64,000 nucleotides of DNA. Source: Stackebrandtia nassauensis DSM 44728. GTDB lineage: Bacteria; Actinomycetota; Actinomycetes; Mycobacteriales; Micromonosporaceae. The stretch spans positions 4,650,001-4,714,000 of the forward strand of contig NC_013947.1 in assembly GCF_000024545.1 (NCBI RefSeq). Reading direction: 5' to 3'. Shown here one piece after another: positions 1 through 64,000 of this stretch; positions within the stretch are counted from its first letter, which is position 1, and each line of letters starts with the position of its first letter. Position numbers and translations under genes: made by a program. The notes beneath the pieces were generated by a model, which was not told where the DNA came from, did not search any database, and saw only the letters and a list, made by a program, of their open reading frames with translations.

Positions 1-358
1 CGACCACGTGCCCGTGCGGGACCACCCCACCGCGCCGCATCGCGGCCGGATACCACTCCCCGGCCACGGCCGCGACCCGCTTCACAAACCGATCCGCCAC
101 CGACAGGTCGGTGTCCAGCACGGCGCCCGCGGTCCAGCCGGTGATCTCGTCCGGACGGGCGACCACGACCAGCACCCCGGCCCGCAGCCCCCGCACCCCG
201 CGCCGCATCAACACCCGATCCCCGGGCTCCAGCGCGGGGCTCATGCTGTGCCCCTCCACGGTGACGGCGAACAGATGGCGACGGGCCCACACCGCGCCCG
301 CCCCGACGACACCCGCCGCCGCGATGGCGGCGGCGAGTGTCCAGTGTCGAAGCCGCAT
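1..358 (-). CDS. S26-family signal peptidase-like protein, 3' end outside the window
   Basis: This frame reads from an ATG at 358 off the left edge, so only the first 119 residues are visible. A hydrophobic N-terminal segment (residues 7-23) is followed by VEGHSMSPALEPGD, the serine box of S26 peptidases (catalytic Ser38), and by DRFVKRVAAVAGE, the lysine box (Lys93). This predicts a membrane-anchored Ser/Lys peptidase with its active site outside the membrane. The family includes signal peptidase I and the maturation proteases of nickel superoxide dismutase. The short spacing between the two boxes fits the smaller non-LepB members. The exact role cannot be told without the rest of the gene and its left neighbour. 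Confidence 0.8.
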   Translation of the reverse strand, partial: MRLRHWTLAAAIAAAGVVGAGAVWARRHLFAVTVEGHSMSPALEPGDRVLMRRGVRGLRAGVLVVVARPDEITGWTAGAVLDTDLSVADRFVKRVAAVAGEWYPAAMRRGGVVPHGHVV

Positions 359-804
359 GAGGCCGGATGCTACCGCCCGCCCGGCCACAAACCAGGCCGG
401 GCCGCGGCAACGGTCACCCGCGTCACGGCACTCAGCCGAGCCCGAGCCGTGGCGCGGTCAGCTGCGCCAGCGGCACTCGGCCACCAGCCGCCGCCGGAAC
501 ACGGCCGCCGTCACGGCGCTCGGCAGCGCTGCTCGGACGCCAGCCGCCGACGGCCCCGGCCCGCGTCAGCCAGGCCAGCGGCGGCTCAGCGCTCGGCCAA
601 ACGCCCCACGGCACGAGCCGCAGCGCGGCCAGCCGCGCTAGCGGCGGCCGTCGCCCCGGCCCGGGCCAGCGTTAGCTCAGCAGCCAGACGCCGCGCGCCC
701 GGTCGGCCATTGCAGCGGCGCTCAGCAGCCAGCCGTCGGCGGCCCCGGCCTACGCCAGCCGGGCCAGCGGCGGCCCAGCAACCGGTCGGCTGCACCGCTG
801 CTGC
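359..804. repeat. Gene-free GC-rich stretch with diverged direct repeats
   Basis: I find no convincing gene in these 446 bases between the peptidase start and the sulfur-carrier stop. The stretch is built from degenerate GCCAGCGGCGGC/CAGCCGCCG-like words. The clearest pair is 541-590 and 730-779: 50 nt each, offset 189, 43 identical positions. Open frames crossing it give low-complexity Arg/Ala/Pro peptides on all strands, as expected for repeats rather than coding sequence. Confidence 0.6.
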
Positions 805-1089
805 TCAGCCTCCCGCTACGGAGGGGAGGATGCGGACCTCGGTGCCGTCGGGGACCTTGGTGTCCACACCCGACAGGGTGCGGCACTCGTCGTCGCCGAT
901 GAACACGTTGACGTAGCGCCGCACCTGGCCGCGCTCGTCGCGGACCCGGCGGCCCAGGCGCGGGTGGCGGCTGGCCACCGTGTCCAGGACCGCCCCGAGG
1001 GTGGCGTTCGCGTCGACCTCGACGTCGAGGCTCTTGGCCCCCTCGGCCTCGTTGCGCAGCGCTCCGGGGATGTAAACCGTCACGGCCAT
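805..1089 (-). CDS. cysO: MoaD/ThiS-family sulfur carrier, CysO-like
   Basis: This 94-residue protein has a beta-grasp, ubiquitin-like fold signature and ends in ILPSVAGG. The C-terminal Gly-Gly is the site of adenylation and thiocarboxylate formation. N-terminus (TVYIPGALRN), length and the AVAGG-like tail resemble mycobacterial CysO, which delivers sulfur for cysteine synthesis through CysM. No cysM or Mec+ peptidase gene lies next to it here. Its partner is the Asp-box propeller gene 6 nt upstream, with which it forms an operon. The family is clear; the cysteine-pathway role is inferred from similarity to CysO, and a MoaD role in molybdopterin synthesis is less likely from the tail. Confidence 0.82.
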   Translation of the reverse strand: MAVTVYIPGALRNEAEGAKSLDVEVDANATLGAVLDTVASRHPRLGRRVRDERGQVRRYVNVFIGDDECRTLSGVDTKVPDGTEVRILPSVAGG

Positions 1090-1095
1090 GGCGGT

Positions 1096-2196
1096 TCACA
1101 TCCGGGCGGCGCGCACGCACAGCACGTCCGGCAGGTGCGAGGCGGCCTGGACCCAGTTCTCGGAGTCCTCCGTGGAGACGAAGACGTCGCCGCAGCGGGT
1201 GCCGAAGTAGTAGCCGGGCACCTCGGCGGCGTCGGTGGCCGCCGCGTCGCGCAGCACGATGCCGAAGTACGGCTCGGTGGGCAGCCCCTGGCTGACCTCG
1301 CGCCAGGTCGAGCCCCCGTCGTCGCTGCGGTGCACCTGGAGCCGGTTGTCCGGCAGGAACCGGTTGGCGTCGGCGTGCACCGGGAAGCTCAGCACCGAGT
1401 CGGTGCGGTGCGGGTGGGCGACCATCGCGAAGCCGAAGTCGCACGGCAGCCCCTCCGCGATGGAGTTCCACTTGTGGCCGCCGTCGTCACTGCGGTAGAC
1501 CCCGCCGTGGTTCTGCAGGTAGAACCGGGACGGGTCGCCCGCGGCGCGCACCGCCTTGTGGACGCACTGCCCGAACTCCGGGTACGGCTCCGGGAAGAAG
1601 TCGGCGCGGATGCCCTGGCAGGTCGGGTTCCAGGACGCGCCGCCGTCCTCGGTCTGGTAGAAGCCGCCGGTGGACATCGCCACCGACATCTTCGCCGGGT
1701 CGGTCGGGTGCGGCATGATCGTGTGGATCGCCGCGCCGCCGAAGCCCGGGAACCATTCGGTCCGGTGTGGATGGTCCCACAGTCCCCGGTTGAGCTCGAA
1801 GGTCACGCCACCGTCGGTGGACTTGAACAGGCTGTGCGGTTCCCCCGAGGCGAACACGACGTCGGGTTCGGGCCCGAACCCGAACTGCCAGGCCCGCGCG
1901 AAGGCGGTGTCGGTGTCCTCCGGCAACGCGATCGGCGGCGCGTCGGCCGGTTCGCTCCAGGTCGCCCCGGCGTCGTCGGAATGCCAGACGCTGGGACCGA
2001 AATGCGAGCTGTCGGCGCCCACGAACAGGCGCGGGGTGTCGCGACGGGTGTCGATGCCGATGGCGTAGACCCCGGTCTGCACCGTGCTGGCGTCCCCACC
2101 CAGCCGGTGCGGCCCCGTGACGTCCCAGTTGACCCGGTCGTCGCTGGTCGCGGTGAACAGCCCTTTCTTGGTACCGATGGCCATGAGGTAACTCAT
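1096..2196 (-). CDS. Asp-box (BNR) beta-propeller protein, sialidase-like fold
   Basis: The 366-residue product has at least six Asp-box repeats of the S-x-D-x-G-x-x-W type: SDDAGATW (about 73), STDGGVTF (126), TEDGGASW (180), SDDGGHKW (236), SDDGGSTW (291) and a weaker STEDSENW (341). They mark blades of a six- or seven-bladed propeller. No signal peptide is visible, so it is probably cytoplasmic. The arginine triad of true sialidases is not evident, so calling it a sialidase would overstate the case. The start is supported by GAGGAAG before the ATG. It is first in an operon with the CysO-like gene. Confidence 0.85.
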   Translation of the reverse strand: MSYLMAIGTKKGLFTATSDDRVNWDVTGPHRLGGDASTVQTGVYAIGIDTRRDTPRLFVGADSSHFGPSVWHSDDAGATWSEPADAPPIALPEDTDTAFARAWQFGFGPEPDVVFASGEPHSLFKSTDGGVTFELNRGLWDHPHRTEWFPGFGGAAIHTIMPHPTDPAKMSVAMSTGGFYQTEDGGASWNPTCQGIRADFFPEPYPEFGQCVHKAVRAAGDPSRFYLQNHGGVYRSDDGGHKWNSIAEGLPCDFGFAMVAHPHRTDSVLSFPVHADANRFLPDNRLQVHRSDDGGSTWREVSQGLPTEPYFGIVLRDAAATDAAEVPGYYFGTRCGDVFVSTEDSENWVQAASHLPDVLCVRAARM

Positions 2197-2335
2197 GGTT
2201 TCTTCCTCTCGTCGAGGTTGGAGATGTCCATCACAGCATCCCCTGACGGTACGACATTAGAACCATTTCTTCCTGAGTTCGAACGTCCTTTGGGCCAGCG
2301 ACGCCCGGCCGAGCGGTTATGACAGCATTCAGGTC

Positions 2336-2824
2336 ATGACCGTCATCAACGCCAAACCCACCCGCCTGCGGTTTCGACGCAGTGGCGCGGTGTGGATCGG
2401 CGCGGTCGTGATGCTGGTGTTCGTCTTCCCGTTCTCCGGTTCGGTGTTCGCCGAACTCGACGGCATGGCCCGGATCCTGCTGGCCCCGGTCGCGGTGGTC
2501 GCGGTGCTGGTCCCGCTGCTGATCGCGTTGTGGTCCCTGCGCTCGGGCGTCGACATCACCGCCGAGGGCCTCACCGTCAAGGCGCTGGTGGGCTCGCGCA
2601 GCTACCGCTGGTCGGCGATCGACGGTTTCGACCTGCGCGGCCGCACCGTCTACGCGCTGCTGACCGACGAGCGGCGCGTCCCGCTCCCGGCGGTGCGCGC
2701 CACCGACATCCCCCGGCTCATCGTGGCCAGCGGCGGCGAACTCGTCGAGACCGACGACGCCGACGAACCGGACGACGAGGCCGAACCACCAGCCGAGGCC
2801 GTCAGCCGCGACGAGGCTCAGTAA
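2336..2824 (+). CDS. PH-domain membrane protein (CFP-6/low-molecular-weight antigen type)
   Basis: The 162-residue protein has two hydrophobic helices near the N-terminus (about 19-38 and 44-66). They are followed by a bacterial PH-like domain (GVDITAEGLTVKALVGSRSYRWSAIDGF...) and an acidic tail rich in Asp and Glu. This is the layout of the small actinobacterial PH-domain proteins. Function is unknown; the PH part should face the cytoplasm. Its stop overlaps the stop of the convergent dehydrogenase gene by 7 bases. Confidence 0.75.
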   Translation: MTVINAKPTRLRFRRSGAVWIGAVVMLVFVFPFSGSVFAELDGMARILLAPVAVVAVLVPLLIALWSLRSGVDITAEGLTVKALVGSRSYRWSAIDGFDLRGRTVYALLTDERRVPLPAVRATDIPRLIVASGGELVETDDADEPDDEAEPPAEAVSRDEAQ

Positions 2825-3735
2825 CCCTCGCTGACGACGTTGTCGAGCCCCTCCCCCGCCGCGTAGCGGCGCAGCTGCCGCCCCACCAGGGCGTAACCCT
2901 TGTCGAGGAACCCGGGCACCGCCGCCGCGCCGCCGACGTGCGGCGTGATGAGCACGTTCTCCAAAGTCCACAAAGGGTGGTCCTCGGGCAGTGGCTCCGG
3001 GTCGGTGACGTCCAGCGCGGCCCGCAGCCTGCCGCCGCGCACCTCCTCGGTGAGCGCGGCGGTGTCCACGACCGGGCCGCGGGCGGCGTTGACCAGCATC
3101 GCGCCGTCGGGCATCGCCGCCAGGAACGTCGCGTCCACCATGCCCCGAGTGGCCTCGGTCAGCGGGACGATCAGCACCACGATGTCGGCGTCCGGCAGCA
3201 GTTGTGGCAGTTCGGCCACGGCGTGCACCCCGGTCCGGGCCCGCCGCGCCACCATGACCGGCCGCGCGCCGAACGCTTCGACCCTGGTCGCGATCGCGGC
3301 GCCGATGTCCCCGGCGCCCACGATCAGCACCCGTTTGCCCTCGAGGGTGTCGGTGGGCACCGGTTGCCACAGTCGTCGGGACTGGTTGCGGGCGTAGCGG
3401 TCGAAGCCGCGCAGCGAGGCCAGCATCGCCGACACCGCCCACTCCGAGGTGGCCGCGGTGTGCACGCCCATCGCGTCGCACAGCGTCACCGATTCGCCGA
3501 CCCCGGCGATCCAGGCGTCCGCGCCCGCCGACAGCAGCTGGATCACCTTCAGGCCCGGCATCAGGTCGAGGCGGGCGCTGGACACCCGTTTGGACATGAA
3601 CGGCGGCACCCAGAACTCCACGTCCGACGGCGAGGACGGGAAGTCGCCGTCGCCGTCGTAGACCTCCAGCTCAACGCCGTCGGGGATCGGTTCCATGGCG
3701 GCGCGACCGTGTTCGTGCGGGATCCAGACCTTCAT
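2818..3735 (-). CDS. D-isomer-specific 2-hydroxyacid dehydrogenase
   Basis: This is a 305-residue NAD(P)-dependent dehydrogenase. The Rossmann motif IVGAGDIGAAIA is visible, followed by the catalytic set of the family: Arg in NAARGPVVDT, Glu in DPEPLPEDHPLW and His in TPHVGG. The ATG at 3735 gives the usual N-terminus (MKVWIPHEHG); the frame stays open upstream but that extension is Arg-rich and non-homologous. Substrate cannot be read from the sequence; glyoxylate/hydroxypyruvate-type or phosphoglycerate-like substrates are common in this group. It lacks the ACT domain of SerA. Confidence 0.88.
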   Translation of the reverse strand: MKVWIPHEHGRAAMEPIPDGVELEVYDGDGDFPSSPSDVEFWVPPFMSKRVSSARLDLMPGLKVIQLLSAGADAWIAGVGESVTLCDAMGVHTAATSEWAVSAMLASLRGFDRYARNQSRRLWQPVPTDTLEGKRVLIVGAGDIGAAIATRVEAFGARPVMVARRARTGVHAVAELPQLLPDADIVVLIVPLTEATRGMVDATFLAAMPDGAMLVNAARGPVVDTAALTEEVRGGRLRAALDVTDPEPLPEDHPLWTLENVLITPHVGGAAAVPGFLDKGYALVGRQLRRYAAGEGLDNVVSEGY

Positions 3736-3812
3736 GCCGGACGAGGTTAGTCGGCGGCCACCCGCCCGCACGGGCCCGATCGGCCGCCAGGCTCGGCGGT
3801 TACCCTGGCCGG

Positions 3813-4958
3813 GTGACTTCTCGTGGCATCCGCGCGCTCGCCGCCGGGCTCGTCGTCCTGTTCGGCGCGACGGCCTGCTCCTTCGGTGATCCCCCACCGG
3901 ACGAGACCGGGGAACCGCCGGAGCTGGCCTCGCCGTCGGAGTCCGGGGAGAAACCCGACGCCTCGGTGATGTCGGAGGTGATCGCCGACAAGCTGGAAGT
4001 GCCGTGGGGCATGACCTTCCTGCCGGACAAGTCGGCGCTGATCACCGAACGCGACTCCGGCCGGATCCTGTCCATCAAGCCGCCCGAGAAGAAGGACGGC
4101 AAGCACGCCGTCGACGAGGTGCAGACCCTCGACCAGATCGACGCCAGCGGGCAGGGCGGGCTGCTGGGCATCGCCGCGTCCCCGGACTACAAGAAGGACG
4201 AGACGGTCTTCGTCTACTACTCCACGGCGAAGGACAACCGGATCGCGAAGCTCAAACCCGGCGGCGAACCGGATCCGATCGTGACCGGCATTCCCCGGGG
4301 CGACAAGTACAACGGCGGCCAGCTGGCCTTCGGTCCCGACGGGTACCTGTACGCCAGCACCGGCGACGCCGACAAGCCGAAGTCCGCGCAGGACAAGGAC
4401 TCGCTGGCCGGGAAGATCCTGCGGATGAACGCCAAGGGCAAGGCCCCCAAGGACAATCCCTTCGGTTCCTCGCTGGTGTACGCCTACGGATTCCACAACT
4501 CCGAGGGCCTGACCTGGAACTCCGGCGAGCAGCTGTTCGCCACCGACATGGGCGACAACAAGGCCGACGAGATCAACAAGATCAAGGCCGGGGACAACTA
4601 CGGCTGGCCCAAGGCCGAGGGCAAGACCTCCGACGACTCCTACGTCAGCCCGGTCGCGACCTGGAAACCGGCCGAGGCGACCTGCTCGGGGGCGTCGTTC
4701 GCCGACAAGGTGCTGCTCACCGCGTGCCTGCGCGGCCAGAGACTGTGGACAGTGGAGTTCACCGAGAAGGGTACCGTTGTTGGCAAGCCGACCGAGTCGC
4801 TGTCCGGCGAGTTGGGTCGCTTGCGGGCGGTGGCCCCGGCGCCCGATGGTAGCTTGTGGATCAGTACGTCCAACAGGGACGATGAAGGCGAACCACGCGA
4901 CGGCGACGACAAGATCGTCCGGATCATCGCGGGCGGATCGGCGGAAGGGATGACCTAG
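3813..4958 (+). CDS. PQQ-type glucose/sorbosone dehydrogenase lipoprotein
   Basis: The 381-residue protein begins at a GTG and has a lipoprotein signal peptide with lipobox GATAC (lipidated Cys22). A Pro/Glu-rich spacer leads into a six-bladed GSDH-type propeller: LEVPWGMTFLPD, GQGGLLGIAASPDY, YNGGQLAFGPDGYLY, GDNYGWPKAEG. Proteins of this family use soluble PQQ to oxidise sugars, although many actinobacterial members have no tested substrate. It would sit on the outer face of the membrane. A secreted paralogue lies at 12934-13965. A metallophosphoesterase gene follows 130 nt downstream. Confidence 0.85.
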   Translation: MTSRGIRALAAGLVVLFGATACSFGDPPPDETGEPPELASPSESGEKPDASVMSEVIADKLEVPWGMTFLPDKSALITERDSGRILSIKPPEKKDGKHAVDEVQTLDQIDASGQGGLLGIAASPDYKKDETVFVYYSTAKDNRIAKLKPGGEPDPIVTGIPRGDKYNGGQLAFGPDGYLYASTGDADKPKSAQDKDSLAGKILRMNAKGKAPKDNPFGSSLVYAYGFHNSEGLTWNSGEQLFATDMGDNKADEINKIKAGDNYGWPKAEGKTSDDSYVSPVATWKPAEATCSGASFADKVLLTACLRGQRLWTVEFTEKGTVVGKPTESLSGELGRLRAVAPAPDGSLWISTSNRDDEGEPRDGDDKIVRIIAGGSAEGMT

Positions 4959-5086
4959 GCATCGACACCCGGTTTGAGGCGATACGCGACTCGGCGGCGA
5001 CATGGCTCCGGCGAGTCGGACGGTGGTGTTTCACCGCTGGTCGTCGCTGCTGGGGCCTGGGCAGACGGTTCACGCGCAACACCTCG

Positions 5087-6556
5087 GTGCGCCGCACCGG
5101 CAAGGCGATCGTCTTCACGGCCATCGCGCTGTTCGCGGCCGGGCTGGGGGTGCGGTTCCTGGGGACCGCGACGGCCGACATCGGGCCGTTCCACACCACC
5201 ATGTCGATGGAACCGGCCACCGACGGCGAGTCCGAAGTGGAACTGCCGCCGCTGGGTTCGCTGATCTTCAACAGTCACAGCGGCCCGATCAAGATGACGG
5301 TGCGCATCGACTCGCTGGACGAGTTCCGCACCGAACGGCTCATCGACAATCCCAAGGAAATCCGGATGGTGGGCCAGGAGGTCCCCGCCGACGTGCGGGC
5401 GGGCTTCACCAACGCCGGACTGTCGGGCCTGGGCGGCGCCACGCTGGCCGGGCTGATCCTGGGCGGCCTGGCGTTTCGGACGATGCGGCGCGCGGCCATC
5501 TGCGGTTCGCTGTCGCTGGTGCTGACCGCCACCGCGCTGGGGATATCGGCCGGGTCGATGCGCCCCGAATCGGTGGCCGAACCGCGCTACGAGGGGCTGC
5601 TGGTCAACGCCCCGGCCTTCGTCGGCGGTGCCCAGCAGGTGGCCGACAGCTACGAGAAGTACCGCTCCCAGCTGGAGGGCATGATCGTCAACCTGTCGCA
5701 GTTCTACACGCTGGGCCGCACGCTGCCGTCCTTCGTGGAGGACAAGGACACGATCCGGGTGCTGCACGTGTCCGACCTGCACCTCAACCCCTCGGCGTGG
5801 AACGTCATCGACTCGGTGGCCAAACAGTTCTCGGCCAACGCGGTCCTGGACACCGGCGACATCACCGACTGGGGTTCCACCCAGGAGGCGGCGGTGTACA
5901 CCAAGGGCATCAAGCGTCTCGACACCCCGTACGTCTACATCAGAGGCAACCACGACTCGACGAAGGTCACCAAGGAGGTGGCCAAGCAGAAGAACGCGAC
6001 CGTCGTGGACGACGAGGTCGTCGAGATCGCGGGGCTGCGGATCGCCGGGATCGGCGACCCCCGCTATGCCCCCGACGCCACCAGCGCGCCCAGCGACATC
6101 CGGGAGGAGCAGGTGCTGCTGGACTCCGGCAACGACCTGCGCGACACCATCGCCGAGTCCGGCGGCGCCGACCTGGCGATGGTGCACGACCCGGTGTGCG
6201 CCGGTCCGCTGGCCGAGGAGGTGCCGGTGGTGCTGGCCGGGCACAAGCACCAGCGGCTGGTGTCGAAACTGGACGACGACACGGTGCAGATGGTGCAGGG
6301 TTCGACCGGCGGCGCCGGACTGTCGGGCATCGACAAGGACAACCCGCACCCGCTGACGCTGTCGGTGCTGTACTTCGACAAGTCCGACGCCCGGTTGAAG
6401 GCCGTGGACGACATCGCGGTGGGCGGCACCGGCGAGACCCAGGTGTCGTTGCAGCGGCGCATCTTCTCCAAGGGGATGCCCGACGACAACACCGACCTGG
6501 TGCCCAATCCCGACGAGGTCGAGGACGGCGCCTCCGGCGACCCCGAGGGTGACTAG
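5087..6556 (+). CDS. Membrane-anchored metallophosphoesterase
   Basis: The calcineurin-like metal-binding motifs are all present: HVSDLHLNP, DTGDITDWGS, RGNHDS and LAGHKHQR. Two hydrophobic segments (about 8-22 and 117-155) precede the catalytic domain, which probably lies outside the cell. The GTG at 5087 is the first start in frame, but the frame is open further upstream with a basic, Trp-containing peptide, so the true start may lie inside the end of the preceding gene. The C-terminal tail is acidic and disordered. Substrate is unknown. The stop overlaps the convergent hydrolase stop by 4 bases. Confidence 0.85.
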   Translation: MRRTGKAIVFTAIALFAAGLGVRFLGTATADIGPFHTTMSMEPATDGESEVELPPLGSLIFNSHSGPIKMTVRIDSLDEFRTERLIDNPKEIRMVGQEVPADVRAGFTNAGLSGLGGATLAGLILGGLAFRTMRRAAICGSLSLVLTATALGISAGSMRPESVAEPRYEGLLVNAPAFVGGAQQVADSYEKYRSQLEGMIVNLSQFYTLGRTLPSFVEDKDTIRVLHVSDLHLNPSAWNVIDSVAKQFSANAVLDTGDITDWGSTQEAAVYTKGIKRLDTPYVYIRGNHDSTKVTKEVAKQKNATVVDDEVVEIAGLRIAGIGDPRYAPDATSAPSDIREEQVLLDSGNDLRDTIAESGGADLAMVHDPVCAGPLAEEVPVVLAGHKHQRLVSKLDDDTVQMVQGSTGGAGLSGIDKDNPHPLTLSVLYFDKSDARLKAVDDIAVGGTGETQVSLQRRIFSKGMPDDNTDLVPNPDEVEDGASGDPEGD

Positions 6557-7350
6557 AGCACCCGGTCGATGAAAGCGGTGACGTCGCCGAGGACCTCGTC
6601 CTTGTTGGTCTCGTTGAAGACCTCGTGCCGGGCCTCGCCGTAGACGCGTTCGGTGAAGTTCTCGCCCCGGATCGTCTCCACGCCCGCGCGACTGGGTTCC
6701 AGCGGCACCAGTTCGTCGGCGGCGCCGTGCACCCACAGCGTCGGCAGCGACCCCAGTTTCGGACCGGCGTTGATGGCCTTGAGGCACCGGTCCAGGGCGG
6801 CGATGAGTTCGCGTTTGAAGGGGCCGTGCCACACCAGCGGGTCCTCGGCGTAGATCCGGCCGATCTCGGGGTCGCGCGACAGCGTGGCCACGTTGATGGG
6901 CACGAACGGGATCTCGGGCATCTCCAACATGGACGTCACCTGTTCCCAGCTGCCGATGACCGGCCCCGACAGCACCAGCGCCGCCAGCTCGGCGCCGTGG
7001 TGCTGCGCGTAGCGGGCCGCGATCATGCCGCCCATCGAGTGTCCGATGAGTACCAGCGGCAGGCCGGGGCGATCGGCGCGGGCGCGTTGAACGACGTGGT
7101 GGACGTCGGCGACCACGGCCTCGTAGTCGTCGATGAGGACGCGTTCGCCCTCGGATTTGCCGTGCCCCATGTGGTCGAGGCCGTACACGGTGGCACCGTG
7201 CCGGTTGAGGGTCGCCGCGACGTACTCGTAACGTCCGATGTGCTCTCCGTAGCCGTGGACCAGCACCGCCAGGTAGCGGGGTGCCTCGACCGGCCAGGTG
7301 CGGGCCGTGATCTTTCCGGTACTGCCGTCGAATTCCCATTCCGTCGTCAT
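6553..7350 (-). CDS. Alpha/beta hydrolase, monoacylglycerol-lipase type
   Basis: The 265-residue enzyme shows the oxyanion-loop motif VHGYGEHIGRYE, the lid-proximal DHMGHGKSEG, the nucleophile elbow GHSMGG, an Asp in GAADELVP and a His in EARHEVFNE, completing the triad. HGxGEHxGRY and DxxGHGxS are typical of the monoacylglycerol lipase/lysophospholipase group (Hydrolase_4). No signal peptide is seen. It is divergent from the DUF3097 gene, with a 45-nt region between the two starts. Confidence 0.87.
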   Translation of the reverse strand: MTTEWEFDGSTGKITARTWPVEAPRYLAVLVHGYGEHIGRYEYVAATLNRHGATVYGLDHMGHGKSEGERVLIDDYEAVVADVHHVVQRARADRPGLPLVLIGHSMGGMIAARYAQHHGAELAALVLSGPVIGSWEQVTSMLEMPEIPFVPINVATLSRDPEIGRIYAEDPLVWHGPFKRELIAALDRCLKAINAGPKLGSLPTLWVHGAADELVPLEPSRAGVETIRGENFTERVYGEARHEVFNETNKDEVLGDVTAFIDRVL

Positions 7351-7395
7351 CCGAGGCAGTCTAGTGGCGCTTGGACCGCCTGAGAGACTGTCGGG

Positions 7396-8211
7396 ATGCG
7401 ATACGGCGACAACGTCCTGTCTGGAGACTGGCGGCACCCCAAGAAGGGGACGGTGCCGCGGATCGAGGCCGTGCCGGGCCTGGTGGCGGAGGACCCGGCC
7501 TCGGGTTTCTGCGGCGCGGTGGTGGCGTGCGGCAAGACCTCGGTGACCCTTGAGGACCGCAACGGCAAGCACCGCGAGTTCCGGCTCGACCCGGCCGGGT
7601 TCCTCATCGACGGCAAGCCGGTGACGCTGGTGCGCCCGGCGCCCGGAGCGGCGGGGCCCCGGCGCAGCGCCTCGGGTTCCACCCGGGTGGAGGGCCTGCG
7701 CGCCAAGGTCGCCAAACAGAGCCGCATCTACGTCGAGGGCGTCCACGACGCGGCCCTGGTGGAACGGATCTGGGGCCACGACCTGCGGGTCGAGGGCGTC
7801 GTGGTGGAGTACCTGGAGGGCGTCGACGACCTGCCCGCCATCGTGGCGGAGTTCGGCCCCGAACCGGGGCGGCGGCTAGGGGTGCTGGTCGACCATCTGG
7901 TCGCCGGTTCCAAGGAGTCCCGCATCGCCGAACAGATCACCTCGCCGCACGTTCTCGTCGTCGGGCACCCGTTCGTGGACATCTGGCAGGCGGTAAAACC
8001 GGCCCGGCTGGGGTTCGAGGCCTGGCCGGACGTGCCGCGCGGGGTGCCGTGGAAGGAGGGCGTGATCGCCGCGCTGGGCTGGCGGCTGTCGCCGCCGGAA
8101 GCGTGGCGGCGGATCCTCGGCGCGGTCGACAGTTACGCCGACCTGGAACCGGAGCTGCTGGGCCGGGTGGAGGAGCTCATCGACTTCGTCACCGAACCCG
8201 GGACCGACTGA
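7396..8211 (+). CDS. DUF3097-family protein with Toprim-like core
   Basis: This 271-residue cytoplasmic protein belongs to the actinobacterial DUF3097 family. The N-terminal ~80 residues look like a small beta domain (VTLEDRNGKHREFRLDPAGF). The central IYVEGVHDAALVERIWG and GVLVDHLVAGSKESRIA resemble the Glu and Asp motifs of Toprim folds, suggesting nucleic-acid or nucleotide phosphoryl chemistry. The C-terminal third carries Trp-rich helices. Biochemical role is not known to me. Confidence 0.8.
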   Translation: MRYGDNVLSGDWRHPKKGTVPRIEAVPGLVAEDPASGFCGAVVACGKTSVTLEDRNGKHREFRLDPAGFLIDGKPVTLVRPAPGAAGPRRSASGSTRVEGLRAKVAKQSRIYVEGVHDAALVERIWGHDLRVEGVVVEYLEGVDDLPAIVAEFGPEPGRRLGVLVDHLVAGSKESRIAEQITSPHVLVVGHPFVDIWQAVKPARLGFEAWPDVPRGVPWKEGVIAALGWRLSPPEAWRRILGAVDSYADLEPELLGRVEELIDFVTEPGTD

Positions 8212-8255
8212 GCCTCAACGCAACCGGCCTGGAGCGTCGCCGCGACGGCTGTCGG

Positions 8256-9179
8256 CTAACGCAACGCGTCGCACGCGCGGCGCAACGTGCCCGCGTCGAT
8301 GAACTCGGTGTGGGTTCCGGCGCTGCGGCACGCGAACGCGCCCGCGACCATCCCGGCGGTGACGCACTCTTCCAGCGGGGCGCCCGCCAGGTGGTGGCTC
8401 AGGAAGCCGGAGCCGAAGGCGTCGCCCGCCCCGTTGGAGTCCACACTCGACCACCCTTGCCATCCGTCGAGCCCCGCGAGGTCGCGGTCGGGTCGGATCG
8501 CCGGGAAGTGCGTCACCGGCGTCGCTTCCCGGGCCACGAAGCAGCCGTTGCCGCCGTCGGTGGCCACGACGGTGTGCGCCCGGCCGTCGGTGAGGATGCG
8601 GCGCATCACCGCGTCGCGGCGGTCGCCCAGCGCGGCGGCCGACAGGAACACCAGCTCGGAGCGCAGCGCGTAGTGCTCGTGGTGTGGGTTGTGTCCGTCC
8701 CAGTCGTGCAGGTCCGTCGACGAGGACGCGCCGCTGGCGTCGTACATGTCGCGGTTGATGTTCATGATGGACATATGGACGTGCCGCGCCCGGTCCAGAT
8801 ACGGCTGGTAGAGGTCCTCGGGCATCCGCAACTCAGCGGGATGCCGTCCGTCGAAGAACGACTGGCGACGGCCGGTGGCGTCGACGAGGTTGACCGCGCG
8901 CGGGGTTCCGGCCGGGCTGACACGGTGGTCGAAGTGCAGGCCGTGGCGCCGATATGCGGCGGTGATCAGCTCGGCCTGCGGGTCGTCGCCGATCATGTCG
9001 ATGAACGTGGTCGCCAACCCCAGGGTGTGCAGGCCGAGCGCGTACCCGTTTCCGGTGTGCGCCACCCAGTCCCGGATCGGCGGCACCCCGACGGAGTCGG
9101 ACAGCGACACCGGCAGCGCGTCGACGGTCACGGTGGTGTCGATGCCGGTCCCGGCCACGACCAGGACGTCGATGGTCAT
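8256..9179 (-). CDS. PfkB-family carbohydrate/nucleoside kinase
   Basis: This is a 307-residue ribokinase-fold kinase. The N-terminal region has the glycine-rich strand-turn (VAGTGIDTTVTVDALPV), and the C-terminal DSNGAGDAFGSGFL is the family's anion-hole and catalytic-Asp signature, with Ser-Asn replacing the more common Thr. Substrate is uncertain (sugar, nucleoside or related). It is last in a four-gene unit and starts 22 nt after the VOC-phosphoribosyltransferase stop, which favours a ribose, base or nucleoside substrate. That link is inference. Confidence 0.85.
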   Translation of the reverse strand: MTIDVLVVAGTGIDTTVTVDALPVSLSDSVGVPPIRDWVAHTGNGYALGLHTLGLATTFIDMIGDDPQAELITAAYRRHGLHFDHRVSPAGTPRAVNLVDATGRRQSFFDGRHPAELRMPEDLYQPYLDRARHVHMSIMNINRDMYDASGASSSTDLHDWDGHNPHHEHYALRSELVFLSAAALGDRRDAVMRRILTDGRAHTVVATDGGNGCFVAREATPVTHFPAIRPDRDLAGLDGWQGWSSVDSNGAGDAFGSGFLSHHLAGAPLEECVTAGMVAGAFACRSAGTHTEFIDAGTLRRACDALR

Positions 9180-9201
9180 CGCGCGGCCCGCGCGTAGCGC
9201 C

Positions 9202-10209
9202 TCACGCCCCGGAGTCCAGGTCGGTGGCGGCCACGAGGCTGGCGACCGCGATGTCCTTGTCGCTCAGCGTTTTGCGGGCCGCTTCGGGCAGGCTGTCGAC
9301 GAGGAACGACACGGCCGACAGGGTGGCGCCGGTGGCGGCGACGAGTTCGGCGACGCCGGTGACGGTCGAGCCGGACTCGGACCAGTCGTCGACCAGCAGC
9401 GCCCGCGCCCCGTCGGGCAGCGCGGCGCGGTGGACGTACAAGTACCCGTCGCTGACGTGTTCGTGCGCACCCTGGAAGAAGAAGTCGCGGTCGCGGCACA
9501 CGGGTGCGAACGGCACGCCGAGGATGCGGGCCACCAACGGTCCGAACAGGACGCCGCCGGGGTCGGGGCCCAGTACGACGTCGGTCCGGCCGACGAACGG
9601 CGCGGCCAGACCCCGGGCGACGGCGTCGGTGGCGGCGGGGTCGGACAACAGCGGCCACAGGTCGGTGCCGCCGCCGCGCCAGGTCAGCCGGGACGTCAAC
9701 GCGGCCGCCGCGTCGGCGACGATCGTCGCCGAGTCCGGGCCCTCGGCCGTCGCGGAAGCCGAAGCGTCCGCCTCGACTATCGGCGAGCCGTGCGTCGCGG
9801 TCCCCGTCCGGTGCACCGACAGCCGGATGTGGCCGCTCGGCAGTTCGGCGCGGCTGCGCAGCAGGCAGAACTCGTTGCCCTCCGGGTCGGTCAGCACGAC
9901 GTGGCCGCTGCCGTCGGGTTGGCGCAGGTCGGCGAACATGGTGGCGCCCAAGGCGAGTACCCGTTCGATCTCGGTGTCGCGGGGCCCGTCGGGGCACAGG
10001 CAGACGTGGACCCGGTTCTTCACGGTCTTGGGTTCGGGGACCTGCTGGAAGTACAGGGTCGGCCAGTTCGGATCGCCCAGGATGACCGCCACCGGGTCGC
10101 CGGGCGCGTCGTCGGCGTGCAGCGGACGTCCGGTCACCCGGCTCCAGAAGCTCGCCAGCCGATACGCGTCGGCGCAGTCGAAGGCGACGTTCTCGATGGT
10201 CACGTTCAT
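9202..10209 (-). CDS. Fusion: VOC (glyoxalase-like) domain + phosphoribosyltransferase
   Basis: Residues 1-120 form a VOC domain (NVAFDCADAYRLASFWSRVTGRPL...; GHVVLTDPEGNEFCLL). After an Ala/Ser-rich linker, residues about 170-325 are a type I phosphoribosyltransferase: VVLGPDPGGVLFGPLVA and the PRPP loop ALLVDDWSESGSTVTG, closest in style to adenine/xanthine-type enzymes. A VOC-PRTase fusion is unusual. It is expressed with a PfkB kinase and a GlxA regulator. A base or nucleoside salvage or modification step is a reasonable guess; the sequence gives no substrate. Confidence 0.8.
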   Translation of the reverse strand: MNVTIENVAFDCADAYRLASFWSRVTGRPLHADDAPGDPVAVILGDPNWPTLYFQQVPEPKTVKNRVHVCLCPDGPRDTEIERVLALGATMFADLRQPDGSGHVVLTDPEGNEFCLLRSRAELPSGHIRLSVHRTGTATHGSPIVEADASASATAEGPDSATIVADAAAALTSRLTWRGGGTDLWPLLSDPAATDAVARGLAAPFVGRTDVVLGPDPGGVLFGPLVARILGVPFAPVCRDRDFFFQGAHEHVSDGYLYVHRAALPDGARALLVDDWSESGSTVTGVAELVAATGATLSAVSFLVDSLPEAARKTLSDKDIAVASLVAATDLDSGA

Positions 10210-10260
10210 GGCTTCCTCACGTCGGCGGACGATTCACCGTGGCGGCTGGATCGGTACGCG

Positions 10261-11184
10261 TCAAGCGGTTTTCGCCGCCTCCAGCCGGGATCGCAGCCGC
10301 CGCAGCATCCTGGCGTCGGCGAACCCTACCTGCCGGGCCGCCGACTCCACCGAGGACCCGCTCGCGATGAGGTGCGTGGCCCGTTCGGTGCGCAGCGACT
10401 GCTGGTACCGCAACGGGGTCAGGCCGGTCGCCTCGGCGAACGACCGGGTGAGGGTGCGGGTGCTGACGCCGCCGTAGGCGGCCAGGTCCTCCAGCCGCAG
10501 GTTCTGCGAGTACCGCTCGTCGATGAGGTCCTGCACCCGGTGCACCACATCGGACAGGTGCGAGCGGTGCCGCAGCATGACGCTCTCCTGGGCCGCGTCG
10601 CCGTTGCGGCGCGCGAACACCACCAGCTGCCGGGCGACGCGGGCGGCGACGGCGGGGCCGTGCCGCACCGCGATCAGGTGCAGCGCCAGGTCGATGCCGC
10701 TGGCGATGCCCGCCGAGGTCACCACGCGGGCGTCCTCGACCCACAGGACGTCGCGCACCACCTCGGCGCGCCGGAACCGTTTGGCCAGATCGTCCTGCAG
10801 CGCGTGGTGGGTGGTGCAGCGCCTGCCGTCCAGCAGCCCCGCCTGGCCGAGCACGTAGGCGCCGGAGCAGACGCTGGCGATGGTGCCGCCGCGCCGGTGG
10901 TGCTCGCGCAGCCGCTCAGCGGTCGCCTCGGTCACCGCCGGACCGTCGGTCAGCGGCGGTGACCGCCAGCCCGGCACCATCACCAGATCGGCGGGCCCCA
11001 GGCTCGGCCAGTCCAGTTCGGCGCGCACGGGTACGCCCTGCGCCGTGTGGATCTCGGTGTGCTCCGCGACATAGTGCAGCCGCCAGCCGTGGCCGAGATC
11101 GGCGGCGGTGGAGAACACCTGTGCCGGTCCGGCCAGGTCCAGCAGGTGCAGTCGCGGCACCAGTACGAAGACGATCCGGGGCAT
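10261..11184 (-). CDS. GlxA-type transcriptional regulator (DJ-1/PfpI + AraC HTH)
   Basis: The N-terminal 170 residues are a DJ-1/PfpI glutaminase-like domain with the elbow Cys in ASVCSGAYVL (Cys106). The C-terminal 100 residues are an AraC-type double helix-turn-helix (YSQNLRLEDLAAYGGVSTRTLTRSFAEATGLTPLRYQQSLRTERA). Regulators of this type act as activators, and the DJ-1 part is thought to sense a ligand. It lies between the isochorismatase-like gene (12 nt) and the VOC-PRTase gene (51 nt), all in the same direction, so it probably controls this operon. Confidence 0.9.
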   Translation of the reverse strand: MPRIVFVLVPRLHLLDLAGPAQVFSTAADLGHGWRLHYVAEHTEIHTAQGVPVRAELDWPSLGPADLVMVPGWRSPPLTDGPAVTEATAERLREHHRRGGTIASVCSGAYVLGQAGLLDGRRCTTHHALQDDLAKRFRRAEVVRDVLWVEDARVVTSAGIASGIDLALHLIAVRHGPAVAARVARQLVVFARRNGDAAQESVMLRHRSHLSDVVHRVQDLIDERYSQNLRLEDLAAYGGVSTRTLTRSFAEATGLTPLRYQQSLRTERATHLIASGSSVESAARQVGFADARMLRRLRSRLEAAKTA

Positions 11185-11196
11185 GATCCGGTCAGC

Positions 11197-11784
11197 CTAG
11201 CGCGCCGTGACCTCGTCGATCGTGGAAACGGTCGCGAAGCCGCGCCCGGCCAGCGTGCGCTCGACCCGGTCGATGATGTCCTTCGTGGACAGGGTGCGCG
11301 GGTCGGCGAGGACGTCGTCGATGTCCCACTCGTAGGCGTCGGGGTGCGGGATCGGGGTGGTCGCGGTGGCGTCGGTGACGAAGGTCACCTGGTAGCCGAG
11401 GTCGGCGGCGATGCGGGTGGTGGTCTCGCAGCACTGGTCGGTGCGGATGCCGCAGATCGTCAGTTCCGATACGCCCCAGGTGGTCAGCAGTTGCGCCAGC
11501 GAGGTGGTCGTGAACGAGTTGACCGAGGTCTTGGGCAGCACGGGTTCGCCGTCGGCGGGTTCGAGGCCGTCCATCAGCCGCACGTGGCCCAGCGCCGGGT
11601 CGAAGACGTTGCCGCTGCCGGGTTCGGTGTGCAGCATCCACACGACCTTGTCGCCGCGGGAGCGGGCGTGGTCGACGAGCCGGTTGACCGAGCCGACGAT
11701 GTCGGGATTGGAGCTGGCGACCCAGTTGGGCCGCTGCCGGAAGGATTCCTGGACGTCGATGACGATGAGGGCTTTGTTTGTCAT
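11197..11784 (-). CDS. Isochorismatase-like cysteine hydrolase
   Basis: The 195-residue protein carries the family triad: Asp10 in VIDVQESF, Lys85 in LPKTSVNSF and the nucleophile Cys118 in IRTDQCCETT. The cis-peptide region GVSELTICGI is present. Members hydrolyse amides or ureides (nicotinamidase-like) or vinyl ethers; this one is not clearly assigned. The ATG at 11784 gives the standard N-terminus; an ATG 12 nt upstream is also possible. It is the first gene of the unit running to 8256. Confidence 0.85.
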   Translation of the reverse strand: MTNKALIVIDVQESFRQRPNWVASSNPDIVGSVNRLVDHARSRGDKVVWMLHTEPGSGNVFDPALGHVRLMDGLEPADGEPVLPKTSVNSFTTTSLAQLLTTWGVSELTICGIRTDQCCETTTRIAADLGYQVTFVTDATATTPIPHPDAYEWDIDDVLADPRTLSTKDIIDRVERTLAGRGFATVSTIDEVTAR

Positions 11785-11958
11785 GTGGGCCAGCATTTCC
11801 CGCCGTGTGGCCAGCCGCCAGACCCGAACCGGCCGGGTACCGGACCGATCCGGTCGCGAAAAAGGGGTCGAAGGTCCCTGCGTTTCGCGCAACCAGGTCG
11901 CGACACGCCGTAAGCTCTGACCTGCGATAACAATGACATGCGCCACAGGGTTATGGTG

Positions 11959-11977
11959 TTAGGGTTGCCTAACCATA
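11959..11977. promoter_or_regulatory. IdeR/DmdR-type iron box
   Basis: TTAGGGTTGCCTAACCATA matches the actinobacterial iron-box consensus TTAGGTTAGSCTMACCTAA at 15 of 19 positions. It sits in a wider inverted repeat (ATGG-tg-TTAGG-gttg-CCTAA-cc-AT). It ends 24 nt before the ATG of the siderophore-interacting protein gene, where a bound iron repressor would block transcription. This predicts induction under iron limitation. Confidence 0.78.
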
Positions 11978-12001
11978 GTCAGCTTCCTAAGGTCGGTGGA
12001 C

Positions 12002-12835
12002 ATGACGCAAGAGCCAGCCCGCGCTTCCCGTGGGGTAGTCGAACTGACGGTGCTGCGCACCGAATGGCGGACCCCCCACATGATCCGCGTGGTGCTCGGT
12101 GGCGACGGCATCGCCGACTTCCGGGACAACAACGACGCCGACCACTACGTCAAGCTGCTGTTCCCGCCCAAGGGCGTGACGTACCCGGAGCCGTTCTGCC
12201 TGGACTCGGTGCAGAAGGACCTGCCCCGGTCCCAGTGGCCGATCCGGCGCACCTACACCGTGCGCTCCTTCTCGGCGGGCCTGGGCGAGCTGGTCATCGA
12301 CTTCGTCTACCACGGCGACGAGGGCATCGCCGGCCCCTGGGCGGCGGCGGCCAAACCCGGCGACGTGCTGCGGCTGGTGGGCCCGGGCGGCAAGTACTCC
12401 CCCTCCCCCGACGCGGACTGGCACCTGCTGGTCGGCGACGAGTCCGCGATCCCCGCGATCGGCTCGGCGCTGGAGCGCATGCCCGCCGGTGCCTCGGTGA
12501 AGGTCATCGTGCAGGTCGACAATCCCGACGAGCAGCAGAAGTTCGACACCCACGCCGAGGTCGACATCACCTGGCTGTACCGCTGCGAGGCCGAGAACGG
12601 CGACCCGCGCGCCCAGCTGGCCGGGGCCGTCTTCGACTGGGAGTTCCCGCCCGGACAGGGCCACTTCTTCGTCCACGGTGAGGCCGAGGTCGTCATGAAA
12701 CGGATCCGGCCGTATCTGCTGCGCGACCGCCAGGTCCATCGCGACTGGCTGTCCATATCGGGCTACTGGCGGCAGGGAAACACCGAGGAGAGTTTCAGAG
12801 AGTGGAAAGCCCAGCAGGCCGCCGCTAAAAACTGA
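12002..12835 (+). CDS. Siderophore-interacting protein (ferric-siderophore reductase)
   Basis: The 277-residue protein has the FAD-binding motif RRTYTVRSF, the loop VGPGGKYSP and the SIP C-terminal NAD(P)H-binding region (LLVGDESAIPAIGSALE ... HFFVHGEAE). It belongs to the ViuB/SIP family, which reduces ferric siderophores in the cytoplasm to release iron. The ATG at 12002 is preferred over the GTG at 11996: AAGG at 11989-11992 is 9 nt from the ATG but only 3 nt from the GTG. The gene follows an iron box and ends before a bidirectional terminator. Confidence 0.9.
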   Translation: MTQEPARASRGVVELTVLRTEWRTPHMIRVVLGGDGIADFRDNNDADHYVKLLFPPKGVTYPEPFCLDSVQKDLPRSQWPIRRTYTVRSFSAGLGELVIDFVYHGDEGIAGPWAAAAKPGDVLRLVGPGGKYSPSPDADWHLLVGDESAIPAIGSALERMPAGASVKVIVQVDNPDEQQKFDTHAEVDITWLYRCEAENGDPRAQLAGAVFDWEFPPGQGHFFVHGEAEVVMKRIRPYLLRDRQVHRDWLSISGYWRQGNTEESFREWKAQQAAAKN

Positions 12836-12884
12836 GCGGTAGGGATTGACCTATATCGATTTTAGTCAATAGACTTGAAAGTCT

Positions 12885-12925
12885 CCTTGGGGCGGCCGAC
12901 CGTGCCGGGGCCTGCCGCCCCAAGG
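12885..12925. terminator. Bidirectional terminator hairpin
   Basis: CCTTGGGGCGGC (12885-12896) pairs perfectly with GCCGCCCCAAGG (12914-12925), with a 17-nt loop. It lies between the convergent siderophore-interacting protein and sugar-dehydrogenase genes and could stop transcripts from both sides. No long T-tract follows. Confidence 0.7.
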
Positions 12926-12933
12926 GGTTTCAC

Positions 12934-13965
12934 TCAGACTTGTTCCGGGGGGAACCGGAGGATCTTGTCGTCGGAGCCGTTCGCGGTGGCGATCCACAGA
13001 TAGCCGTCCGGGCCCAGTTCGACGGTACGGATCCGTCCCACCTCGCCTTCCAGCACCGCGGTCGGGTCGCCGCCGCCGTGCGGAACCAGCCACAGCCGCT
13101 CGCCGCGCAGCGCGGCCACGAACATGGTGTCGCCGACGATCTCGGCGCCGCTGGGCGAGGCCTCGGAGGTCGCCCAGGTGACGATCGGGTCGACGTACTC
13201 CGGTTCGCCGCCCTCGCCCTCCACCTCGGGCCAGCCGTAGTTCTTACCGGCCTCGATCTTGTTGACCTCGTCCCAGGTGTTCTGCCCCAGCTCGCTGGCG
13301 AAGGCCTGGCCCTCCTTGGTCCAGGCGATGCCCTGGACGTTGCGGTGCCCCAGCGTGTACACCGGTGAACCCTTGGTCGGGTTGTCGTCGGGGACGCTGC
13401 CGTCGGGGTTGACGCGCAGGATCTTGCCGCCCAGGTTCTCCGGGTCCTGCGAGTTGTCGCCATTGGACGCGTCGCCGGTGGTGGCGTACAGCTTGCCGTC
13501 GGGCCCGAACTCCAGCCGCCCTCCGTTGTGGATGGAGGCGCGCGGGATGCCGTCGATGATGACCTCGGGTGCCGGGTTGTCCAAGGTCAGTCGGGCGACG
13601 CGGTTGTCCTCGCCGGTGGTGTAGTAGACGTAGACGAACTTGTCCTCGTCGTAGGTGGGTGAGACCGCCAGGCCGAGCAGCCCGCCCTCGCCGTTGGGCT
13701 GCACCTCGTCGAGGGTCGCCACCACCTCGGCCTCGCCGCCGGGCTTGACCTGCTTGATCTCGGCGGTGTCGCGCTGCGCGAACAGCGCGCTGCCGTCGGG
13801 CAGGAAGTCCATGCCCCAGGGCAGTTCCAGGCCCTCGGCGACGGTCTCGCCGTTGCCGAAGTCGAAGCCCGCCTCGGCGGTTTCGGTGTCGGCGCTTGCC
13901 ACACCCGCCACCCCCGCGCCGACCAAGGCGGTGACGATACTGACGGCTATCCATGGCCGTTTCAT
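12934..13965 (-). CDS. Secreted PQQ-type glucose/sorbosone dehydrogenase
   Basis: This 343-residue paralogue of the lipoprotein at 3813-4958 has a Sec signal peptide with likely cleavage after GVASA (near residue 25). The same propeller motifs follow: LELPWGMDFLPDG, GEGGLLGLAVSPTY, IHNGGRLEFGPDGKLY, GHRNVQGIAW, GKNYGWPEVEG. It should be secreted and, if it binds PQQ, oxidise sugars or aldoses. No PQQ synthesis genes are in the window. An inverted repeat at 13987-14006 lies 21 nt upstream. Confidence 0.86.
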   Translation of the reverse strand: MKRPWIAVSIVTALVGAGVAGVASADTETAEAGFDFGNGETVAEGLELPWGMDFLPDGSALFAQRDTAEIKQVKPGGEAEVVATLDEVQPNGEGGLLGLAVSPTYDEDKFVYVYYTTGEDNRVARLTLDNPAPEVIIDGIPRASIHNGGRLEFGPDGKLYATTGDASNGDNSQDPENLGGKILRVNPDGSVPDDNPTKGSPVYTLGHRNVQGIAWTKEGQAFASELGQNTWDEVNKIEAGKNYGWPEVEGEGGEPEYVDPIVTWATSEASPSGAEIVGDTMFVAALRGERLWLVPHGGGDPTAVLEGEVGRIRTVELGPDGYLWIATANGSDDKILRFPPEQV

Positions 13966-13986
13966 GTAAGACCCCTTCCGAAGTCA

Positions 13987-14006
13987 ATAGATCGGTGCGA
14001 ATCTAT
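13987..14006. promoter_or_regulatory. Inverted repeat upstream of the secreted sugar dehydrogenase
   Basis: ATAGAT and ATCTAT are separated by 8 nt, directly upstream of the dehydrogenase start at 13965. TCAATAGA also occurs just past the other end of that gene (12866-12873). This could be an operator; no regulator gene is adjacent. Confidence 0.35.
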
Positions 14007-14082
14007 CGATTCCGAAGAGTGAGGTCAATGTCTCATGTGCGCCAGTTATGGAGCCAGATCCCCTGCCCGGCAATGCTTTCGC

Positions 14083-14979
14083 TCAGGACTTGACCCACTC
14101 CGGATAGTCCGTGATGAGACTATCGGCGCGAATGGACAGCACCCACGACTGCGCCGAGCGGGTGTTGACCGTGTAGACCGCCAGCCGCAGCCCGGCCCTG
14201 TGCACCCGGCCGACGTCCTGCTTGGTGAGACGGCGGTAGTCGGCGCCCAGCTCGTCGGCCCAACCGGCGACCTGGCGCAGCGTCGAGGTGGAGGGCACGT
14301 CCGGGCTCAGCCACAAAAGCCGGTCCGTGGAACGCAGCTTCGCCATCCGGTGCAGGCTGTCGGCGTCGAAGGACAGGAACGTCATCGGCACGCCCCGCCA
14401 GCGGTAGTCGGCGTCGATGACCTTGTCGACGACGCGTTCCAGGCCGGGCGAGTCGTTGGGGTTCTTCAGTTCCAGGAACAGCCCGACACCGGTGCCGTCC
14501 AGGTGGTCCACCACCGCCGACAGCCGGGGAATCCGCTGTCCGGCGAACTTCTTGCCGAACCAGCTGCCCGCGTCCAGCCGCCGGATCTCGCGGTAGGTGA
14601 ACGAACCGATCGGATCGTGCTCGCGGCCCGGGAACACCGACTCGACGTCGGTGGTGCGGGCGAAGGTCCGGTCGTGCACGATGACCGGGACGTCGTCCTT
14701 GGACAACTGGACGTCGATCTCGATGTGCTCGGGCCGCAGGTCCACCGCCCGGGTCATCGCCGCGTGGGTCTGCTCGGGCGCCTTCCCGGCCGCGGCCCGG
14801 TGCGCCACCGTCACGGTCGCGGGCTCGGCGGCCAGGCCGGGCGCGGCGTCGACTCCGGCCTTCGGCGGTGCGGCGGTCACGGGATCCGGCTCGACCGCGA
14901 TGGCCGTGGCCGGGGTGCTTCCCGCCACCATCAGGGTCGCGACAATCGCGACGATCAACGGTTTGCTTCGTCTGCCCAT
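14083..14979 (-). CDS. Secreted glycerophosphodiester phosphodiesterase
   Basis: The 298-residue protein has an N-terminal signal sequence (basic MGRRSK, hydrophobic core, cleavage near ATA-IA). The GDPD core follows: VAHRAAAG (His60-Arg61), HIEIDVQLSKDDVPVIVHD (Glu87, Asp89, His102) and FLELKNP. The usual HRG is HRA here, but the catalytic His-Arg is kept. It would hydrolyse glycerophosphodiesters outside the cell, releasing glycerol-3-phosphate from lipid headgroups or teichoic acids. Confidence 0.88.
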   Translation of the reverse strand: MGRRSKPLIVAIVATLMVAGSTPATAIAVEPDPVTAAPPKAGVDAAPGLAAEPATVTVAHRAAAGKAPEQTHAAMTRAVDLRPEHIEIDVQLSKDDVPVIVHDRTFARTTDVESVFPGREHDPIGSFTYREIRRLDAGSWFGKKFAGQRIPRLSAVVDHLDGTGVGLFLELKNPNDSPGLERVVDKVIDADYRWRGVPMTFLSFDADSLHRMAKLRSTDRLLWLSPDVPSTSTLRQVAGWADELGADYRRLTKQDVGRVHRAGLRLAVYTVNTRSAQSWVLSIRADSLITDYPEWVKS

Positions 14980-15094
14980 CCGTCCGACTTCCTATGAGGA
15001 ATCGTCCTGACAGGCTCACGCTAAGGCAGGGAAGGGGCTTTTGTGCCCGCCTGCCCCAAATGCTCGCCGAAAGTTAACCCGGTGGTGTCAGTCA

Positions 15095-15259
15095 TTAACC
15101 CGGCGGTGCCGGTCCGCTCCAGCCGCCGGGCGGCGGCGGTGGCTGCTGGTCCTTCTTCCTGGTGACCAGGACGACGACCAGCACCACCACCGCGATGACC
15201 ACGACGGCGCAGCACAACGCCACCAGCATCCACGGCCTGACGGCACCCACGGTCGACAT
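15095..15259 (-). CDS. Small single-pass membrane protein (54 aa)
   Basis: A short gene starts with ATG 6 nt downstream of the UPF0182 stop, so it is in the same operon. The 54-residue product has one strongly hydrophobic Val/Leu/Cys-rich helix (about 10-32), then TRKKDQQ and a Pro/Gly-rich tail ending APPG. A 14-nt sequence at the stop (15095-15108, TTAACCCGG-GGTG) is repeated at 15074-15087, suggesting a small duplication at the 3' end. Function unknown; it may accompany the large UPF0182 membrane protein. Confidence 0.65.
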   Translation of the reverse strand: MSTVGAVRPWMLVALCCAVVVIAVVVLVVVLVTRKKDQQPPPPPGGWSGPAPPG

Positions 15260-15265
15260 GGTTGA

Positions 15266-18244
15266 TCAGCCCTTCTTGGCCTTGTCGTACTGCTCCATCG
15301 CCTTGTCGAGCTTCTCCAGCGCCTTGCCCTGCGCGGTGAGGTCGCCGTCCTTCATGGCCTTGTCCAGGTCGGCCAGCGCCTCGTCGATCGCGTCCAGGGC
15401 CTCCTGGACGTCCTTGGGCACCTCGCCGGTTCCGCCCTCGTCGTCGGGTTTGTCGTCCCCGGCGTCGTCGTCACCCGCGTCGGTGTCGCCGGTGTACTGG
15501 GCGATGACGTCCTCGACGGCGCCCTCGAAGGTCTTGGCGAACCCGATCTCACCGCCGTAGGACACCGCGACGTTCTGCAGCTCCGGCAGCGCGACACCCG
15601 AACCGGACGCCTGTTTCTGCAGGTACATCGGTTCGACGTACATGACGCCGTCGCCCACCGGCAGCGACAGCAGGTTGCCCCACTGCACATTGGAGTTCGC
15701 CTGCTCGTAGTTCTTCAACCGTTCGGCGACCCGTTCGTCCTGGGTGATGCTCTGGTGGATCTGCCGGGTCGACTCGATATCGGAACCGCCCACCTCGTAG
15801 ATGGTCAGCACCGGTCGCTGCTTCTCGTCGTAGCGGCCACTGACCAACGCCTGCAACACGTTCTCACTCGACTGCGGCGAGAACGTCGACGTCAGCTGGA
15901 ACTGCGGCGACTTCTGGTCGGGGTACTGCGCCTTGACGAAGTACGGCGGCAGCTTGTCGTCGGTGCCGGTCGGGTCCTTGGGGGTCTCCCACGCCTGGTT
16001 GCCGTTGATGAAGTCGGTCGGGTCGGTGACGTGGTAGCGCTGCAACAGTTCCTGCTGCACCTTGAACTGGTCCACCGGGTACCGCAGGTGCTTGCGCAGG
16101 TCGTCGGGCATCTTGGACTCCGACTTGACGATGTCGCCGAACGCGGCGTCCCACACCTTCAGCAGCGGGTCCTTCTCGCCGAACTCGTACAGTTCCACCT
16201 CGCCCGAATAGGCGTCCACGGTGGCCTTGACCGAGTTGCGCATGTAGTTGACGTCCTTGTTGGACTGCCGGGACGCGCCCTCGCCGGTGTAGCTGTCGGT
16301 GGTGGCGTCCTGGAGGTTCAGCCGCTGCGAGTACGGGAACGAGTCCGAAGTGGTGTAAGCGTCCAGCACCCACTTGATCTTGCCGTCCACGACCGTCGGG
16401 TAGGGATCGCCGTCGACGGTCAGGAACGGCGCCACCTTCTGCACCCGCTCGCGCGGCGTGCGGTCGTACAGCAGCCGCGAGTTGTCGTTGAACACGTCGG
16501 AGGTGACGAACTTGATCTCGCCCATGTCCCAGGCGTAGGCGGCCTTGCGCCAGAACGAGTTCATCGCCACGCCGCCCTTGCCGTCGTAGGTGACGTAGAT
16601 CGAGTTGTCGTCGCCCTTCTGTTCCTTGTCGTCGGTCTCGGTGTTCTCGTCGGTGGTGGTGCCACCGGCGGGACGGTCGTACTCCAGGGCCTTGCTGCCC
16701 TTGGGGGCGCCGACGATCGCGTAGTCGTCGTTGAGCTCACCGAAGTAGACCCTCGGCTGCTTGACCCCGAAGATCTCCTCTTCCTCCTTGGCCGTGGCCC
16801 GGCAGTCCTGGTCGTCCTCCGCGGCGGCGTCCTCCGGGTTGAGCAGCGAGCCCGAGGTGAACTCGGGGCCGTTGCCGCACACCTTGTTGCTGGGCGCGGT
16901 GACCAGTCCGTACCCGTGCGTGTAGACGGTGTGGCGGACGGCCCAGTTGTCCTTCTGCTTGTCGGTGAGCTTGTCGGGGTCGTACTCGCGCACACCGGTG
17001 ACGTAGTCCTGGAACCCGCCGTCGTCGCCGGGGTTGTCGTAGACGTCGACGTCCAGTTTCTCGTTGAACGCCTGGAAACCCTTGGCGCGCTGCTTCTGCG
17101 TGAACGAGTCGGAGATGATCGCCGGGTCCATCACCCGGGTGCTGTCGACGGTTCCCGGGTCGTCGTTCATCTGGTTGGGATCGGCGTTGCCGGTCGCCTT
17201 GTACGGCTCGGTCTTCAGATCGGCCATGCCGTAGGCGTAGCGGGTGCCCTCGATGGTGCGCGAGACGTACTCGCCCTCCTTGGCGGGCACGTTGGGCGTC
17301 ACCGAGAACTCGTTGACGAAGTACGGGTAGACCCCGCCCAGCGCGATCGCCGACACCAGCACCAGACCCAGCGCGGTGCCCGGGATGACCAGTGAGCGGG
17401 CGTAGTAGTTGGAGAACACCACGACGGTGATCGCGGCCAGCACCGACACCAGGATCAGGATGTTCTTGGCGGGCAGCAGCGCCGTCATCTCGGTGTAGCC
17501 ACCGCCGGTGACGCCGACCGAGGCACTGTCCTCAAGAGTCAGTCCGTAGCGGTCGAGGTAGTAGGCCACGGCCTTGAGCAGCACGAACAGGCCCACCAGG
17601 ATGGACAGGTGCCAGCGCGCGGCGGGGGTGACCCGCTCGCCGCGGCCCGACAGCCGCACCGCGCCGTACAGGTAGTGGGCGCCCAGCGCGGCGATGATGC
17701 CGATGACGACCATGGTGAAGCCCACACCCACCAGGTAACGCCAGAACGGCAGCTCGAACACGTAGAACCCGGCGTCCACATCGAATTCGGGGTCGGTGAC
17801 GCCGAACTTCTGCGAGTTGAAGAACAGCAGCCATTCCTGCCAGCGGCCCTGCGCCGAGATCCCGGCGAACACGCCCACCAGGGCGCCCAGGCCGCCGATC
17901 ACCCAGCCGACCTTGGCGGCGATGGCGTTGCGGTACCGCTCCATGCTCTGCTGCTCGGGGGTGTGCGGCACCGCGTCCGGCCGGAACCGGTAGGCCACCC
18001 ACAGGTTGGCCGCGGTCCACAGCGCCAGCGCGACGCCGAACACGGAGAACATCAGTACCCGGGTCCACACCAGGGTCGAGAACACCCCGGTGTAGCCGAC
18101 CGAGTCGTACCACAGATAAGAGGTGTACAGACCGGTGAGCCAGCCACCGACGGTCAGCAACGCGATGACGGCCACCAGGCCGCCGAGCACGTAGCGACCC
18201 CGCCGGTTGATGCGCGGTACGGACTTCGGGTTCCAAGTCGTCAC
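15266..18244 (-). CDS. UPF0182-family large membrane protein
   Basis: The 992-residue protein belongs to the UPF0182 family, of which mycobacterial Rv3193c is a member. About seven membrane helices occupy the first 320 residues, including the motif LYTSYLWYDSVGY. A large extracytoplasmic domain of about 550 residues follows (VSRTIEGTRYAYGM, RLLYDRTPRERVQKVAPFL). The tail is an acidic linker and an Ala/Lys/Asp coiled-coil-like region (LADLDKAMKDGDLTAQGKAL). The GTG start has AAGGGA upstream. Function is unknown. It lies tail to start with the PDZ protease gene, an order kept in mycobacteria. Confidence 0.93.
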   Translation of the reverse strand: MTTWNPKSVPRINRRGRYVLGGLVAVIALLTVGGWLTGLYTSYLWYDSVGYTGVFSTLVWTRVLMFSVFGVALALWTAANLWVAYRFRPDAVPHTPEQQSMERYRNAIAAKVGWVIGGLGALVGVFAGISAQGRWQEWLLFFNSQKFGVTDPEFDVDAGFYVFELPFWRYLVGVGFTMVVIGIIAALGAHYLYGAVRLSGRGERVTPAARWHLSILVGLFVLLKAVAYYLDRYGLTLEDSASVGVTGGGYTEMTALLPAKNILILVSVLAAITVVVFSNYYARSLVIPGTALGLVLVSAIALGGVYPYFVNEFSVTPNVPAKEGEYVSRTIEGTRYAYGMADLKTEPYKATGNADPNQMNDDPGTVDSTRVMDPAIISDSFTQKQRAKGFQAFNEKLDVDVYDNPGDDGGFQDYVTGVREYDPDKLTDKQKDNWAVRHTVYTHGYGLVTAPSNKVCGNGPEFTSGSLLNPEDAAAEDDQDCRATAKEEEEIFGVKQPRVYFGELNDDYAIVGAPKGSKALEYDRPAGGTTTDENTETDDKEQKGDDNSIYVTYDGKGGVAMNSFWRKAAYAWDMGEIKFVTSDVFNDNSRLLYDRTPRERVQKVAPFLTVDGDPYPTVVDGKIKWVLDAYTTSDSFPYSQRLNLQDATTDSYTGEGASRQSNKDVNYMRNSVKATVDAYSGEVELYEFGEKDPLLKVWDAAFGDIVKSESKMPDDLRKHLRYPVDQFKVQQELLQRYHVTDPTDFINGNQAWETPKDPTGTDDKLPPYFVKAQYPDQKSPQFQLTSTFSPQSSENVLQALVSGRYDEKQRPVLTIYEVGGSDIESTRQIHQSITQDERVAERLKNYEQANSNVQWGNLLSLPVGDGVMYVEPMYLQKQASGSGVALPELQNVAVSYGGEIGFAKTFEGAVEDVIAQYTGDTDAGDDDAGDDKPDDEGGTGEVPKDVQEALDAIDEALADLDKAMKDGDLTAQGKALEKLDKAMEQYDKAKKG

Positions 18245-18343
18245 AACGACTCCCTTGCGAGACGCGGATGTTCACGAAAAAGTCATGGGTGGACGGTGAC
18301 TGAGGGACGCCTCCTGCCCGGCAGACCCGGTCACCGGCACTCG

Positions 18344-19411
18344 TCAAGTTAAGCAGGTGGTCGGTTCGCCACCCTCGCGCAGGGTCTCGAGCTCCTTGAG
18401 AGCACCGTCCAGGGTGCTCACTTTGATCAGTTTCAATCCATCCGGGACGTTGGCCTTGGCGGCGGCGCAGTTGTCGGCCGGTGTCAGGAAGACCTTCGCA
18501 CCCTGCTGCGAGGCCGCCACCACCTTCTGCGCGATGCCGCCGATGGCGCCGACGTTGCCGTCCTCGTCGATCTCACCGGTGCCGATGATGTCGGCGCCGC
18601 CGGTGAGGTCCTCCTTGGAGACCCGGTCCACCATGGCCAGCGCGAAGATCAGGCCCGCCGACGGTCCGCCGACGTTGAGTCCCTCGGCGGTGACCTTCAG
18701 TCCATAGGGGTCCTTCTGCTTCGGCTCCACGTCGACGCCGGGCAGGATGGCCACGCCCTGCGAGTTCTCCTCGGGTGTGACCTTCACCTTCTTGTCCTTG
18801 CCGTCGCGGTCGACCGTCAGCTTCACGGCCTCGCCCGGTGCCTTGGCCGCGGCGGCGGCCAGCAGCTCGGCCAGCCGCTCCTGCGAGGTGACCTCCTCAC
18901 CGTCTACGGCGGTGATGACGTCGTCGCGTTTCAGGTCACCCTTGGAGGGGGAGTCGGAGTCGACCTTGGTGACGGTGACCTCGACCTCTTCTCCCAACTC
19001 GCGCAGCGCCGCGGTCTCGGCGGCGGCCTGCGAGTTCTCCCACATCTCCTCCTGCTCGGCGGCGATCTCCTCGTCGCTCTTGTCCTCGGGGAACTGCAAC
19101 TCCCGGGGCACGACGGCGTAGTCGTCCGACAGCCAGTAGTACAGCGCCCGCGCCAGCTCGATGTCGTCGTGGATGCGCACCGTCACCAGTCGCAGCTGGC
19201 CCTTCGACTTGGACGAGTACTTCTCGTCGGCGCTGATCAGCTCGACGGTCTTCTTCTTGCCGTCGTCGTCCTTGAACGTGTACTCGGCCAGCGCGTCGTA
19301 GGTGGGGCCGGGGCCCAGACCCACATAGGCCACTCGCATCGACAGCGCCTGCCAGGTCATGACGGACACCAGGATCGCGCCTATGAGCACCGTCAGCCCG
19401 CGCCGTCTCAT
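18344..19411 (-). CDS. PDZ-domain S16 (Lon-type) membrane protease
   Basis: The 355-residue protein has an N-terminal membrane anchor (7-28), a PDZ domain (about 150-215; DDVITAVDGEEV) and a Lon-like proteolytic domain with the catalytic Ser251 in GLNVGGPSAG and Lys296 in GIAQKVVAA. It is the counterpart of mycobacterial Rv3194c. The protease domain should lie outside the cytoplasm. The start at 19411 is chosen to match the family; an in-frame ATG at 19426 is possible. It is transcribed away from the DUF2342 gene across a ~100-nt shared promoter region. Confidence 0.9.
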   Translation of the reverse strand: MRRRGLTVLIGAILVSVMTWQALSMRVAYVGLGPGPTYDALAEYTFKDDDGKKKTVELISADEKYSSKSKGQLRLVTVRIHDDIELARALYYWLSDDYAVVPRELQFPEDKSDEEIAAEQEEMWENSQAAAETAALRELGEEVEVTVTKVDSDSPSKGDLKRDDVITAVDGEEVTSQERLAELLAAAAAKAPGEAVKLTVDRDGKDKKVKVTPEENSQGVAILPGVDVEPKQKDPYGLKVTAEGLNVGGPSAGLIFALAMVDRVSKEDLTGGADIIGTGEIDEDGNVGAIGGIAQKVVAASQQGAKVFLTPADNCAAAKANVPDGLKLIKVSTLDGALKELETLREGGEPTTCLT

Positions 19412-19507
19412 AACGGAATGCCGCATCCGCAGAAGCTTACGCTGTGGGCGTAGCCGTTGATCCTCGCCTTTCAGGTGACGTTCAGTTCCTTGGCGTACGG
19501 TGGACTG

Positions 19508-20797
19508 GTGAGTCCGGATAACCCATTTGGCTTCGGCGGCTTTCCCGAGGGAATGCCCGATCCCAACGATCCGCGTGTTCAACAGATGATGGCCCAACTG
19601 CAGCACATGATGTCGCAGCAGTCCTCCGGGCCGGTCAACTGGGACCTGGCCCGGCAGCTGGCGAATCAGCAGGTGGGCGAGGACCCGATGGTCGACTCCC
19701 GGTCGCGCACGGCCGGGGACGAGAGCCTGCGACTGGCAGACCTGTGGCTGGAGAACGCCACCACGCTGCCCTCGGGCACGTCCACGACCGTGGCGTGGAC
19801 CCGCAAGGACTGGATCGCGCACACCGTCGACACCTGGAAGGAGCTGGCCGAGCCGCTGGCGGCCCACATGGCCGACGCGCTGCAGGAGCTGGTTCCCGAG
19901 GACATGCGGGCGATGCTGGGCCCGATGTCGAGTCTGATGAAGGGCCTGGGTTCGACGCTGTTCGGGGCCCAGTTGGGACAGGCGATGGCTTCGCTGTCCA
20001 CTCAGGTGATGACCTCGACCGAGGTCGGGCTGCCGCTGGGGCCCGCGGGTACCGCGGCGCTGATCCCGGCGAACCTCGCCGAGTACGCCGAGGGCCTGGA
20101 GGACATCGACATCGACGAGGTCCGGCTGTACGTGTCGCTGCGCGAGACGGCGCACCACCGCCTGTACGGGCACGTGCCGTGGCTGCGGGCCCACATCCTG
20201 GGCGGCGTCGAGGCGTACTCGCGCGGCATCCACATCGACACCTCCGCGATCGAGTCGCTGACCGGCGATCTGGACTTCTCCGACCAGGAGGCGATGCGCA
20301 ACGTCGACCTCGGCGAACTGCTGCGCACTTCGGACACTCCGCAGCAGCAGGCCGCGGTGGCCCGGCTGGAGCACATGCTCGCGCTGGTGGGCGGCTGGGT
20401 GTCACACGTGGCGGCGCAGGCCGCCGGTGACCGGCTGCCCTCGCTGTCCAAGCTGACCGAGTCGGCCCGTCGCCGTCGGGCGACCGGCGGTCCCGCCGAA
20501 CGCACCTTCGAGGCACTGGTGGGCATGAAGCTCAGCCCCAAGAAGCTGCGCGAGGCCACGGCGCTGTGGGAGAAGCTGACCGAGGAGCGGGGCGTGGACG
20601 GCCGCGACGCCGTGTGGTCCCACCCGGACCTGATGCCCAGCCCCGAGGACCTGGACGACCCCGACGCCTTCGCGGCCCGCGAACCCGGCCTGGGCGACCT
20701 CGACATGTCGATCTTCGACCAACTGGCCGTCAACGACCCGAAACCTCCACGCGAGGACGACGACTCCGACGGCGACCAGGGCAAGAACCCGTCCTGA
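19508..20797 (+). CDS. Zinc-dependent metalloprotease, DUF2342 family
   Basis: The product is 429 residues from a GTG that gives the family N-terminus (SPDNPFGFGGFPEG). The N-terminal part is Met/Gln-rich and Pro/Gly-containing. The central helical domain carries LRETAHHRLYGHVPW, the zinc-site region of the DUF2342 (PF10103) family. A charged C-terminal tail follows. Rv3195 is the mycobacterial counterpart, in the same neighbourhood. Biological substrate is unknown. Confidence 0.88.
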   Translation: MSPDNPFGFGGFPEGMPDPNDPRVQQMMAQLQHMMSQQSSGPVNWDLARQLANQQVGEDPMVDSRSRTAGDESLRLADLWLENATTLPSGTSTTVAWTRKDWIAHTVDTWKELAEPLAAHMADALQELVPEDMRAMLGPMSSLMKGLGSTLFGAQLGQAMASLSTQVMTSTEVGLPLGPAGTAALIPANLAEYAEGLEDIDIDEVRLYVSLRETAHHRLYGHVPWLRAHILGGVEAYSRGIHIDTSAIESLTGDLDFSDQEAMRNVDLGELLRTSDTPQQQAAVARLEHMLALVGGWVSHVAAQAAGDRLPSLSKLTESARRRRATGGPAERTFEALVGMKLSPKKLREATALWEKLTEERGVDGRDAVWSHPDLMPSPEDLDDPDAFAAREPGLGDLDMSIFDQLAVNDPKPPREDDDSDGDQGKNPS

Positions 20798-20800
20798 CGG

Positions 20801-20870
20801 CTCGGCTCGGCTCGGCTCGGCTCGGCTCGGCTCGGCTCGGCTCGGCTCGGCTCGGCTCGGCTCGGCTCGG
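20801..20870. repeat. Pentanucleotide microsatellite (CTCGG)14
   Basis: Fourteen perfect tandem copies of CTCGG begin 4 nt after the stop of the metalloprotease gene and end 35 nt before the stop of the convergent peptidase gene. A perfect 70-bp pentamer array should change length by slippage. It lies wholly outside the genes; any effect would be on transcript ends. Confidence 0.95.
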
Positions 20871-20904
20871 CCGATGATGCTCGGCTGCCGCCGCGGCGGG
20901 GGGC

Positions 20905-21441
20905 TCAGACTGACTTGGCGGCCGCGAGGCTGGCGTCGGCGATGCCCTCCAGGTAGCCCCGGGCGCGTTCGGTCTTCGGGTATCGCTGCACCAGCGCCCA
21001 GAAGTCACGGCCGTGACGCGGCACGATCAGGTGGGCCAGCTCGTGGAGCAACACGTAGTCGACCACCCAGTCGGGCATGCGAGCCAGGCGCGACGACAGC
21101 CGGATGGTCCCGTCCTCGGGCGTGCACGAGCCCCAGCGGCTCTCCTGGTTGTCGACCCACCGCACACTTACCGGCCGCGCTGCGGCCGGAAAGTCGGGGT
21201 AATAACGGCGGGCCAACTTCTGGGCCCGCGCCTTGAGGGCGGCATCACCGCCTTTGCCTGCCCGTTTGTCACGGGCACGGAGTCTGCCGAGCATGCGATC
21301 GACCCACTCGGCTTCCTCGTCCCGAGTGAACTGGTCGGGTATCAGCACGACGACACGTTCCCCGTCTCGGTAGGCCGACACCGTGCGCCGCCGGCGCGTG
21401 CTGCGCCGCACTTCGACCGGGGGGCTAGCTTTCCGGGCCAT
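20905..21441 (-). CDS. YgjP-like (DUF45) zinc metallopeptidase
   Basis: The 178-residue protein has the gluzincin-type motif HELAH (133-137), a further His143 in PRHGRDFW and the family signature NQESRWGSC (about 99-106). This places it in the YgjP/SprT-like M48-related group. No signal peptide or membrane helix is present, so it acts in the cytoplasm. The N-terminus is Arg-rich. Substrate unknown. Its position in the UPF0182-whiB7-uvrD2 block is typical of actinobacteria. Confidence 0.87.
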   Translation of the reverse strand: MARKASPPVEVRRSTRRRRTVSAYRDGERVVVLIPDQFTRDEEAEWVDRMLGRLRARDKRAGKGGDAALKARAQKLARRYYPDFPAAARPVSVRWVDNQESRWGSCTPEDGTIRLSSRLARMPDWVVDYVLLHELAHLIVPRHGRDFWALVQRYPKTERARGYLEGIADASLAAAKSV

Positions 21442-21527
21442 GGTCGTACGCTATCCATCCGACGCCACTACGTACAGTCCGCGATTCGGGAAGCTGTCCC
21501 GATTCGCCCCGATATATCCCTAAAAAT

Positions 21528-21564
21528 CCCCGTCGATATCCCACTCATTGAGACATCGACGGGG
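21528..21564 (-). terminator. Rho-independent terminator of the DUF5679 gene
   Basis: CCCCGTCGAT (21528-21537) and ATCGACGGGG (21555-21564) form a perfect 10-bp stem with a 17-nt loop. Read on the minus strand, the stem is followed by ATTTTTAG. It begins 13 nt after the stop of the small zinc-ribbon gene. Confidence 0.88.
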
Positions 21565-21576
21565 AGATTCAGCCGC

Positions 21577-21732
21577 TTAGTCGTTCTTGCCGAGAATGCG
21601 GTTCATCTTGGTTCCGCAGACCGGGCAGGTGCCTTTGGCCATCCGCCGCCCCGTCGCGGTCTCCTCCACGTTCCCCTGGAAATCCCGTTTCTCCCGGCAT
21701 TTGACGCAGTACCCGTTGTATGTCTTCGCCAT
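21577..21732 (-). CDS. DUF5679 zinc-ribbon protein (51 aa)
   Basis: A 51-residue protein with two CxxC knuckles, Cys9/Cys12 (GYCVKCREK) and Cys36/Cys39 (GTCPVCGTKMNRILGK), forming one zinc ribbon. Its length and sequence match the DUF5679 family of tiny actinobacterial proteins. Function is unknown; such ribbons often bind nucleic acid or ribosomes. It has its own terminator. Confidence 0.85.
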   Translation of the reverse strand: MAKTYNGYCVKCREKRDFQGNVEETATGRRMAKGTCPVCGTKMNRILGKND

Positions 21733-21885
21733 GGTGGCCCCCTTGTGATCAGGCGTGGTCGCTAGCCCACGCTAGGGGCAGGATGCCATGAATTCAGGCT
21801 CGCAGGCTGTGGCCACGCCGTTTGGCGCCGGTATTCTCAGGCACGGCTCAGGCCTGGGTCCCCCGCTCGTGGCACGATGGGAGCC

Positions 21886-23223
21886 GTGAGCGACATTCCG
21901 CGCGGCCCGGTGGCACGCACCGCCAAATTGGCTTCCCTCCCGCTGGGTTTCGCGGGACGGGCGGCGTGGGGCATCGGCAAGAAGATGACCGGCTTCGCCG
22001 AATCCGTCATCAGCGAGAAGGTGCAGCAGCGCACCGCCGAGCAGCTTTTCAGCGTGTTGGGCCAGCTCAAGGGCGGGGCGATGAAGCTCGGCCAGGCGCT
22101 GTCGGTGTTCGAGGCGGCGCTTCCCGACCACCTGGCGTCCCCGTACCGGGCCGCGCTGACCAAACTGCAGGACGCGGCCCCGCCGCTGCCCGCCGCCAGC
22201 GTCCACAAGGTGCTGGCCGCCGAGCTGGGCGACGACTGGCGCGACAGTTTCACCGAGTTCGACGACTCCCCCGCCGCCGCGGCCAGCATCGGCCAGGTGC
22301 ACAAGGCAGTGTGGGGCGACGGCCGCGAGGTCGCTGTCAAGGTCCAGTACCCGGGCGCGGGCGACGCGCTGGTGTCGGACCTCAAACAGCTGGGCCGGTT
22401 CGCCTCGCTGTTTCGGATCCTGCAGCCCGGCCTCGACATCAAACCGCTCATCGCCGAGCTGCGCGAGCGCGTCGTCGAGGAACTCGACTACAACCTGGAG
22501 GCCGAGGCGCAGCGGGCCTTCGCCAAGGCCTACGCCGACGACCCGGAGATCTTCGTCCCCGACGTGGTCGCCGGAGCCAGGCGGGTCATCATCACCGAAT
22601 GGGCCGAGGGCACGCCGCTGTCGCAGGTCATCGCCTCGGGCACCCAGGAGGAGCGCGACCTGGCCGGGCACCGGCTGTCCACGCTGCACTTCTCCGGCCC
22701 TGAGCGGGCCGGGCTGCTGCACGCCGACCCGCACCCGGGCAATTTCCGCATGACCGACGACGGCCGACTCGTGGTGCTGGACTTCGGCGCCGTGGCCCGG
22801 CTGCCGCAGGGCCTGCCCGCGCCGATCGGCCCGCTGGTTCGCCTCGCGCTGGCCGGTGAGGCAGAGCAGGTGCTGGAGGGGCTGCGCGCCGAGGGCTTCA
22901 TTCCCGAAGACGCCGACATCGACGCCGACGCGGTACTGGAGTACCTGCTGCCGATGCTGGACCCGATCGCCACCGACGACTTCCAGTTCAGCCGGTCCTG
23001 GTTGCGGGCCGAGGCCACCCGGCTGGCCAATCCCAAGAGCGAGGCCTACGCGATGGGCAAGCAGCTCAACCTGCCGCCGTCGTACCTGCTGATCCACCGG
23101 GTGACGCTGGGCTCCATCGGGGTGCTGTGCCAGTTGAGGGCCCGCGCCAGCTGGCGGTCCATCCTGGAGCAGTGGCTGCCGGGATTCGCCGAGCCGTCGA
23201 AGAAGCCCAAGTCCGCCAAGTGA
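21886..23223 (+). CDS. ABC1/AarF-family atypical kinase
   Basis: The 445-residue protein shows the ABC1 signatures: GAMKLGQALSVFE (KxGQ), the Ala-rich loop AAASIGQVHKA, the Lys strand EVAVKVQYPG, EELDYNLEAEAQ, HADPHPGNF and VLDFGAV. Family members are small-molecule or lipid-linked ATPases/kinases. The mycobacterial counterpart is Rv3197, next to whiB7 as here. The GTG at 21886 gives the common N-terminus SDIPRGPVARTAKLASLPLGFAGR; an ATG 9 nt upstream is in frame. Confidence 0.9.
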   Translation: MSDIPRGPVARTAKLASLPLGFAGRAAWGIGKKMTGFAESVISEKVQQRTAEQLFSVLGQLKGGAMKLGQALSVFEAALPDHLASPYRAALTKLQDAAPPLPAASVHKVLAAELGDDWRDSFTEFDDSPAAAASIGQVHKAVWGDGREVAVKVQYPGAGDALVSDLKQLGRFASLFRILQPGLDIKPLIAELRERVVEELDYNLEAEAQRAFAKAYADDPEIFVPDVVAGARRVIITEWAEGTPLSQVIASGTQEERDLAGHRLSTLHFSGPERAGLLHADPHPGNFRMTDDGRLVVLDFGAVARLPQGLPAPIGPLVRLALAGEAEQVLEGLRAEGFIPEDADIDADAVLEYLLPMLDPIATDDFQFSRSWLRAEATRLANPKSEAYAMGKQLNLPPSYLLIHRVTLGSIGVLCQLRARASWRSILEQWLPGFAEPSKKPKSAK

Positions 23224-23253
23224 AAGCCCCCGTCCGATTCGGACGGGGGCTTT
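23223..23253. terminator. Strong hairpin terminator after the ABC1 kinase
   Basis: AAAGCCCCCGTCC (23223-23235) and GGACGGGGGCTTT (23241-23253) form a perfect 13-bp stem with a 5-nt loop, starting at the stop codon. The ends supply A- and T-runs for either strand, so it can also terminate the whiB7-side transcript that ends at 23277. Confidence 0.93.
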
Positions 23254-23276
23254 GGAGATATCAGGCTCGCCGGTGA

Positions 23277-23522
23277 CTACCGGTAGTCGTGCCGACGACG
23301 CTTGACGTCGCGCAGGACGTCCGCGTACCTTCGCCTGTGCCGGTGCTCCGGGCGCCATATTTCGCGCATTCGGACCCTGGCCAGGGCTTCATTCATGAGT
23401 TCCAACTTCTTGACTCCAGTCTTGATGGCGGGTCTGGTGAAGGACCCGAACAGTCGATTCCGTTTTCGAGCGGTGGGGACGGTCGTCGTCGCGACGCCGT
23501 GGGGTTCGTTGGGGCGGTACAT
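23277..23522 (-). CDS. Small basic protein cotranscribed with whiB7 (81 aa, unknown)
   Basis: The ATG follows the whiB7 stop by a single base (TGA-G-ATG) and has GGAGG at 9 nt, so translation is probably coupled to whiB7. The 81-residue product is rich in Arg, Lys and His, with long helices (KLELMNEALARVRMREIWRPEHRHRRRYADVLRDVKRRRH). It has no Cys and no membrane segment. I do not recognise a family. Net charge and position suggest binding to RNA, DNA or the ribosome, but this is inference. Confidence 0.6.
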   Translation of the reverse strand: MYRPNEPHGVATTTVPTARKRNRLFGSFTRPAIKTGVKKLELMNEALARVRMREIWRPEHRHRRRYADVLRDVKRRRHDYR

Positions 23523-23523
23523 C

Positions 23524-23907
23524 TCAGGCAGCCTCCAACGTCGCCATGACGTCCTTGGTGCGCTCGGCCAGCGCGGCCTGCGCGGCGGCCTCCTGCTCGG
23601 CGGCGTCCTTACGCGGACGTCCCCGGGGCCGCTTGCGCGCCACGATGGCACCGGCCTCGAAGATCTCGCCGCCCCAGACACCCCAGGGCTCCTGACGGTC
23701 CATGGCTCCGGCCAGGCACTCGACCTTCACCGGGCAGTCCGCGCAAAGGCTCTTGGCGAACTCCAGCTCGGTCGGGGTGTCGGCGAACCACAGGTCCGCG
23801 TCGTACTCGCGGCAGGCGAGGTCCCTGCCTTTGTTGATGGCCTGCTCGCGCAGACCCGGGCCGAGGGTCATCACCTCGGTCACCTCTCTTTCGGTCGTGA
23901 TCGTCAT
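23524..23907 (-). CDS. whiB7: WhiB7 redox-sensitive transcription factor
   Basis: The four WhiB cysteines are present (DLACREYD; LCADCPVKVECLAG), then EPWGVWGGE and an AT-hook RPRGRPRKD. The AT-hook combined with GVWGGEIFEAGAIVARKRPRGRPRK is specific to WhiB7/WblC, the activator of intrinsic antibiotic resistance that binds the primary sigma factor and AT-rich DNA just upstream of -35. The neighbouring uvrD2 and ABC1 kinase genes confirm the call by synteny. Two near-identical start contexts occur: CCGAGAAAT before ATG at 23931 and again before ATG at 23907. I use the second. Confidence 0.92.
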   Translation of the reverse strand: MTITTEREVTEVMTLGPGLREQAINKGRDLACREYDADLWFADTPTELEFAKSLCADCPVKVECLAGAMDRQEPWGVWGGEIFEAGAIVARKRPRGRPRKDAAEQEAAAQAALAERTKDVMATLEAA

Positions 23908-23955
23908 CTGATTTCTCGGGTAGTGGGTCATCGGGAATTTCTCGGGTAATAGAAA

Positions 23956-23991
23956 GAGGCCGCGGATCCCGGTGACGGGTTCCGCGGCCTC
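23956..23991 (-). promoter_or_regulatory. whiB7 leader attenuator hairpin
   Basis: GAGGCCGCGGA (23956-23966) and TCCGCGGCCTC (23981-23991) form a perfect 11-bp stem with a further CCC/GGG pair inside. On the minus strand it is followed by TTTCTATT and lies about 25-50 nt before the whiB7 start. Known whiB7 leaders contain such an intrinsic terminator, which ribosome-targeting drugs relieve. The structure is seen directly; the mechanism is inferred from the family. Confidence 0.85.
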
Positions 23992-24010
23992 GAAGTGAGC
24001 CGGTGGGCAG

Positions 24011-24334
24011 TTATGCCCATTTCGGTTTACTTCGAGGCGGAATCCCGCGCGGGGCCCCCATGCCGTCGCGCTGAACGATGCCCGCGGGCTTGTCCGTGCG
24101 CGACTTGAGAGCGGTGTTGGCGGTGGTGGTCTGGACGGAGTCGTGGCCCAGCAGAACGATGCGCTCGGCTGTGGACAGACTGGTCCCCTGGTGCATTGCG
24201 TTGGCGGGGCAGGCATTGGCCACCCGCGAAACGACGGCGAAGGCGGATCCGGCCATACCGCGACTACGGAATGTGGACACAGCGATGGGCTGGAAGCTCG
24301 CTTCTCCGCGATACCAGTTCTTGTTGATCTTCAC
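24011..24334 (-). CDS. Upstream reading frame in the whiB7 leader (107 codons)
   Basis: A GTG at 24334 has a full AGGAGG 8 nt upstream, much stronger than the whiB7 site. The frame (MKINKNWYRGEASFQP...) ends at 24011, 19 nt before the attenuator stem. whiB7 genes are known to be preceded by an upstream ORF whose translation sets attenuation. This one is long for such a leader, and the peptide has no recognised domain. It could be a true regulatory uORF or a small protein gene. Confidence 0.6.
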   Translation of the reverse strand: MKINKNWYRGEASFQPIAVSTFRSRGMAGSAFAVVSRVANACPANAMHQGTSLSTAERIVLLGHDSVQTTTANTALKSRTDKPAGIVQRDGMGAPRGIPPRSKPKWA

Positions 24335-24431
24335 TGCGCTCACCTCCTCATCTCGTGGTCCGAAACCCGTCACTCCGACGGCGGTTGCCAGGCTATGCCC
24401 GGCCTCGGGGGATCCGCAACTGATTATTTGG

Positions 24432-24455
24432 GCTTTTCCAAAAAATCTTGGAAGC
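24432..24455. promoter_or_regulatory. AT-rich inverted repeat between uvrD2 and the whiB7 leader
   Basis: GCTTTTCCAA and TTGGAAGC flank AAAATC. It lies 27-50 nt beyond the uvrD2 stop and about 100 nt before the uORF start. As RNA it could be a weak uvrD2 terminator. As DNA, its A/T run fits the AT-rich element WhiB7 uses at its own promoter. I cannot separate the two. Confidence 0.45.
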
Positions 24456-24481
24456 TGTCCATTCAGTTGATCCGGCACCGG

Positions 24482-26593
24482 CTATTCAGCCGTATCTTCG
24501 GTGGGTCCCTGTGGCTCTTCACCGGCCACAAGGGCCAGTACCGCCGCTCCGTACTCTTCCAGCTTACGCGCTCCGATCCCGGCGATCGACACCAGCTCGC
24601 TGTCGGACTTCGGACACCGCTCGGCGATCGCCGTCAGCGTCACGTCCGTGAACACGACATAGGCCGGGACACCGGCGCGGGTCGCGGTCTCCTTTCGCCA
24701 CTGTCGCAAGCGTTCGAACAGCTCTTCGTCCATATTCGAGGGACAGCCCTCGCAGCGGCCGAGTTTGCGGGAGCGGCCGTCGGACAATGTGGCCCCGCAT
24801 ACCCGGCATATCGACCGGGACGAGGAGCGTTTCTTCTTGGTCTTCGGTTTGGGCGCGGGCCCGCCGACCGGTCCGGCGAAACCCAGTCCGGCCAGGAACG
24901 AACTGGCCTCGCGGGGACGGCCGCCGCTGGCGCGCGACAGGCCGTAGGACAGGAACAGTTGTCGCCGGGCCCGGGTGATGCCGACGTACAGAAGCCGCCG
25001 CTCCTCCTCCTGCTGCGCCCGGGTGCGGGCGCGGGAGGTGGGCAGCGTGCCCTCGGCCAGCCCCACCAGGAACACCGCGTCCCACTCCAGGCCCTTGGCG
25101 GAGTGCAGCGAGGCCAGCGTGACGCCCTCCATGGACGGCGCGTGCTGGGCGGCGGCGCGGCGGCCCAGTTCCTCGACGAATTCGCCCAGGCTCAGCTCGG
25201 CGTGGTCTTCGGCCAGCCGCACCAGCGCGGCCACCGCCTCGTGCCGTTCCCGGGCGGCGCCGCCGGTGGGCGGCGCGTCGGCGCGCCAGCCGATGGCGTC
25301 CATGGCGGTGGCGACGGTCAACGGCAACGGCAGCGAGCCGTCGTCGGTGTGGGTGGCCTGCCGCAGCGCCACGATCGCCGAGCGGATCTCGGCGCGTTGG
25401 AAGAACCGTTCCGCCCCGGCCACCACGGTGGGCACGCCGACGTCGTCCAGGGCCGACTCGTAGGCCTCGGACTGGGCGTTGGTGCGGTACAGCACCGCGA
25501 TCTCGCTGGCGGGCACGCCCTGGCCGATCAGCCGGGCGCAGCGGTCGGCCACGGCGGCGGCCTCGGCAGCCTCGTCGGGGTAGGTGTCGAAGGACGGTTT
25601 GGGCCCGTCGGCGCGCTGGCCGATGAGTTGCAGCCGCAGCTTCGACTCGCCGCCGCCCGCCGCGGCGATGACGTCGTTGGCCAGCGCCACCACCTGCGGG
25701 GTGGAGCGGTAGTCGCGCACCAGCCGCACCACGTGGGCCTCGGGGAACCGGCGGGTGAAGTTCACGAGGTACCGCGAGGTGGCCCCGTTGAAGGTGTAGA
25801 TGGTCTGGCTGGCGTCACCGACGACGGTCAGGTCGTCGCGCTCGCCCAGCCACGCGTCCAGCAGCCGCTGCTGCAACGGGTTGACGTCCTGATACTCGTC
25901 GACGACGAACAGCCGGTACTGCGACCGGATCTGTTCGGCGATGTCGGGGTTCTCCTCCAGCGCGGTGGCGGTGTGGCCCAACAGGTCGGCGAAGTCCATC
26001 ACCTTGGCGCGCTTCTTGGCCTCCAGGTAGGCGGCGTAGGCCTTGGCGACGTCGGAGGCGTCCATGGGCGGGATCCGGTCGGCCTTGGCGATGGCGGCGG
26101 GGTACTCGTCGGGGGTGATGAGGCAGGCCTGCGCCCAGTCCAGTTCGCTGGCGAGGTCGCGGTTCTTGGTCTTGTCCATCCGGGTGATCCCGGCGCGGGC
26201 GGCGGCGATGGACACGAACTTCCAGGTCGAGTCGAGCAGCTCGGGCAGTTCGCCGCCGAACAGCCGGGGCCCGAAGTAGCGCAGCTGCCGCAGCGCGGCG
26301 GCGTGGAAGGTGCGGGCGTTGACGCCGGTGACCCCGAGGTCGCGCAGCCGGTCCCGCAGTTCCCCGGCGGCGCGGGCGGTGAAGGTGACGGCCAGGACGT
26401 GTTGTCCGCGCAGGTCGCCTCGCCGCACCCGGTAGGCGATCCGGTGGGTGACGGCGCGGGTCTTGCCGGTTCCGGCTCCGGCCAGGATGCACACGGGACC
26501 GGCGTCGGCGGACACCGCGGCGGCCTGTTCGTCGTCCAGTCCGGACAGGACTTCACGGAGGCGTTCGGTCGTCACGGTCAACCATGCTCTCAC
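24482..26593 (-). CDS. uvrD2: UvrD2-type DNA helicase with tetracysteine and HRDC domain
   Basis: This is a 703-residue superfamily 1A helicase: Walker A GAGTGKT (39-45), TFTARAAGELRDR (Ia), VVDEYQD (II), GDASQTIYTFNGA (III), RDYRSTP (IV), LHSAKGLEWD (V), LYVGITRARR (VI). After the motor come four cysteines (596, 599, 614, 617) and an HRDC domain to about 695, the layout described for mycobacterial UvrD2. It unwinds DNA 3'-5' in repair. A second GTG at 26575 may be the real start. Confidence 0.92.
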   Translation of the reverse strand: MRAWLTVTTERLREVLSGLDDEQAAAVSADAGPVCILAGAGTGKTRAVTHRIAYRVRRGDLRGQHVLAVTFTARAAGELRDRLRDLGVTGVNARTFHAAALRQLRYFGPRLFGGELPELLDSTWKFVSIAAARAGITRMDKTKNRDLASELDWAQACLITPDEYPAAIAKADRIPPMDASDVAKAYAAYLEAKKRAKVMDFADLLGHTATALEENPDIAEQIRSQYRLFVVDEYQDVNPLQQRLLDAWLGERDDLTVVGDASQTIYTFNGATSRYLVNFTRRFPEAHVVRLVRDYRSTPQVVALANDVIAAAGGGESKLRLQLIGQRADGPKPSFDTYPDEAAEAAAVADRCARLIGQGVPASEIAVLYRTNAQSEAYESALDDVGVPTVVAGAERFFQRAEIRSAIVALRQATHTDDGSLPLPLTVATAMDAIGWRADAPPTGGAARERHEAVAALVRLAEDHAELSLGEFVEELGRRAAAQHAPSMEGVTLASLHSAKGLEWDAVFLVGLAEGTLPTSRARTRAQQEEERRLLYVGITRARRQLFLSYGLSRASGGRPREASSFLAGLGFAGPVGGPAPKPKTKKKRSSSRSICRVCGATLSDGRSRKLGRCEGCPSNMDEELFERLRQWRKETATRAGVPAYVVFTDVTLTAIAERCPKSDSELVSIAGIGARKLEEYGAAVLALVAGEEPQGPTEDTAE

Positions 26594-26647
26594 CGCCGTA
26601 CGACGTCGAACACGCCAGGCGGCGTCGAGCCAACGATGTGCTGGTCG

Positions 26648-27757
26648 CTACTTGACGGACGGGTCGACGAATGGCGGCTTCACGACTTTGACCGGAAGTC
26701 GCCGCCCCCGCACGTCCACCTCGAGCTCGGCGCCCTCGGCGAGTTCGGCGGCGGTGTCCAGCAGCGCCAGCGCGATGCCGACCTTCTTCGTCGGCGAGAA
26801 GGTCCCACTGGTGGTCACGCCCACGACGGTCTCTCCGGACAGGACGTTCATGTCGGCGCGCGGGATGCCGCGGCCGGTGGCCTCCAGGCCCCACAGCCGC
26901 CGCGCCGGTCCGGCGGCCTTCTCCGCCGCCAGCGGCTCCTTGCCCCAGAAGGCGTCCTTCTTCCAGCCGACGGCCCAGCCCGCGCGGGCCTGGACCGGGG
27001 TGATGTCGAGCGACAGTTCGTGGCCGTGCAGCGGGTAGCCCATCTCGGTGCGCAGCGTGTCGCGGGCGCCCAGTCCGGCGGGCCGGATGTCGTAGGCGAC
27101 TCCGGCGGTGAGGATCTCGTCCCAGGCGGCGACGGCCGCGGCGGCGGGGATGACCAGTTCGTAGCCGTGTTCGCCGGTGTAGCCGGTGCGGCACACGATG
27201 ACCGTCGCCCCGCCCACGTGGCCCTCGTCGAAGGACATGTAGGAGTGCTCGGTCGGCAGGCCCAGCGCCTTGAGGACCTCGGTCGACTTGGGGCCCTGGA
27301 CGGCCAGCACCGCGTAGTCGGTGTGCTGGTTGGTCACGGTGACGCCCTCGGGCGCGGCGGCGGCCAGCCGGGCGGCCACCTCGGCGTTGTTGGCGGCGTT
27401 GGGGACCAGGAACACCCGGTCGGGGCCGTACAGGTAGGCGATCATGTCGTCGACGACGCCACCTGCGGGGTCACAGCACAATGTGTACTGTGCCTTGCCG
27501 GGGCTGATCTTGCCCAGGTCGTTGCTGAGACAGGAGTTGACGAAGTCGGCCGCCCCGGGGCCGGTGATGTCCACTTTGCCCAGGTGTGAGACGTCGAACA
27601 CACCGACCTGTTCGCGCACCGCGGTGTGCTCAGCGACCACGCCGCCGCCGGAGTACTCCAGCGGCATGTCCCAGCCGCCGAACTCCGCGAACTTGGCGCC
27701 CGCGGCCTCATGACGGGCGTGCAACGGCGACCGCAGTGATTCAGACGTCGATGTCAT
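26648..27757 (-). CDS. gcvT: Glycine cleavage system T protein (aminomethyltransferase)
   Basis: The 369-residue protein matches GcvT throughout: [45 protein letters not shown], the catalytic-Asp region [21 protein letters not shown], and a C-terminal beta-barrel ([18 protein letters not shown]). It transfers the aminomethyl carbon from lipoylated H protein to tetrahydrofolate. gcvP and gcvH are not in the window. It is divergent from the aminopeptidase gene. Confidence 0.95.
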
Positions 27758-27846
27758 GTGCGAAACCTATCGCGCCCAAAACGGCCGCGTACCATCGGCT
27801 GGTCAGCTTGAGCAGTGTGCCTCACCACGCTACAAAGGAGTTTCGC

Positions 27847-29319
27847 GTGACCCGCCTTATCGCCTCGGCCGTCGATCCGGCCACCTTGGACGTCGACGTG
27901 CTGGTCGTCGGAGTCCACTCCGGGGATGACGGACCGTTCCTGGCGCCGGGCGCCGAGACCGTCTCCACCGCCTGGAGCGACCTGACCGAGACCCTGGAAC
28001 TGTTGGGGGCCAAGGGTTCGGCGGGCAGCGTCTCCAAGCTGCCCTCGGGTGGACGCGTCGCGGCCAAATTGCTGGTGGCCGTCGGCCTGGGTGAACCGGA
28101 CGAGAACGGCAGCGTCGACGACGAGACGCTGCGCCGCGCCGCCGGTGTCGCCGCACGCGCCGCGGTGGGCCGCGAGTCGCTGGCCTTCGCGCTGCGCGCC
28201 GACGCCGAACTCCTGGCCACCGGCGCGATCCTGGGCGCCTACCAGTTCGACGGGTACAAAAGCGACGATCCCGACCGCAAGGAGCCGGTCGCGTCGATCA
28301 CCGTCGCCGGGCCCGACGCCCAACTGGAGCGGGCCGGGTCGATCGCCGCGGGTGTGACCGCGGCCCGTGACTGGGTCAACACCCCCGCCAACCTGCTGCG
28401 TCCGCCGGACCTGGCCGCCGACGTCGAGCGCCGCGCCACCGAGGCCGGGCTGGGCGTCGAGGTGCTGGACGAACACGCCCTGACCGAGGGCGGCTACGGC
28501 GGCATCCTCGCGGTGGGCATGGGTTCGGCCGCCAAACCGCGACTGGTGCGGCTGACCTGGCGGCCGGAAGGTGCCAGTAAGCACGTGGCGCTGGTCGGCA
28601 AGGGCATCACCTTCGACACCGGCGGCATCTCGATCAAACCCGCCAACGGCATGTGGGACATGAAGGGCGACATGGCCGGTGCGGCCGCCGTCGCCGGGAC
28701 CATGCTGGCCGTGGCGGCCCTGAAACCGGCCGTCAACGTGACCGCCTACCTGGCGCTGGCCGAGAACATGCCCTCCGGCGACGCCTACCGTCCCGGCGAC
28801 GTCGTCACCATCTACGGCGGCAAGACCGTCGAGGTCCTCAATACCGACGCCGAGGGCCGGATGGTGCTGGCCGACGCCCTGGTGCGGGCCGCCGAAGACG
28901 AGCCGGACGTCCTGTACGACACCGCGACCCTGACCGGCGGTCAGGTCATCGCGCTGGGCAAGCGCACCGCCGGGATCATGGGCACCGACGAGGAGTGCGA
29001 GCGGGTCAGGGCCGCCGGTGAGAAGGTCGGCGAGCCGGGCTGGCCGATGCCGCTGCCCGAGGAGATCAAGAAGACGATGGAGTCGCCCATCGCCGACATC
29101 AAGCAGGTGTCGGCCAACATGGAGCGTTCCGGTCACATGCTGCAGGGCGGGATCTTCCTGGCGAAGTTCGTGCCCGAGGACCTGCCCTGGGCCCACATCG
29201 ACATCGCCGGGCCGGGCGACCACTCCGGCGACGCCTACGGGTACACCGTCTCGGGCGGCACCGGCCGTCCGGTGCGGACGCTGGTGGAGTTGGTCGAGGA
29301 GCACGCCCGCCGGGACTAA
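27847..29319 (+). CDS. pepA: Leucyl aminopeptidase (M17)
   Basis: The GTG at 27847 is preceded by AAAGGAG at suitable spacing and gives a 490-residue protein. The C-terminal catalytic domain shows VGKGITFDTGGISIKP (metal-binding Lys and Asp), MKGDMAGAAAV, and the M17 signature NTDAEGRMVLADAL with TATLTGG. It binds two metal ions and removes N-terminal residues from peptides in the cytoplasm; the family forms hexamers. The frame extends upstream but those residues are antisense to gcvT. Confidence 0.95.
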   Translation: MTRLIASAVDPATLDVDVLVVGVHSGDDGPFLAPGAETVSTAWSDLTETLELLGAKGSAGSVSKLPSGGRVAAKLLVAVGLGEPDENGSVDDETLRRAAGVAARAAVGRESLAFALRADAELLATGAILGAYQFDGYKSDDPDRKEPVASITVAGPDAQLERAGSIAAGVTAARDWVNTPANLLRPPDLAADVERRATEAGLGVEVLDEHALTEGGYGGILAVGMGSAAKPRLVRLTWRPEGASKHVALVGKGITFDTGGISIKPANGMWDMKGDMAGAAAVAGTMLAVAALKPAVNVTAYLALAENMPSGDAYRPGDVVTIYGGKTVEVLNTDAEGRMVLADALVRAAEDEPDVLYDTATLTGGQVIALGKRTAGIMGTDEECERVRAAGEKVGEPGWPMPLPEEIKKTMESPIADIKQVSANMERSGHMLQGGIFLAKFVPEDLPWAHIDIAGPGDHSGDAYGYTVSGGTGRPVRTLVELVEEHARRD

Positions 29320-29727
29320 GTCCTTGCTGGCGGGGAACAGTCGCAGTGTCAGCGGACGTGAGTGGGTGCGAAGCTCCCACTCCGTCCGCTTGATCATGTC
29401 GTCGACCTCGCGGCCGGGCAGGACGGCGGCCCAGGTGCCGGGGAAGTCGCGATGTTTTAGGTTGAGCGGGTACGCCACCACCTTCGCGCGGGCCAGGCCG
29501 AGCAGTCGCAGCGTCATGATGACCGGGGTCCAGCACAGCGCGATGATCCACGCGCACACGTACACCACCGGCACGTAGAACACGATCCAGAAGATCGCGC
29601 AGAAGATCACCGCCGCCGGTTCGTCGACGGCCTCCAGGAATCCGCCCAGCGACAGCCGCCGGGGCCGAAAGGCGATCCGGCGGCGGCCCAGCCGCCACCG
29701 TCGCGCGTCACCACCGATCACGATCAC
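29320..29727 (-). CDS. Two-helix membrane protein with no stop of its own
   Basis: A GTG at 29727 with AGGAG at good spacing starts a plausible protein: basic N-terminus (RRWRLGRRRIAFRPRRLSLGG), two hydrophobic helices (about 38-60 and 62-80), then HRDFPGTWAAVLPGREVDDMIKRTEWEL. There is no stop near the end of the aminopeptidase gene; the frame runs antisense through all of it to 27754. In the next frame a TGA occurs at about 29349, so a late frameshift or lost stop is likely. The C-terminal limit given here is only the gene boundary. I do not recognise a family. Confidence 0.5.
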
Positions 29728-29858
29728 GTCGGGTACTCCTGTCAGCTGCCGAAACGTCTGCGGGTGTTGCGAGAATCCCCCGGTTCGGACAGTGATGCAT
29801 CGTGATTGCGTGCCATACCGCGACGAACGGCAGCTTGCGGCCGCTTACCGTGGGGGCC

Positions 29859-30626
29859 ATGTCCGAGATGGAACTGATGGCGTTGACCACCGCCGACGGG
29901 GTGCGGCTGGACGCGATGCACCTTCCCGGCGACCGGGAGCTGGCCATCGTGGTCGCGCACGGCTTCTCCGGCAGCTGGCGGCACGAACGCACCCGGCTGG
30001 TGTCGCGGCGGCTGCGGCGCTTCGGCGGGGTCGTGGGCTTCGACTTCCGGGGCCACGGCCGGTCCCGGGGCGTGTCGACCGTCGGCGATCTGGAGGTGTT
30101 CGACATCGCCGCGGCGGTGGCCTTCGCGCGTTCGCGCGGCTACCGGAAGGTCGCGGTGGTCGGGTTCTCCATGGGCGCGTCGGTGGCGGTGCGGCACGCG
30201 GGTCTGCACGGCGGGGTGGACGCGGTGGTGTCGGTCAGTGCCGCCGCGCACTGGTACTACCGGGGCACCCGGTCGATGCGGATGCTGCACCGCGCGATCG
30301 AGACGCCCTCGGGTCGCACGGTCAGCCGGTTCGCGTTGCGGACGCGGATCTCCTCGGGTGGCTGGGAGACGGTGCCGTTGACGCCCGAGGAGGCCGCGCC
30401 CAAGATCGCCCCGGTGCCGCTGTTGGTGGTGCACGGCGACGCCGACCGGTTCTTCCCGCTGCGGCACGCCTACGCGTTGTTCGACGCGGCCGCCGAGCCG
30501 AAGCAACTGTGGATCGAACACGGCATGGGCCACGCGACCTCGGGCACCGGGCCCCAACTGGTCAACCGCGTGGGTGACTGGCTGTCGAACAGTACGCGAA
30601 CCCCGGCTGTCCGACCACGGGCATAA
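29859..30626 (+). CDS. Alpha/beta hydrolase
   Basis: The product is 255 residues from the ATG at 29859 (MSEMELMALTTADGVRLDAM). It has the strand-turn VVAHGFSGSW, FDFRGHGRS, nucleophile elbow GFSMGAS, an Asp in VHGDADRFFP and a His in EHGMGHA. The fold and triad are clear; substrate is not. The motif style is that of serine aminopeptidase S33/BAAT-like hydrolases. The end is 10 nt before the next gene's start, so the two probably form an operon. Confidence 0.85.
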   Translation: MSEMELMALTTADGVRLDAMHLPGDRELAIVVAHGFSGSWRHERTRLVSRRLRRFGGVVGFDFRGHGRSRGVSTVGDLEVFDIAAAVAFARSRGYRKVAVVGFSMGASVAVRHAGLHGGVDAVVSVSAAAHWYYRGTRSMRMLHRAIETPSGRTVSRFALRTRISSGGWETVPLTPEEAAPKIAPVPLLVVHGDADRFFPLRHAYALFDAAAEPKQLWIEHGMGHATSGTGPQLVNRVGDWLSNSTRTPAVRPRA

Positions 30627-30636
30627 ACTGCCCGGC

Positions 30637-32373
30637 GTGTCGAGTCAAGGGACGTCCGGCTACGTCCAACCGTCTTTTGAGGATCTGGGCACCCCGCTGT
30701 CCGAAGTGACCTTCATGGTCGTCGATCTGGAGACGACCGGCGTGGCCTCCGACGCGTGCTCGATCACCGAGATCGGCGCGGTGAAGGTGCGCGGCGGCGA
30801 GGTGCTGGGCGAGTACGCCACCCTCGTCAACCCCGGCGAGGCCATCGACGCGCGCATCAGCGCCCTGACCGGCATCACCGACGCGATGGTCGCCGACGCC
30901 CCGGCCATCGAGGAAGTACTACCATCCTTTTTGGAGTTCGCGCGGGGCGCGGTGTGGGTGGCGCACAACGCGCCCTTCGACGTGGGTTTCCTGCGCAGCG
31001 CCTGCGCACAGGCCGAGCTGCCGTGGCCGAGGCCGCAGGTGGTGGACACCGTGGTCTTGGCGCGGCGGCTGGTGGACCGCAGCGAGGTCCCCAACAAGCG
31101 GCTGTCCACTCTGGCGCGGTACTTCGGTGCCCGGGTCAAGCCCAGCCACCGGGCCCTGGACGACGCTCGCGCCACTGTGGACGTCCTGCACGCGCTGCTG
31201 GAGCGGCTGGGCACCCACTACGTGCTCACCGACGAGGACCTCGCCGATTTCCAGCGCGTCATCCCGGCCGCCGAGCGCCGCAAGAAGCGGCATCTGGCCG
31301 AGGGGCTGCCGCACGCGCCGGGCGTGTACGTGTTCCGCGACGCCGAGGACCGTCCACTGTATGTGGGCACCTCGGTCGACCTGGCCGCCCGGGTGCGCGG
31401 TTACTTCTCCGCCGGGGAGACCCGCGGCAAGATGCGCGACATGTTGCGGCTGGCCGAGCGGGTCGAGGCCATCGAGTGCGCGCACCGGCTGGAGGCCGGG
31501 GTGCGGGAGGTGCGGCTCATCGGCGCCACCAAGCCACCGTTCAACCGGCGCTCCAAGTATCCGGAGCGGGTGCTGTGGCTGCGGTTGACGGCCGAGGCCT
31601 ATCCCCGGCTGTCGGTGGCCCGCACGCCGCCCGAGGCGGGCTCGGCCTGGCTGGGGCCGTTCACCTCGCAGCGTTCGGCCGAGTACGCCCGCGACGCGGT
31701 GCACGACGCGCTGCCGCTGCGGCAGTGCCGCACCCGGTTGTCGCCGCGCAAGGTCTCCTCGGCGTGCGCGCTGGCCGAGATGGGCTGCCCGGCCCCGTGT
31801 CAGTTGTCGATCGGCGTGGACGAGTACGGCAAGATCGCCGCGGGTTTCGCCGAGGCCGTCGCCGCCGACCCGGCCGCGATCGTGGATCCGCTGCTGGCGC
31901 GGATCGCGCAGTTGTCGGACGCGCACCGCTTCGAGGAGGCCGCCGAGGCGCGGTCGCGGCTGGCGGCGTTCCTGCGCGGCGTCAAGCGCACCCAGCGGGT
32001 GAGCGCGCTGGTGCGGATCGCGGAGCTGGTGGCGGCCAAACCCGCCGCCGGTGGTGGCTGGGAACTGGCGGTGGTGCGCCACGGGGTGTTGGCCGCGGCG
32101 GGTACCAGTCCGCCCCGCACCGATCCCATGCCCCTTGTGGACTCACTGCGCGCCGAATCCTCTACTGTGGTCCCCGACGCGGCCGTACTGGCCGCCTCCA
32201 GGCTCGGCGAGACCGAACTGATAGCCGATTGGCTGGAATCCGACGGGGTCCGATTGGTACACAGCGAATCCGGCTGGTGGCTGCCCGCGTCCGGGGCCGG
32301 GAAGTATCAGTCACTCCTGCGTCGGCTCAGTGCCGCTGACGCCGCACGGCGAGTAGAGTTTCAAATACCATAG
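30637..32373 (+). CDS. DEDDh 3'-5' exonuclease fused to UvrC-like GIY-YIG nuclease
   Basis: Residues about 20-190 are an epsilon-type DEDDh exonuclease: MVVDLETTGVASDACSITEIGAV, HNAPFDVGFL and HRALDDARAT. From about 225, APGVYVFRDAEDRPLYVGTSVDLAARVRGYF is a GIY-YIG domain of the UvrC/Cho type, followed by a Cys-containing region (CALAEMGCPAPCQL) and UvrB-contact-like helices. This two-nuclease fusion is widespread in actinobacteria and is probably involved in DNA repair. The GTG at 30637 gives a 578-residue protein. Confidence 0.9.
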   Translation: MSSQGTSGYVQPSFEDLGTPLSEVTFMVVDLETTGVASDACSITEIGAVKVRGGEVLGEYATLVNPGEAIDARISALTGITDAMVADAPAIEEVLPSFLEFARGAVWVAHNAPFDVGFLRSACAQAELPWPRPQVVDTVVLARRLVDRSEVPNKRLSTLARYFGARVKPSHRALDDARATVDVLHALLERLGTHYVLTDEDLADFQRVIPAAERRKKRHLAEGLPHAPGVYVFRDAEDRPLYVGTSVDLAARVRGYFSAGETRGKMRDMLRLAERVEAIECAHRLEAGVREVRLIGATKPPFNRRSKYPERVLWLRLTAEAYPRLSVARTPPEAGSAWLGPFTSQRSAEYARDAVHDALPLRQCRTRLSPRKVSSACALAEMGCPAPCQLSIGVDEYGKIAAGFAEAVAADPAAIVDPLLARIAQLSDAHRFEEAAEARSRLAAFLRGVKRTQRVSALVRIAELVAAKPAAGGGWELAVVRHGVLAAAGTSPPRTDPMPLVDSLRAESSTVVPDAAVLAASRLGETELIADWLESDGVRLVHSESGWWLPASGAGKYQSLLRRLSAADAARRVEFQIP

Positions 32374-32465
32374 TTAACATTCAGTCGGATAGGCGACACT
32401 TGGCTAGCCTTGAGGGTGACCTTCACCTGAAAGTAGAACGAAGCCGCCAAGAGAAAAGAAATATT

Positions 32466-32516
32466 GAGTGTCCCGCTCCATTGGTTTATCGCCAACAATA
32501 GGATCGGGACTCACTC
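32466..32516 (+). promoter_or_regulatory. Leader hairpin before the RelA/SpoT-like gene
   Basis: GAGTGTCCCG (32466-32475) can pair with CGGGACTCACTC (32505-32516) with a 2-nt bulge. It sits about 55 nt before the TTG start in a 197-nt gap. It could be the terminator of the upstream nuclease gene or a leader structure. Confidence 0.4.
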
Positions 32517-32570
32517 TCGTTTCAGCGCCGGCTCAGAAGTCCCGAGCCCCACGAATGTCGGAGGTGTCAA

Positions 32571-34331
32571 TTGTTGCGGTCCATCTTGAACCGTTCGACC
32601 CCCGACGATGACCCCTGGGGATTGCGCGCCCGGGTCGACGAACTGGAGACGACCCACAAGGGCAAACATCCGGCGCCGGTGGTTCCGTTGCTGCGTAAGG
32701 CCTACCGTATCGCCGAACAGATGCACCGGGGCCAGAACCGCAAGAGCGGCGAGCCCTACATCACCCACCCGATCGCGGTGGCCCAGATCCTGGCCGACCT
32801 CGGACTCGACACCACCACCATCGCCGCGGCACTGCTGCACGACACCGTCGAGGACACCAGCTATACCCTGCAACGGCTGCGCGACGACTTCGGCGGCGAG
32901 GTGGCGCTGCTGGTCGACGGGGTCACGAAACTGGACAAGGTGTACTTCGGTGAGGCCGCCGAGGCCGAGACCTTCCGCAAACTGATCGTGGCGGCGGGCC
33001 GCGACGTGCGGGTCATGGTCATCAAGCTCGCCGACCGGCTGCACAACATGCGCACGATCGGCGCCAAGTCCCCCGCGTCCCAGAAACGCATCGCCGAGGC
33101 CACCCGGGACGTGCTGATCCCGCTGGCCGACCGGCTGGGCCTGTACGTCATCAAACGGGAACTCGAGGACATCGTCCTGTCGACCGTCGACACCGACGTC
33201 CACAAGGAGATCGACGACTACCTCAACGGCAACACCGACCGGGCCCGGCAGGTCGGGCGCGCGGTCGTCCAGTTGCGGGAGTCGTTCAAGGCCGCCAAGA
33301 TCGACGCCGAGATCATCGACCGTCCCCGGCACCACTACTCGGTGTACCGCGAGATGGCCATCAACCCGCGGCGCGGACCCCAGGACCCGCCCCGGGTCGT
33401 GCTGGTCATCGACGGCCCCGTCACCGACTGCTACGCCGCGCTGGGCGAGGTGCACCGGCTGTGGCGGCCGCTGCCGGGCCGGTTCAAGGACTTCATCGCC
33501 ACCCCGAAGTTCAACCTGTACCAGTCGCTGCACACCTCGGTGATCGGTCCCGAGGACGAGCCGATGGACGTGCTGATCCGCTCGATGGCGATGCACCAGA
33601 CCGCCGAGCTGGGCATCGCGGCCCACCTGGCCCGGGAATCGTCCCGCAAGAACAAGTCCGCCGAACTGACCTGGCTGCACCGGCTGCTGGACTGGCAGTC
33701 CGACGCCATCGACCCGTCCCGGTTCCTGGAGTCGCTGCGCTGCGACCTGGCCGACGAGCAGATCCTGGTGTTCACCACCAACGGCGGCCAGCACATCCTG
33801 CCCATCGGCGCCACCCCCGTCGACCTGGCCTACTGCATCAGCGCCTCCGACGGCGACCGCCTCATCGGGGCCTACATCAACGGGCACCTGGCGCCGCTGG
33901 CCGACCAGTTGTCCGAAGGCGACCTGGTCGAACCGATCACCGCCGACGCCGCCAGCGGCTACCCCGGACCGTCCAAGGAATGGCTGCTGAGCGCCAAGAC
34001 CCCGCAGGCCCAACTGCTGATCTCGCAGTGGTTCGCCGGTTACCGTGGCCCGCACGCCACCGAGTCGGCGCGCACCGTCGGCGGCCAGCGCACCCTCACC
34101 GACCGCATCGAGGCGGGCCATCTGGCGGTCAACGCGGCGCTGCGCCGCCGCGACCGCGGCCTGGCCTCCACCGAACCGCTGCTGCGACTCGCCCTCGACC
34201 TGGGCTACCCGGACCTGGACGCCCTGTACCTCGCGGTCTACGACAAGAAGCTCGACGCGGGCGAGCTGGCCGACAAACTCATCGCCTCGGTCGACCGGGA
34301 ACCCGAACCCGAAACCCTGCCCTCGCACTGA
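32571..34331 (+). CDS. RelA/SpoT-family protein: intact HD hydrolase, degenerate synthetase
   Basis: The 586-residue protein starts at a TTG with GGAGG 6 nt upstream. The hydrolase half has the full HD set: YITHPIAVAQIL (His66), ALLHDTVEDT (His90-Asp91) and IKLADRLHNMRT. The synthetase half keeps the fold (RPRHHYSVYREM, RFKDFIATPKFNLYQSLHT) but has lost key residues. The usual Y-D-x-x-A-L/V-R strand is replaced by QDPPRVVLVIDG, without the catalytic Asp, and the usual EVQIRT is DVLIRS. A TGS-like domain follows (ILPIGATPVDLAYCI), with no ACT domain. I predict a (p)ppGpp hydrolase or regulator, not a synthetase. Confidence 0.85.
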   Translation: MLRSILNRSTPDDDPWGLRARVDELETTHKGKHPAPVVPLLRKAYRIAEQMHRGQNRKSGEPYITHPIAVAQILADLGLDTTTIAAALLHDTVEDTSYTLQRLRDDFGGEVALLVDGVTKLDKVYFGEAAEAETFRKLIVAAGRDVRVMVIKLADRLHNMRTIGAKSPASQKRIAEATRDVLIPLADRLGLYVIKRELEDIVLSTVDTDVHKEIDDYLNGNTDRARQVGRAVVQLRESFKAAKIDAEIIDRPRHHYSVYREMAINPRRGPQDPPRVVLVIDGPVTDCYAALGEVHRLWRPLPGRFKDFIATPKFNLYQSLHTSVIGPEDEPMDVLIRSMAMHQTAELGIAAHLARESSRKNKSAELTWLHRLLDWQSDAIDPSRFLESLRCDLADEQILVFTTNGGQHILPIGATPVDLAYCISASDGDRLIGAYINGHLAPLADQLSEGDLVEPITADAASGYPGPSKEWLLSAKTPQAQLLISQWFAGYRGPHATESARTVGGQRTLTDRIEAGHLAVNAALRRRDRGLASTEPLLRLALDLGYPDLDALYLAVYDKKLDAGELADKLIASVDREPEPETLPSH

Positions 34332-34422
34332 GTCAGCCCCACCCGCACCACTTCCCCACGCCTGGCGACGCCGGTATGGTGTCGGGCGGAAACCCCCAAC
34401 CCGACAGCGAACGAGGCCCCAG

Positions 34423-35028
34423 GTGCGACCGGAAAAACCCCCGCGGACAGGACTGCACCGCTGGGGCGGCGAGAAACCCGCGCTCATGGTGCTGGGCGGA
34501 GTCGTGGGCCTCGCGCTGGTGCTGGGCCTCATCGTGCTGGTCGTCAGCGGCGACCCCGAACCCACACCCGACACCGCCTCGGACACCGGCTCGACCTCCA
34601 CCACGGCGTCCGCTAGCCCCTCCCCCTCGGCCAAGTCGCCGGGCGCGGCCTCCTCCAAATCCGAGTCCAAAAAGTACACCCCCGGCAAGAACCCCCACGG
34701 AGCCAAGGAAGTGTGCGGCGGCGGCTTCAAACCCATCGACAAGCTGACCGTCAAGTCCGGCTCGACCACCCTGGGCACGGTCAACCTGCTGTTCAACGCG
34801 GGCAACGGCGCCAACTGCGTCGTCACCCTCAAGGCGGTCGACATCGGCAAGAAGACCCCGATGACGGCCAGCCTGTCGCTCAAGAGCGGCAAGTCGGGCG
34901 ACGAGTCGGGCAGCTTCGGCTACTACGCGGGACCGGTCAAACGCGAGGCGGCCCGCACCTGCGTCAAGTGGAGCGGCTCGATCGACGGCGTCGCCGTCGA
35001 CAGCGGCGACTGGTCCCACTGCGGCTGA
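34423..35028 (+). CDS. Membrane-anchored SapA-like (spore-associated) protein
   Basis: The product is 201 residues from a GTG. A short cytoplasmic N-terminus and one membrane helix (about 21-42) lead to a Ser/Thr/Pro-rich linker and a C-terminal domain with four Cys (VCGGGFKPID; GANCVVTLKA; RTCVKWSGS; SHCG). That domain, with FGYYAGPVKREAARTCVKW, resembles Streptomyces spore-associated protein A, which is secreted rather than anchored. Two disulfides are likely. Function unknown. The resemblance is from memory and should be tested by profile search. Confidence 0.65.
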   Translation: MRPEKPPRTGLHRWGGEKPALMVLGGVVGLALVLGLIVLVVSGDPEPTPDTASDTGSTSTTASASPSPSAKSPGAASSKSESKKYTPGKNPHGAKEVCGGGFKPIDKLTVKSGSTTLGTVNLLFNAGNGANCVVTLKAVDIGKKTPMTASLSLKSGKSGDESGSFGYYAGPVKREAARTCVKWSGSIDGVAVDSGDWSHCG

Positions 35029-35052
35029 AGCCAGGACCAAGCCCAGCTCCCC

Positions 35053-35209
35053 GCGGCCAGGCCGAGGGCCGATGCCGCGTGCAAGCCAAAGCCGAATTGC
35101 GGTGCGGTCAAGCCACCGGCGGTTAGCTTGGCGGCGAGGCCGAAGGCCAATGCCGCGCTCACCAGCCGAAGTCGGTTAGCTTGGCGGCCAGGCCGAAGGC
35201 CGATGCCGC
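35053..35209. repeat. Short tandem/dispersed repeat downstream of the SapA-like gene
   Basis: The 36-nt unit GGTTAGCTTGGCGGC...AGGCCGAAGGCC.ATGCCGC occurs at 35121-35156 and 35174-35209, differing at two positions. The core GCGGCCAGGCCGAGGGCCGATGCCGC also occurs at 35053-35078. The 217-nt gap between the SapA-like gene and the reductase stop is otherwise without genes. Confidence 0.85.
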
Positions 35210-35245
35210 CGACAGCGGCGGCGGCCGGACCACTCCGCTACTCCC

Positions 35246-37297
35246 CTACAGGCCCACGGCGAGTCGGGTGGCCTGGTCTATGGCGCGCTTGGCGTCGAGC
35301 TCGGCCGCGACGTCGGCTCCGCCGATGAGGTGGGTCGGGATTCCGGACGCGACCAGCTCGTCGTGGAGGTCGCGGCGGGGTTCCTGGCCCGCGCAGATGA
35401 CCACCGTGTCGACGTCGAGGACGCGGGGCTCGTCACCCACGGTCAGATGCAGGCCCTCGTCGTCCACTTTGTTGTACGTGACCGACGGGATCATCTCGAC
35501 GCCGCGCCGCTTCAGTGTCAGCCGATGCGCCCAGCCCGAGGTCTTGCCCAGCCCGGCGCCCACGCGGGTCTGCTTGCGCTGCAACAGGTACACCTGGCGC
35601 TTCGACGACTGCGGCGCCGGGGCGGCGAGGCCGCCGGGAGCGTCGGCCGCCTCGGTGACGCCCCACTCGGCCAGCCAGTCCGCCCCCAGTTCCGGGTTCG
35701 CGTCGGCGTCGGGGGCCTCGACCGGGGCCGGTTCGGTGAGGAACTGGGCCACGTCGAAGCCGATCCCGCCCGCACCCACGATCGCGACCCGGTCGCCGAC
35801 CGCGCGGCCGTTCGCCAGCACGTCGACATAGGACAGCACCGTGGGAGCGCCGGTCGCGGGCAGCGCGATCTCGCGCGGGTTCACGCCGGTGGCCAGCACC
35901 ACCTCGTCGAAGCCCGCCTCGATCAGCCGGGCCGCCGTCACCGGCGTCGACAGGTGGACCGTGACCCCCAGCCGCTCCAGCTGCCGCTCGAAGTAGCGGA
36001 TGGTGTCGGCGAAGTCCTGCTTGCCGGGGATGCGTTTGGCGAGGTTGAACTGGCCGCCGATGACGTCGGCCGCCTCGAACAGCTCCACGCCGTGGCCCCG
36101 GTCGGCCAGGGTCGTGGCGGCGGCCAGCCCCGCGGGTCCGGCGCCCACCACCGCGACGCGTTTGCGGGTCGCGATCGGCTTGGGCGTGTACGCGTCCAGG
36201 GTCTCGCGGGCCGCGCGCGGATTCACCAGGCAGCTGACCGGCTTGTTGGCGAAGGCGTGGTCCAGACAGGCCTGGTTGCAGGCGATGCAGGTGTTGATCT
36301 CCGCAGCGGCGCCCCGCTGCGCCTTGGCCACGAACTGCGGGTCGGCCAGCAGCGGCCGCGCCATCGACACCAGGTCGCACACGCCCTCGGCCAGCAGCCG
36401 CTCGGCCAGTTCGGGGGTGTTGATCCGGTTGGACGCCACGATCGGGATGCCGACGTGGGGCCGCAGTCGCTTGGCCGCCCACGCGAACGCGGCGCGCGGC
36501 ACCGATGTGATGATCGTGGGGATCTTGGCCTCGTGCCAGCCGATCCCGGCGCTGAGGATCGACGCCCCGGCGCCCTCGACGGCCTGGGCCAGTTCGACGA
36601 TCTCGTCGAAGGTCTGGCCGTCCTCGACCAGCTCCAGCATCGAGGTGCGGTAGATGACCAGGAAGTCGTCGCCGACGGCCTCGCGCACCCGCCCGACGAT
36701 CTCGACCGGCAGCCGCATCCGGCGCTTGTGGTCGCCGCCCCAGGCGTCGTCGCGGTCGTTGGTGCGCCGGGCCAGGAACTGGTTGATGAAGTAGCCCTCC
36801 GAGCCCATGATCTCGACGCCGTCGTATCCGGCGCGGCGCGCCAGTTTCGCGCAGCGGACGAACGCGTCGATCTGCTTCTCCACCCCGGCGGCGCTGAGCC
36901 GCTTGGGCTTGAACGGGTTGATGGGGGCCTTGCGGTTGGAGGCCGACACGGTGAAGGGGTGGTAGCCGTAGCGACCCGAGTGCAGGATCTGCAACGCGAT
37001 CGCCCCGCCCTCGGCGTGCACGGCGTCGGTGACGACCCGGTGGGCGTCGGCGGCGCGGGTGGAGGTGAGGTCGGAGCCGAACGGCGCCAGCCGTCCCACC
37101 TTGTTGGGCGCGAAACCGCCGGTGATCATCAGGCCGGTGCCGCCCTTGGCGCGCTCGGCGAAGTAGGCCGCCAGCTTCGGCAGGTCCCTGGCCTTGTCCT
37201 CCAGGCCGGTGTGCATCGAGCCCATGACGACCCGGTTGCGCAGCCGGGTGCCACCCAGCTCCAGCGGGGCCAACAGGTGCGGGTAACCGGCTGTCAT
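35246..37297 (-). CDS. fadH: NADPH-dependent 2,4-dienoyl-CoA reductase
   Basis: The 683-residue enzyme has the three-part FadH layout. An FMN TIM barrel of the old-yellow-enzyme family comes first (1-360; RNRVVMGSMHTGLE, GYDGVEIMGSEGYFINQFL). A 4Fe-4S cluster site follows (CIACNQACLDH ... SCLVNP). FAD and NADPH domains complete it (VVGAGPAGLAAATTLADRG; IVGAGGIGFDVAQFL). It reduces 2,4-dienoyl-CoA intermediates in degradation of unsaturated fatty acids. A palindromic operator lies 23 nt before its start. Confidence 0.93.
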   Translation of the reverse strand: MTAGYPHLLAPLELGGTRLRNRVVMGSMHTGLEDKARDLPKLAAYFAERAKGGTGLMITGGFAPNKVGRLAPFGSDLTSTRAADAHRVVTDAVHAEGGAIALQILHSGRYGYHPFTVSASNRKAPINPFKPKRLSAAGVEKQIDAFVRCAKLARRAGYDGVEIMGSEGYFINQFLARRTNDRDDAWGGDHKRRMRLPVEIVGRVREAVGDDFLVIYRTSMLELVEDGQTFDEIVELAQAVEGAGASILSAGIGWHEAKIPTIITSVPRAAFAWAAKRLRPHVGIPIVASNRINTPELAERLLAEGVCDLVSMARPLLADPQFVAKAQRGAAAEINTCIACNQACLDHAFANKPVSCLVNPRAARETLDAYTPKPIATRKRVAVVGAGPAGLAAATTLADRGHGVELFEAADVIGGQFNLAKRIPGKQDFADTIRYFERQLERLGVTVHLSTPVTAARLIEAGFDEVVLATGVNPREIALPATGAPTVLSYVDVLANGRAVGDRVAIVGAGGIGFDVAQFLTEPAPVEAPDADANPELGADWLAEWGVTEAADAPGGLAAPAPQSSKRQVYLLQRKQTRVGAGLGKTSGWAHRLTLKRRGVEMIPSVTYNKVDDEGLHLTVGDEPRVLDVDTVVICAGQEPRRDLHDELVASGIPTHLIGGADVAAELDAKRAIDQATRLAVGL

Positions 37298-37320
37298 GGT
37301 CGTCCTCCAGCTCGCGATAG

Positions 37321-37334
37321 TTACTCACGAGTAA
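37321..37334. promoter_or_regulatory. Perfect palindromic operator upstream of fadH
   Basis: TTACTC-AC-GAGTAA has perfect 6-bp arms around 2 nt. It lies in the fadH promoter region, 23 nt before the start codon. The TTACT...AGTAA form is typical of TetR-family fatty-acid regulators in actinobacteria. No TetR gene is in the window, so the regulator acts in trans. Confidence 0.72.
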
Positions 37335-37373
37335 TATAACCCGTCGCGGGCCGGTGCCGCTCGGCGCGGGGCC

Positions 37374-38327
37374 TCAGGGGTTGTTGGTGATCTGGTGCTG
37401 GGCGTCCTGCCCCATGCCCTGGTTGTTGACCGCGTAGACGCTCATGCACTCCAGATAGTCCGCCTGGACCGTCGCCTTGTAGGTGTTGGAGTCCACGAAG
37501 GCCAGGTTGTTGCCCTTGCAGTCGCCGATGACGTAGCTGAGGATGTCGGCGTTGCCGTCGCTGGAGGGCGGGCCCCATTTCGCCTGGTAGGTGCCGTTTC
37601 CGGCGAACCAGGCGCCGAACTTCGTCGGCCGGGACGGCACGCTGAGCTCCGGTTCGGCGTTGTCCTCGCCGCCGTCGTCCTCGGGTTCGCCGCCGGGCTC
37701 GGCGTCGCTGGACTTTTCCGTCTCGGGTTTGGGGTTCTTGGACGGCGACTTCGACTCCTCGGGCGAGGAACTGGAGGCGTCGCCGGAGCTGTCGGGAGTG
37801 TCGCTGCTGGCCTCGGCCTTGTCCTGGGACCCGTCGGCGGTGCCGGGCTGGAACGCGAAGATCGCGACGGTCACGAGCACCAGCAGCCCCAGGACGCTGG
37901 CGCCCACCGCGATCAGCGGCGCCTTGCGGGGGCCGGGTTTCTTGCGCGTCACCAGGTCGGGCGGGACGGTCAGTTCCGGCCCGAACGGCGCGGCCGGTGC
38001 GCTGACCGGAGCGGTCGGCTGGCCCGGTGGACTCGGCTGTCCCGGTGGAACCAGCGCCGTCGGTTCCGGCTGCGCGGTGACCGGCCATTCCGGGGGCGGG
38101 GCCGCCGGTTGCGGCGGGATCACCGGCACTTCCTGGGTGTCGTCCATGGACGCGGACGCCGCCGGGTTCACCGGCGCGGGCGGCACCTCGTGGGCCGGTG
38201 GGACGACCGGCACCTCCTGGGTGTCGTCGGGCGCCGGGGTGGACGGGTGCTGCTCAGGCCAAGTCGGGGGCGGCGGGGAATACCGCCGCGCGTAGGGGTT
38301 GAACGGATCGATGGGGCGGTCGTCCAT
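37374..38327 (-). CDS. Single-pass membrane protein with phosphoacceptor-like repeats, probable kinase partner
   Basis: The 317-residue protein has a Pro-rich cytoplasmic half (1-136), one membrane helix (137-159), a Ser/Glu/Asp-rich spacer and a ~90-residue extracellular domain that may be fibronectin III-like (TKFGAWFAGNGTYQAKWGPPSSDG). The cytoplasmic part has two copies of DDTQEVPV (34-41 and 62-69), placing Thr36 and Thr64 in the acidic-T-Q-x-hydrophobic context preferred by actinobacterial Ser/Thr kinases. It lies 38 nt downstream of such a kinase gene in the same direction. A substrate relationship is inferred. Confidence 0.7.
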   Translation of the reverse strand: MDDRPIDPFNPYARRYSPPPPTWPEQHPSTPAPDDTQEVPVVPPAHEVPPAPVNPAASASMDDTQEVPVIPPQPAAPPPEWPVTAQPEPTALVPPGQPSPPGQPTAPVSAPAAPFGPELTVPPDLVTRKKPGPRKAPLIAVGASVLGLLVLVTVAIFAFQPGTADGSQDKAEASSDTPDSSGDASSSSPEESKSPSKNPKPETEKSSDAEPGGEPEDDGGEDNAEPELSVPSRPTKFGAWFAGNGTYQAKWGPPSSDGNADILSYVIGDCKGNNLAFVDSNTYKATVQADYLECMSVYAVNNQGMGQDAQHQITNNP

Positions 38328-38365
38328 GAGCCAGCACCCTACCCCTGTTGCGGCCGAACGGAACC

Positions 38366-39763
38366 CTAAGACCCTTTTAATTCCAGGATGCGGTCTTTGT
38401 CGTCGCCCGAGGAGGTGTCGTTGTCGTCCGACTGCGATGGTGACTGCGAAGGAGACTTGGTCGGAGTCTTGCTCGGCGACTGCGAACTCGGCGACTCCGA
38501 ATCGCTCGGCGATCCCGACGAGGACGGCTCGCCGGTGTAGTCACCGGTGTTCTCCCACGTATCCTCGCTCGACTCCTCCTCCGACTTGGACTTCTCGGTG
38601 CTCTCGGACTTGGAGGTCTTGTCGGCACTGCCCCGGCCGTCGTCACCGTCGCCGCCCCACATGCCCCACACGGCGCCGGTCAGCACCAACAGGCCCAAAA
38701 GCGCCACGGCCACGATCGCGGCCAGTTTCTTGCGGTTGCGTCCGGTGTCCGCGCCGGTCGCGGCGGTACCGGGCTTGCCGCGTCCGATCAGGATGGTGGA
38801 GTCGTCGTCGCGGGAGGCGCTGGGCAGCGCGCGGGTTCCCGACACCGCCGAGCGGCCCGGGGCGGCCACCCGCACGGTGACATCGTCGTCGTCGAGGTCG
38901 GCGGCCGACATCTCCTCGGTGGAGTCGCCCTGCGGCAGCATCGCGGCCAGCTGGCGGCAGTGCTTGGACAGCGCGGCGCCGGACTCCCAGCGCTCCGAGG
39001 CGTCCTTGGCCAGGCACTTCATGACCACTTCGGACACGACATTGGGGACGCTGGCCGGAAGCGGCGGCGGCGTCTCGTGCAGCTGGGCCCGGATCACCGC
39101 GGCGGGCGCGTCGGCGTTGAAGGGCTTGCGTCCCGACAGGCACTCGTAGGCCACCACGCCCAGCGAGTAGATGTCGGAGGCGCCGGTCAGCTCCTCGTCG
39201 TACAGCTGCTCGGGTGACACGTAGGCGACGGTGCCCATCACCTGGCCGGTGCTGGTCAGTCCGGCCTCGCCCTGTGCGCGGGCGATGCCGAAGTCGACGA
39301 CCTTGACGGTGCCGTCCTCGGTGAGCAGGATGTTGCCGGGCTTGATGTCGCGGTGGATCACCCCGGCGCGGTGCGCGGCGTCGAGGGCGGTGGCGACCTT
39401 CGCGGTCAGCGCCATCACGTCGCCGGGCGACATCCGTCCCTTGTCGGCGATGATGGCCGACAGTGGACGTCCGTCGACGAACTCCATGACCAGAAAGGAC
39501 TTCGAGTTCCCGTCGCCGGAGTCGTCCTCGCCGAAGTCGTAGACGTTGACGACGCCCGGGGCGCGCAACGCCGCCGCCGAACGGGCCTCGGACTCGAACC
39601 GTCTGCGAAACGCCCGTGAACCCGACAGCGAGGCGTGCAGCACCTTGACGGCCACGGTGCGGTTGAGACGGGTGTCGGTGGCCCGCCACACCTCACCCAT
39701 GGCACCGCCGTCGACGAACTCGTCGAGACGGTAGCGTTCTCCCAGCAAATCACCGATGCGCAC
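38366..39763 (-). CDS. Transmembrane Ser/Thr protein kinase (PknB-like)
   Basis: The 465-residue receptor-type kinase has a Gly-loop DGGAMGEVW, VAVKVL (Lys40), VIHRDIKPGNILL (catalytic Asp139), VDFGIA (Asp157) and an activation loop GLTSTGQVMGTVAYVSPEQL. A juxtamembrane segment of about 75 residues leads to one membrane helix (348-369) and a Ser/Thr/Pro/Asp-rich extracellular tail with no PASTA repeats. The missing sensor domain suggests sensing by another protein or by the cell-wall environment. Confidence 0.93.
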   Translation of the reverse strand: MRIGDLLGERYRLDEFVDGGAMGEVWRATDTRLNRTVAVKVLHASLSGSRAFRRRFESEARSAAALRAPGVVNVYDFGEDDSGDGNSKSFLVMEFVDGRPLSAIIADKGRMSPGDVMALTAKVATALDAAHRAGVIHRDIKPGNILLTEDGTVKVVDFGIARAQGEAGLTSTGQVMGTVAYVSPEQLYDEELTGASDIYSLGVVAYECLSGRKPFNADAPAAVIRAQLHETPPPLPASVPNVVSEVVMKCLAKDASERWESGAALSKHCRQLAAMLPQGDSTEEMSAADLDDDDVTVRVAAPGRSAVSGTRALPSASRDDDSTILIGRGKPGTAATGADTGRNRKKLAAIVAVALLGLLVLTGAVWGMWGGDGDDGRGSADKTSKSESTEKSKSEEESSEDTWENTGDYTGEPSSSGSPSDSESPSSQSPSKTPTKSPSQSPSQSDDNDTSSGDDKDRILELKGS

Positions 39764-39911
39764 GTTGGTTTTCTCCGCGTTGTGGATTCAAGTTCTTAAC
39801 AATGCACGAACTCAGACGCGGCAGGGTTGCGATCGGCGCCTGAGGGGCCCTAAAGAGAGTGCCATGTCACGTTCGCACCGCGACAGCCGGACCGGTATAG
39901 GCTTGGGCACC

Positions 39912-40118
39912 ATGCCACGGTACGAATACCGCTGCCGGACCTGCGCGGCGACCTTTGAGGAATCCCGGCCGATGAGCCGGTCGGGTGAACCGGCCACCTG
40001 TCCGGCGGGACACGAGGACAGTGTCAAATTGTTGTCCACTGTGGCTCTTTCCGGTGGCGCCGCACCGGCCGCGCCCTCCGGCGGCGGCGGTTGTTGCGGC
40101 GGGGGCTGCTGCGGTTAA
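39912..40118 (+). CDS. FmdB-family zinc-ribbon protein
   Basis: The 68-residue protein begins MPRYEYRCRTCAATFEE, the FmdB/CxxC_CXXC_SSSS signature, with the second knuckle reduced to ATCPAGHED. The C-terminus is GGGGCCGGGCCG, a Gly/Cys run seen in many actinobacterial FmdB proteins that could bind extra metal. FmdB proteins are putative regulators without a settled function. Confidence 0.85.
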   Translation: MPRYEYRCRTCAATFEESRPMSRSGEPATCPAGHEDSVKLLSTVALSGGAAPAAPSGGGGCCGGGCCG

Positions 40119-40228
40119 TCCGCGTAATACCCACTTCGCCTGCGGCGCATGCGCAATCTTGCTTAATTCGATGCATTCGAATACGTTATTAGGTAAGAAT
40201 CTATACCGTTCCCTCGAAGGAGCGTCCC

Positions 40229-41203
40229 ATGCCGCCCAAGCGCCTGGCGCTCGCGGTCCCGGCCCTGATTCTGGGACTCGTCGTCGCCCTGACCGCTTCG
40301 CCCGCCCAAGCCCGCCAGCCAGCGCCCGAACCCGACACCCGCGCCGTCGCGATCAAGACGGCGCCCTATATCGACATCACCCGGCCGTCGCCGACTTTGC
40401 CCGAGGTCGCCGCCGCCACCGGCCAGAAGTACTTCACCCTCGCGTTCGTCCTGGGCTCGCACGCCGGTTGCGCGCCCGCCTGGGGCGGCACCATCGACCT
40501 CGACGAACCCAGCATCATCAACCAGATCAACCAGCTGCGCGGCATGGGCGGCGACGTCATCATCGCCTCCGGCGGCGCGCTGGGCCCGTACCTGGAGCAC
40601 TCCTGCGGCAGCGCCACGGCGTTGTACGACGCCTACGTCAAGGTGCTCAACGCGACCGGCTCCAACCATCTGGACGTCGACGTCGAGGCGTCGATCCCGC
40701 ACTCGATGGTCAACCAGGCGCTGAAGCGGCTGGTCGACGAACGCGGCACCACGATCAGCTACACGCTGCGGGTGCAAGGCCAGGACTACGGCCTGGACCC
40801 GTATTCGGTGCAGATCCTCCAAGACGCGAAGGCCAAGGGGCTGCGTCCGATCGTCAACCCGATGCTGATGAACTTCGGCTATTCGGGTGACTGGGGTCAG
40901 GCCATGATCTCGGCGGCGCAGGCGGTGATCGGGCAGATGAACCAGATCTGGACCGGCGGCGGCAACGCCGTCTACCTGGGCATCACGCCGATGATCGGCC
41001 GCAACGACACCGGCATGACCACGACCCAGTCGCACGCCCGGGCGCTGCTGTCGTGGGCGAGGTCGAACAGCATCGCGTTCATCGGCTTCTGGTCGATCGG
41101 CCGTGACAACGGCCGCTGCTCCGGCGGCGGGGTGCGGCCCGACTGCAGCGGCATCAGCCAGTCCACCTACGAGTTCACGAACATCTTCAAGGGCTTCGGC
41201 TAG
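40229..41203 (+). CDS. Secreted GH18 chitinase-like glycosidase
   Basis: The 324-residue protein has a Sec signal peptide (cleavage after SPAQA, near residue 28) and a GH18 domain. The catalytic line NHLDVDVEAS retains the DxDxE core, with Glu as acid. Other family parts are YFTLAFVLGS, GGDVIIASGGALG and IGFWSIGRDNGRC. AAGGAG precedes the ATG. It is a paralogue of the enzyme at 50098-51114; both end with a Cys-containing CSGI-EFT tail. Chitin or related GlcNAc polymers are the likely substrates. Confidence 0.85.
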   Translation: MPPKRLALAVPALILGLVVALTASPAQARQPAPEPDTRAVAIKTAPYIDITRPSPTLPEVAAATGQKYFTLAFVLGSHAGCAPAWGGTIDLDEPSIINQINQLRGMGGDVIIASGGALGPYLEHSCGSATALYDAYVKVLNATGSNHLDVDVEASIPHSMVNQALKRLVDERGTTISYTLRVQGQDYGLDPYSVQILQDAKAKGLRPIVNPMLMNFGYSGDWGQAMISAAQAVIGQMNQIWTGGGNAVYLGITPMIGRNDTGMTTTQSHARALLSWARSNSIAFIGFWSIGRDNGRCSGGGVRPDCSGISQSTYEFTNIFKGFG

Positions 41204-41211
41204 GACGGGCC

Positions 41212-42084
41212 CTAGGGACCGGTGCGCACCAGTTCGGGCACCGGTTCCTTGACGTGTCCGGTGTCGGGGGCGTTGCGGCCCAGGACGATGGTCCCGGCGA
41301 TCAGCAGCGCCCCGCACAACAGCGCGGGCACGAACAGCGACGGGTTGGTGGGCAGCGGTTCGCCCAGCAGCCCGGCCCCGGCCAGTACCGAGGCCACCGG
41401 GTCGGAGACCTGCGCGACGGCGTAGGCGATGCCGAAGTAGCCGATGGCGTAGGCGCGTTGCAGCAGGATCGTGGCCAGGATGAGCATGCTCGGCACCACG
41501 AGGCTGAACCAGTGGAACAGCTGCGCGAAGTCCTCGCTGGCTCCGGCGCCGACCAGCCGTACGAAGGTCGACACGGTTCCGGTGGCCACGCCCGCGCCCA
41601 GCGCGTAGAACAGCGCCCGGTGCGGTCCGGTGGCGCGGCTGCCGATGAACTGGGTGACGGCGACGAAGGCCAGCACCCCGACGAGGAAGCCGATCGCGGG
41701 ACCGCTGTCCAGGGTCGGGGTCTTGTTGTCGCTCAACGGGATCATGGCCATCAGACCGGCCAGGCCGATGGAAACGGCCACCGAGCCCAAAAGTTCGGCG
41801 CGCCGGGGTTTGCGTCCGTGCAGTTTGGCCGCCAGCGGCACCGCGTAGACCAAAGTGGTCATGCTGATCGGCTGGATGATCGTCAGGGGGGCCATGATCA
41901 GCGCGACGGCGTGCAGGCAGGCACCCAGGAACGAGATGGCCCCGCCGATCCACCAGCGCGGCTGCTTCAACAGTGCCCGGTTGGCGCCCAGTTTGACGGC
42001 GTCGAGTTGCTGTATCGCGGCCCCGAGGGCGTAGCTGAAGGCACCGACGAAGGCGATGAGGACGCCGAGCCAGGCGGCACTCAT
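41212..42084 (-). CDS. DMT-superfamily (EamA-like) transporter
   Basis: The 290-residue protein has about ten hydrophobic helices and almost no soluble part, with the internal twofold pattern of drug/metabolite transporters. Examples are LGVLIAFVGAFSYALGAAIQQ in the first half and ATILLQRAYAIGYFGIAYAVAQVSDPVASVLAG in the second. Substrate unknown. The ATG at 42084 is used because the upstream extension is not membrane-like. It converges on the chitinase gene, 8 nt apart. Confidence 0.8.
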   Translation of the reverse strand: MSAAWLGVLIAFVGAFSYALGAAIQQLDAVKLGANRALLKQPRWWIGGAISFLGACLHAVALIMAPLTIIQPISMTTLVYAVPLAAKLHGRKPRRAELLGSVAVSIGLAGLMAMIPLSDNKTPTLDSGPAIGFLVGVLAFVAVTQFIGSRATGPHRALFYALGAGVATGTVSTFVRLVGAGASEDFAQLFHWFSLVVPSMLILATILLQRAYAIGYFGIAYAVAQVSDPVASVLAGAGLLGEPLPTNPSLFVPALLCGALLIAGTIVLGRNAPDTGHVKEPVPELVRTGP

Positions 42085-42371
42085 GTGCTGCCGCTTTCCC
42101 CGCAGGCGAGACTGCGCCGTGAAGACACTGGCTTGATCCTTTCCACACCCGCACGTGCCCGGGCCCTTGAAACCGTCGTCGAACCCCCCTGACAATAACC
42201 GCCGTGAGGCCCGCTTCCCTCGTACATGCGGATGATGTGGCACGGATCGAGGGGTCGACTTTAGTCAGGTGCGCGGGCGGCTTTGAACGTTTCTTGATAC
42301 TGCGTCCATACCGTGGTGGGCGCATGACCCCGTGCGGTCTGTCCCCATCGAACGAAAGGAATCACACAGTC

Positions 42372-43136
42372 GTGATCCGTAAACTCACCTCCGGCGTCGG
42401 CGCGGGCGTAACCGTCGACACCGTCCTGACCGATTCCCATGTCACGCCCGGCGGTGTCCTGCGGGGCGAGGTCCTGTTCAACGGCGGCGAGCGCGACTGT
42501 GAGGTCGAGGGCATCGCCCTGGACTTCACCGCGGTGGTCGAGGCCGAGGACGAGGGCGACGAGCAGGTCGAATACGACTTCCACGGTGCCGACGTGTGCG
42601 AACCCTTCCTGCTGGAGGCGGGGGTCGAATACGCCGTCGAGTTCGACGTCGAGGTGCCGTGGGAGACGCCGATCAGCACCGTCGGAGGGCTGGTGCTGCC
42701 GGGCCTGGAACTGGGGGTGGCCACCGCGCTGCAACTGGAGGGCGGGGTCGACAAGGGCGACCTGGACGACCTGCGTGTGGAGCCGCTGCCCGGGCACGTC
42801 GCGGTCATCGAGGCGCTGGAGCGGCTGGGCTTCGAGTTCCAGCGCTCCGACCTGGAGGAGGGCACACTGGACGGTTCGACGCTGCCGTTCTACCAGGAGA
42901 TCGAGTTTCGTCCCGGCGGCGAGTTCGCCGGTGCCTTCAGCGCCCTGGAGCTGACCTTCGTCACCGGCCGCGACGACACCCGGGTGCTGATCGAGGTCGA
43001 CAAGCGCGGCGGTTTCCTCACCGAGGGCGGCGACGACTACCAGCAGTTCACCATCGCCACCTTCGAGGCCGGTGACCTGCTCGCGGCGCTGCGCGAGGAA
43101 CTGCGTCAGTTGAGCGAACGTCGCGGACTGTTCTAA
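42372..43136 (+). CDS. Spo0M-family arrestin-fold protein, copy 1
   Basis: The 254-residue product comes from a GTG with GAAAGGA upstream. The Spo0M family is recognised by the N-terminal VTVDTVLTDSHVTPGGVLRGEV, the linker VPWETPIS and LPFYQEIEFRPGGEFAGAFSALELTF. These proteins have an arrestin-like beta-sandwich fold and affect sporulation in Bacillus. It is cytoplasmic. It is one of three paralogues in this 3.5-kb stretch and is followed by a hairpin terminator. Confidence 0.88.
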   Translation: MIRKLTSGVGAGVTVDTVLTDSHVTPGGVLRGEVLFNGGERDCEVEGIALDFTAVVEAEDEGDEQVEYDFHGADVCEPFLLEAGVEYAVEFDVEVPWETPISTVGGLVLPGLELGVATALQLEGGVDKGDLDDLRVEPLPGHVAVIEALERLGFEFQRSDLEEGTLDGSTLPFYQEIEFRPGGEFAGAFSALELTFVTGRDDTRVLIEVDKRGGFLTEGGDDYQQFTIATFEAGDLLAALREELRQLSERRGLF

Positions 43137-43152
43137 ATCGGACACAAAACGG

Positions 43153-43180
43153 AGGGGACGGCGGGTGGGCGCCGTCCCCT
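43153..43180 (+). terminator. Hairpin terminator after Spo0M copy 1
   Basis: AGGGGACGGC (43153-43162) and GCCGTCCCCT (43171-43180) form a perfect 10-bp stem with an 8-nt loop, 16 nt after the stop. It separates copy 1 from copy 2, so each copy should have its own promoter. Confidence 0.85.
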
Positions 43181-43272
43181 TCCGCGCGTCAGGGACGCCC
43201 GCGAGGCGGCACCGCTGGGCAGGCACCATTAGTCTGGGTGCTACCCGTATATCGAAGGAAAGGAATCACCCC

Positions 43273-44037
43273 GTGGTGTTCCGCATCATCAAAGCCGTCC
43301 TCGGCAAGGGGGTCGGCGTCGACACTGTCCTCAATGGCACTGAGGTGACCCCCGGTGGGTCGCTGTCCGGCGAGGTCAAGTTCAACGGCGGCGAAGTGGA
43401 CGCCAAGGTCGAGGGAATCACGCTGGAGTTCACCGCGGTCGTCGAAGAGGACGCCAAGGGCGAGGAACGCAAGGCCACCTACCACTTCCACCGTGCCCAG
43501 GTGTCCGGCGGTTTCGAACTGGCCGCGGGCACGTCCCATGCGGTGGACTTCGATGTGCCGGTGCCGTGGGAGACGCCGTTGAGCGCGTTCGCCGGGCGGC
43601 CGTTGCCGGGCATGACCTTGGGTGTCGCCACCGAACTGGCTCTGGACAAGGCTTTCGACAAGGGCGACCTCGACCCGTTGACGGTGGAGCCGTTGCCGGT
43701 ACACGTCGCGGCGCTCAACGCGATGGACGCGCTGGGCCTGGTGTTCCAGACCGCCGACTTGGAGGCCGGGACGCTGCCGGGTTCCCACATGCCGTTCTAC
43801 CAGGAGATCGAGTACTGGCCCGGTGGCGAGTTCAAGGGCTCGTTCACCGAGGTGGAACTGACCTTTGTGACCAGTAAGTCCTCGACCGACATCCTGTTGC
43901 AGGCCAACGACCAGGGCAGTCCGCTGTCGGCCGGTCACGACAAGTACCAGCGCTTCACGGTCAAGAACGACGACACCTCGGACCTGACCGACGTGATCCG
44001 CACCCAGTTGGAGCAGCTGGCGCAGCGGCACGCCTAG
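43273..44037 (+). CDS. Spo0M-family arrestin-fold protein, copy 2
   Basis: The 254-residue paralogue comes from a GTG (MVFRIIKAVLGKGVGVDTVLNGTEVTPGG). It shares VPWETPLS and MPFYQEIEYWPGGEFKGSF with copies 1 and 3 but is more diverged near its end (LAQRHA). The leader before the start (CGAAGGAAAGGAATCACCCC) closely resembles that of copy 1. Its stop overlaps the stop of the convergent XRE regulator by 4 bases. Confidence 0.88.
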   Translation: MVFRIIKAVLGKGVGVDTVLNGTEVTPGGSLSGEVKFNGGEVDAKVEGITLEFTAVVEEDAKGEERKATYHFHRAQVSGGFELAAGTSHAVDFDVPVPWETPLSAFAGRPLPGMTLGVATELALDKAFDKGDLDPLTVEPLPVHVAALNAMDALGLVFQTADLEAGTLPGSHMPFYQEIEYWPGGEFKGSFTEVELTFVTSKSSTDILLQANDQGSPLSAGHDKYQRFTVKNDDTSDLTDVIRTQLEQLAQRHA

Positions 44038-44264
44038 TCGGGGCCGGTGTCCAGGTGCAGGATGTCGCCGGGCTGGCATTCCAGCTCCCGGCAGACTGCC
44101 GCCAGTGTGGACAACCGGATGGCCTTGGCGCGGCCGTTCTTCAGGATGGACAGGTTGGCCAGGGTGATGCCGACGCGGCGGGCCAGTTCGGTGGCGGTCA
44201 TGCCGCGCTCGGCCAGCAGCGCGTCGATGGTGACGCGTACCTCGGGCCGTTTCGGCTCGTCCAT
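44034..44264 (-). CDS. XRE-family regulator (YozG-like, 76 aa)
   Basis: The 76-residue protein is a single Cro/C1-type HTH (IDALLAERGMTATELARRVGITLANLSILKNGRAKAIRLSTLAAVCRELECQPGDIL). Its start codon overlaps the stop of the DUF2975 gene (TGATG), so the two are translationally coupled. The DUF2975 + small XRE pairing recurs in bacteria. It probably represses its own promoter, which contains a large interrupted palindrome (44896-44940). Confidence 0.87.
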   Translation of the reverse strand: MDEPKRPEVRVTIDALLAERGMTATELARRVGITLANLSILKNGRAKAIRLSTLAAVCRELECQPGDILHLDTGPD

Positions 44265-44887
44265 CAGATGACTCCGTCGAGGTCTTCGCGCATCCGTCGG
44301 CCGCGCGCCATGATGTCGGCGACGGTGTAGGCGGCCAGCCCGCCCAGCACCCAGCCCCACGGGAAGTAGTCGAAGGCGCCGGCGGTTCCGGAGGCCAGCA
44401 CCGAGCCGCTGAGCGCGTAGTTGGCCAGCATGGCGGCCAGTTGCACCGCCACGCCGCCGATCAGGGCCACCGACCCCAGTCGGCGCAGGGTCGTGACGGT
44501 CGCGGCGGTGAACGGGTCGGTGCGCCGGGCTCGGCGGATCATGGTGAACAGCATGCCGGTCACGACCATGATGAGACAGTAGCCGGGCAGCCAGGTCAGC
44601 AGCGAGAGTCCGTACTCGCCGAGGGTGGGATCGGTGATGACCACGTCGATGCCGCCGTCGGCGGCGACGGCGGCGCGGTCGGACAGTCCCTCGGTCGCGG
44701 TGATGACCGGCTGGTCGGCGACCGTGCCGGGGACGCGGACCTGGACCGTGCCCGCGTTGGTGCCGCCGGTCAGGCCGACGACGCCGACGGCCAGGACGCC
44801 GAGGGTCACGAGCGCCATGACGACGGTGGCCACCGCCATGCCGGTCTGGAATTCCCGGAGCCAGTCGGTGCGTTTGTTCGCGAGCAT
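44264..44887 (-). CDS. DUF2975 membrane protein
   Basis: The 207-residue protein has four predicted membrane helices. One is near the N-terminus (about 18-42). Two lie in the middle (GLSLLTWLPGYCLIMVVTGMLF and TTLRRLGSVALIGGVAVQLAAMLANYAL). One is near the end (FDYFPWGWVLGGLAAYTVADIM). The extracytoplasmic loop between helices 1 and 2 is long. Family and coupling to an XRE regulator suggest a membrane sensor or anti-regulator, but no function is proven. The ATG at 44887 follows the operator region. Confidence 0.82.
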   Translation of the reverse strand: MLANKRTDWLREFQTGMAVATVVMALVTLGVLAVGVVGLTGGTNAGTVQVRVPGTVADQPVITATEGLSDRAAVAADGGIDVVITDPTLGEYGLSLLTWLPGYCLIMVVTGMLFTMIRRARRTDPFTAATVTTLRRLGSVALIGGVAVQLAAMLANYALSGSVLASGTAGAFDYFPWGWVLGGLAAYTVADIMARGRRMREDLDGVI

Positions 44888-44895
44888 GACATACC

Positions 44896-44940
44896 TATCG
44901 ATTCTCGATGCATCGAATTTCGATGCATCGTTTCTCGATA
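44896..44940. promoter_or_regulatory. Large interrupted palindrome in the DUF2975/XRE promoter
   Basis: TATCGA-ttct-CGATGCATCGAA is followed directly by its near inverse TTTCGATGCATCG-tttc-TCGATA. The arms match at 18 of 22 positions, with one 4-nt mismatched block. Each half also contains the self-palindrome CGATGCATCG. It begins 9 nt before the DUF2975 start and lies 160-210 nt before Spo0M copy 3, so it could control both sides. A related TTCGATGCATTCGAA lies at about 40167-40181 before the chitinase gene. Confidence 0.75.
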
Positions 44941-45103
44941 AGCTAGCACGGGGTATCCGCACCGTCAATTCCTCTGTCCAAACCGGAGGGCCGAGTTGGC
45001 ACCATGTGGTCTCGGCTACGCTTTTTGGTTACGTGCTGGGCGGCACGCTTGTGCGGCACCACTACCCTGGCCGCACATCCATAGACGAAAGGAACAACAC
45101 TCC

Positions 45104-45874
45104 ATGGTGTTTCGCAAGCTCAAGGCGGCGTTCGGTGCCGGAGTCTCAGTCGACACGGTGCTGACCGACTCCCACGTCTACCCCGGGGGGAACCTGCGCG
45201 GCGAGGTCCGCTTCACCGGTGGCGGCGTCGACTACAACGTCCAGGGCATCACTCTGGAGTTCAACGCGGTCGTCGAGGTCGAAAGCGGCGACAACGAGTA
45301 CAAGACCACCTACGACTTCCATCGCGCCGAGGTCTCCGGCCCGTTCAAGCTGCAGGAGGGGGCACAGCACGCGATCCCGTTCCAGATCCCGGTGCCGTGG
45401 GAGACCCCGCTGTCGTCCATCGGCGGGCACCACCTGCACGGGATGCGCCTGGGCGTGGCCACCGAGCTCAAGCTCGAGGGCGCGCTCGACAAGGGCGACA
45501 TCGACCCGCTGGTCGTCGAGCCGCTGCCGATCCACGGCCGGGTCCTGGACGCCGTGGGGCAGCTGGGCTTCGCCTTCCACAAGGCCGACCTGGAGGCGGG
45601 CCGGATCGCCGACTCGCGGATGCCGTTCTACCAGGAGATCGAGTACTGGGCGGCGGGCGAGTTCCGCCGCGCCTTCAAGGCCCTGGAACTGACCTTCGTC
45701 ACCAACGAGCGCGACACCAAGGTGATCCTCGAGGTCGACCGGCCCGGCGGCTTCCTCACCGGCGGTGGCGACGGCTACGCCGTCCTGCGCGTTCCCAACG
45801 GCGACACCACGGACCTGACCGGCCCGATCCGTGACCAGCTGATGCAGCTGGCGCGGCGCCGCGGCCTGTTCTAG
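45104..45874 (+). CDS. Spo0M-family arrestin-fold protein, copy 3
   Basis: The 256-residue paralogue begins MVFRKLKAAFGAGVSVDTVLTDSHVYPGGNLRGEVRF and has VPWETPLS and MPFYQEIEYWAAGEFRRAF. It is closest to copy 1 at both ends (RRGLF terminus in both). CGAAAGGAACAAC precedes the ATG, as in the other copies. It is separated from copy 2 by the divergent XRE/DUF2975 pair and ends at a strong terminator. Confidence 0.88.
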   Translation: MVFRKLKAAFGAGVSVDTVLTDSHVYPGGNLRGEVRFTGGGVDYNVQGITLEFNAVVEVESGDNEYKTTYDFHRAEVSGPFKLQEGAQHAIPFQIPVPWETPLSSIGGHHLHGMRLGVATELKLEGALDKGDIDPLVVEPLPIHGRVLDAVGQLGFAFHKADLEAGRIADSRMPFYQEIEYWAAGEFRRAFKALELTFVTNERDTKVILEVDRPGGFLTGGGDGYAVLRVPNGDTTDLTGPIRDQLMQLARRRGLF

Positions 45875-45887
45875 ACCCGAACCTCCC

Positions 45888-45922
45888 GATGCGCCCGCCG
45901 ACCCCTCGTCGGCGGGCGCATC
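45888..45922. terminator. Strong hairpin terminator after Spo0M copy 3
   Basis: GATGCGCCCGCCGA (45888-45901) and TCGGCGGGCGCATC (45909-45922) form a perfect 14-bp stem with a 7-nt loop, 14 nt after the stop. No T-tract follows. Confidence 0.88.
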
Positions 45923-46005
45923 GCGTGCGTCACCGTCCGGAATAGTGTGGGGATGCCGCTCGTTGGTTGCTGACACATCAGCAAATTTTCCGTCAAGGAG
46001 GGGCC

Positions 46006-46968
46006 ATGCCCGCCGTCACCGTTTCCGACATCCTCGTTCTGCCACGCGTCACCACCGCCGCCGACGCCGCGCAGCGTCCGGTGTCGCGGGTGACCGATTC
46101 CATCCGCACCCTCGAGGGCGCGGGTTTCCCGGTCCGGCGGCCGTTCCCGGGGCCCAGCGGCGCCGACACCGACCCGTTCCTGCTGCTGGACCACATGCTG
46201 GCCGCCTACGAACCGCAGGAGGCCAAGGGCGCGCCCTGGCACCCGCACCGCGGCTTCGAGACGGTGACGTACCTGATGGACGGCACCTTCGTCCACCACG
46301 ACTCCAACGGCGGCGGTGGCGTCATCTCCGACGGCGACACCCAGTGGATGACCGCCGGTTCCGGGATCCTGCACGACGAGCTGCCCAGTGAGGAACTGGT
46401 CATGAAGGGCGGCTACTTCAACGGCATCCAGCTGTGGGTGAACCTGCCGAAGGCCGCCAAGTGGGCCAAGCCCCGATACCAGGACATCAAGGGCGGCAAG
46501 CTGAAGCTGCTGTCCTCGGCGGACGGCGGCGGCCTGGTGCGGCTGATCGCCGGGGACCTGGGCGAACACTCCGGTCCCGGCGTGACCTACACGCCGATCA
46601 CGCTGGCGCACGTGTCGCTGTCGCCCGGCGCCCGGCTGTCGGTGCCGTGGAGCCCCGAGTTCTCGGCCATGGCCTACGTGCTGTCGGGGGACGGGTTCGC
46701 GGGCGCGGAGAACCGGCCGCTGGGTGACGCGAAACTGGCGACCTTCGGTCCCGGCGACGTCGTCACCATCACCGCGGGCAAACAGCAGAACGGCCGCACC
46801 GGGCAGTACGAAGTGCTGCTGCTGGGCGGGGCGCCGCTGCGTGAGCCGGTGGCCCGGTACGGGCCGTTCGTCATGAACACCCGCTCGGAGATCATCCAGG
46901 CCGTCGAGGACTTCCAGGCGGGCCGGATGGGATCGGTCCCGGCCACCCACCTGGGCGGCGAGGCGTAG
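46006..46968 (+). CDS. Pirin-family cupin protein
   Basis: The product is 320 residues from an ATG with AAGGAGG. The N-terminal cupin carries the metal ligands APWHPHRGFETVTYL, FVHHDSNGG and ILHDELPSEE (pirin HxH...H...E set), and LWVNLPKAAKWAKPRYQ is a family hallmark. A second cupin follows. Pirins bind Fe; roles include quercetinase-like dioxygenase activity and regulation, which cannot be told apart here. Confidence 0.92.
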   Translation: MPAVTVSDILVLPRVTTAADAAQRPVSRVTDSIRTLEGAGFPVRRPFPGPSGADTDPFLLLDHMLAAYEPQEAKGAPWHPHRGFETVTYLMDGTFVHHDSNGGGGVISDGDTQWMTAGSGILHDELPSEELVMKGGYFNGIQLWVNLPKAAKWAKPRYQDIKGGKLKLLSSADGGGLVRLIAGDLGEHSGPGVTYTPITLAHVSLSPGARLSVPWSPEFSAMAYVLSGDGFAGAENRPLGDAKLATFGPGDVVTITAGKQQNGRTGQYEVLLLGGAPLREPVARYGPFVMNTRSEIIQAVEDFQAGRMGSVPATHLGGEA

Positions 46969-46992
46969 TCCGCGTCCGGGCCGGTGCCGCCC

Positions 46993-47640
46993 TTAAGGGG
47001 TGGCGCTGGCCCGGGTGGGGTCGAAGGCCATCCGCACCGCGAAGGCCGCCAGCACCGTGCCCATGACCGCGCGCTGGGCGCGCATCCAGGTCGGGCGGCG
47101 CTTGAGGAAACCGGCCAGGCCGGAGGCGCAGACCACGATCAGACCGTTGACGGTCAACGCGATGGCCACCTGCGTCAGGCCCAGGGCCAGCGACTGTCCG
47201 ACCAGGTTCCCCGCGTGCGGGTCGACGAACTGCGGCAGCAGCGAGACGTAGAAGATCGCGATCTTTGGGTTGAGCAGGTTGGTCACCATGCCCATGGTGA
47301 ACAGTCGCGTGTACGACTGCGCCGGTGACGGTTCCGGGCTGAACGGCGAGGCCCCGCCGGGACGGAACGCCTGCCAGGCCAGGTACAGCAGATACGCGGC
47401 ACCGGCGATCTTGAGGACGAAGAAGGCGGCGGGCACCAGCGCGAAAACGGCGGTCAGACCGGCGATGGTGGCCAGCAGGTAGATCACGAAACCGGCGGCC
47501 ATGCCCGTCAGCGAGACCAGTCCGGCGCGACGGTTCTGGTTGAGGGTGCGCGACACCAGATAGAACATGTTCGGACCCGGGGTGAGCACCATGCCGAGAG
47601 CGATGGCGGCGACACCGGCGATCGCACCGAGACTGACCAC
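46993..47640 (-). CDS. LysE-family amino-acid exporter
   Basis: The product is 215 residues from a GTG with AAAGGAG upstream. Six hydrophobic helices and the family motif GMVLTPGPNMFYLVSRTLNQNRRAGL near the N-terminus, plus MGMVTNLLNPKIAIFYVSLLPQF, identify the LysE/RhtB group. It should export amino acids or related metabolites. It converges on the pirin gene. Confidence 0.9.
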   Translation of the reverse strand: MVSLGAIAGVAAIALGMVLTPGPNMFYLVSRTLNQNRRAGLVSLTGMAAGFVIYLLATIAGLTAVFALVPAAFFVLKIAGAAYLLYLAWQAFRPGGASPFSPEPSPAQSYTRLFTMGMVTNLLNPKIAIFYVSLLPQFVDPHAGNLVGQSLALGLTQVAIALTVNGLIVVCASGLAGFLKRRPTWMRAQRAVMGTVLAAFAVRMAFDPTRASATP

Positions 47641-47798
47641 TGTGAACTCCTTTGGGGCCGGGGGGCGTGGCAACTCTAGGCACGGCTTGCCGTGCGGGGC
47701 CAGGAATTGCGGGCTGGCGGTGACCAAACTCTCCGTCGGCGGCTCGTCCAACGCCCCGAGCGGCGAAAATTGTCGGACGTCAATGGTTTGATCGCTAT

Positions 47799-49451
47799 GT
47801 GTACATGGCGGTTACGGCAGACGGGAGCGGCGGCTGGCTGCTGCCCCTCGACGACGACGGCGCGCCCGCGCAAGCGCCGCGCCAGGTCGCCGACCTGGCC
47901 GCGTCCGTCGCCGAGATCGAGGCCGCCCAGGCCCCGCGCTGGGTGCTGGCCGACACCGCCGAGCTGTACCCGCCGCTGCTGCGTGCCGGGGTGCGGCTGG
48001 GGCAGTGCCACGACGTGTCGCTGATCGAGGCGATCCTGATCAGCCGCCAGGGACAGGCGGGCCACCCGCACCACCTGGCCGCCGCCCACGCCCGGATCCA
48101 CCAGCTGCCGATCCCCGAGCGAGTGACGGCGGTGGCGCCCCGGCAGGCCACCCTGTTCGACGACGACAGCGCCCGGCCCGACGCCCGCGCCGAGCTCGAC
48201 GTGCTGGCCGAGGTGTTCGCCGACCAGCGCGCCCGCATGACCGCCGACGAGTCCTCGGTGCGGCTGCTGGTGGCCGCCGAGTCGGCCGGTGCGCTGATCG
48301 CCGCCGAGATGACCCACGTCGGGCTGCCGTGGCGCGTCGACATCCACGACGCGGTGCTGGCCGACCTGGTCGGGCCCCGGCCCGTCAAAGGCATGCGCCC
48401 CAAGAAACTCCAGGCCATCGCCGACCAGATCGCCGCCGCCTTCGACCACCCCTTCAACCCGGACTCGCCGCAGCAGGTCCTGGCCGCGTTCCGCAAGGCC
48501 GGGCACCCCATCGAGACCACCCGGGCCTGGGAACTCAAGACCATCGACCATCCCGCGGTGCCGCCGCTGCTGCGCTACAAGGAACTGTCGCGCGTCCACT
48601 CCGCGCACGGCTGGAACTGGCTGTCGGAATGGGTCGGCGACGGCCCCGGCGGCCCCGACTCCCCCGCCAAACGATTCCGGCCCCGCTACGTCGTCGGCGG
48701 CGTCGTGACCGGACGCTGGGCCACCGACGGCGGCGCCGCGTTGCAGATCCCCAAGGTGATCCGGGCCGCCGCCACCGCCGACGCCGGTCACAAACTCGTC
48801 GTCGCCGACGCCGCCCAACTGGAACCGAGGATGCTGGCGGCCATGTCCCAGGACCCGGGCATGATCGCCGCCGCCGAGGCCGACGACATGTACGCCGCCC
48901 TGGCCCCCACGTTCGACGGCAGCCGCGACGACGCCAAGATCGCGCTGCTGTCGGCGATGTACGGCGGCACCGCGGGCAACGCCACCGCGCTGCTGACCGT
49001 GATGCGGCGCCGGTTCCCCACCGCCTACGCCTACGTCGAGCAGGCCGCCCGCGACGGCGAGAAGGGCGGGCTGGTGCGCACCTGGCTGGGCCGCACCAGT
49101 CCGGCGCCCGGCGACGGCTGGTGGAACGCGCTCACCGGCCCCGGCGGCACCCGCTCGGCCCGGGACCGGGGCCGCTTCACCCGCAACTTCGTCGTGCAGG
49201 GCACCGCCGCCGAATGGGCACTGTCCATGATGGCGTTGCTGCGCAGTCGACTGTGGGAGCGGGAGCTGGGAGATCTGGTGTTCTTCCAGCACGACGAGAT
49301 CATCGTCCACTGCGAACAGTCACGGGCCGAGACCGTCGCCGGGCTGATCCAGGAATGCGCCGACCAGGCCACCCGGCTGCTGTTCGGCCGCCTCAGCATG
49401 CGGGTGCCGTTGAGCGCCGCGATCGTCGACTCCTACGACAAGGCCAAGTAA
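47799..49451 (+). CDS. Family-A DNA polymerase, PolA-like, with N-terminal exonuclease-like domain
   Basis: This 550-residue protein is shorter than PolA. The polymerase motifs are recognisable: A as VVADAAQLEPRML (the usual Tyr-Ser of DYSQIE is Ala-Ala), B as SRDDAKIALLSAMYGG (R-x3-K...YG), and C as FFQHDEIIVH. The N-terminal 180 residues resemble a degenerate 3'-5' exonuclease domain, and there is no 5' nuclease domain. This type is found beside PolA in actinobacteria; its role is probably in repair. The start is the GTG at 47799 or the ATG at 47805. Confidence 0.85.
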   Translation: MYMAVTADGSGGWLLPLDDDGAPAQAPRQVADLAASVAEIEAAQAPRWVLADTAELYPPLLRAGVRLGQCHDVSLIEAILISRQGQAGHPHHLAAAHARIHQLPIPERVTAVAPRQATLFDDDSARPDARAELDVLAEVFADQRARMTADESSVRLLVAAESAGALIAAEMTHVGLPWRVDIHDAVLADLVGPRPVKGMRPKKLQAIADQIAAAFDHPFNPDSPQQVLAAFRKAGHPIETTRAWELKTIDHPAVPPLLRYKELSRVHSAHGWNWLSEWVGDGPGGPDSPAKRFRPRYVVGGVVTGRWATDGGAALQIPKVIRAAATADAGHKLVVADAAQLEPRMLAAMSQDPGMIAAAEADDMYAALAPTFDGSRDDAKIALLSAMYGGTAGNATALLTVMRRRFPTAYAYVEQAARDGEKGGLVRTWLGRTSPAPGDGWWNALTGPGGTRSARDRGRFTRNFVVQGTAAEWALSMMALLRSRLWERELGDLVFFQHDEIIVHCEQSRAETVAGLIQECADQATRLLFGRLSMRVPLSAAIVDSYDKAK

Positions 49452-50012
49452 CCAGTCCAGTTTCACCGTCACCGGCCGCGACGGCTGCGGGCGCGGGTCG
49501 TTCGACAACCGGGCGCAGCGCTCCACGTCATAGCGTTTGCCGTCGTAGCAGAGCTTGTCGCGTTGCCGTCCCTCCGGCAGGAACCCGGCCTTGTGCGCCA
49601 CCCGCCCCGAACCCGGGTTGTTGGACCGGTATCCCAGTTCCAGCCGGTGTAGCCGCAGCTCGTCGTGCAGCCACGGCAGCAGCCCGCGCAGCGCGTCCGG
49701 GGCGATGCCCCGCCCCCGCACCCTCGCGCTGGTCCAGTACGAGATCCAGCCGCAGTCGTGGTGGTTGATGTTGGTGACGGCGATGTTGCCCACCGGGACG
49801 TCGTCGGTGCCGCACACCGCGAACCCGTAACCCGACTCCCGGTTGTGCAGCGCCACCGCCCACGCCAGCCACTCCCGCGCCACCGTGAGGGTCCGCACCG
49901 GTTGCCGCCACTGCTGGTCCATGTCCGGGGTCACGAAGGCCGCCAGGACGGCTTCCACATCAGACTCGAACCAGGGGCGGAGGACAAGGGACTCACCGGC
50001 GTGGAACGGCAT
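49320..50012 (-). CDS. GNAT N-acetyltransferase with an antisense-derived tail
   Basis: The ATG at 50012 gives a RimJ/RimL-type GNAT: LVLRPWFESDVEAVLAAF, VGNIAVTNIN, RVRGRGIAPDALRGLLPWL (acetyl-CoA loop) and ELGYRSNNPGSGRVAHKAGF. The domain is complete by about residue 180. The frame then continues for about 45 residues antisense to the 3' end of the polymerase gene (132-bp overlap) before stopping at 49320. A nearer original stop may have been lost. Substrate unknown. Confidence 0.82.
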   Translation of the reverse strand: MPFHAGESLVLRPWFESDVEAVLAAFVTPDMDQQWRQPVRTLTVAREWLAWAVALHNRESGYGFAVCGTDDVPVGNIAVTNINHHDCGWISYWTSARVRGRGIAPDALRGLLPWLHDELRLHRLELGYRSNNPGSGRVAHKAGFLPEGRQRDKLCYDGKRYDVERCARLSNDPRPQPSRPVTVKLDWLLGLVVGVDDRGAQRHPHAEAAEQQPGGLVGAFLDQPGDGLGP

Positions 50013-50038
50013 CCCGGAATTGTCACACGCACACGAAA

Positions 50039-50077
50039 AGGTGCGGATGGCCCTCCGAGCCCGGGCCACCCGCACCT
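50039..50077 (-). terminator. Terminator of the second chitinase gene
   Basis: AGGTGCGG-a-TGGCC and GGCCA-c-CCGCACCT form a long stem with one mismatch. On the minus strand it is followed by TTTTCG, 21 nt after the chitinase stop. Confidence 0.88.
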
Positions 50078-50097
50078 GGGTGTGTGGAATCAGGTCG

Positions 50098-51114
50098 TCA
50101 GCCGGCGAATCCCGCCGTGATGCTCGTGAACTCCCACTCCTTCTGGTCGATGCCGCTGCAGTTGGACGTGGTCCCGCCGCCAGGGCAGGGACGGTCCCGG
50201 TTCAGAGCCCAGAAGGTGAAGCGCGCCAACGAGTTCTGCTTCGCCCAGTCCCGGATCTTGGTCCAGGTGTCGGGCGAGGTCTCCTCCGACTGGTCCGACA
50301 TCCCGTTCATGCCCGAGATGCCCATGTGCGCGTACGCTTCGGCGTCGTCCCAGCCGTATGTCTTCTTCAGCTGGTCCCGCAGCCCTTCGGAGGCCGCGAT
50401 CGTGTCGGTGTAGATGTCGGACGATCCGAAGTCGAACGGCATGATCGTGAAGACGTCGATATTGGCCTGGAGCTCCTTCGACTTCTCGATCAGGTGCACG
50501 CCGTGCTCGTTGGGGCCGGTCTTGCCGGTCCCGAAGGTCACGATCGTCTTGATGTCCGGGTTCTTCTCCTTGACGATCTTCAGGGCGGACAGGATCCGCT
50601 CCTGCACCTCGTGGTTCTCGAACTCGTCGGTGTTCTCGATGTCGACGTCGATCGCCTTGAGTCCGTAGGCGTCGATGACCTTCTGGTAGGCGCCCGCCAG
50701 TTCCTCGGGGCTGCCGCAGCGCGGGCCGAGCTTGTCGCCCTGCCAGCCGCCGATCGACGGCATCACGTCACCGCCGTTGGCGCGCACCTCCTCGATGACC
50801 TTCTGGTCGACGCCACCCTCCAACGGCCGCTGCGAATCCCAGGAGGGGTTGCAGGTGCCGTCGGAGAGGATGAACGCCATCGTGAACGCCTTGACGCCGG
50901 TGGCGTCCATGACGGTCTTGACGTCGGGCGGGTCGCCCCAGCCCTCGAACAGATACGGGGCCGCGGCCATCTCCGCCGCACTGAGATCGGGGCTCGTCGA
51001 GGTGCCGGATCCCGACGAACCTTCGGTCTCGTTGGCGAACGCGTAGCCGGTGCCGCCGCCGACGGCCAGCACGGCGGCCGCGCCGAACGCGACCAGTCTT
51101 GTCCTGCGTTTCAT
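50098..51114 (-). CDS. Secreted GH18 chitinase-like glycosidase
   Basis: The 338-residue protein has a signal peptide (cleavage near YAFA-NE, residue 27), a short Ser/Gly/Thr linker and a GH18 domain. Visible parts are KAFTMAFILSDGTCNPSW, GDVMPSIGGWQGDK (the SxGG strand), KAIDVDIENTDEF (DxDxE with catalytic Glu) and FTIMPFDFGSS. It is closer to a classical chitinase than the paralogue at 40229-41203, since SIGG is kept. It is the last clearly chromosomal-backbone gene before the island-like region. Confidence 0.88.
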   Translation of the reverse strand: MKRRTRLVAFGAAAVLAVGGGTGYAFANETEGSSGSGTSTSPDLSAAEMAAAPYLFEGWGDPPDVKTVMDATGVKAFTMAFILSDGTCNPSWDSQRPLEGGVDQKVIEEVRANGGDVMPSIGGWQGDKLGPRCGSPEELAGAYQKVIDAYGLKAIDVDIENTDEFENHEVQERILSALKIVKEKNPDIKTIVTFGTGKTGPNEHGVHLIEKSKELQANIDVFTIMPFDFGSSDIYTDTIAASEGLRDQLKKTYGWDDAEAYAHMGISGMNGMSDQSEETSPDTWTKIRDWAKQNSLARFTFWALNRDRPCPGGGTTSNCSGIDQKEWEFTSITAGFAG

Positions 51115-51281
51115 GGGCTTGTTCTCTCCTGCCTGGTGATACGAGGCGCGGATGCGGTGCCCCTCAACAATTAAGAGTCTTTATACATCCGCATGCGTCA
51201 ATGTATCTGTCGGCTTGTGTCGGAGTCAACAGCCGCAAACGCTCACCGGAAGGGTTTTAAACTGTTTTAAGGCAACAAAAA

Positions 51282-51316
51282 AGTGGAGCGGCCTCCCGAA
51301 GGAAGACCACTCCACT
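51282..51316 (-). terminator. Orphan terminator at the edge of the island
   Basis: On the minus strand AGTGGAGTGGTCTTCC...GGAGGCCGCTCCACT forms a long hairpin followed by TTTTTTG, a textbook intrinsic terminator. No minus-strand gene ends just upstream; the nearest one ends at 52898. It may mark a gene lost when the neighbouring DNA was inserted. Confidence 0.85.
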
Positions 51317-51331
51317 CTCGCTCTGGTCGTG

Positions 51332-51625
51332 ATGATGTCTGAATCTTCGAACCTATTTCCGCAGGTCAAACGCCTGCATGAACAGGTTTGTGGACCCCAC
51401 ACCGGTCAGGTGGATAATCCTGGACCCCACCACCCTGCCCCGGCCCCAGCGGCTCCCGCACAACCGTGGGCGCTGCACCGCCGTTTGCGCCCTGAAGACA
51501 TCGAGGCGATCGTGACGGGTTTTCTTGCGGGGCAACGGCAAGTAGATTTGGCTGCTGCGTTCGGGATAGGACGCACCAGCGTAAAGCGGTTGCTGCGAGA
51601 ACGTGGTGTGCGGCGCGGCCGCTGA
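51332..51625 (+). CDS. Small HTH protein, recombinase-tail-like
   Basis: The product is 97 residues from an ATG without a clear ribosome site. The first half is Pro/His/Ala-rich. The second half, RRLRPEDIEAIVTGFLAGQRQVDLAAAFGIGRTSVKRLLRERGVRR, is a homeodomain-like HTH of the kind found at the end of serine recombinases and in small transposon-linked proteins. It may be a remnant of a mobile-element gene. It sits exactly where base composition shifts, beside an orphan terminator. Confidence 0.6.
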   Translation: MMSESSNLFPQVKRLHEQVCGPHTGQVDNPGPHHPAPAPAAPAQPWALHRRLRPEDIEAIVTGFLAGQRQVDLAAAFGIGRTSVKRLLRERGVRRGR

Positions 51626-51829
51626 TCAATAATGCGGCGTGAGCATTCGAGATTGCTCGCCACCATTCGTACCTTCAAACCACTCCGTGGATGTCGCGAA
51701 CCTTGCTGGATCACTGAACGCAATCTCCCAGCCCGATTCGCTGGGTCAAGGCGCCGCGTGTCATACCTGTCACAGCCTTGCGATACAACGAAACCAGGTC
51801 ACACGACCAACTCTGTGAAACGAGGAACT

Positions 51830-52765
51830 GTGGGAGATCGTGACTACCGTATCGGCAACGATCGCGGACTATTTCTGTTCGGCAAGGGCTACTGCTACTT
51901 CCCAAAATGTCAGGTTCGCGCTTTGCGCGAGGTTGGTGACAACCTTGTTACCCAGGTTCAACGCGCCCACATCTACGCTGCCAAAGCGGGTGGCTTGCGT
52001 TACGACCCCATGATGACCGTTGAGGAACGCAAGAGCCACCGCAACCTCATCCTGCTGTGCTACCCGCATCATGCCGAAGTCGACCTGAATACGAACCTAC
52101 ACAAGTACCCCGCATCCCTACTCCTGCAATGGAAGAAGGACCGCGAAGGCGACCAGCTTGAAGCACTTCGTGGGCTCGAAGGGCTGAGCCAGGAAAAGTT
52201 CGAACGCATGCTCATCGACTCGGTGGCGAGCGCGAAGTCCGAAATCCTTGGGGCAATCAGCGACTTGCCCGAAGAGATCGGGGATCTCTTGCGCAATGAA
52301 CTCGACAAGGCATTTCGGGGCCCCGAACTCGACAAAGACGCTATCTACTCCCTCAACCACGCAACGACTCTGCTTGCGAGAATGGAGTTTCCTTATCAGA
52401 CCGATGCTCTGTGGAAGGCCGCCAAATTGTTCTCGCAATTGGTTTCCGACACCGGACTCGGCCGCCTCCCTGACGCGCTCCAGAGTTCGAACTTCCGCCG
52501 ACTGCCCGGCATTATCGACGAACTCGAACGTCAGGCAGACCTGCCAGACTCCTTGGACAGGTCTTTGTCTAACTTGGATAAGGCTCAACGCACGATCGAG
52601 CGACTCGAGAACGTTACCGAGCAACTTGCTGATCAATCGATAACAGACATCGTTGACAGAGGTCGTTTCTGGGACTACCTAAAGATCGGCGCAGTTGTCG
52701 GGTTCGTCGCGGGTCTTCTGGTTGCTGGAGCCGTCGCTTACCTCATCTCGCTGGGCGCACAGTAG
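51830..52765 (+). CDS. HNH nuclease-domain protein with C-terminal membrane anchor
   Basis: The product is 311 residues from a GTG with GAGGA close upstream. Residues 20-85 carry an HNH-type zinc/His pattern: Cys22-x4-Cys27 (CYFPKC), RAHIYAAKAGGLRYDP (His47), NLILLCYPHHAEVD (Asn72, Cys77, His80-His81, Asp85). The order AHI-GG-R-D-ER-NLILLC-HH-D is that of HNH domains found in bacterial defence effectors such as Cap5. No SAVED domain follows. Instead there are about 190 helical residues and one membrane helix (about 285-307). A membrane-tethered nuclease is unusual. The GC content is lower than in the backbone genes. Confidence 0.78.
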   Translation: MGDRDYRIGNDRGLFLFGKGYCYFPKCQVRALREVGDNLVTQVQRAHIYAAKAGGLRYDPMMTVEERKSHRNLILLCYPHHAEVDLNTNLHKYPASLLLQWKKDREGDQLEALRGLEGLSQEKFERMLIDSVASAKSEILGAISDLPEEIGDLLRNELDKAFRGPELDKDAIYSLNHATTLLARMEFPYQTDALWKAAKLFSQLVSDTGLGRLPDALQSSNFRRLPGIIDELERQADLPDSLDRSLSNLDKAQRTIERLENVTEQLADQSITDIVDRGRFWDYLKIGAVVGFVAGLLVAGAVAYLISLGAQ

Positions 52766-52897
52766 CTTGCAACACTACGTTGATCGCCTGCTGGGCAGCG
52801 CTGTATCCGAAACGCGTTTATGTAAGCGAAACTGCGTGTTGACGCTGCCGTCCAACCCTCAACTTGGGCCTCGATTCCGGTAACACATCATCGTATT

Positions 52898-53464
52898 TCA
52901 TTTCTGCCCAGGATTGGCAGCCTTGAGCGTCTTGGCCATAGACTCCAAGGCTTCAGCTGCATGACTGATGGTCTTGCCAGCGGCAGAGGTCTTCTTGAGT
53001 TGCGGCAAGTCAAGTTCGTATGTCAGCGTTTCGAGTTTCTCGTTCGAGTACAGTCCGTGCGCATCCACAGTGACTTGGACAGGGCTGTCACCGTTTGAAC
53101 CTAGAAACGTAACCATTGCCCCCAGAGGCCGTACAAACTGTGCGCCCGGCGGAAGAGACTTTATTTTCCACTCGCCCAGCGGCGGATCATCCGGACCTCG
53201 TTCAATGACAAGAGGTCGGCTGAATTTGATGTGCACATAGGTGGCCACCGTCGGCCCCTCATTACAGACAACAAGCATTGCAAGTCCCTTCGTATGTTCA
53301 GCCGAACGGATATCCGCGAACACATAGGGCTGCATCTGGTCAAGGTGGACTTCCTTCGCATGATCCACAGCAGCTTTCGCGATTCTTGTCTGAAGAATCG
53401 TAAGAACGAACGCGCCGACAGCTACGGCAGCTGCCACCCACGCCGCGCCGGTTTCTGAAAACAT
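52898..53464 (-). CDS. Single-pass membrane protein of unknown function
   Basis: The product is 188 residues from an ATG with TTGGAG 6 nt upstream. One N-terminal helix (about 8-25) is followed by a helical stalk (RIAKAAVDHAKEVHLDQMQPYVFADIRS) and a beta-rich domain with NEGPTVATYVHIKFSRP. Proteins of this shape are common in actinobacterial accessory regions and have no known role. It is transcribed in the same direction as the nuclease-like gene 270 nt upstream and may belong with it. Confidence 0.7.
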   Translation of the reverse strand: MFSETGAAWVAAAVAVGAFVLTILQTRIAKAAVDHAKEVHLDQMQPYVFADIRSAEHTKGLAMLVVCNEGPTVATYVHIKFSRPLVIERGPDDPPLGEWKIKSLPPGAQFVRPLGAMVTFLGSNGDSPVQVTVDAHGLYSNEKLETLTYELDLPQLKKTSAAGKTISHAAEALESMAKTLKAANPGQK

Positions 53465-53747
53465 GGTGATCTCCAATCTCGTACGGCAACGTTATGGATC
53501 GGATACGACACAGCGGTAGGGACTTTTGGCCGGGTCGCGGCTGCCAGTAGGACATGCAGGACTCGGTCAGTGCCGCTTTTGGCCGCTGTCTCGCCAAGGT
53601 TCAAGGGCGGTTCGGTCGCATCCACGTCGGCCCAGGTTGCGTCGCGTACATCGAGGGTGCCGGTTTGAAGATCAGTCCGTCCCACAGGTCAGTGATTTCG
53701 ATGAAAACCACCTCGGCCTTTCCCTGGTAAGTTTCTAGCTGTTCCAT
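53422..53747 (-). pseudogene. Possible small frameshifted gene between the nuclease and the membrane protein
   Basis: An ATG at 53747 overlaps the end of the large nuclease gene by 13 nt and reads MEQLETYQGKAEVVFIEITDLWDGL, then stops at 53601. Another frame continues with coding-like sequence (LDVRDATWADVDATEPP, TDRVLHVLLAAATRP) from about 53685 to 53422. One frameshift near 53680 would join them into a protein of roughly 107 residues overlapping the start of the next gene. No family is recognised. Confidence 0.35.
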
Positions 53748-56011
53748 TCGTATTGGATTTCTCTTTGGCCATTTGAGCGGCTGAACTCGTAGTTCCTTAG
53801 CCCGAGGTTTCTCTCGCATGAGGCGATGGCGGTTCCGATCACGCCTGCGAAGTTCTTGTCATCCCACCGCCACGGGTGGCTCTGGCTACCGGGCGGTTGT
53901 GAGAGGTCGGGGTTTGTCAAGACTAGTGGCATGTTTGGTAGAACTCTGCCGTTACGTGTTTGGATTGGTTTTGATTGTTCAACGAGCTCGCGCAGTTCGT
54001 CGATCTCGTGGGAGGAGAACTCGTCCTTAAGGGTTGCGAATAGGAGGAGGCACCGTACGCCTTTCTCAGACAGTTTGTCCTGTAGAAATCTCAGGTTGGC
54101 GATGTCGTTCGCGTCGATGTAGTTGGCAGTTTTTACCTCGCCTAGCACAACCGTCCAGTCGTGGTCGGGCAAATAGACCGCAACATCGACCTCTACGGTC
54201 TTTCGGTCTATCGAAACTTCCAACCCAAGCATGTGGGACAGAGGGGGTTCCTCGATGTGCCTCAACTGGCTTAGGAAAGAAGTTGTAGCTAGCGCTGGAA
54301 GTAGTGCCTGTACTTGGTCAGCGCGTAGATGGGCTGCCAACCTGTAACGCCACTCAGGTTGGACGAGTGAATGCGATAGGGCAAGTTTGAAAGAATCGCC
54401 ACAGAACTCACAGGTCATTGTCGTTGCTAGATTATCTGCCGACACGTAGCTATCTGCTCGGCAGGTACTGCATTGCACTCTAAGTGTTGGGACAAAAAGC
54501 CCACTATAGAGAAGTCGGTTCAACTGTTGAACTGCGTAGTCCTTTGGGCTCAAACTCCGCTCGTAGAGAGGATCTGGCCAATTTCCTCGTTGGCTCTCAA
54601 CGGTTTGACGAAGGTGAGGAAGCGTTACTCCAGCGTTCCTGCCTGCTGCGAGTGCAACCGCAGCGCGGTTTCCAGGTTGGCTGAACACGCCACTGAACAC
54701 TCCGCCGAACTTTTCAGCTGCCCGAGACTGGAACTTGCCAATGTCTGACTGTGTTATTGAAACGGAGTCATCGTCAAAGAGGAGGCGCATGACGTCCTGG
54801 TTATAGACGAATGGAAAACGTGCATGATCTCGTTCAGCGGAGACGCCAAGAGCTACTCCTGAGTCTGTCACGCGTGCGTGATCGATTCCTTCCATGCTAA
54901 GAGCATGCTTAAGCAACGAAGAGTGGCGCCTGTACGGAGGGATGGAGCCAGTCAATCGTGGATCTTGACCGAAGACACTGTGCAAGTTGATTTCTGCCGC
55001 AATGATCCCTCGTGCAATGATATCTGGCTCATCGTTAATGGGTAGTGTCGGCAAAGCAATGTCAAACCAGTGCGCGCCAGGTCTGAAGTCAGCACGGATG
55101 GAACGTGTGAATGGGGTTTGAAGCCCTTGGAACTCGAAGCGTGTCCAGCTTTCGCGATCGTAGGGTCGCACTTTCATTCCGTTGCGCGCGGCCACCATTT
55201 GTATTGCTTCGGAGATTTCGTGGGACGCGTCGTCGAACCCCCATACACACAGATCCTGTTGGACTTCGGAACCAGCGTTCATACCTCTGTCTGTGACAAA
55301 GGGAAGACCTGACGAAATGAGAAGTTTCAGCAGTTCCTCGGTCCCCATTGCGGACACGCCGATAATCTTCGTGCCGTAGACACGCATATTCCAGAACTCT
55401 ACAACGTCCTCTGGATGGTCAGGTCGCACCACATAGATGCCGGTGAAGCCGTCGAGGTAACCACGTGGATTCGCTCTTATATGGAGGATAGTGGCTGAAA
55501 GTACGCCCACGGTCGACCGATTCGGTTCCCGACTCGAAAGAACCTCAAGGTATGGCGCAGACCGCAGTTCGTTGTCGTAGCCATTTGAGGCGAGTGACAA
55601 GCCAAGGTGATCCGGGAGACCCCAGTTTGCCGCATACAACAAATCATCCTGGTCTTCACGATCCCATGTTGGTTGAACGAGGGTGGTAGATGTGTCGATG
55701 AATGAGCGGACAGGTAGCAGGCCCTTACGGAACCCCTCCTCCTCACCAAAGGGCCCCCAAGGACCGCGACCGCTCCAGATCCATCCGGGTTTCCTCAAAA
55801 GAACTCCGAGCGGCCCATCGACCGCATCGGCATCAAGCGAGTCAACGTCGTATTGACGTCCTTGCTGTTCCAACTCTTCGATTGGTGCACCGATGTCGAA
55901 AATCGGCATAAACTGGCCGCCCCAGACAGATGACAGTTTCGCGATAGCTTCGCGTACTCCCTCTTTGGATGTTGTGTCGGTGAGGACGCCAACTCGCCAC
56001 GGGCGAATCAT
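53735..56011 (-). CDS. Zinc-ribbon protein with C-terminal PD-(D/E)XK-like nuclease domain
   Basis: The product is 758 residues from the ATG at 56011, which has GAGG 7 nt upstream (an ATG at 56047 lacks a site). The N-terminal ~500 residues are not recognised; they contain VGVLTDTTSKEGVREAIAKLSSVWGG and EDVVEFWNMR (201-210). A four-Cys ribbon follows (514, 517, 534, 537). Residues about 595-670 fit a PD-(D/E)XK fold: KTVEVDVAVYL (Glu607, Asp609), VVLGEVKTANYID (Glu625, Lys627), then a helix and LLLFATLKDEF. This suggests a nucleic-acid-cutting effector, perhaps in phage defence. GC content is below the backbone. No ATPase or methylase partner is nearby. Confidence 0.75.
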   Translation of the reverse strand: MIRPWRVGVLTDTTSKEGVREAIAKLSSVWGGQFMPIFDIGAPIEELEQQGRQYDVDSLDADAVDGPLGVLLRKPGWIWSGRGPWGPFGEEEGFRKGLLPVRSFIDTSTTLVQPTWDREDQDDLLYAANWGLPDHLGLSLASNGYDNELRSAPYLEVLSSREPNRSTVGVLSATILHIRANPRGYLDGFTGIYVVRPDHPEDVVEFWNMRVYGTKIIGVSAMGTEELLKLLISSGLPFVTDRGMNAGSEVQQDLCVWGFDDASHEISEAIQMVAARNGMKVRPYDRESWTRFEFQGLQTPFTRSIRADFRPGAHWFDIALPTLPINDEPDIIARGIIAAEINLHSVFGQDPRLTGSIPPYRRHSSLLKHALSMEGIDHARVTDSGVALGVSAERDHARFPFVYNQDVMRLLFDDDSVSITQSDIGKFQSRAAEKFGGVFSGVFSQPGNRAAVALAAGRNAGVTLPHLRQTVESQRGNWPDPLYERSLSPKDYAVQQLNRLLYSGLFVPTLRVQCSTCRADSYVSADNLATTMTCEFCGDSFKLALSHSLVQPEWRYRLAAHLRADQVQALLPALATTSFLSQLRHIEEPPLSHMLGLEVSIDRKTVEVDVAVYLPDHDWTVVLGEVKTANYIDANDIANLRFLQDKLSEKGVRCLLLFATLKDEFSSHEIDELRELVEQSKPIQTRNGRVLPNMPLVLTNPDLSQPPGSQSHPWRWDDKNFAGVIGTAIASCERNLGLRNYEFSRSNGQREIQYEWNS

Positions 56012-56498
56012 TGCTGTGCCTCGTGCCTCCGCCATATCTGGTGCCATGATTTGATCGTAAAGGGATCACTCGATCACAGCAGCACAGATGGCGGACCGCG
56101 ATCGTATGCCGCACAGTTGTCGGAAGTGGCCTAGCGTGTAGACAAGGTCTACGGATGTCCGACGGGACCGCGAGATGACCGTTCCCCGATATCTACCGTC
56201 GATGAGTCCCATGAGCAAAATCGTGCTCGGCGATCGACGGGTATGGATCGGCACCGACCACAGCTTCTACATCGCTCCAGAAGACAGCAGTGGTGGTGTC
56301 CGGTGGGGGGTGGTGGAAGCTCGGTCGACTTGGCGAACCTGTTTGATCAACTTTTGGACGGCAAGAAACATCTGGGCCTCAGTAGCGGACGGCGGCCACC
56401 AGAACAACTTCTCGCGATTGCACGGCACAAGTGGACACCAGGAACCGACAGAACGGCCCTGCACATGCCAGGGCCACCCTGCACATCACTGGGTCCTA
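56012..56498. other. Gap without a clear gene
   Basis: This stretch holds the promoter side of the nuclease gene. A short plus-strand frame beginning near 56211 (MSKIVLGDRRVWIGTDHSFYIAPEDSSGGVRWG) looks partly coding but breaks; another frame near 56320 continues plausibly (VDLANLFDQLLDGKKHLGL). This may be a decayed small gene. I cannot support an intact one. Confidence 0.4.
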
Positions 56499-56936
56499 TC
56501 AGGACATCCACTGTTCGGCAAGTGTCTCGGCGTCGGTGAGGTAGTCGTCGAGCCGTTGCTTCATGTGGTCAGATTGGTCGACGATCTTGCGAATGGCCAA
56601 GAACTGGAGCCGCATCTGATCAGCCGGGGAAATCTCGTCCAGGAGGTGCTCCTCCCCGAACAACACGCGGAACAGTCCTTCCATCGCTAGTGGCTGGAAG
56701 GGCGGGTCGGCTTTGCGGAAGTCATGTCGCATCTCGTTCACGAAGCGCTTGATGGCTTCCGGGCTTTGGTCCGCTTCGAACTGGTGGCCAGCCGCACCAG
56801 CGAACATCGCTGCTACATAGATGGCATATGCCTCGCGGTCGGCGTCAGGTATCTGCTCGTTAAGTTCCCGGGCTTTGGCTCCGTCGCCCAAAGCCATTGC
56901 CTTGACGGTCTCTCGAAACAGCTGGTTACTTGGCAT
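56499..56936 (-). CDS. Hypothetical helical protein coupled to the coiled-coil membrane protein (145 aa)
   Basis: A soluble, all-helical, acidic protein (LFRETVKAMALGDGAKARELNEQIPDADREAYAIYVAAMF; FQPLAMEGLFRVLFGEEHLLDEI) with no Cys. Its ATG lies inside the last codons of the upstream gene (11-nt overlap), so it is translationally coupled. I do not recognise a family. Alternating helical repeats could be TPR-like. A chaperone or immunity-type partner is one possibility. Confidence 0.7.
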   Translation of the reverse strand: MPSNQLFRETVKAMALGDGAKARELNEQIPDADREAYAIYVAAMFAGAAGHQFEADQSPEAIKRFVNEMRHDFRKADPPFQPLAMEGLFRVLFGEEHLLDEISPADQMRLQFLAIRKIVDQSDHMKQRLDDYLTDAETLAEQWMS

Positions 56937-57924
56937 TGCCCTTCTTTCTGATCAACCTAGTTACTCCCTCTACCGCGATGACTGTCAGAACCACAGTCGT
57001 CCCAACTACGTCTGACGCCTTCACATCGGTTGCGTAAGACGAGATCACCGGGACGCGGACGTCAGCCTGCGTTGTCGCTGTCGAGTTCCCATAGTCGTGC
57101 GGGTCGTAGCCGTCATCGATGGAGAACGAAGCGCTGTCGGTGGCGTCCTTCGATGTGGCAGCGACATCACTGGCGTTTCTGGCGAATGCTCGCCCAAATC
57201 GACTGGCCTTCGACCGTGCTGAATCTTCATCGTCAGCACTCTTCAGCTCGGCACGGTGGTCGCTGGTGTCGTCGGGACCTCCTTGTGGTGGTTGTATCGG
57301 GTCGCCGATTTTGGCGACGGGTTCGTGATCTTGAGTTGGTGGTTGGCCTCGCGGGGTGGCCACGACTTCGGTTTGGAAGGGTGGCGGACTGGGACTTCTG
57401 CTGGTTGAGCTTGTTAATCCTTTGGAGGAGCCTTCGATCTTGTTGCGGTATGCCTGGGCCTTGGTCACGGTTGCCTGGGCAACGGTTTGGGCTTGACCAA
57501 CCGCCTGCATCACGGTCATCACGTGTGTGGTGACTGCTTCGACTTCGGCATGCTGAGCCTGTGTCAGTGCGTTTTCGGTGTTGCCGTTTGCTTGCTGCAA
57601 CAAGGTCCCGCTGTTGCCTAGCGACTGGAGAGCCTTGTCAAGGGCGGCGACAGTTTCGGACACCCTGGTTTTGTCCGTCACGCCGCTCAACCCGGTCGTG
57701 GCTTCGTCTGCCTGGCTATGAGCGTCGCCCAACTGGCCTATCGCCGATTGCACGTCCCGGGCCACGGCCTGAAGGGTCATCACCACCCCTTCCAGGCCCA
57801 GCATGTTCATTTCGTCGATCTTTTCTTCAGTCGTGGTGTTAGTCAGCTCGGCCGCGGTTTTCGCGTTGGTGATCTCGGTGCCGGTCTTTTCTACTTCGCT
57901 TTTGATGTCGTCCAGTTCGGACAT
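56926..57924 (-). CDS. Coiled-coil protein with proline-rich linker and C-terminal membrane helix (332 aa)
   Basis: The first ~165 residues are Ala/Gln/Thr-rich helices with coiled-coil character (MSELDDIKSEVEKTGTEITNAKTAAEL; ALTQAQHAEVEAVTTHVMTVMQAVGQAQTVAQATVTKAQ), like small WXG100-style or DUF6244-type proteins though no WXG motif is seen. A Ser/Pro-rich linker, an acidic region and one membrane helix (about 305-325; VVGTTVVLTVIAVEGVTRLIRKKG) follow. GGAGA precedes the ATG. Function unknown. Confidence 0.7.
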   Translation of the reverse strand: MSELDDIKSEVEKTGTEITNAKTAAELTNTTTEEKIDEMNMLGLEGVVMTLQAVARDVQSAIGQLGDAHSQADEATTGLSGVTDKTRVSETVAALDKALQSLGNSGTLLQQANGNTENALTQAQHAEVEAVTTHVMTVMQAVGQAQTVAQATVTKAQAYRNKIEGSSKGLTSSTSRSPSPPPFQTEVVATPRGQPPTQDHEPVAKIGDPIQPPQGGPDDTSDHRAELKSADDEDSARSKASRFGRAFARNASDVAATSKDATDSASFSIDDGYDPHDYGNSTATTQADVRVPVISSYATDVKASDVVGTTVVLTVIAVEGVTRLIRKKGNAK

Positions 57925-58487
57925 ATTGGTGAGTCTCCGTAATGAGTCAGGGGGGTAATCCGCGCGGACCCTGTGATCAGAAAACGACATGAGTCGATGT
58001 CGAGGCCGATGCAGAGGGCTTCGCCATGCGGGGACGCGCATGCATGGATGCAGCCTCGGACTGTGGCAAGCTGAGCGCGCCCGGACTAGGGGCAGCATCA
58101 GTTCACGATGCGGCCACGAGAACCTCGCCGCGTGCTCGGCTGTTTGGGTAGTCGCAAGCTCGACTGGCTCTAACGTGGATTTACGGAGTGACCACTGTTT
58201 TCGCTGGAATGGGGAAGTGTCGATGCATTGTGCGCCATACACTCTCATGCCTCCGTGAGTCGTGATAGGGGGTGCACCACGAGTGGTGCGTTGAGTCGCA
58301 TTCGAGGATACGCACCGCGACGACTCCATATGTGACCCCCACCCCACCACTCGCGTGCTCGGGTCCAATGCGAGGTTTCTTAGACAGCAATGAACGAATA
58401 GGACGGTACGTACGCCCATTGACGGAAGCATGAGCGCACGACAGCGGGCGCCTCGCTTCGTCGAGGCACCCGCTGTCGTGAATCGGG
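57925..58487. other. Gene-free stretch with a long hairpin
   Basis: No coding frame is convincing in these 563 bases. The upstream promoter of the coiled-coil gene must lie here. At 58437-58480, CACGACAGCGGG-c-GCCTCG pairs with CGAGGC-a-CCCGCTGTCGTG around CTTCGT; it starts 8 nt past the DUF397 stop and is its likely terminator, although no T-run follows. Confidence 0.6.
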
Positions 58488-58712
58488 TTAGCTATCGAAT
58501 GAACCGTCTTTGATGTCCGATACCCATGCGGCCCAATCAGCAGCCGAGACTGCCAACGCCCCTCCGGAGCGGTTCTTGGTATCACGCACCGCGACTACGC
58601 TGCCTGCTCTGGCACCGACTTCTACGCAGTTTCCACCCGAGCTGCCGGTGCGGGTGCTCACCCGCCAAGATGTGATGCCCAAGTTTGGGGGTGTTGGGGC
58701 TTCGTTGTTCAC
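58488..58712 (-). CDS. DUF397 protein
   Basis: The 74-residue protein has the DUF397 pattern: TSWRVSTRTGSSGGNCVEVGARAGSVVAVRDTKNRSGGALAVSAADWAAWVSDIK. Its ATG overlaps the stop of the XRE gene by 4 nt (ATGA). DUF397 proteins are almost always paired with XRE-DUF5753 regulators in filamentous actinomycetes (BldB/WhiJ-like modules) and are thought to modulate the regulator. Confidence 0.93.
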   Translation of the reverse strand: MNNEAPTPPNLGITSWRVSTRTGSSGGNCVEVGARAGSVVAVRDTKNRSGGALAVSAADWAAWVSDIKDGSFDS

Positions 58713-59560
58713 TGCTTGTCTACCTCTGACTTGATGAGCTTACGAGATGGCTCGGGGTCAAGGCTGGACTGTAGCAGGAGTTCATATTTCTGCTTGAGGT
58801 GATGAATGGCGTCGCCTTCCACACAGACTTCGCCGGAGGGAGTCGTCAAAAGTCCGGCTTCGGGGTATGGGTCGGCGAGAGACAGAACTTCGAAGCTGCC
58901 GTTCATCCCGGCATGAAAACCAGCACTGTCGGGTAGGACGCGTAGCTCGATATTTGGCCGCTCAGAAACTTCCGCGAGAAACCTCAGCTGCGGTAGTCCC
59001 GCCTCGCTATCGCTTATGGCCCTTCGGATCACGGATTGATCGATGATGGCTCGAAGTGTGATGGGCTCATGCTTGGTGATGATGAGTTGGCGGGTAGTGC
59101 GTACGTCATGCCAGCGTTCAAGTCGCTCAGAGCTCGCGTCAGGTTGGTCGGCCGCCATAACCGCACGAGCATAGGCGGAGGTTTGCAGCAAGCCCGGTAC
59201 CAGGATTGGCTCAAAAGCATCGATGTGAACCGCCTTTGATTCGAGCCAGATGCGGTCCATGAGTTCGGAGGCAAGCTCGCCTGCGAACCCGTCCCACCAC
59301 CCTTTGCGCAATACGTCGTCGCAGATCTTGAAGACATCGGAGCGCCGTTTCGGATCGTCGATACCGCAGATGCGTAGATACGCCTCAACATGTTGGACAC
59401 TCGCGGGGTATATGCCGTTCTCCAGCTTGGACACGTTTGCTTGGTTGAGGTGAACCAAGCTGCCCATAGCCCGAACCGTCAAACCTGCTTCGTCGCGCAT
59501 CTTGCGAAGTTCCTGTCCGAGCCATACGGCACGGATGGTCGGTTTACGTCCTGATGCCAT
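58709..59560 (-). CDS. XRE-DUF5753 regulator (WhiJ-like)
   Basis: The 283-residue protein has an N-terminal Cro/C1 HTH (LGQELRKMRDEAGLTVRAMGSLVHLNQANVSKLENGIYPAS) and a C-terminal DUF5753 domain (IDAFEPILVPGLLQTSAYARAVM; RQLIITKHEPITLRAIIDQSVIRR; ELRVLPDSAGFHAGMNGSFEVL). Such regulators, with a DUF397 partner, adjust development and antibiotic production and are numerous in these genomes. It forms a coupled operon with the DUF397 gene. Confidence 0.93.
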   Translation of the reverse strand: MASGRKPTIRAVWLGQELRKMRDEAGLTVRAMGSLVHLNQANVSKLENGIYPASVQHVEAYLRICGIDDPKRRSDVFKICDDVLRKGWWDGFAGELASELMDRIWLESKAVHIDAFEPILVPGLLQTSAYARAVMAADQPDASSERLERWHDVRTTRQLIITKHEPITLRAIIDQSVIRRAISDSEAGLPQLRFLAEVSERPNIELRVLPDSAGFHAGMNGSFEVLSLADPYPEAGLLTTPSGEVCVEGDAIHHLKQKYELLLQSSLDPEPSRKLIKSEVDKQ

Positions 59561-59773
59561 GTCGACACCTCCTAGTCGCTTACGCCTACCCTAAACGATT
59601 AGAGATTTTGCCGAAACCCTTCTTTGACTCCAGTAGGCTAAACGTTGCGCAAAATCTGTAAGCATGGTATAACGGATGTACCCACTGGTGATGCCGGTCA
59701 CGGCCACAGTGAGTACACATAGGATTGAGGCTTCCGCTGCCGCTCTTGAGTGGTGGCGGGGGAATGGTTAAAC

Positions 59774-59821
59774 GACCAGGGCGAGCCGAACAGTTTGGAC
59801 GCCGTGAGGCTCGCCCTGGTC
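59774..59821 (+). promoter_or_regulatory. Long perfect inverted repeat before a small ORF
   Basis: GACCAGGGCGAGCC (59774-59787) and GGCTCGCCCTGGTC (59808-59821) match over 14 bp with a 20-nt loop. The repeat ends 11 nt before the GGAGGT of the small gene at 59846. It could be an attenuator, a protein-binding site or an upstream terminator. Confidence 0.6.
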
Positions 59822-59845
59822 CAGAAGAGACCGGAGGTCTCCGTC

Positions 59846-60049
59846 ATGAATGACGAAAACGTGCCCGATCTGCTCCCAGTCTGCCAGGCGCTACGCGCCC
59901 TAATCGTCAGCGACCCGATCGTAGGCGCGCAGTGGCGTGATCTGGTCGCCGATATGGGCAAGGTCTTCACCACGCACCTGCAACGTCCGGAAGCCTCCCA
60001 CCGATGCCCTGACCATGCCGGTGCGAGGTCTCTGCGGGCGTCGGGTTGA
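59846..60049 (+). CDS. Small hypothetical protein (67 aa)
   Basis: The ATG has GGAGGT 7 nt upstream, the best ribosome site in this part of the island. The product (MNDENVPDLLPVCQALRALIVSDPIVGAQWRDLVADMGKVF...) has a plausible helical start and a less coding-like C-terminus (SHRCPDHAGARSLRASG). No family recognised. A long inverted repeat lies just before it. Confidence 0.5.
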   Translation: MNDENVPDLLPVCQALRALIVSDPIVGAQWRDLVADMGKVFTTHLQRPEASHRCPDHAGARSLRASG

Positions 60050-60340
60050 TCGCCTAGTCCGCCGTAGGTGTCCCCGAGAGGTTCGAAGCGGTCTCCTCCG
60101 TATCGCGACCGGACCTGAGCGGGGATGGCCGAAGCCCTGCCGCCGACGTTCTCGCCTCCCGGGATCGAAAGCAGCATTCGGTTTCGGCCGGTGGGGCGGC
60201 TTCGGTTGTTCACACACCGGACGCGCACAAGTTCGGGGATTGAGTCCCCCCGACGCGCGGCGTCCGCACCGACCGCCCCACCCTCTATCAATCCACAGTC
60301 ACTATTCGATATTCCTATGTAGGAAGAAGGCGAACATGTC

Positions 60341-60856
60341 ATGTACGCCAACAACAATCACACCGACACCTCCACCAAGGACACCGGTAGGAGACTGATT
60401 CGTGAGGAACCACCCATCTGGCCGTCACCGACCAACTCGACACCCTCTCGAAGCGACACCGACACACCCGAATCGCCGTCAAGTCCGATAGTGGTGATGC
60501 TCGGATTGTTCACCGCGTGCGGATGCCAGATCTCAGCAACCATGCTCAGCGGCGAAACCCATGTGTTCCTTGACGTGATCTCGCGGGGCGGGTCACGCAC
60601 CTCACCGCTGGCGACAGTGTCGGGTATCGACAAGCCAGACCCGCGCGTCGCCATCGAGCAAAGCCACCGGCATTGGGCCGAAACACCGGAAGTCCGATGG
60701 TTGCTCATTCGCGAAGCGGCGTGGCTATACCGCGCCTGGCTCGCTGACCAAAGGCGCCCGTCGCGCTCGGGTCCGCACGCGCGACCGCGTCCGGCATCCT
60801 CAACAACACCCCGTTCCAGCGCCAACGGCGCGGGCGAGTTTCCGAGGGTGGGCTGA
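60341..60856 (+). CDS. Hypothetical protein upstream of a small membrane protein (171 aa)
   Basis: The N-terminus is Asn/Thr/Ser/Pro-rich and probably disordered. The middle has a hydrophobic stretch (PIVVMLGLFTACGCQISATMLSG), then IEQSHRHWAETPEVRWLLIREAAWLYRAWLADQR, which looks structured, and a Ser/Arg/Pro tail. AGGAAGAAGG lies upstream. It is followed 3 nt later by a two-helix membrane protein gene. No family recognised. Confidence 0.55.
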   Translation: MYANNNHTDTSTKDTGRRLIREEPPIWPSPTNSTPSRSDTDTPESPSSPIVVMLGLFTACGCQISATMLSGETHVFLDVISRGGSRTSPLATVSGIDKPDPRVAIEQSHRHWAETPEVRWLLIREAAWLYRAWLADQRRPSRSGPHARPRPASSTTPRSSANGAGEFPRVG

Positions 60857-60859
60857 GCC

Positions 60860-61018
60860 ATGGCCGCTATCTGCTTGCTGCTCACAATCGCCGCGATCCT
60901 AGGGCTAATCGCCGCAATCATCGCCAAAAGCTCGCACCGACCCGACGCGGGCGAGACAGTACGCGACTTCGGTATCGGCGCGTTCATCGCCGCCTGCCTG
61001 CTTTGGTTTCTCAGCTGA
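60860..61018 (+). CDS. Small two-helix membrane protein (52 aa)
   Basis: MAAICLLLTIAAILGLIAAIIAKSS forms one helix and DFGIGAFIAACLLWFLS a second, with a short polar loop (HRPDAGETVR) between. Its ATG is 3 nt after the stop of the upstream gene, so the two form an operon. Function unknown; small membrane proteins are common in actinomycete conjugative elements. Confidence 0.6.
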   Translation: MAAICLLLTIAAILGLIAAIIAKSSHRPDAGETVRDFGIGAFIAACLLWFLS

Positions 61019-61074
61019 CGTCTCGCGCCGCCTGAACGACCGCAATCTACCCTTCCGATCTTTCGGAGACCTTC

Positions 61075-61755
61075 ATGGACACTCAACAACCGGGGCGGAG
61101 CCTGCCTAAGGCACCGAGGCCCTCACGATCTACCGCAAGCCCCGCAAGCGCGAACTCGCTGCGCTCCTGGGCTAAGGCGGCAGCAACCGGTGATACCGAA
61201 GCCTTCGTGCGGCTGTACGCCTCCTGCCGAGGCTGGGTACTGGGGCGATGCCGTGCCCAACTGGCCGTGCACGACGCCGAAGACGCCTGCGCCGAGGTGT
61301 TCACTCGGGCCTGGCGACACCTCCACTCGGGCAAGACAATCGAGCATCCCCTCGCGTGGCTGGCCACCGTCACCCGGCACTTGATCATCGACTACCGCAA
61401 ACGCGCCGCACGCACCCCACCATCCGGCGATCTCGCGTGCGACTTCCTTCCCGACATGACCCCGCGCGACGCCGACACCGTTCACGCCGGGCGCTGCGAC
61501 CCTTCGCCGGGGCCAGCCGACCTCGCCTCCGTCATCGACGTGACCCCGGTCGTGCGCTCGTGGCTGGCCGCACTGCCCTCGCAGGCAAGCGCGGTTGTCA
61601 CCGGCTATTTGGCCAACGAGGACCCCGCAGCCACCAGCAACCGCCTCGGATGCAGCGTGGCGGCCGTACGGTCCAGTCTCTACCGCGCCCGCAAACACTT
61701 GCGCACCCGACTAGCCGCACACGACCTGCCATGCCCGCCCATAAGACGCTGCTGA
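61075..61755 (+). CDS. ECF-type RNA polymerase sigma factor
   Basis: The 226-residue protein has a region 2 with AFVRLYASCRGWVLGRCRAQLAVHDAEDACAEVFTRAWRHL and a following WLATVTRHLIIDYRKRAAR. After a 50-residue linker comes region 4: WLAALPSQASAVVTGYLANEDPAATSNRLGCSVAAVRSSLYRARKHLRTRL. Both DNA-binding regions are present. No anti-sigma gene follows. GGAGA precedes the ATG. It probably controls genes of the island itself, as sigma-like factors do in some integrated actinomycete elements. Confidence 0.85.
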   Translation: MDTQQPGRSLPKAPRPSRSTASPASANSLRSWAKAAATGDTEAFVRLYASCRGWVLGRCRAQLAVHDAEDACAEVFTRAWRHLHSGKTIEHPLAWLATVTRHLIIDYRKRAARTPPSGDLACDFLPDMTPRDADTVHAGRCDPSPGPADLASVIDVTPVVRSWLAALPSQASAVVTGYLANEDPAATSNRLGCSVAAVRSSLYRARKHLRTRLAAHDLPCPPIRRC

Positions 61756-62219
61756 CCAGTCACAACGAGCTGCTGTTTCCTGGTCGTGGCCGTTGTCGCC
61801 GCTGTGTCGCCCGCTCGCGGCCTGTCATGGCCTGATGGCTTCTCGGGTCCGGGTCCGGGTCGTGGGAGTGGCAGCGGCTGTCAGGCGTCTGGGTGTGCTG
61901 CTGATGGCTCGATGTGGAGGGTGGCAGGTGGGTAATAGGTATTAGTGCGACTGTCTACATGATCAGATACTGTGGACGGTCATTACGGGTCCGCCTTGAC
62001 CCTTGTCTGCTGACACTTCTCCCTGGGGGTATGTATATAAGTAGGACTCGATCACGGTTCAGTGTTTATACGGCGCGACCAGGCGTAATACCTGTCTCTG
62101 GACTGGGTGGTGGTGTCGGAAGCCGTGACGGGGCGGGTGTCGAAAGCCGGGACGAAGGCGGTGACGGGAACGAATCGGAGCATCTAATCCACTCGGGACG
62201 AAAACTTTCGGGTCGGGGT
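61756..62219. other. Non-coding stretch with direct repeats next to the replication-relaxation gene
   Basis: No gene is convincing in these 464 bases. A local AT-rich patch (GGGTATGTATATAAGTAG, about 62026-62043) is followed by a 19-nt direct repeat, GGTGTCG.AAGCCG.GACG, at 62112-62130 and 62136-62154 (17 of 19 identical, 24-nt period). AT-rich DNA plus short repeats beside a replication-relaxation gene is compatible with an origin or transfer site. Confidence 0.5.
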
Positions 62220-63137
62220 TTAGGTCCAGCCGCCGACGCGGTAGTCGTCGCTTCGGCAGTATTTCATGAACTCTAGTGAGTCCAGGCGCTTTTTAGCGGG
62301 CGGAATCTGGTCGAGGCGCACGCGGACCTCGTCGTGCCCGACAAGCCACCACACCGCATCGGCAGGGTCGGTCGCGAGTTCGGTGATGGTGGTGGCGACC
62401 GGGAACGACAGCGGCCGTTCAGCACGTGCCAAGGCGAGGGTGTGGTGGAAATGGGTTTCTCGACCCGGTTTGTCAATCTGGAGCAGCACCGGCGTGAAGT
62501 TGTCCCGCCAGGGCTGGTCGTATTCCTTGTCGTAGGCGTCGATCTTGTCGGCCAAGACATGCAACGGTTCGGTGCCGGTGTCGTGCTCGAACCAAAATTC
62601 CAACACCCTGTCATCCATGTGGATGGTGGCGCCTCCGTCGGGCCGGGGTTTGGTGTTGGTGAAGAACAGGCTGGACTCAGCCGAACTCAACCACCGCTCC
62701 ACCACCCACCCCTCGTCGGCGCGGTGGCGGCAGCACGCGGTCAGGCGGGTGAAGAAGTCGTTGGTGGATTCAGTGTGGCCGCGGTGGGCCGAGTGCATGA
62801 TCCGCGTCGCTTGATCGAACACGGCCTTCTTGGTCGGAGTCTTGGCATCCGGATTGGTCGCGACAGCATGAACGCAGGCACCCCAATACGCGAGGGTGTA
62901 GCGCCAGGCTTGCCGATTGTGCGAACGGTATCGCGTGATGACGTCCAGCTCCACCAGCGTGGATAGGCGGTCGCGGGCGGAGGATTCGGAGTCGAAGAAC
63001 AGCCGCGCCACCTGCGCTTTGGTCAGCACCTTGTACCGCCCCAACGCATCAATGATCAACCGGTCCCGCTCCTGCAACCGCCCCGCCAGCTCCTCCAAGC
63101 CCGCGACCGGTTTCGACCGCTTGCGCCAACTCGTCAT
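62220..63137 (-). CDS. Replication-relaxation family protein
   Basis: The 305-residue protein starts at an ATG overlapping the stop of the upstream membrane-protein gene (ATGA). The N-terminal winged helix (LQERDRLIIDALGRYKVLTKAQVARLFFDSESSARDRLSTLVELDVITRYR) and the following nuclease-like region (VVERWLSSAESSLFFTNTKPRPDGGATIHMDDRVLEFWFEHDTGTEPLHVLADKIDAY) match the replication-relaxation family (PF13814) of actinobacterial plasmids and integrative elements. The E-D-x-G-T-E stretch suggests a PD-(D/E)XK-type core. This supports the view that the end of the window lies in a mobile element. Confidence 0.88.
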   Translation of the reverse strand: MTSWRKRSKPVAGLEELAGRLQERDRLIIDALGRYKVLTKAQVARLFFDSESSARDRLSTLVELDVITRYRSHNRQAWRYTLAYWGACVHAVATNPDAKTPTKKAVFDQATRIMHSAHRGHTESTNDFFTRLTACCRHRADEGWVVERWLSSAESSLFFTNTKPRPDGGATIHMDDRVLEFWFEHDTGTEPLHVLADKIDAYDKEYDQPWRDNFTPVLLQIDKPGRETHFHHTLALARAERPLSFPVATTITELATDPADAVWWLVGHDEVRVRLDQIPPAKKRLDSLEFMKYCRSDDYRVGGWT

Positions 63138-63439
63138 GGCGACCCCACCCCCGCTAGCCACGCGGCCAGCTCCGGCCCGTACGCCAACACCAGCAGCCAC
63201 CCGACGACCAGCAGCATGACAATGCGGCCCCGACGATGGATCAGCCCGTAGAACACGACGAACCAGGCAGCGGCTACGAGCCACCACACCTTCCACCCGA
63301 AGTAGATCTGGCGCAGCCAGAAACCAGGCGTGCGACGATACGCCAGCCAACGGCGGTGGTACCACGACCCATCAATCACCTTCCCGTTGTCATCTCGCGG
63401 GGGTCCAGCCTCGAACCCCCGCGTCTTCTCAATCCCCAA
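63134..63439 (-). CDS. Small membrane protein upstream of the replication-relaxation gene (101 aa)
   Basis: The TTG at 63439 is 9 nt from a perfect AGGAGG; an in-frame GTG at 63448 abuts the site and is less likely. The product has a polar N-terminus (GFEAGPPRDDNGKVIDGSWYHRRWLAYRR) and two hydrophobic helices (WWLVAAAWFVVFYGLI; IVMLLVVGWLLVLAYGPELAAWLAG). It is translationally coupled to the replication-relaxation gene. Role unknown; probably part of the element's transfer or maintenance module. Confidence 0.7.
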   Translation of the reverse strand: MGIEKTRGFEAGPPRDDNGKVIDGSWYHRRWLAYRRTPGFWLRQIYFGWKVWWLVAAAWFVVFYGLIHRRGRIVMLLVVGWLLVLAYGPELAAWLAGVGSP

Positions 63440-64000
63440 ACTCTTCACCCTCCTTTCATCAGTTGTCGGCAAAGCCAGGGACACCACCCCGCCATTACTC
63501 GGCGAGCGGCTTCTTGTGTAGCTCGAAACCACCGCCCGCAGCAGCAATTTCCTGCATCCGTGACCAGCCCAAACGATCACAGGCCAATCACAAGCCCTGA
63601 TGCGTGACCGTTCGCGGCAGTGATGCCTCGTGGTCAAACCACCAGGCGCGCGGGGCATGGTGTCGCGTTCCCATACCACCGGTGGTGGCCACCGCAACCG
63701 TTTGCCGTTGCGGAATCGTTACACGCATGCCGGTCACGCGGGACAGGTGCCGACAACCGTCACCGCTTGTCTGTTTCTGCTCGTGCCGCGTGAGCGGTTG
63801 CGCGCAACCGGGGCGTGAGTGTCGGTGGCCGAGCTGGTGGCCGCGCGTGACCGAGAAAAATCCGAAATAGTGACGCAAGTGGCCCGTGAGGTGGTCGACC
63901 GAGCTACCATCGACTGCTCTCCACCCAGGTCCAGGTCGCGTCGGCAAGACCAACGTCAATGACTCGACGCCACGTTTCGAGCATCGCGAACAATCCACCA
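63440..64000. other. Non-coding stretch rich in small palindromes at the right edge
   Basis: I find no supported gene. Several perfect palindromes occur: ACCACCGGTGGT (63675-63686), CGCAAC...GTTGCG near 63693-63712, and CGGTTGCGCGCAACCG (63795-63810). The word GCAACCG recurs. A GTG-started plus-strand frame near 63820 (MSVAELVAARDREKSEIV) reads well for about 30 residues but stops after 47. This could be the control region of the operon to the left or part of an origin. Confidence 0.45.

Follow-up and report, generated by a model that had tools for sequence, protein, structure and literature searches.

The window analyzed here is a 64,000-nucleotide stretch of Stackebrandtia nassauensis DSM 44728 in which a gene for a putative nuclease, P0001, occupies positions 53735..56047 of the minus strand according to the list of open reading frames and its translation. 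The protein is 770 amino acids long when counted from the first ATG and 758 when counted from position 56011. A GAGG sequence lies seven bases upstream of the latter codon, which the first ATG, having no clear ribosome site, cannot match, and 56011 is the better-supported start, in agreement with the 758-residue protein of the original prediction. All residue numbers below nevertheless follow the 770-residue form, in which E637 and K639 correspond to E625 and K627 of that prediction. The translation contains the VEFWNMR motif, C526/C529/C546/C549 and EVDVAVYLPDHDWTVVLGEVK, so that the motif, the C2C2 ribbon and the nuclease-like core ascribed to the protein are all in place, and relatives keep them. 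When the same stretch was shuffled (n = 200), the longest open frame averaged 120 codons and reached 265 at most. As these frames are far shorter and the motifs persist in relatives, the P0001 frame is not a product of chance.

The gene lies within an island that is absent from the sister genome G157. GC content and comparison with that genome place its part inside the window at approximately 50100..64000 (no strand), and it runs on to about 66.2 kb, where a serine recombinase sits against tRNA-Pro; a search of the 80 kb read did not reveal a second copy of the tRNA-Pro end. The GC content is 0.66–0.74 in the first 50 kb, 0.62–0.65 at 50–52 and 60–64 kb, and 0.54–0.58 at 52–60 kb. This drop, the recombinase and the absence from G157 bear out the predicted lower-GC region with mobile-element genes. 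A GC-rich GH18 gene (50098-51114) inside the island may predate its low-GC part.

Three further features surround P0001. An HNH nuclease with a C-terminal hydrophobic stretch, a separate candidate effector, is encoded on the opposite strand (51632..52765, plus), as had been predicted. A 192-residue single-pass membrane protein with one hydrophobic stretch is encoded downstream on the same strand as P0001 (52898..53476, minus). The frameshifted small reading frame proposed between the two (about 53477..53734, minus) is doubtful: fragments are present in two frames, possibly the remains of a decayed gene, but clear codon bias is lacking. No methylase was found among the window neighbors scanned, and none recurs beside the family gene in 22 loci, which agrees with the view that this is not a standard restriction system.

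An unnamed family with a conserved ribbon and nuclease motif

The P0001 family has no name in Pfam or NCBIfam, PADLOC gives one weak match, and a literature search, which covered few subscription papers, found no paper tied to it. Divergent relatives are carried by actinobacterial and proteobacterial plasmids and by one phage contig. A profile search located the family in 13 of 393 other genomes of the class, and a single-sequence search of 298 genomes of the order returned only P0001's own match. Scans of viral contigs yielded a single relative-bearing contig (L055), hit in two of the eight, the other six being without a relative, and a tblastn search of the phage collection with P0001 gave no match. 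Several relatives appear broken. Genome G329 holds what looks like the 6031-base contig of fragment L002.

Twenty-two members were aligned (alignment A4), leaving out a near-copy (L014), a broken gene (L054) and four fragments (L002, L004, L017, L019), and including L009 only as its longer piece. They are 16–25% identical to P0001 and, as read, 632–1012 residues long (most 740–900); L044 and L018 seem to extend too far at the N-terminus. The putative zinc ribbon C526-x2-C529 … C546-x2-C549 (54401..54472, minus) is invariant in all 22. It is followed by the predicted nuclease core (residues about 566–712; 53912..54352, minus), delimited by the alignment and a profile match, with the catalytic motif E619-x-D621 … E637-x-K639 (54131..54193, minus). 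D621 and E637 are invariant (22/22), E619 and K639 are each present in 21/22, and the catalytic D and E are kept in 23/23 sequences of alignment A9. The family displays the conserved D … (D/E)-x-K residues that characterize the PD-(D/E)XK superfamily. Given that D621, E637 and the ribbon cysteines are invariant and that K639 is found in 21/22 members, the prediction that P0001 is a metal-dependent PD-(D/E)XK nuclease is well supported. Structure predictions of P0001 alone and of the core with one relative had mean pLDDT values of 32.4 and 38.4, respectively, a very low confidence at which the models could not decide whether the core adopts the α-β-α fold.

Two conserved blocks stand out in the N-terminal part. 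The first, RPWRVGV…SVWGGQFMPI (residues 15–49; 55901..56005, minus), contains W42 (18/20 of the members having a residue there), G43 (19/21), G44 (20/21) and P48 (19/21). The second, D214…FWNMR (residues 214–222; 55382..55408, minus), retains the aspartate in 20/22 members and W219 and R222 in 15/22. The N-terminal ~500 residues have no consistent match in Pfam, NCBIfam, PADLOC or PDB searches, as expected from the original description of this region as being of unknown kind. Its profile has nine PDB matches at E values up to 10, none of them to a CARF structure, and a Pfam search of the 22 members lists 22 families at E values up to 1, with neither CARF nor a known modified-base reader domain among them. 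We set aside phmmer matches of P0001 to designed TIM barrels, the source of which is a repeated single β-α unit, and matches to ribosomal S27e, thioredoxin 2 and Sec24, which reflect ribbon similarity only.

Searched against the PDB, the C-terminal profile places Can2, VC1899 and a third DUF1887 protein at the top of its list (E values of 0.019, 0.041 and 0.27). Individually marginal, these three matches align the E-x-D of the family on the catalytic E276/D278 of Can2, the mutation of which inactivates that enzyme according to the accessible part of its description (PMC7969007). A control profile of the pPIWI-RE REase lists none of the three chains. With the whole-protein profile the DUF1887 chains rank below ribbon proteins (1xmx at 0.08, 7bdv at 1.6), and they are not found when P0001 or the C-terminal part of L047 is used as a single query sequence. 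The Pfam Card1_endonuc profile has no match in the genome of origin or in 117 others and a weak one (E = 0.24) in 1/22 members. The P0001 core (E619, D621, E637, K639) shares the E-x-D … E-x-K motif with that of Can2/Card1 (DUF1887), which it appears to resemble most. The P0001 family differs from these proteins in (i) carrying a zinc ribbon, (ii) its length of 632–1012 residues versus 366–387 for the three PDB chains, (iii) having no CARF match in its N-terminal part by Pfam or PDB profile search, and (iv) its lack of association with type III CRISPR systems, Cas10 (TIGR02578) being matched in 0/14 family-holding genomes. Dependence on Cas10 was rejected on this count, although the association does not strictly define the group, as VC1899 is itself described as an orphan in the part of PMC7969007 available.

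Other known systems resemble the family in part. Residues 614–669 of P0001 match the end of the PADLOC candidate defense protein PDC-S01 (E = 0.0022), but the match is limited to the nuclease motif region and to 1/22 members. CoCoNuT and McrC-type nucleases, as far as the available text of PMC11090510 describes them, likewise combine a zinc ribbon and a PD-(D/E)XK domain on one protein, but belong to McrBC-type systems with a GTPase, and no such partner recurs beside the P0001 family. Type I–III restriction-modification systems differ in their obligate methylase.

Gene neighborhoods and the absence of a conserved partner

Neighborhoods were compared at 22 loci, leaving out L014, L016, L055 and the fragments L002, L004, L017 and L019. 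The neighboring genes were picked by a script based on GC content by codon position, so some may be spurious. With family genes set aside, 40 of the 357 genes have a relative in another locus, none of them in more than two others, and no neighbor thus recurs in more than 3/22 loci. The membrane protein is therefore not a conserved partner. No gene at the other 21 loci is a relative of it, and its own relatives, found in 7/100 other genomes of the bacterial family, extend to a genome (G063) in which a single-sequence search detected no P0001 relative. On these grounds a two-gene module of nuclease and membrane protein was rejected: the predicted downstream gene is real, its partnership with the nuclease is not upheld, and of the possible new defense module there stands a nuclease-ribbon protein in a mobile island. 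What is conserved is a single gene rather than a module.

The settings of individual relatives are diverse, often with defense or mobile genes close by. By sequence reading, L047 starts 15 bp after hsdR of an hsdM-hsdS-hsdR operon, a complete type I restriction set, with a DUF262-like gene further on. The phage-borne L055 is flanked by the gene for the major head protein and by tail genes and reads antisense to them, and tyrosine recombinases adjoin the plasmid loci L012 and L013/L014. A scan of 111 neighboring proteins from 21 loci (the window, proteins shorter than 110 or longer than 1100 residues and one piece of the L054 family gene left out) returned, among the matches listed, which cover 25 of 173 families and 25 of 117, type I restriction subunits, a Cas3 match, AbiEi and TIR proteins; these represent raw presence, not enrichment. 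Many neighbors are ordinary genes, and some loci, such as L011 and L048, have no obvious mobile or defense context. A conserved housekeeping context, which the original prediction had named as evidence against itself, was searched for across the 22 loci and did not emerge.

A putative stand-alone sensor-nuclease

We propose, with a probability of roughly 0.6, that the P0001 family is a stand-alone sensor-nuclease of anti-invader defense. The N-terminal ~500 residues would constitute a regulatory or recognition region that senses invading DNA or infection, the zinc ribbon would help to hold nucleic acid, and the PD-(D/E)XK nuclease would then cut invader DNA or, alternatively, cut indiscriminately and halt the cell. 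The gene would travel as single-gene cargo of islands, plasmids and phages.

Two of the alternatives are narrower versions of this reading. The first, which we regard as possible but the less probable course, is a modification-dependent, type IV-like restriction enzyme whose N-terminus reads a modified base or an odd DNA structure and which cuts directly, with no cell death. Such an enzyme would work alone, in keeping with the single gene found here, and P0001 is a large protein whose N-terminal region stands apart from its PD-(D/E)XK motif. Modification-dependent enzymes often sit behind type I restriction operons, as L047 does; the Pfam listing for the 22 members, however, contains no known reader of modified bases.

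Somewhat less likely is a nuclease that serves mobile elements selfishly or helps to maintain them, acting in plasmid or island competition or element transfer instead of host defense. Plasmids do carry many of the relatives, some of them beside recombinases, and at three loci (the window, L009 and L052) the family gene has a replication-relaxation gene close to it. Against this, transfer or element genes recur in no more than 3/22 loci, the phage-borne relative is antisense among structural genes, and the contexts are too varied for one element's own function.

The second narrower version, an effector whose N-terminal region binds a nucleotide signal that switches the nuclease on, is unlikely. 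The P0001 core appears closest to those of Can2 and VC1899, and the CARF domain of Can2 binds cA4; the PADLOC profiles Csx1 (7e-5) and CARF_PDDEXK (1.4e-4) each match one member, perhaps the same one; and SMODS cyclases are found in 7/14 family-holding genomes. Yet Cas10 is found in none of these, Cas10 and SMODS are both unmatched in the genome of the window, and the PDB matches of the N-terminal profile lack a CARF structure.

Descent from the REase subunit of pPIWI-RE systems (PF18154) is more improbable still. In the part of PMC3702460 available, that subunit is described as having a helical region followed by a zinc ribbon and then a REase domain, and P0001 shares the C-terminal ribbon followed by the nuclease. 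Whole profiles align collinearly over both in hhalign (E = 0.0029 in one comparison), but at a probability of only 10.8, and when just the nuclease part is compared the probability is 0.24 (E = 0.25). Furthermore, the six pPIWI-RE proteins used (alignment A10, 6/8 loci) are shorter, at 386–593 residues, none of the 22 aligned members of the P0001 family has pPIWI_RE_REase among its listed Pfam families, and the triad of REase, DinG helicase and pPIWI-RE does not recur in the 22 loci. The weak hhalign scores and the missing triad led us to reject membership in these systems.

A housekeeping enzyme in an incidental island location, suggested by the ordinary genes around some relatives (L011, L048), was rejected as highly improbable on the rarity of the family in the order and class, the lack of a conserved context and the absence of the island from G157.

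For this unnamed family of large single-gene proteins, protection against foreign DNA is the most likely role. Going beyond the sensor-nuclease proposal, we tentatively suggest that these are widespread immune nucleases consisting of one protein each: a Can2/Card1-like core, freed from CRISPR signaling, would now be combined with a zinc ribbon and answer to a new ~500-residue sensor (with its WGG and FWN(L/M)R motifs), and the same polypeptide might both detect and destroy invaders. If the proposal is true, Actinomycetota and Pseudomonadota would share a one-gene defense family without a name in Pfam, NCBIfam or PADLOC, in which a nuclease core tied to CRISPR second-messenger effectors is combined with a new sensor region, and which, being a single gene with clear catalytic residues, would be easy to test.

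A reverse-strand gene and its scattered family

The gene for P0001, the protein under study, occupies window positions 53735-56047 on the reverse strand and encodes 770 residues from the first ATG, the numbering used here; the start at 56011 in the original prediction, with GAGG seven bases upstream, gives 758. When this stretch was shuffled 200 times, the longest open frame had a mean of 120 codons and a maximum of 265. The frame length, the shuffles and the neighbour sequences bore out the open frame and its neighbours as originally described, including a 192-residue protein with one hydrophobic stretch, and every motif named earlier was found in the sequence of P0001. The ‘small frameshifted ORF’ reported beside it, however, is a decayed remnant at best.

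On the opposite, forward strand, 51632-52765 encodes an HNH protein that has a hydrophobic stretch at its C-terminus. Its HNH part matched PADLOC PDC-M68A at 1.6e-20 and an endonuclease effector model at 2e-18; it also matched the N-terminal part of a SAVED_HNH model, at 1.6e-17. The remainder bears the membrane end. Of 100 other genomes of the bacterial family, 16 have relatives, mostly of the HNH part. Upstream of the P0001 gene, a same-strand run (56499-59560, reverse) comprises an unknown protein of 145 residues, a long ORF of low complexity in its C-terminal part and an XRE-DUF5753 regulator, none of which showed a relative at the other loci compared by all-against-all BLAST.

In Pfam, P0001 had no match at E values up to 1. 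Its single NCBIfam match, to the S27e ribbon (0.2), is meaningless, and its one PADLOC match, to PDC-S01 (0.0022), is weak and confined to residues 614-669. Searches with it found its own hit alone in 298 genomes of the order, no match in the phage collection and, among the genome contigs, one apparently broken relative, L002, which is 54% identical over residues 63-249. The starting point from which profiles and tblastn reached the wider family was P0009, a 768-residue Bradyrhizobium plasmid protein matching residues 5-49 and 396-698. Plasmid relatives occur in Rhodococcus, Burkholderia glumae (two near-copies), Streptomyces, Piscirickettsia and Embleya; Sphingomonas, Hoyosella and Mycobacterium gallinarum have partial relatives. 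At class level 13 of 393 other genomes have the family and at phylum level 4 of 395, one of the four apparently being the L002 contig again; eight scans of viral contigs yielded one relative (L055).

Conserved residues and the affinities of the nuclease core

The catalytic and ribbon residues of the family are strongly conserved. In an alignment of 22 members, which are 16-25% identical to P0001, C526, C529, C546, C549, D621 and E637 are invariant; K639, E619, S434 and G437 are each present in 21 of 22, Y568 and D214 in 20 of 22, and G44 in 20 of 21. One member (L011) carries threonine in place of the nuclease lysine. Such conservation is consistent with an active, metal-dependent nuclease of the PD-(D/E)XK type whose zinc ribbon is structural or binds nucleic acid.

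A profile of the C-terminal, nuclease part (23 sequences) was searched against all PDB chains, and the first three of its six matches were Can2 (7bdv, E=0.019), VC1899 (1xmx, 0.041) and a DUF1887 protein (8bao, 0.27), all aligned in register on E-x-D and E-x-K. Can2 loses its activity in the E276A/D278A variant, and an equivalent pair is present in VC1899 (PMC7969007). Each match is marginal alone; three from one family with catalytic residues in register are more telling. A control profile of pPIWI-RE REases listed none of these chains. PADLOC Csx1 and CARF_PDDEXK, each matched by 1 of the 22 members, and Pfam Card1_endonuc, also by 1 of 22 (0.24), point in the same direction. Against this, the whole-protein profile places both DUF1887 chains that it lists below ribbon proteins, single-sequence PDB searches with P0001 and with the C-terminal part of the L047 member miss the DUF1887 chains, and the Card1_endonuc profile had no match in the organism’s own genome or 117 others. 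Because the N-terminal ~500 residues of the family matched nothing consistently in a PDB search with their profile, we do not call P0001 a Can2 or a Card1. Cas10 had no match in 14 tested genomes holding the family; 7 of the 14 carry SMODS cyclases, which the organism’s own genome lacks.

The pPIWI-RE REase, which combines a zinc ribbon and a REase domain with a helical region (PMC3702460), offers another comparison. Examples gathered via PF18154 came from 8 of 197 genomes, and six were used. Whole profiles gave E=0.0029 (probability 10.8) and the nuclease parts E=0.25 (probability 0.24), which allows an ancient link without establishing it; the pPIWI-RE gene triad does not recur at the 22 family loci. 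Zinc binding, nuclease activity and a Can2-like core are what we infer for P0001 and its relatives from these protein families.

A stand-alone gene in an acquired island

The P0001 gene has a mobile location. GC content is low from about 50 kb to the window end, beyond which a serine recombinase frame extends to tRNA-Pro(ggg); cmk and other core genes, identified by reading, come next. In a sister genome (G157) the core DNA on either side stops at the equivalent of 49871 and restarts at that of 66284, leaving 1.3 kb where 16.4 kb lies here. Given the low GC, the recombinase at tRNA-Pro and the stretch missing from the sister genome, the gene therefore lies in an acquired island. The recombinase frame (equivalent of 64443-66182) lacks a stop codon of its own ahead of the tRNA and reads through. 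The arrangement suggests an island edge at or inside the end of this gene; a search for a repeat of the tRNA end gave none. A second sister genome (G1009) has 8.7 kb of unmatched DNA at the same chromosomal spot (L070, about 7075-15795), which may thus be an insertion hot spot.

A script picked 357 genes in the 22 loci. With the family genes left out of the count, all-against-all BLAST relates 40 of them to a gene at another locus: 28 at one, 12 at two others and none at more. Since no neighbour is related at more than two other loci, the family gene alone is the unit. One of the 12, a replication-relaxation gene (62220-63365, reverse; PF13814, 7.4e-28) that we take to be a mark of actinobacterial mobile elements, is common to the window, L009 and L052. 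In this comparison no relative at the other loci emerged for the 192-residue membrane protein or for the HNH protein; the nuclease and defence-like parts of the earlier interpretation stand, and its membrane-protein partner does not.

The settings of individual relatives are informative. At L047, as read from the sequences, hsdM-hsdS-hsdR is followed after a 15 bp gap by the family gene and then a DUF262-like gene, and an integrase lies at the opposite end; restriction subunits were confirmed among the neighbours scanned. On the phage contig L055, terminase, portal, scaffold and major head protein genes share one strand, the family gene (3670-6285) lies antisense, and a major tail protein follows. 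HTH and PIN genes lie just upstream at L012, with recombinase genes nearby, and at L013 and L014 three tyrosine recombinases and a small gene precede the family gene. At L003 a PrlF/YhaV pair lies immediately upstream and a gene annotated as abortive infection is close by. L042 has a Cas3-like gene nearby (HD motif by eye; Cas3 models matched) and L044 two proteins reading as TIR, TIR_2 being matched in 3 of 111 neighbours. The ordinary-looking contexts of L011 and L048 count against a defence setting.

P0001 is very likely an active nuclease, judging by its conserved residues, and, from context, it probably serves in defence or in conflict between genetic elements. The best explanation, to which we give a probability of roughly 60%, is that it would be a stand-alone sensor-nuclease of anti-invader defence, with a Can2/Card1-like (DUF1887) core and a zinc ribbon. 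As far as sequence comparison goes, P0001 belongs to a new family within a known kind of protein.
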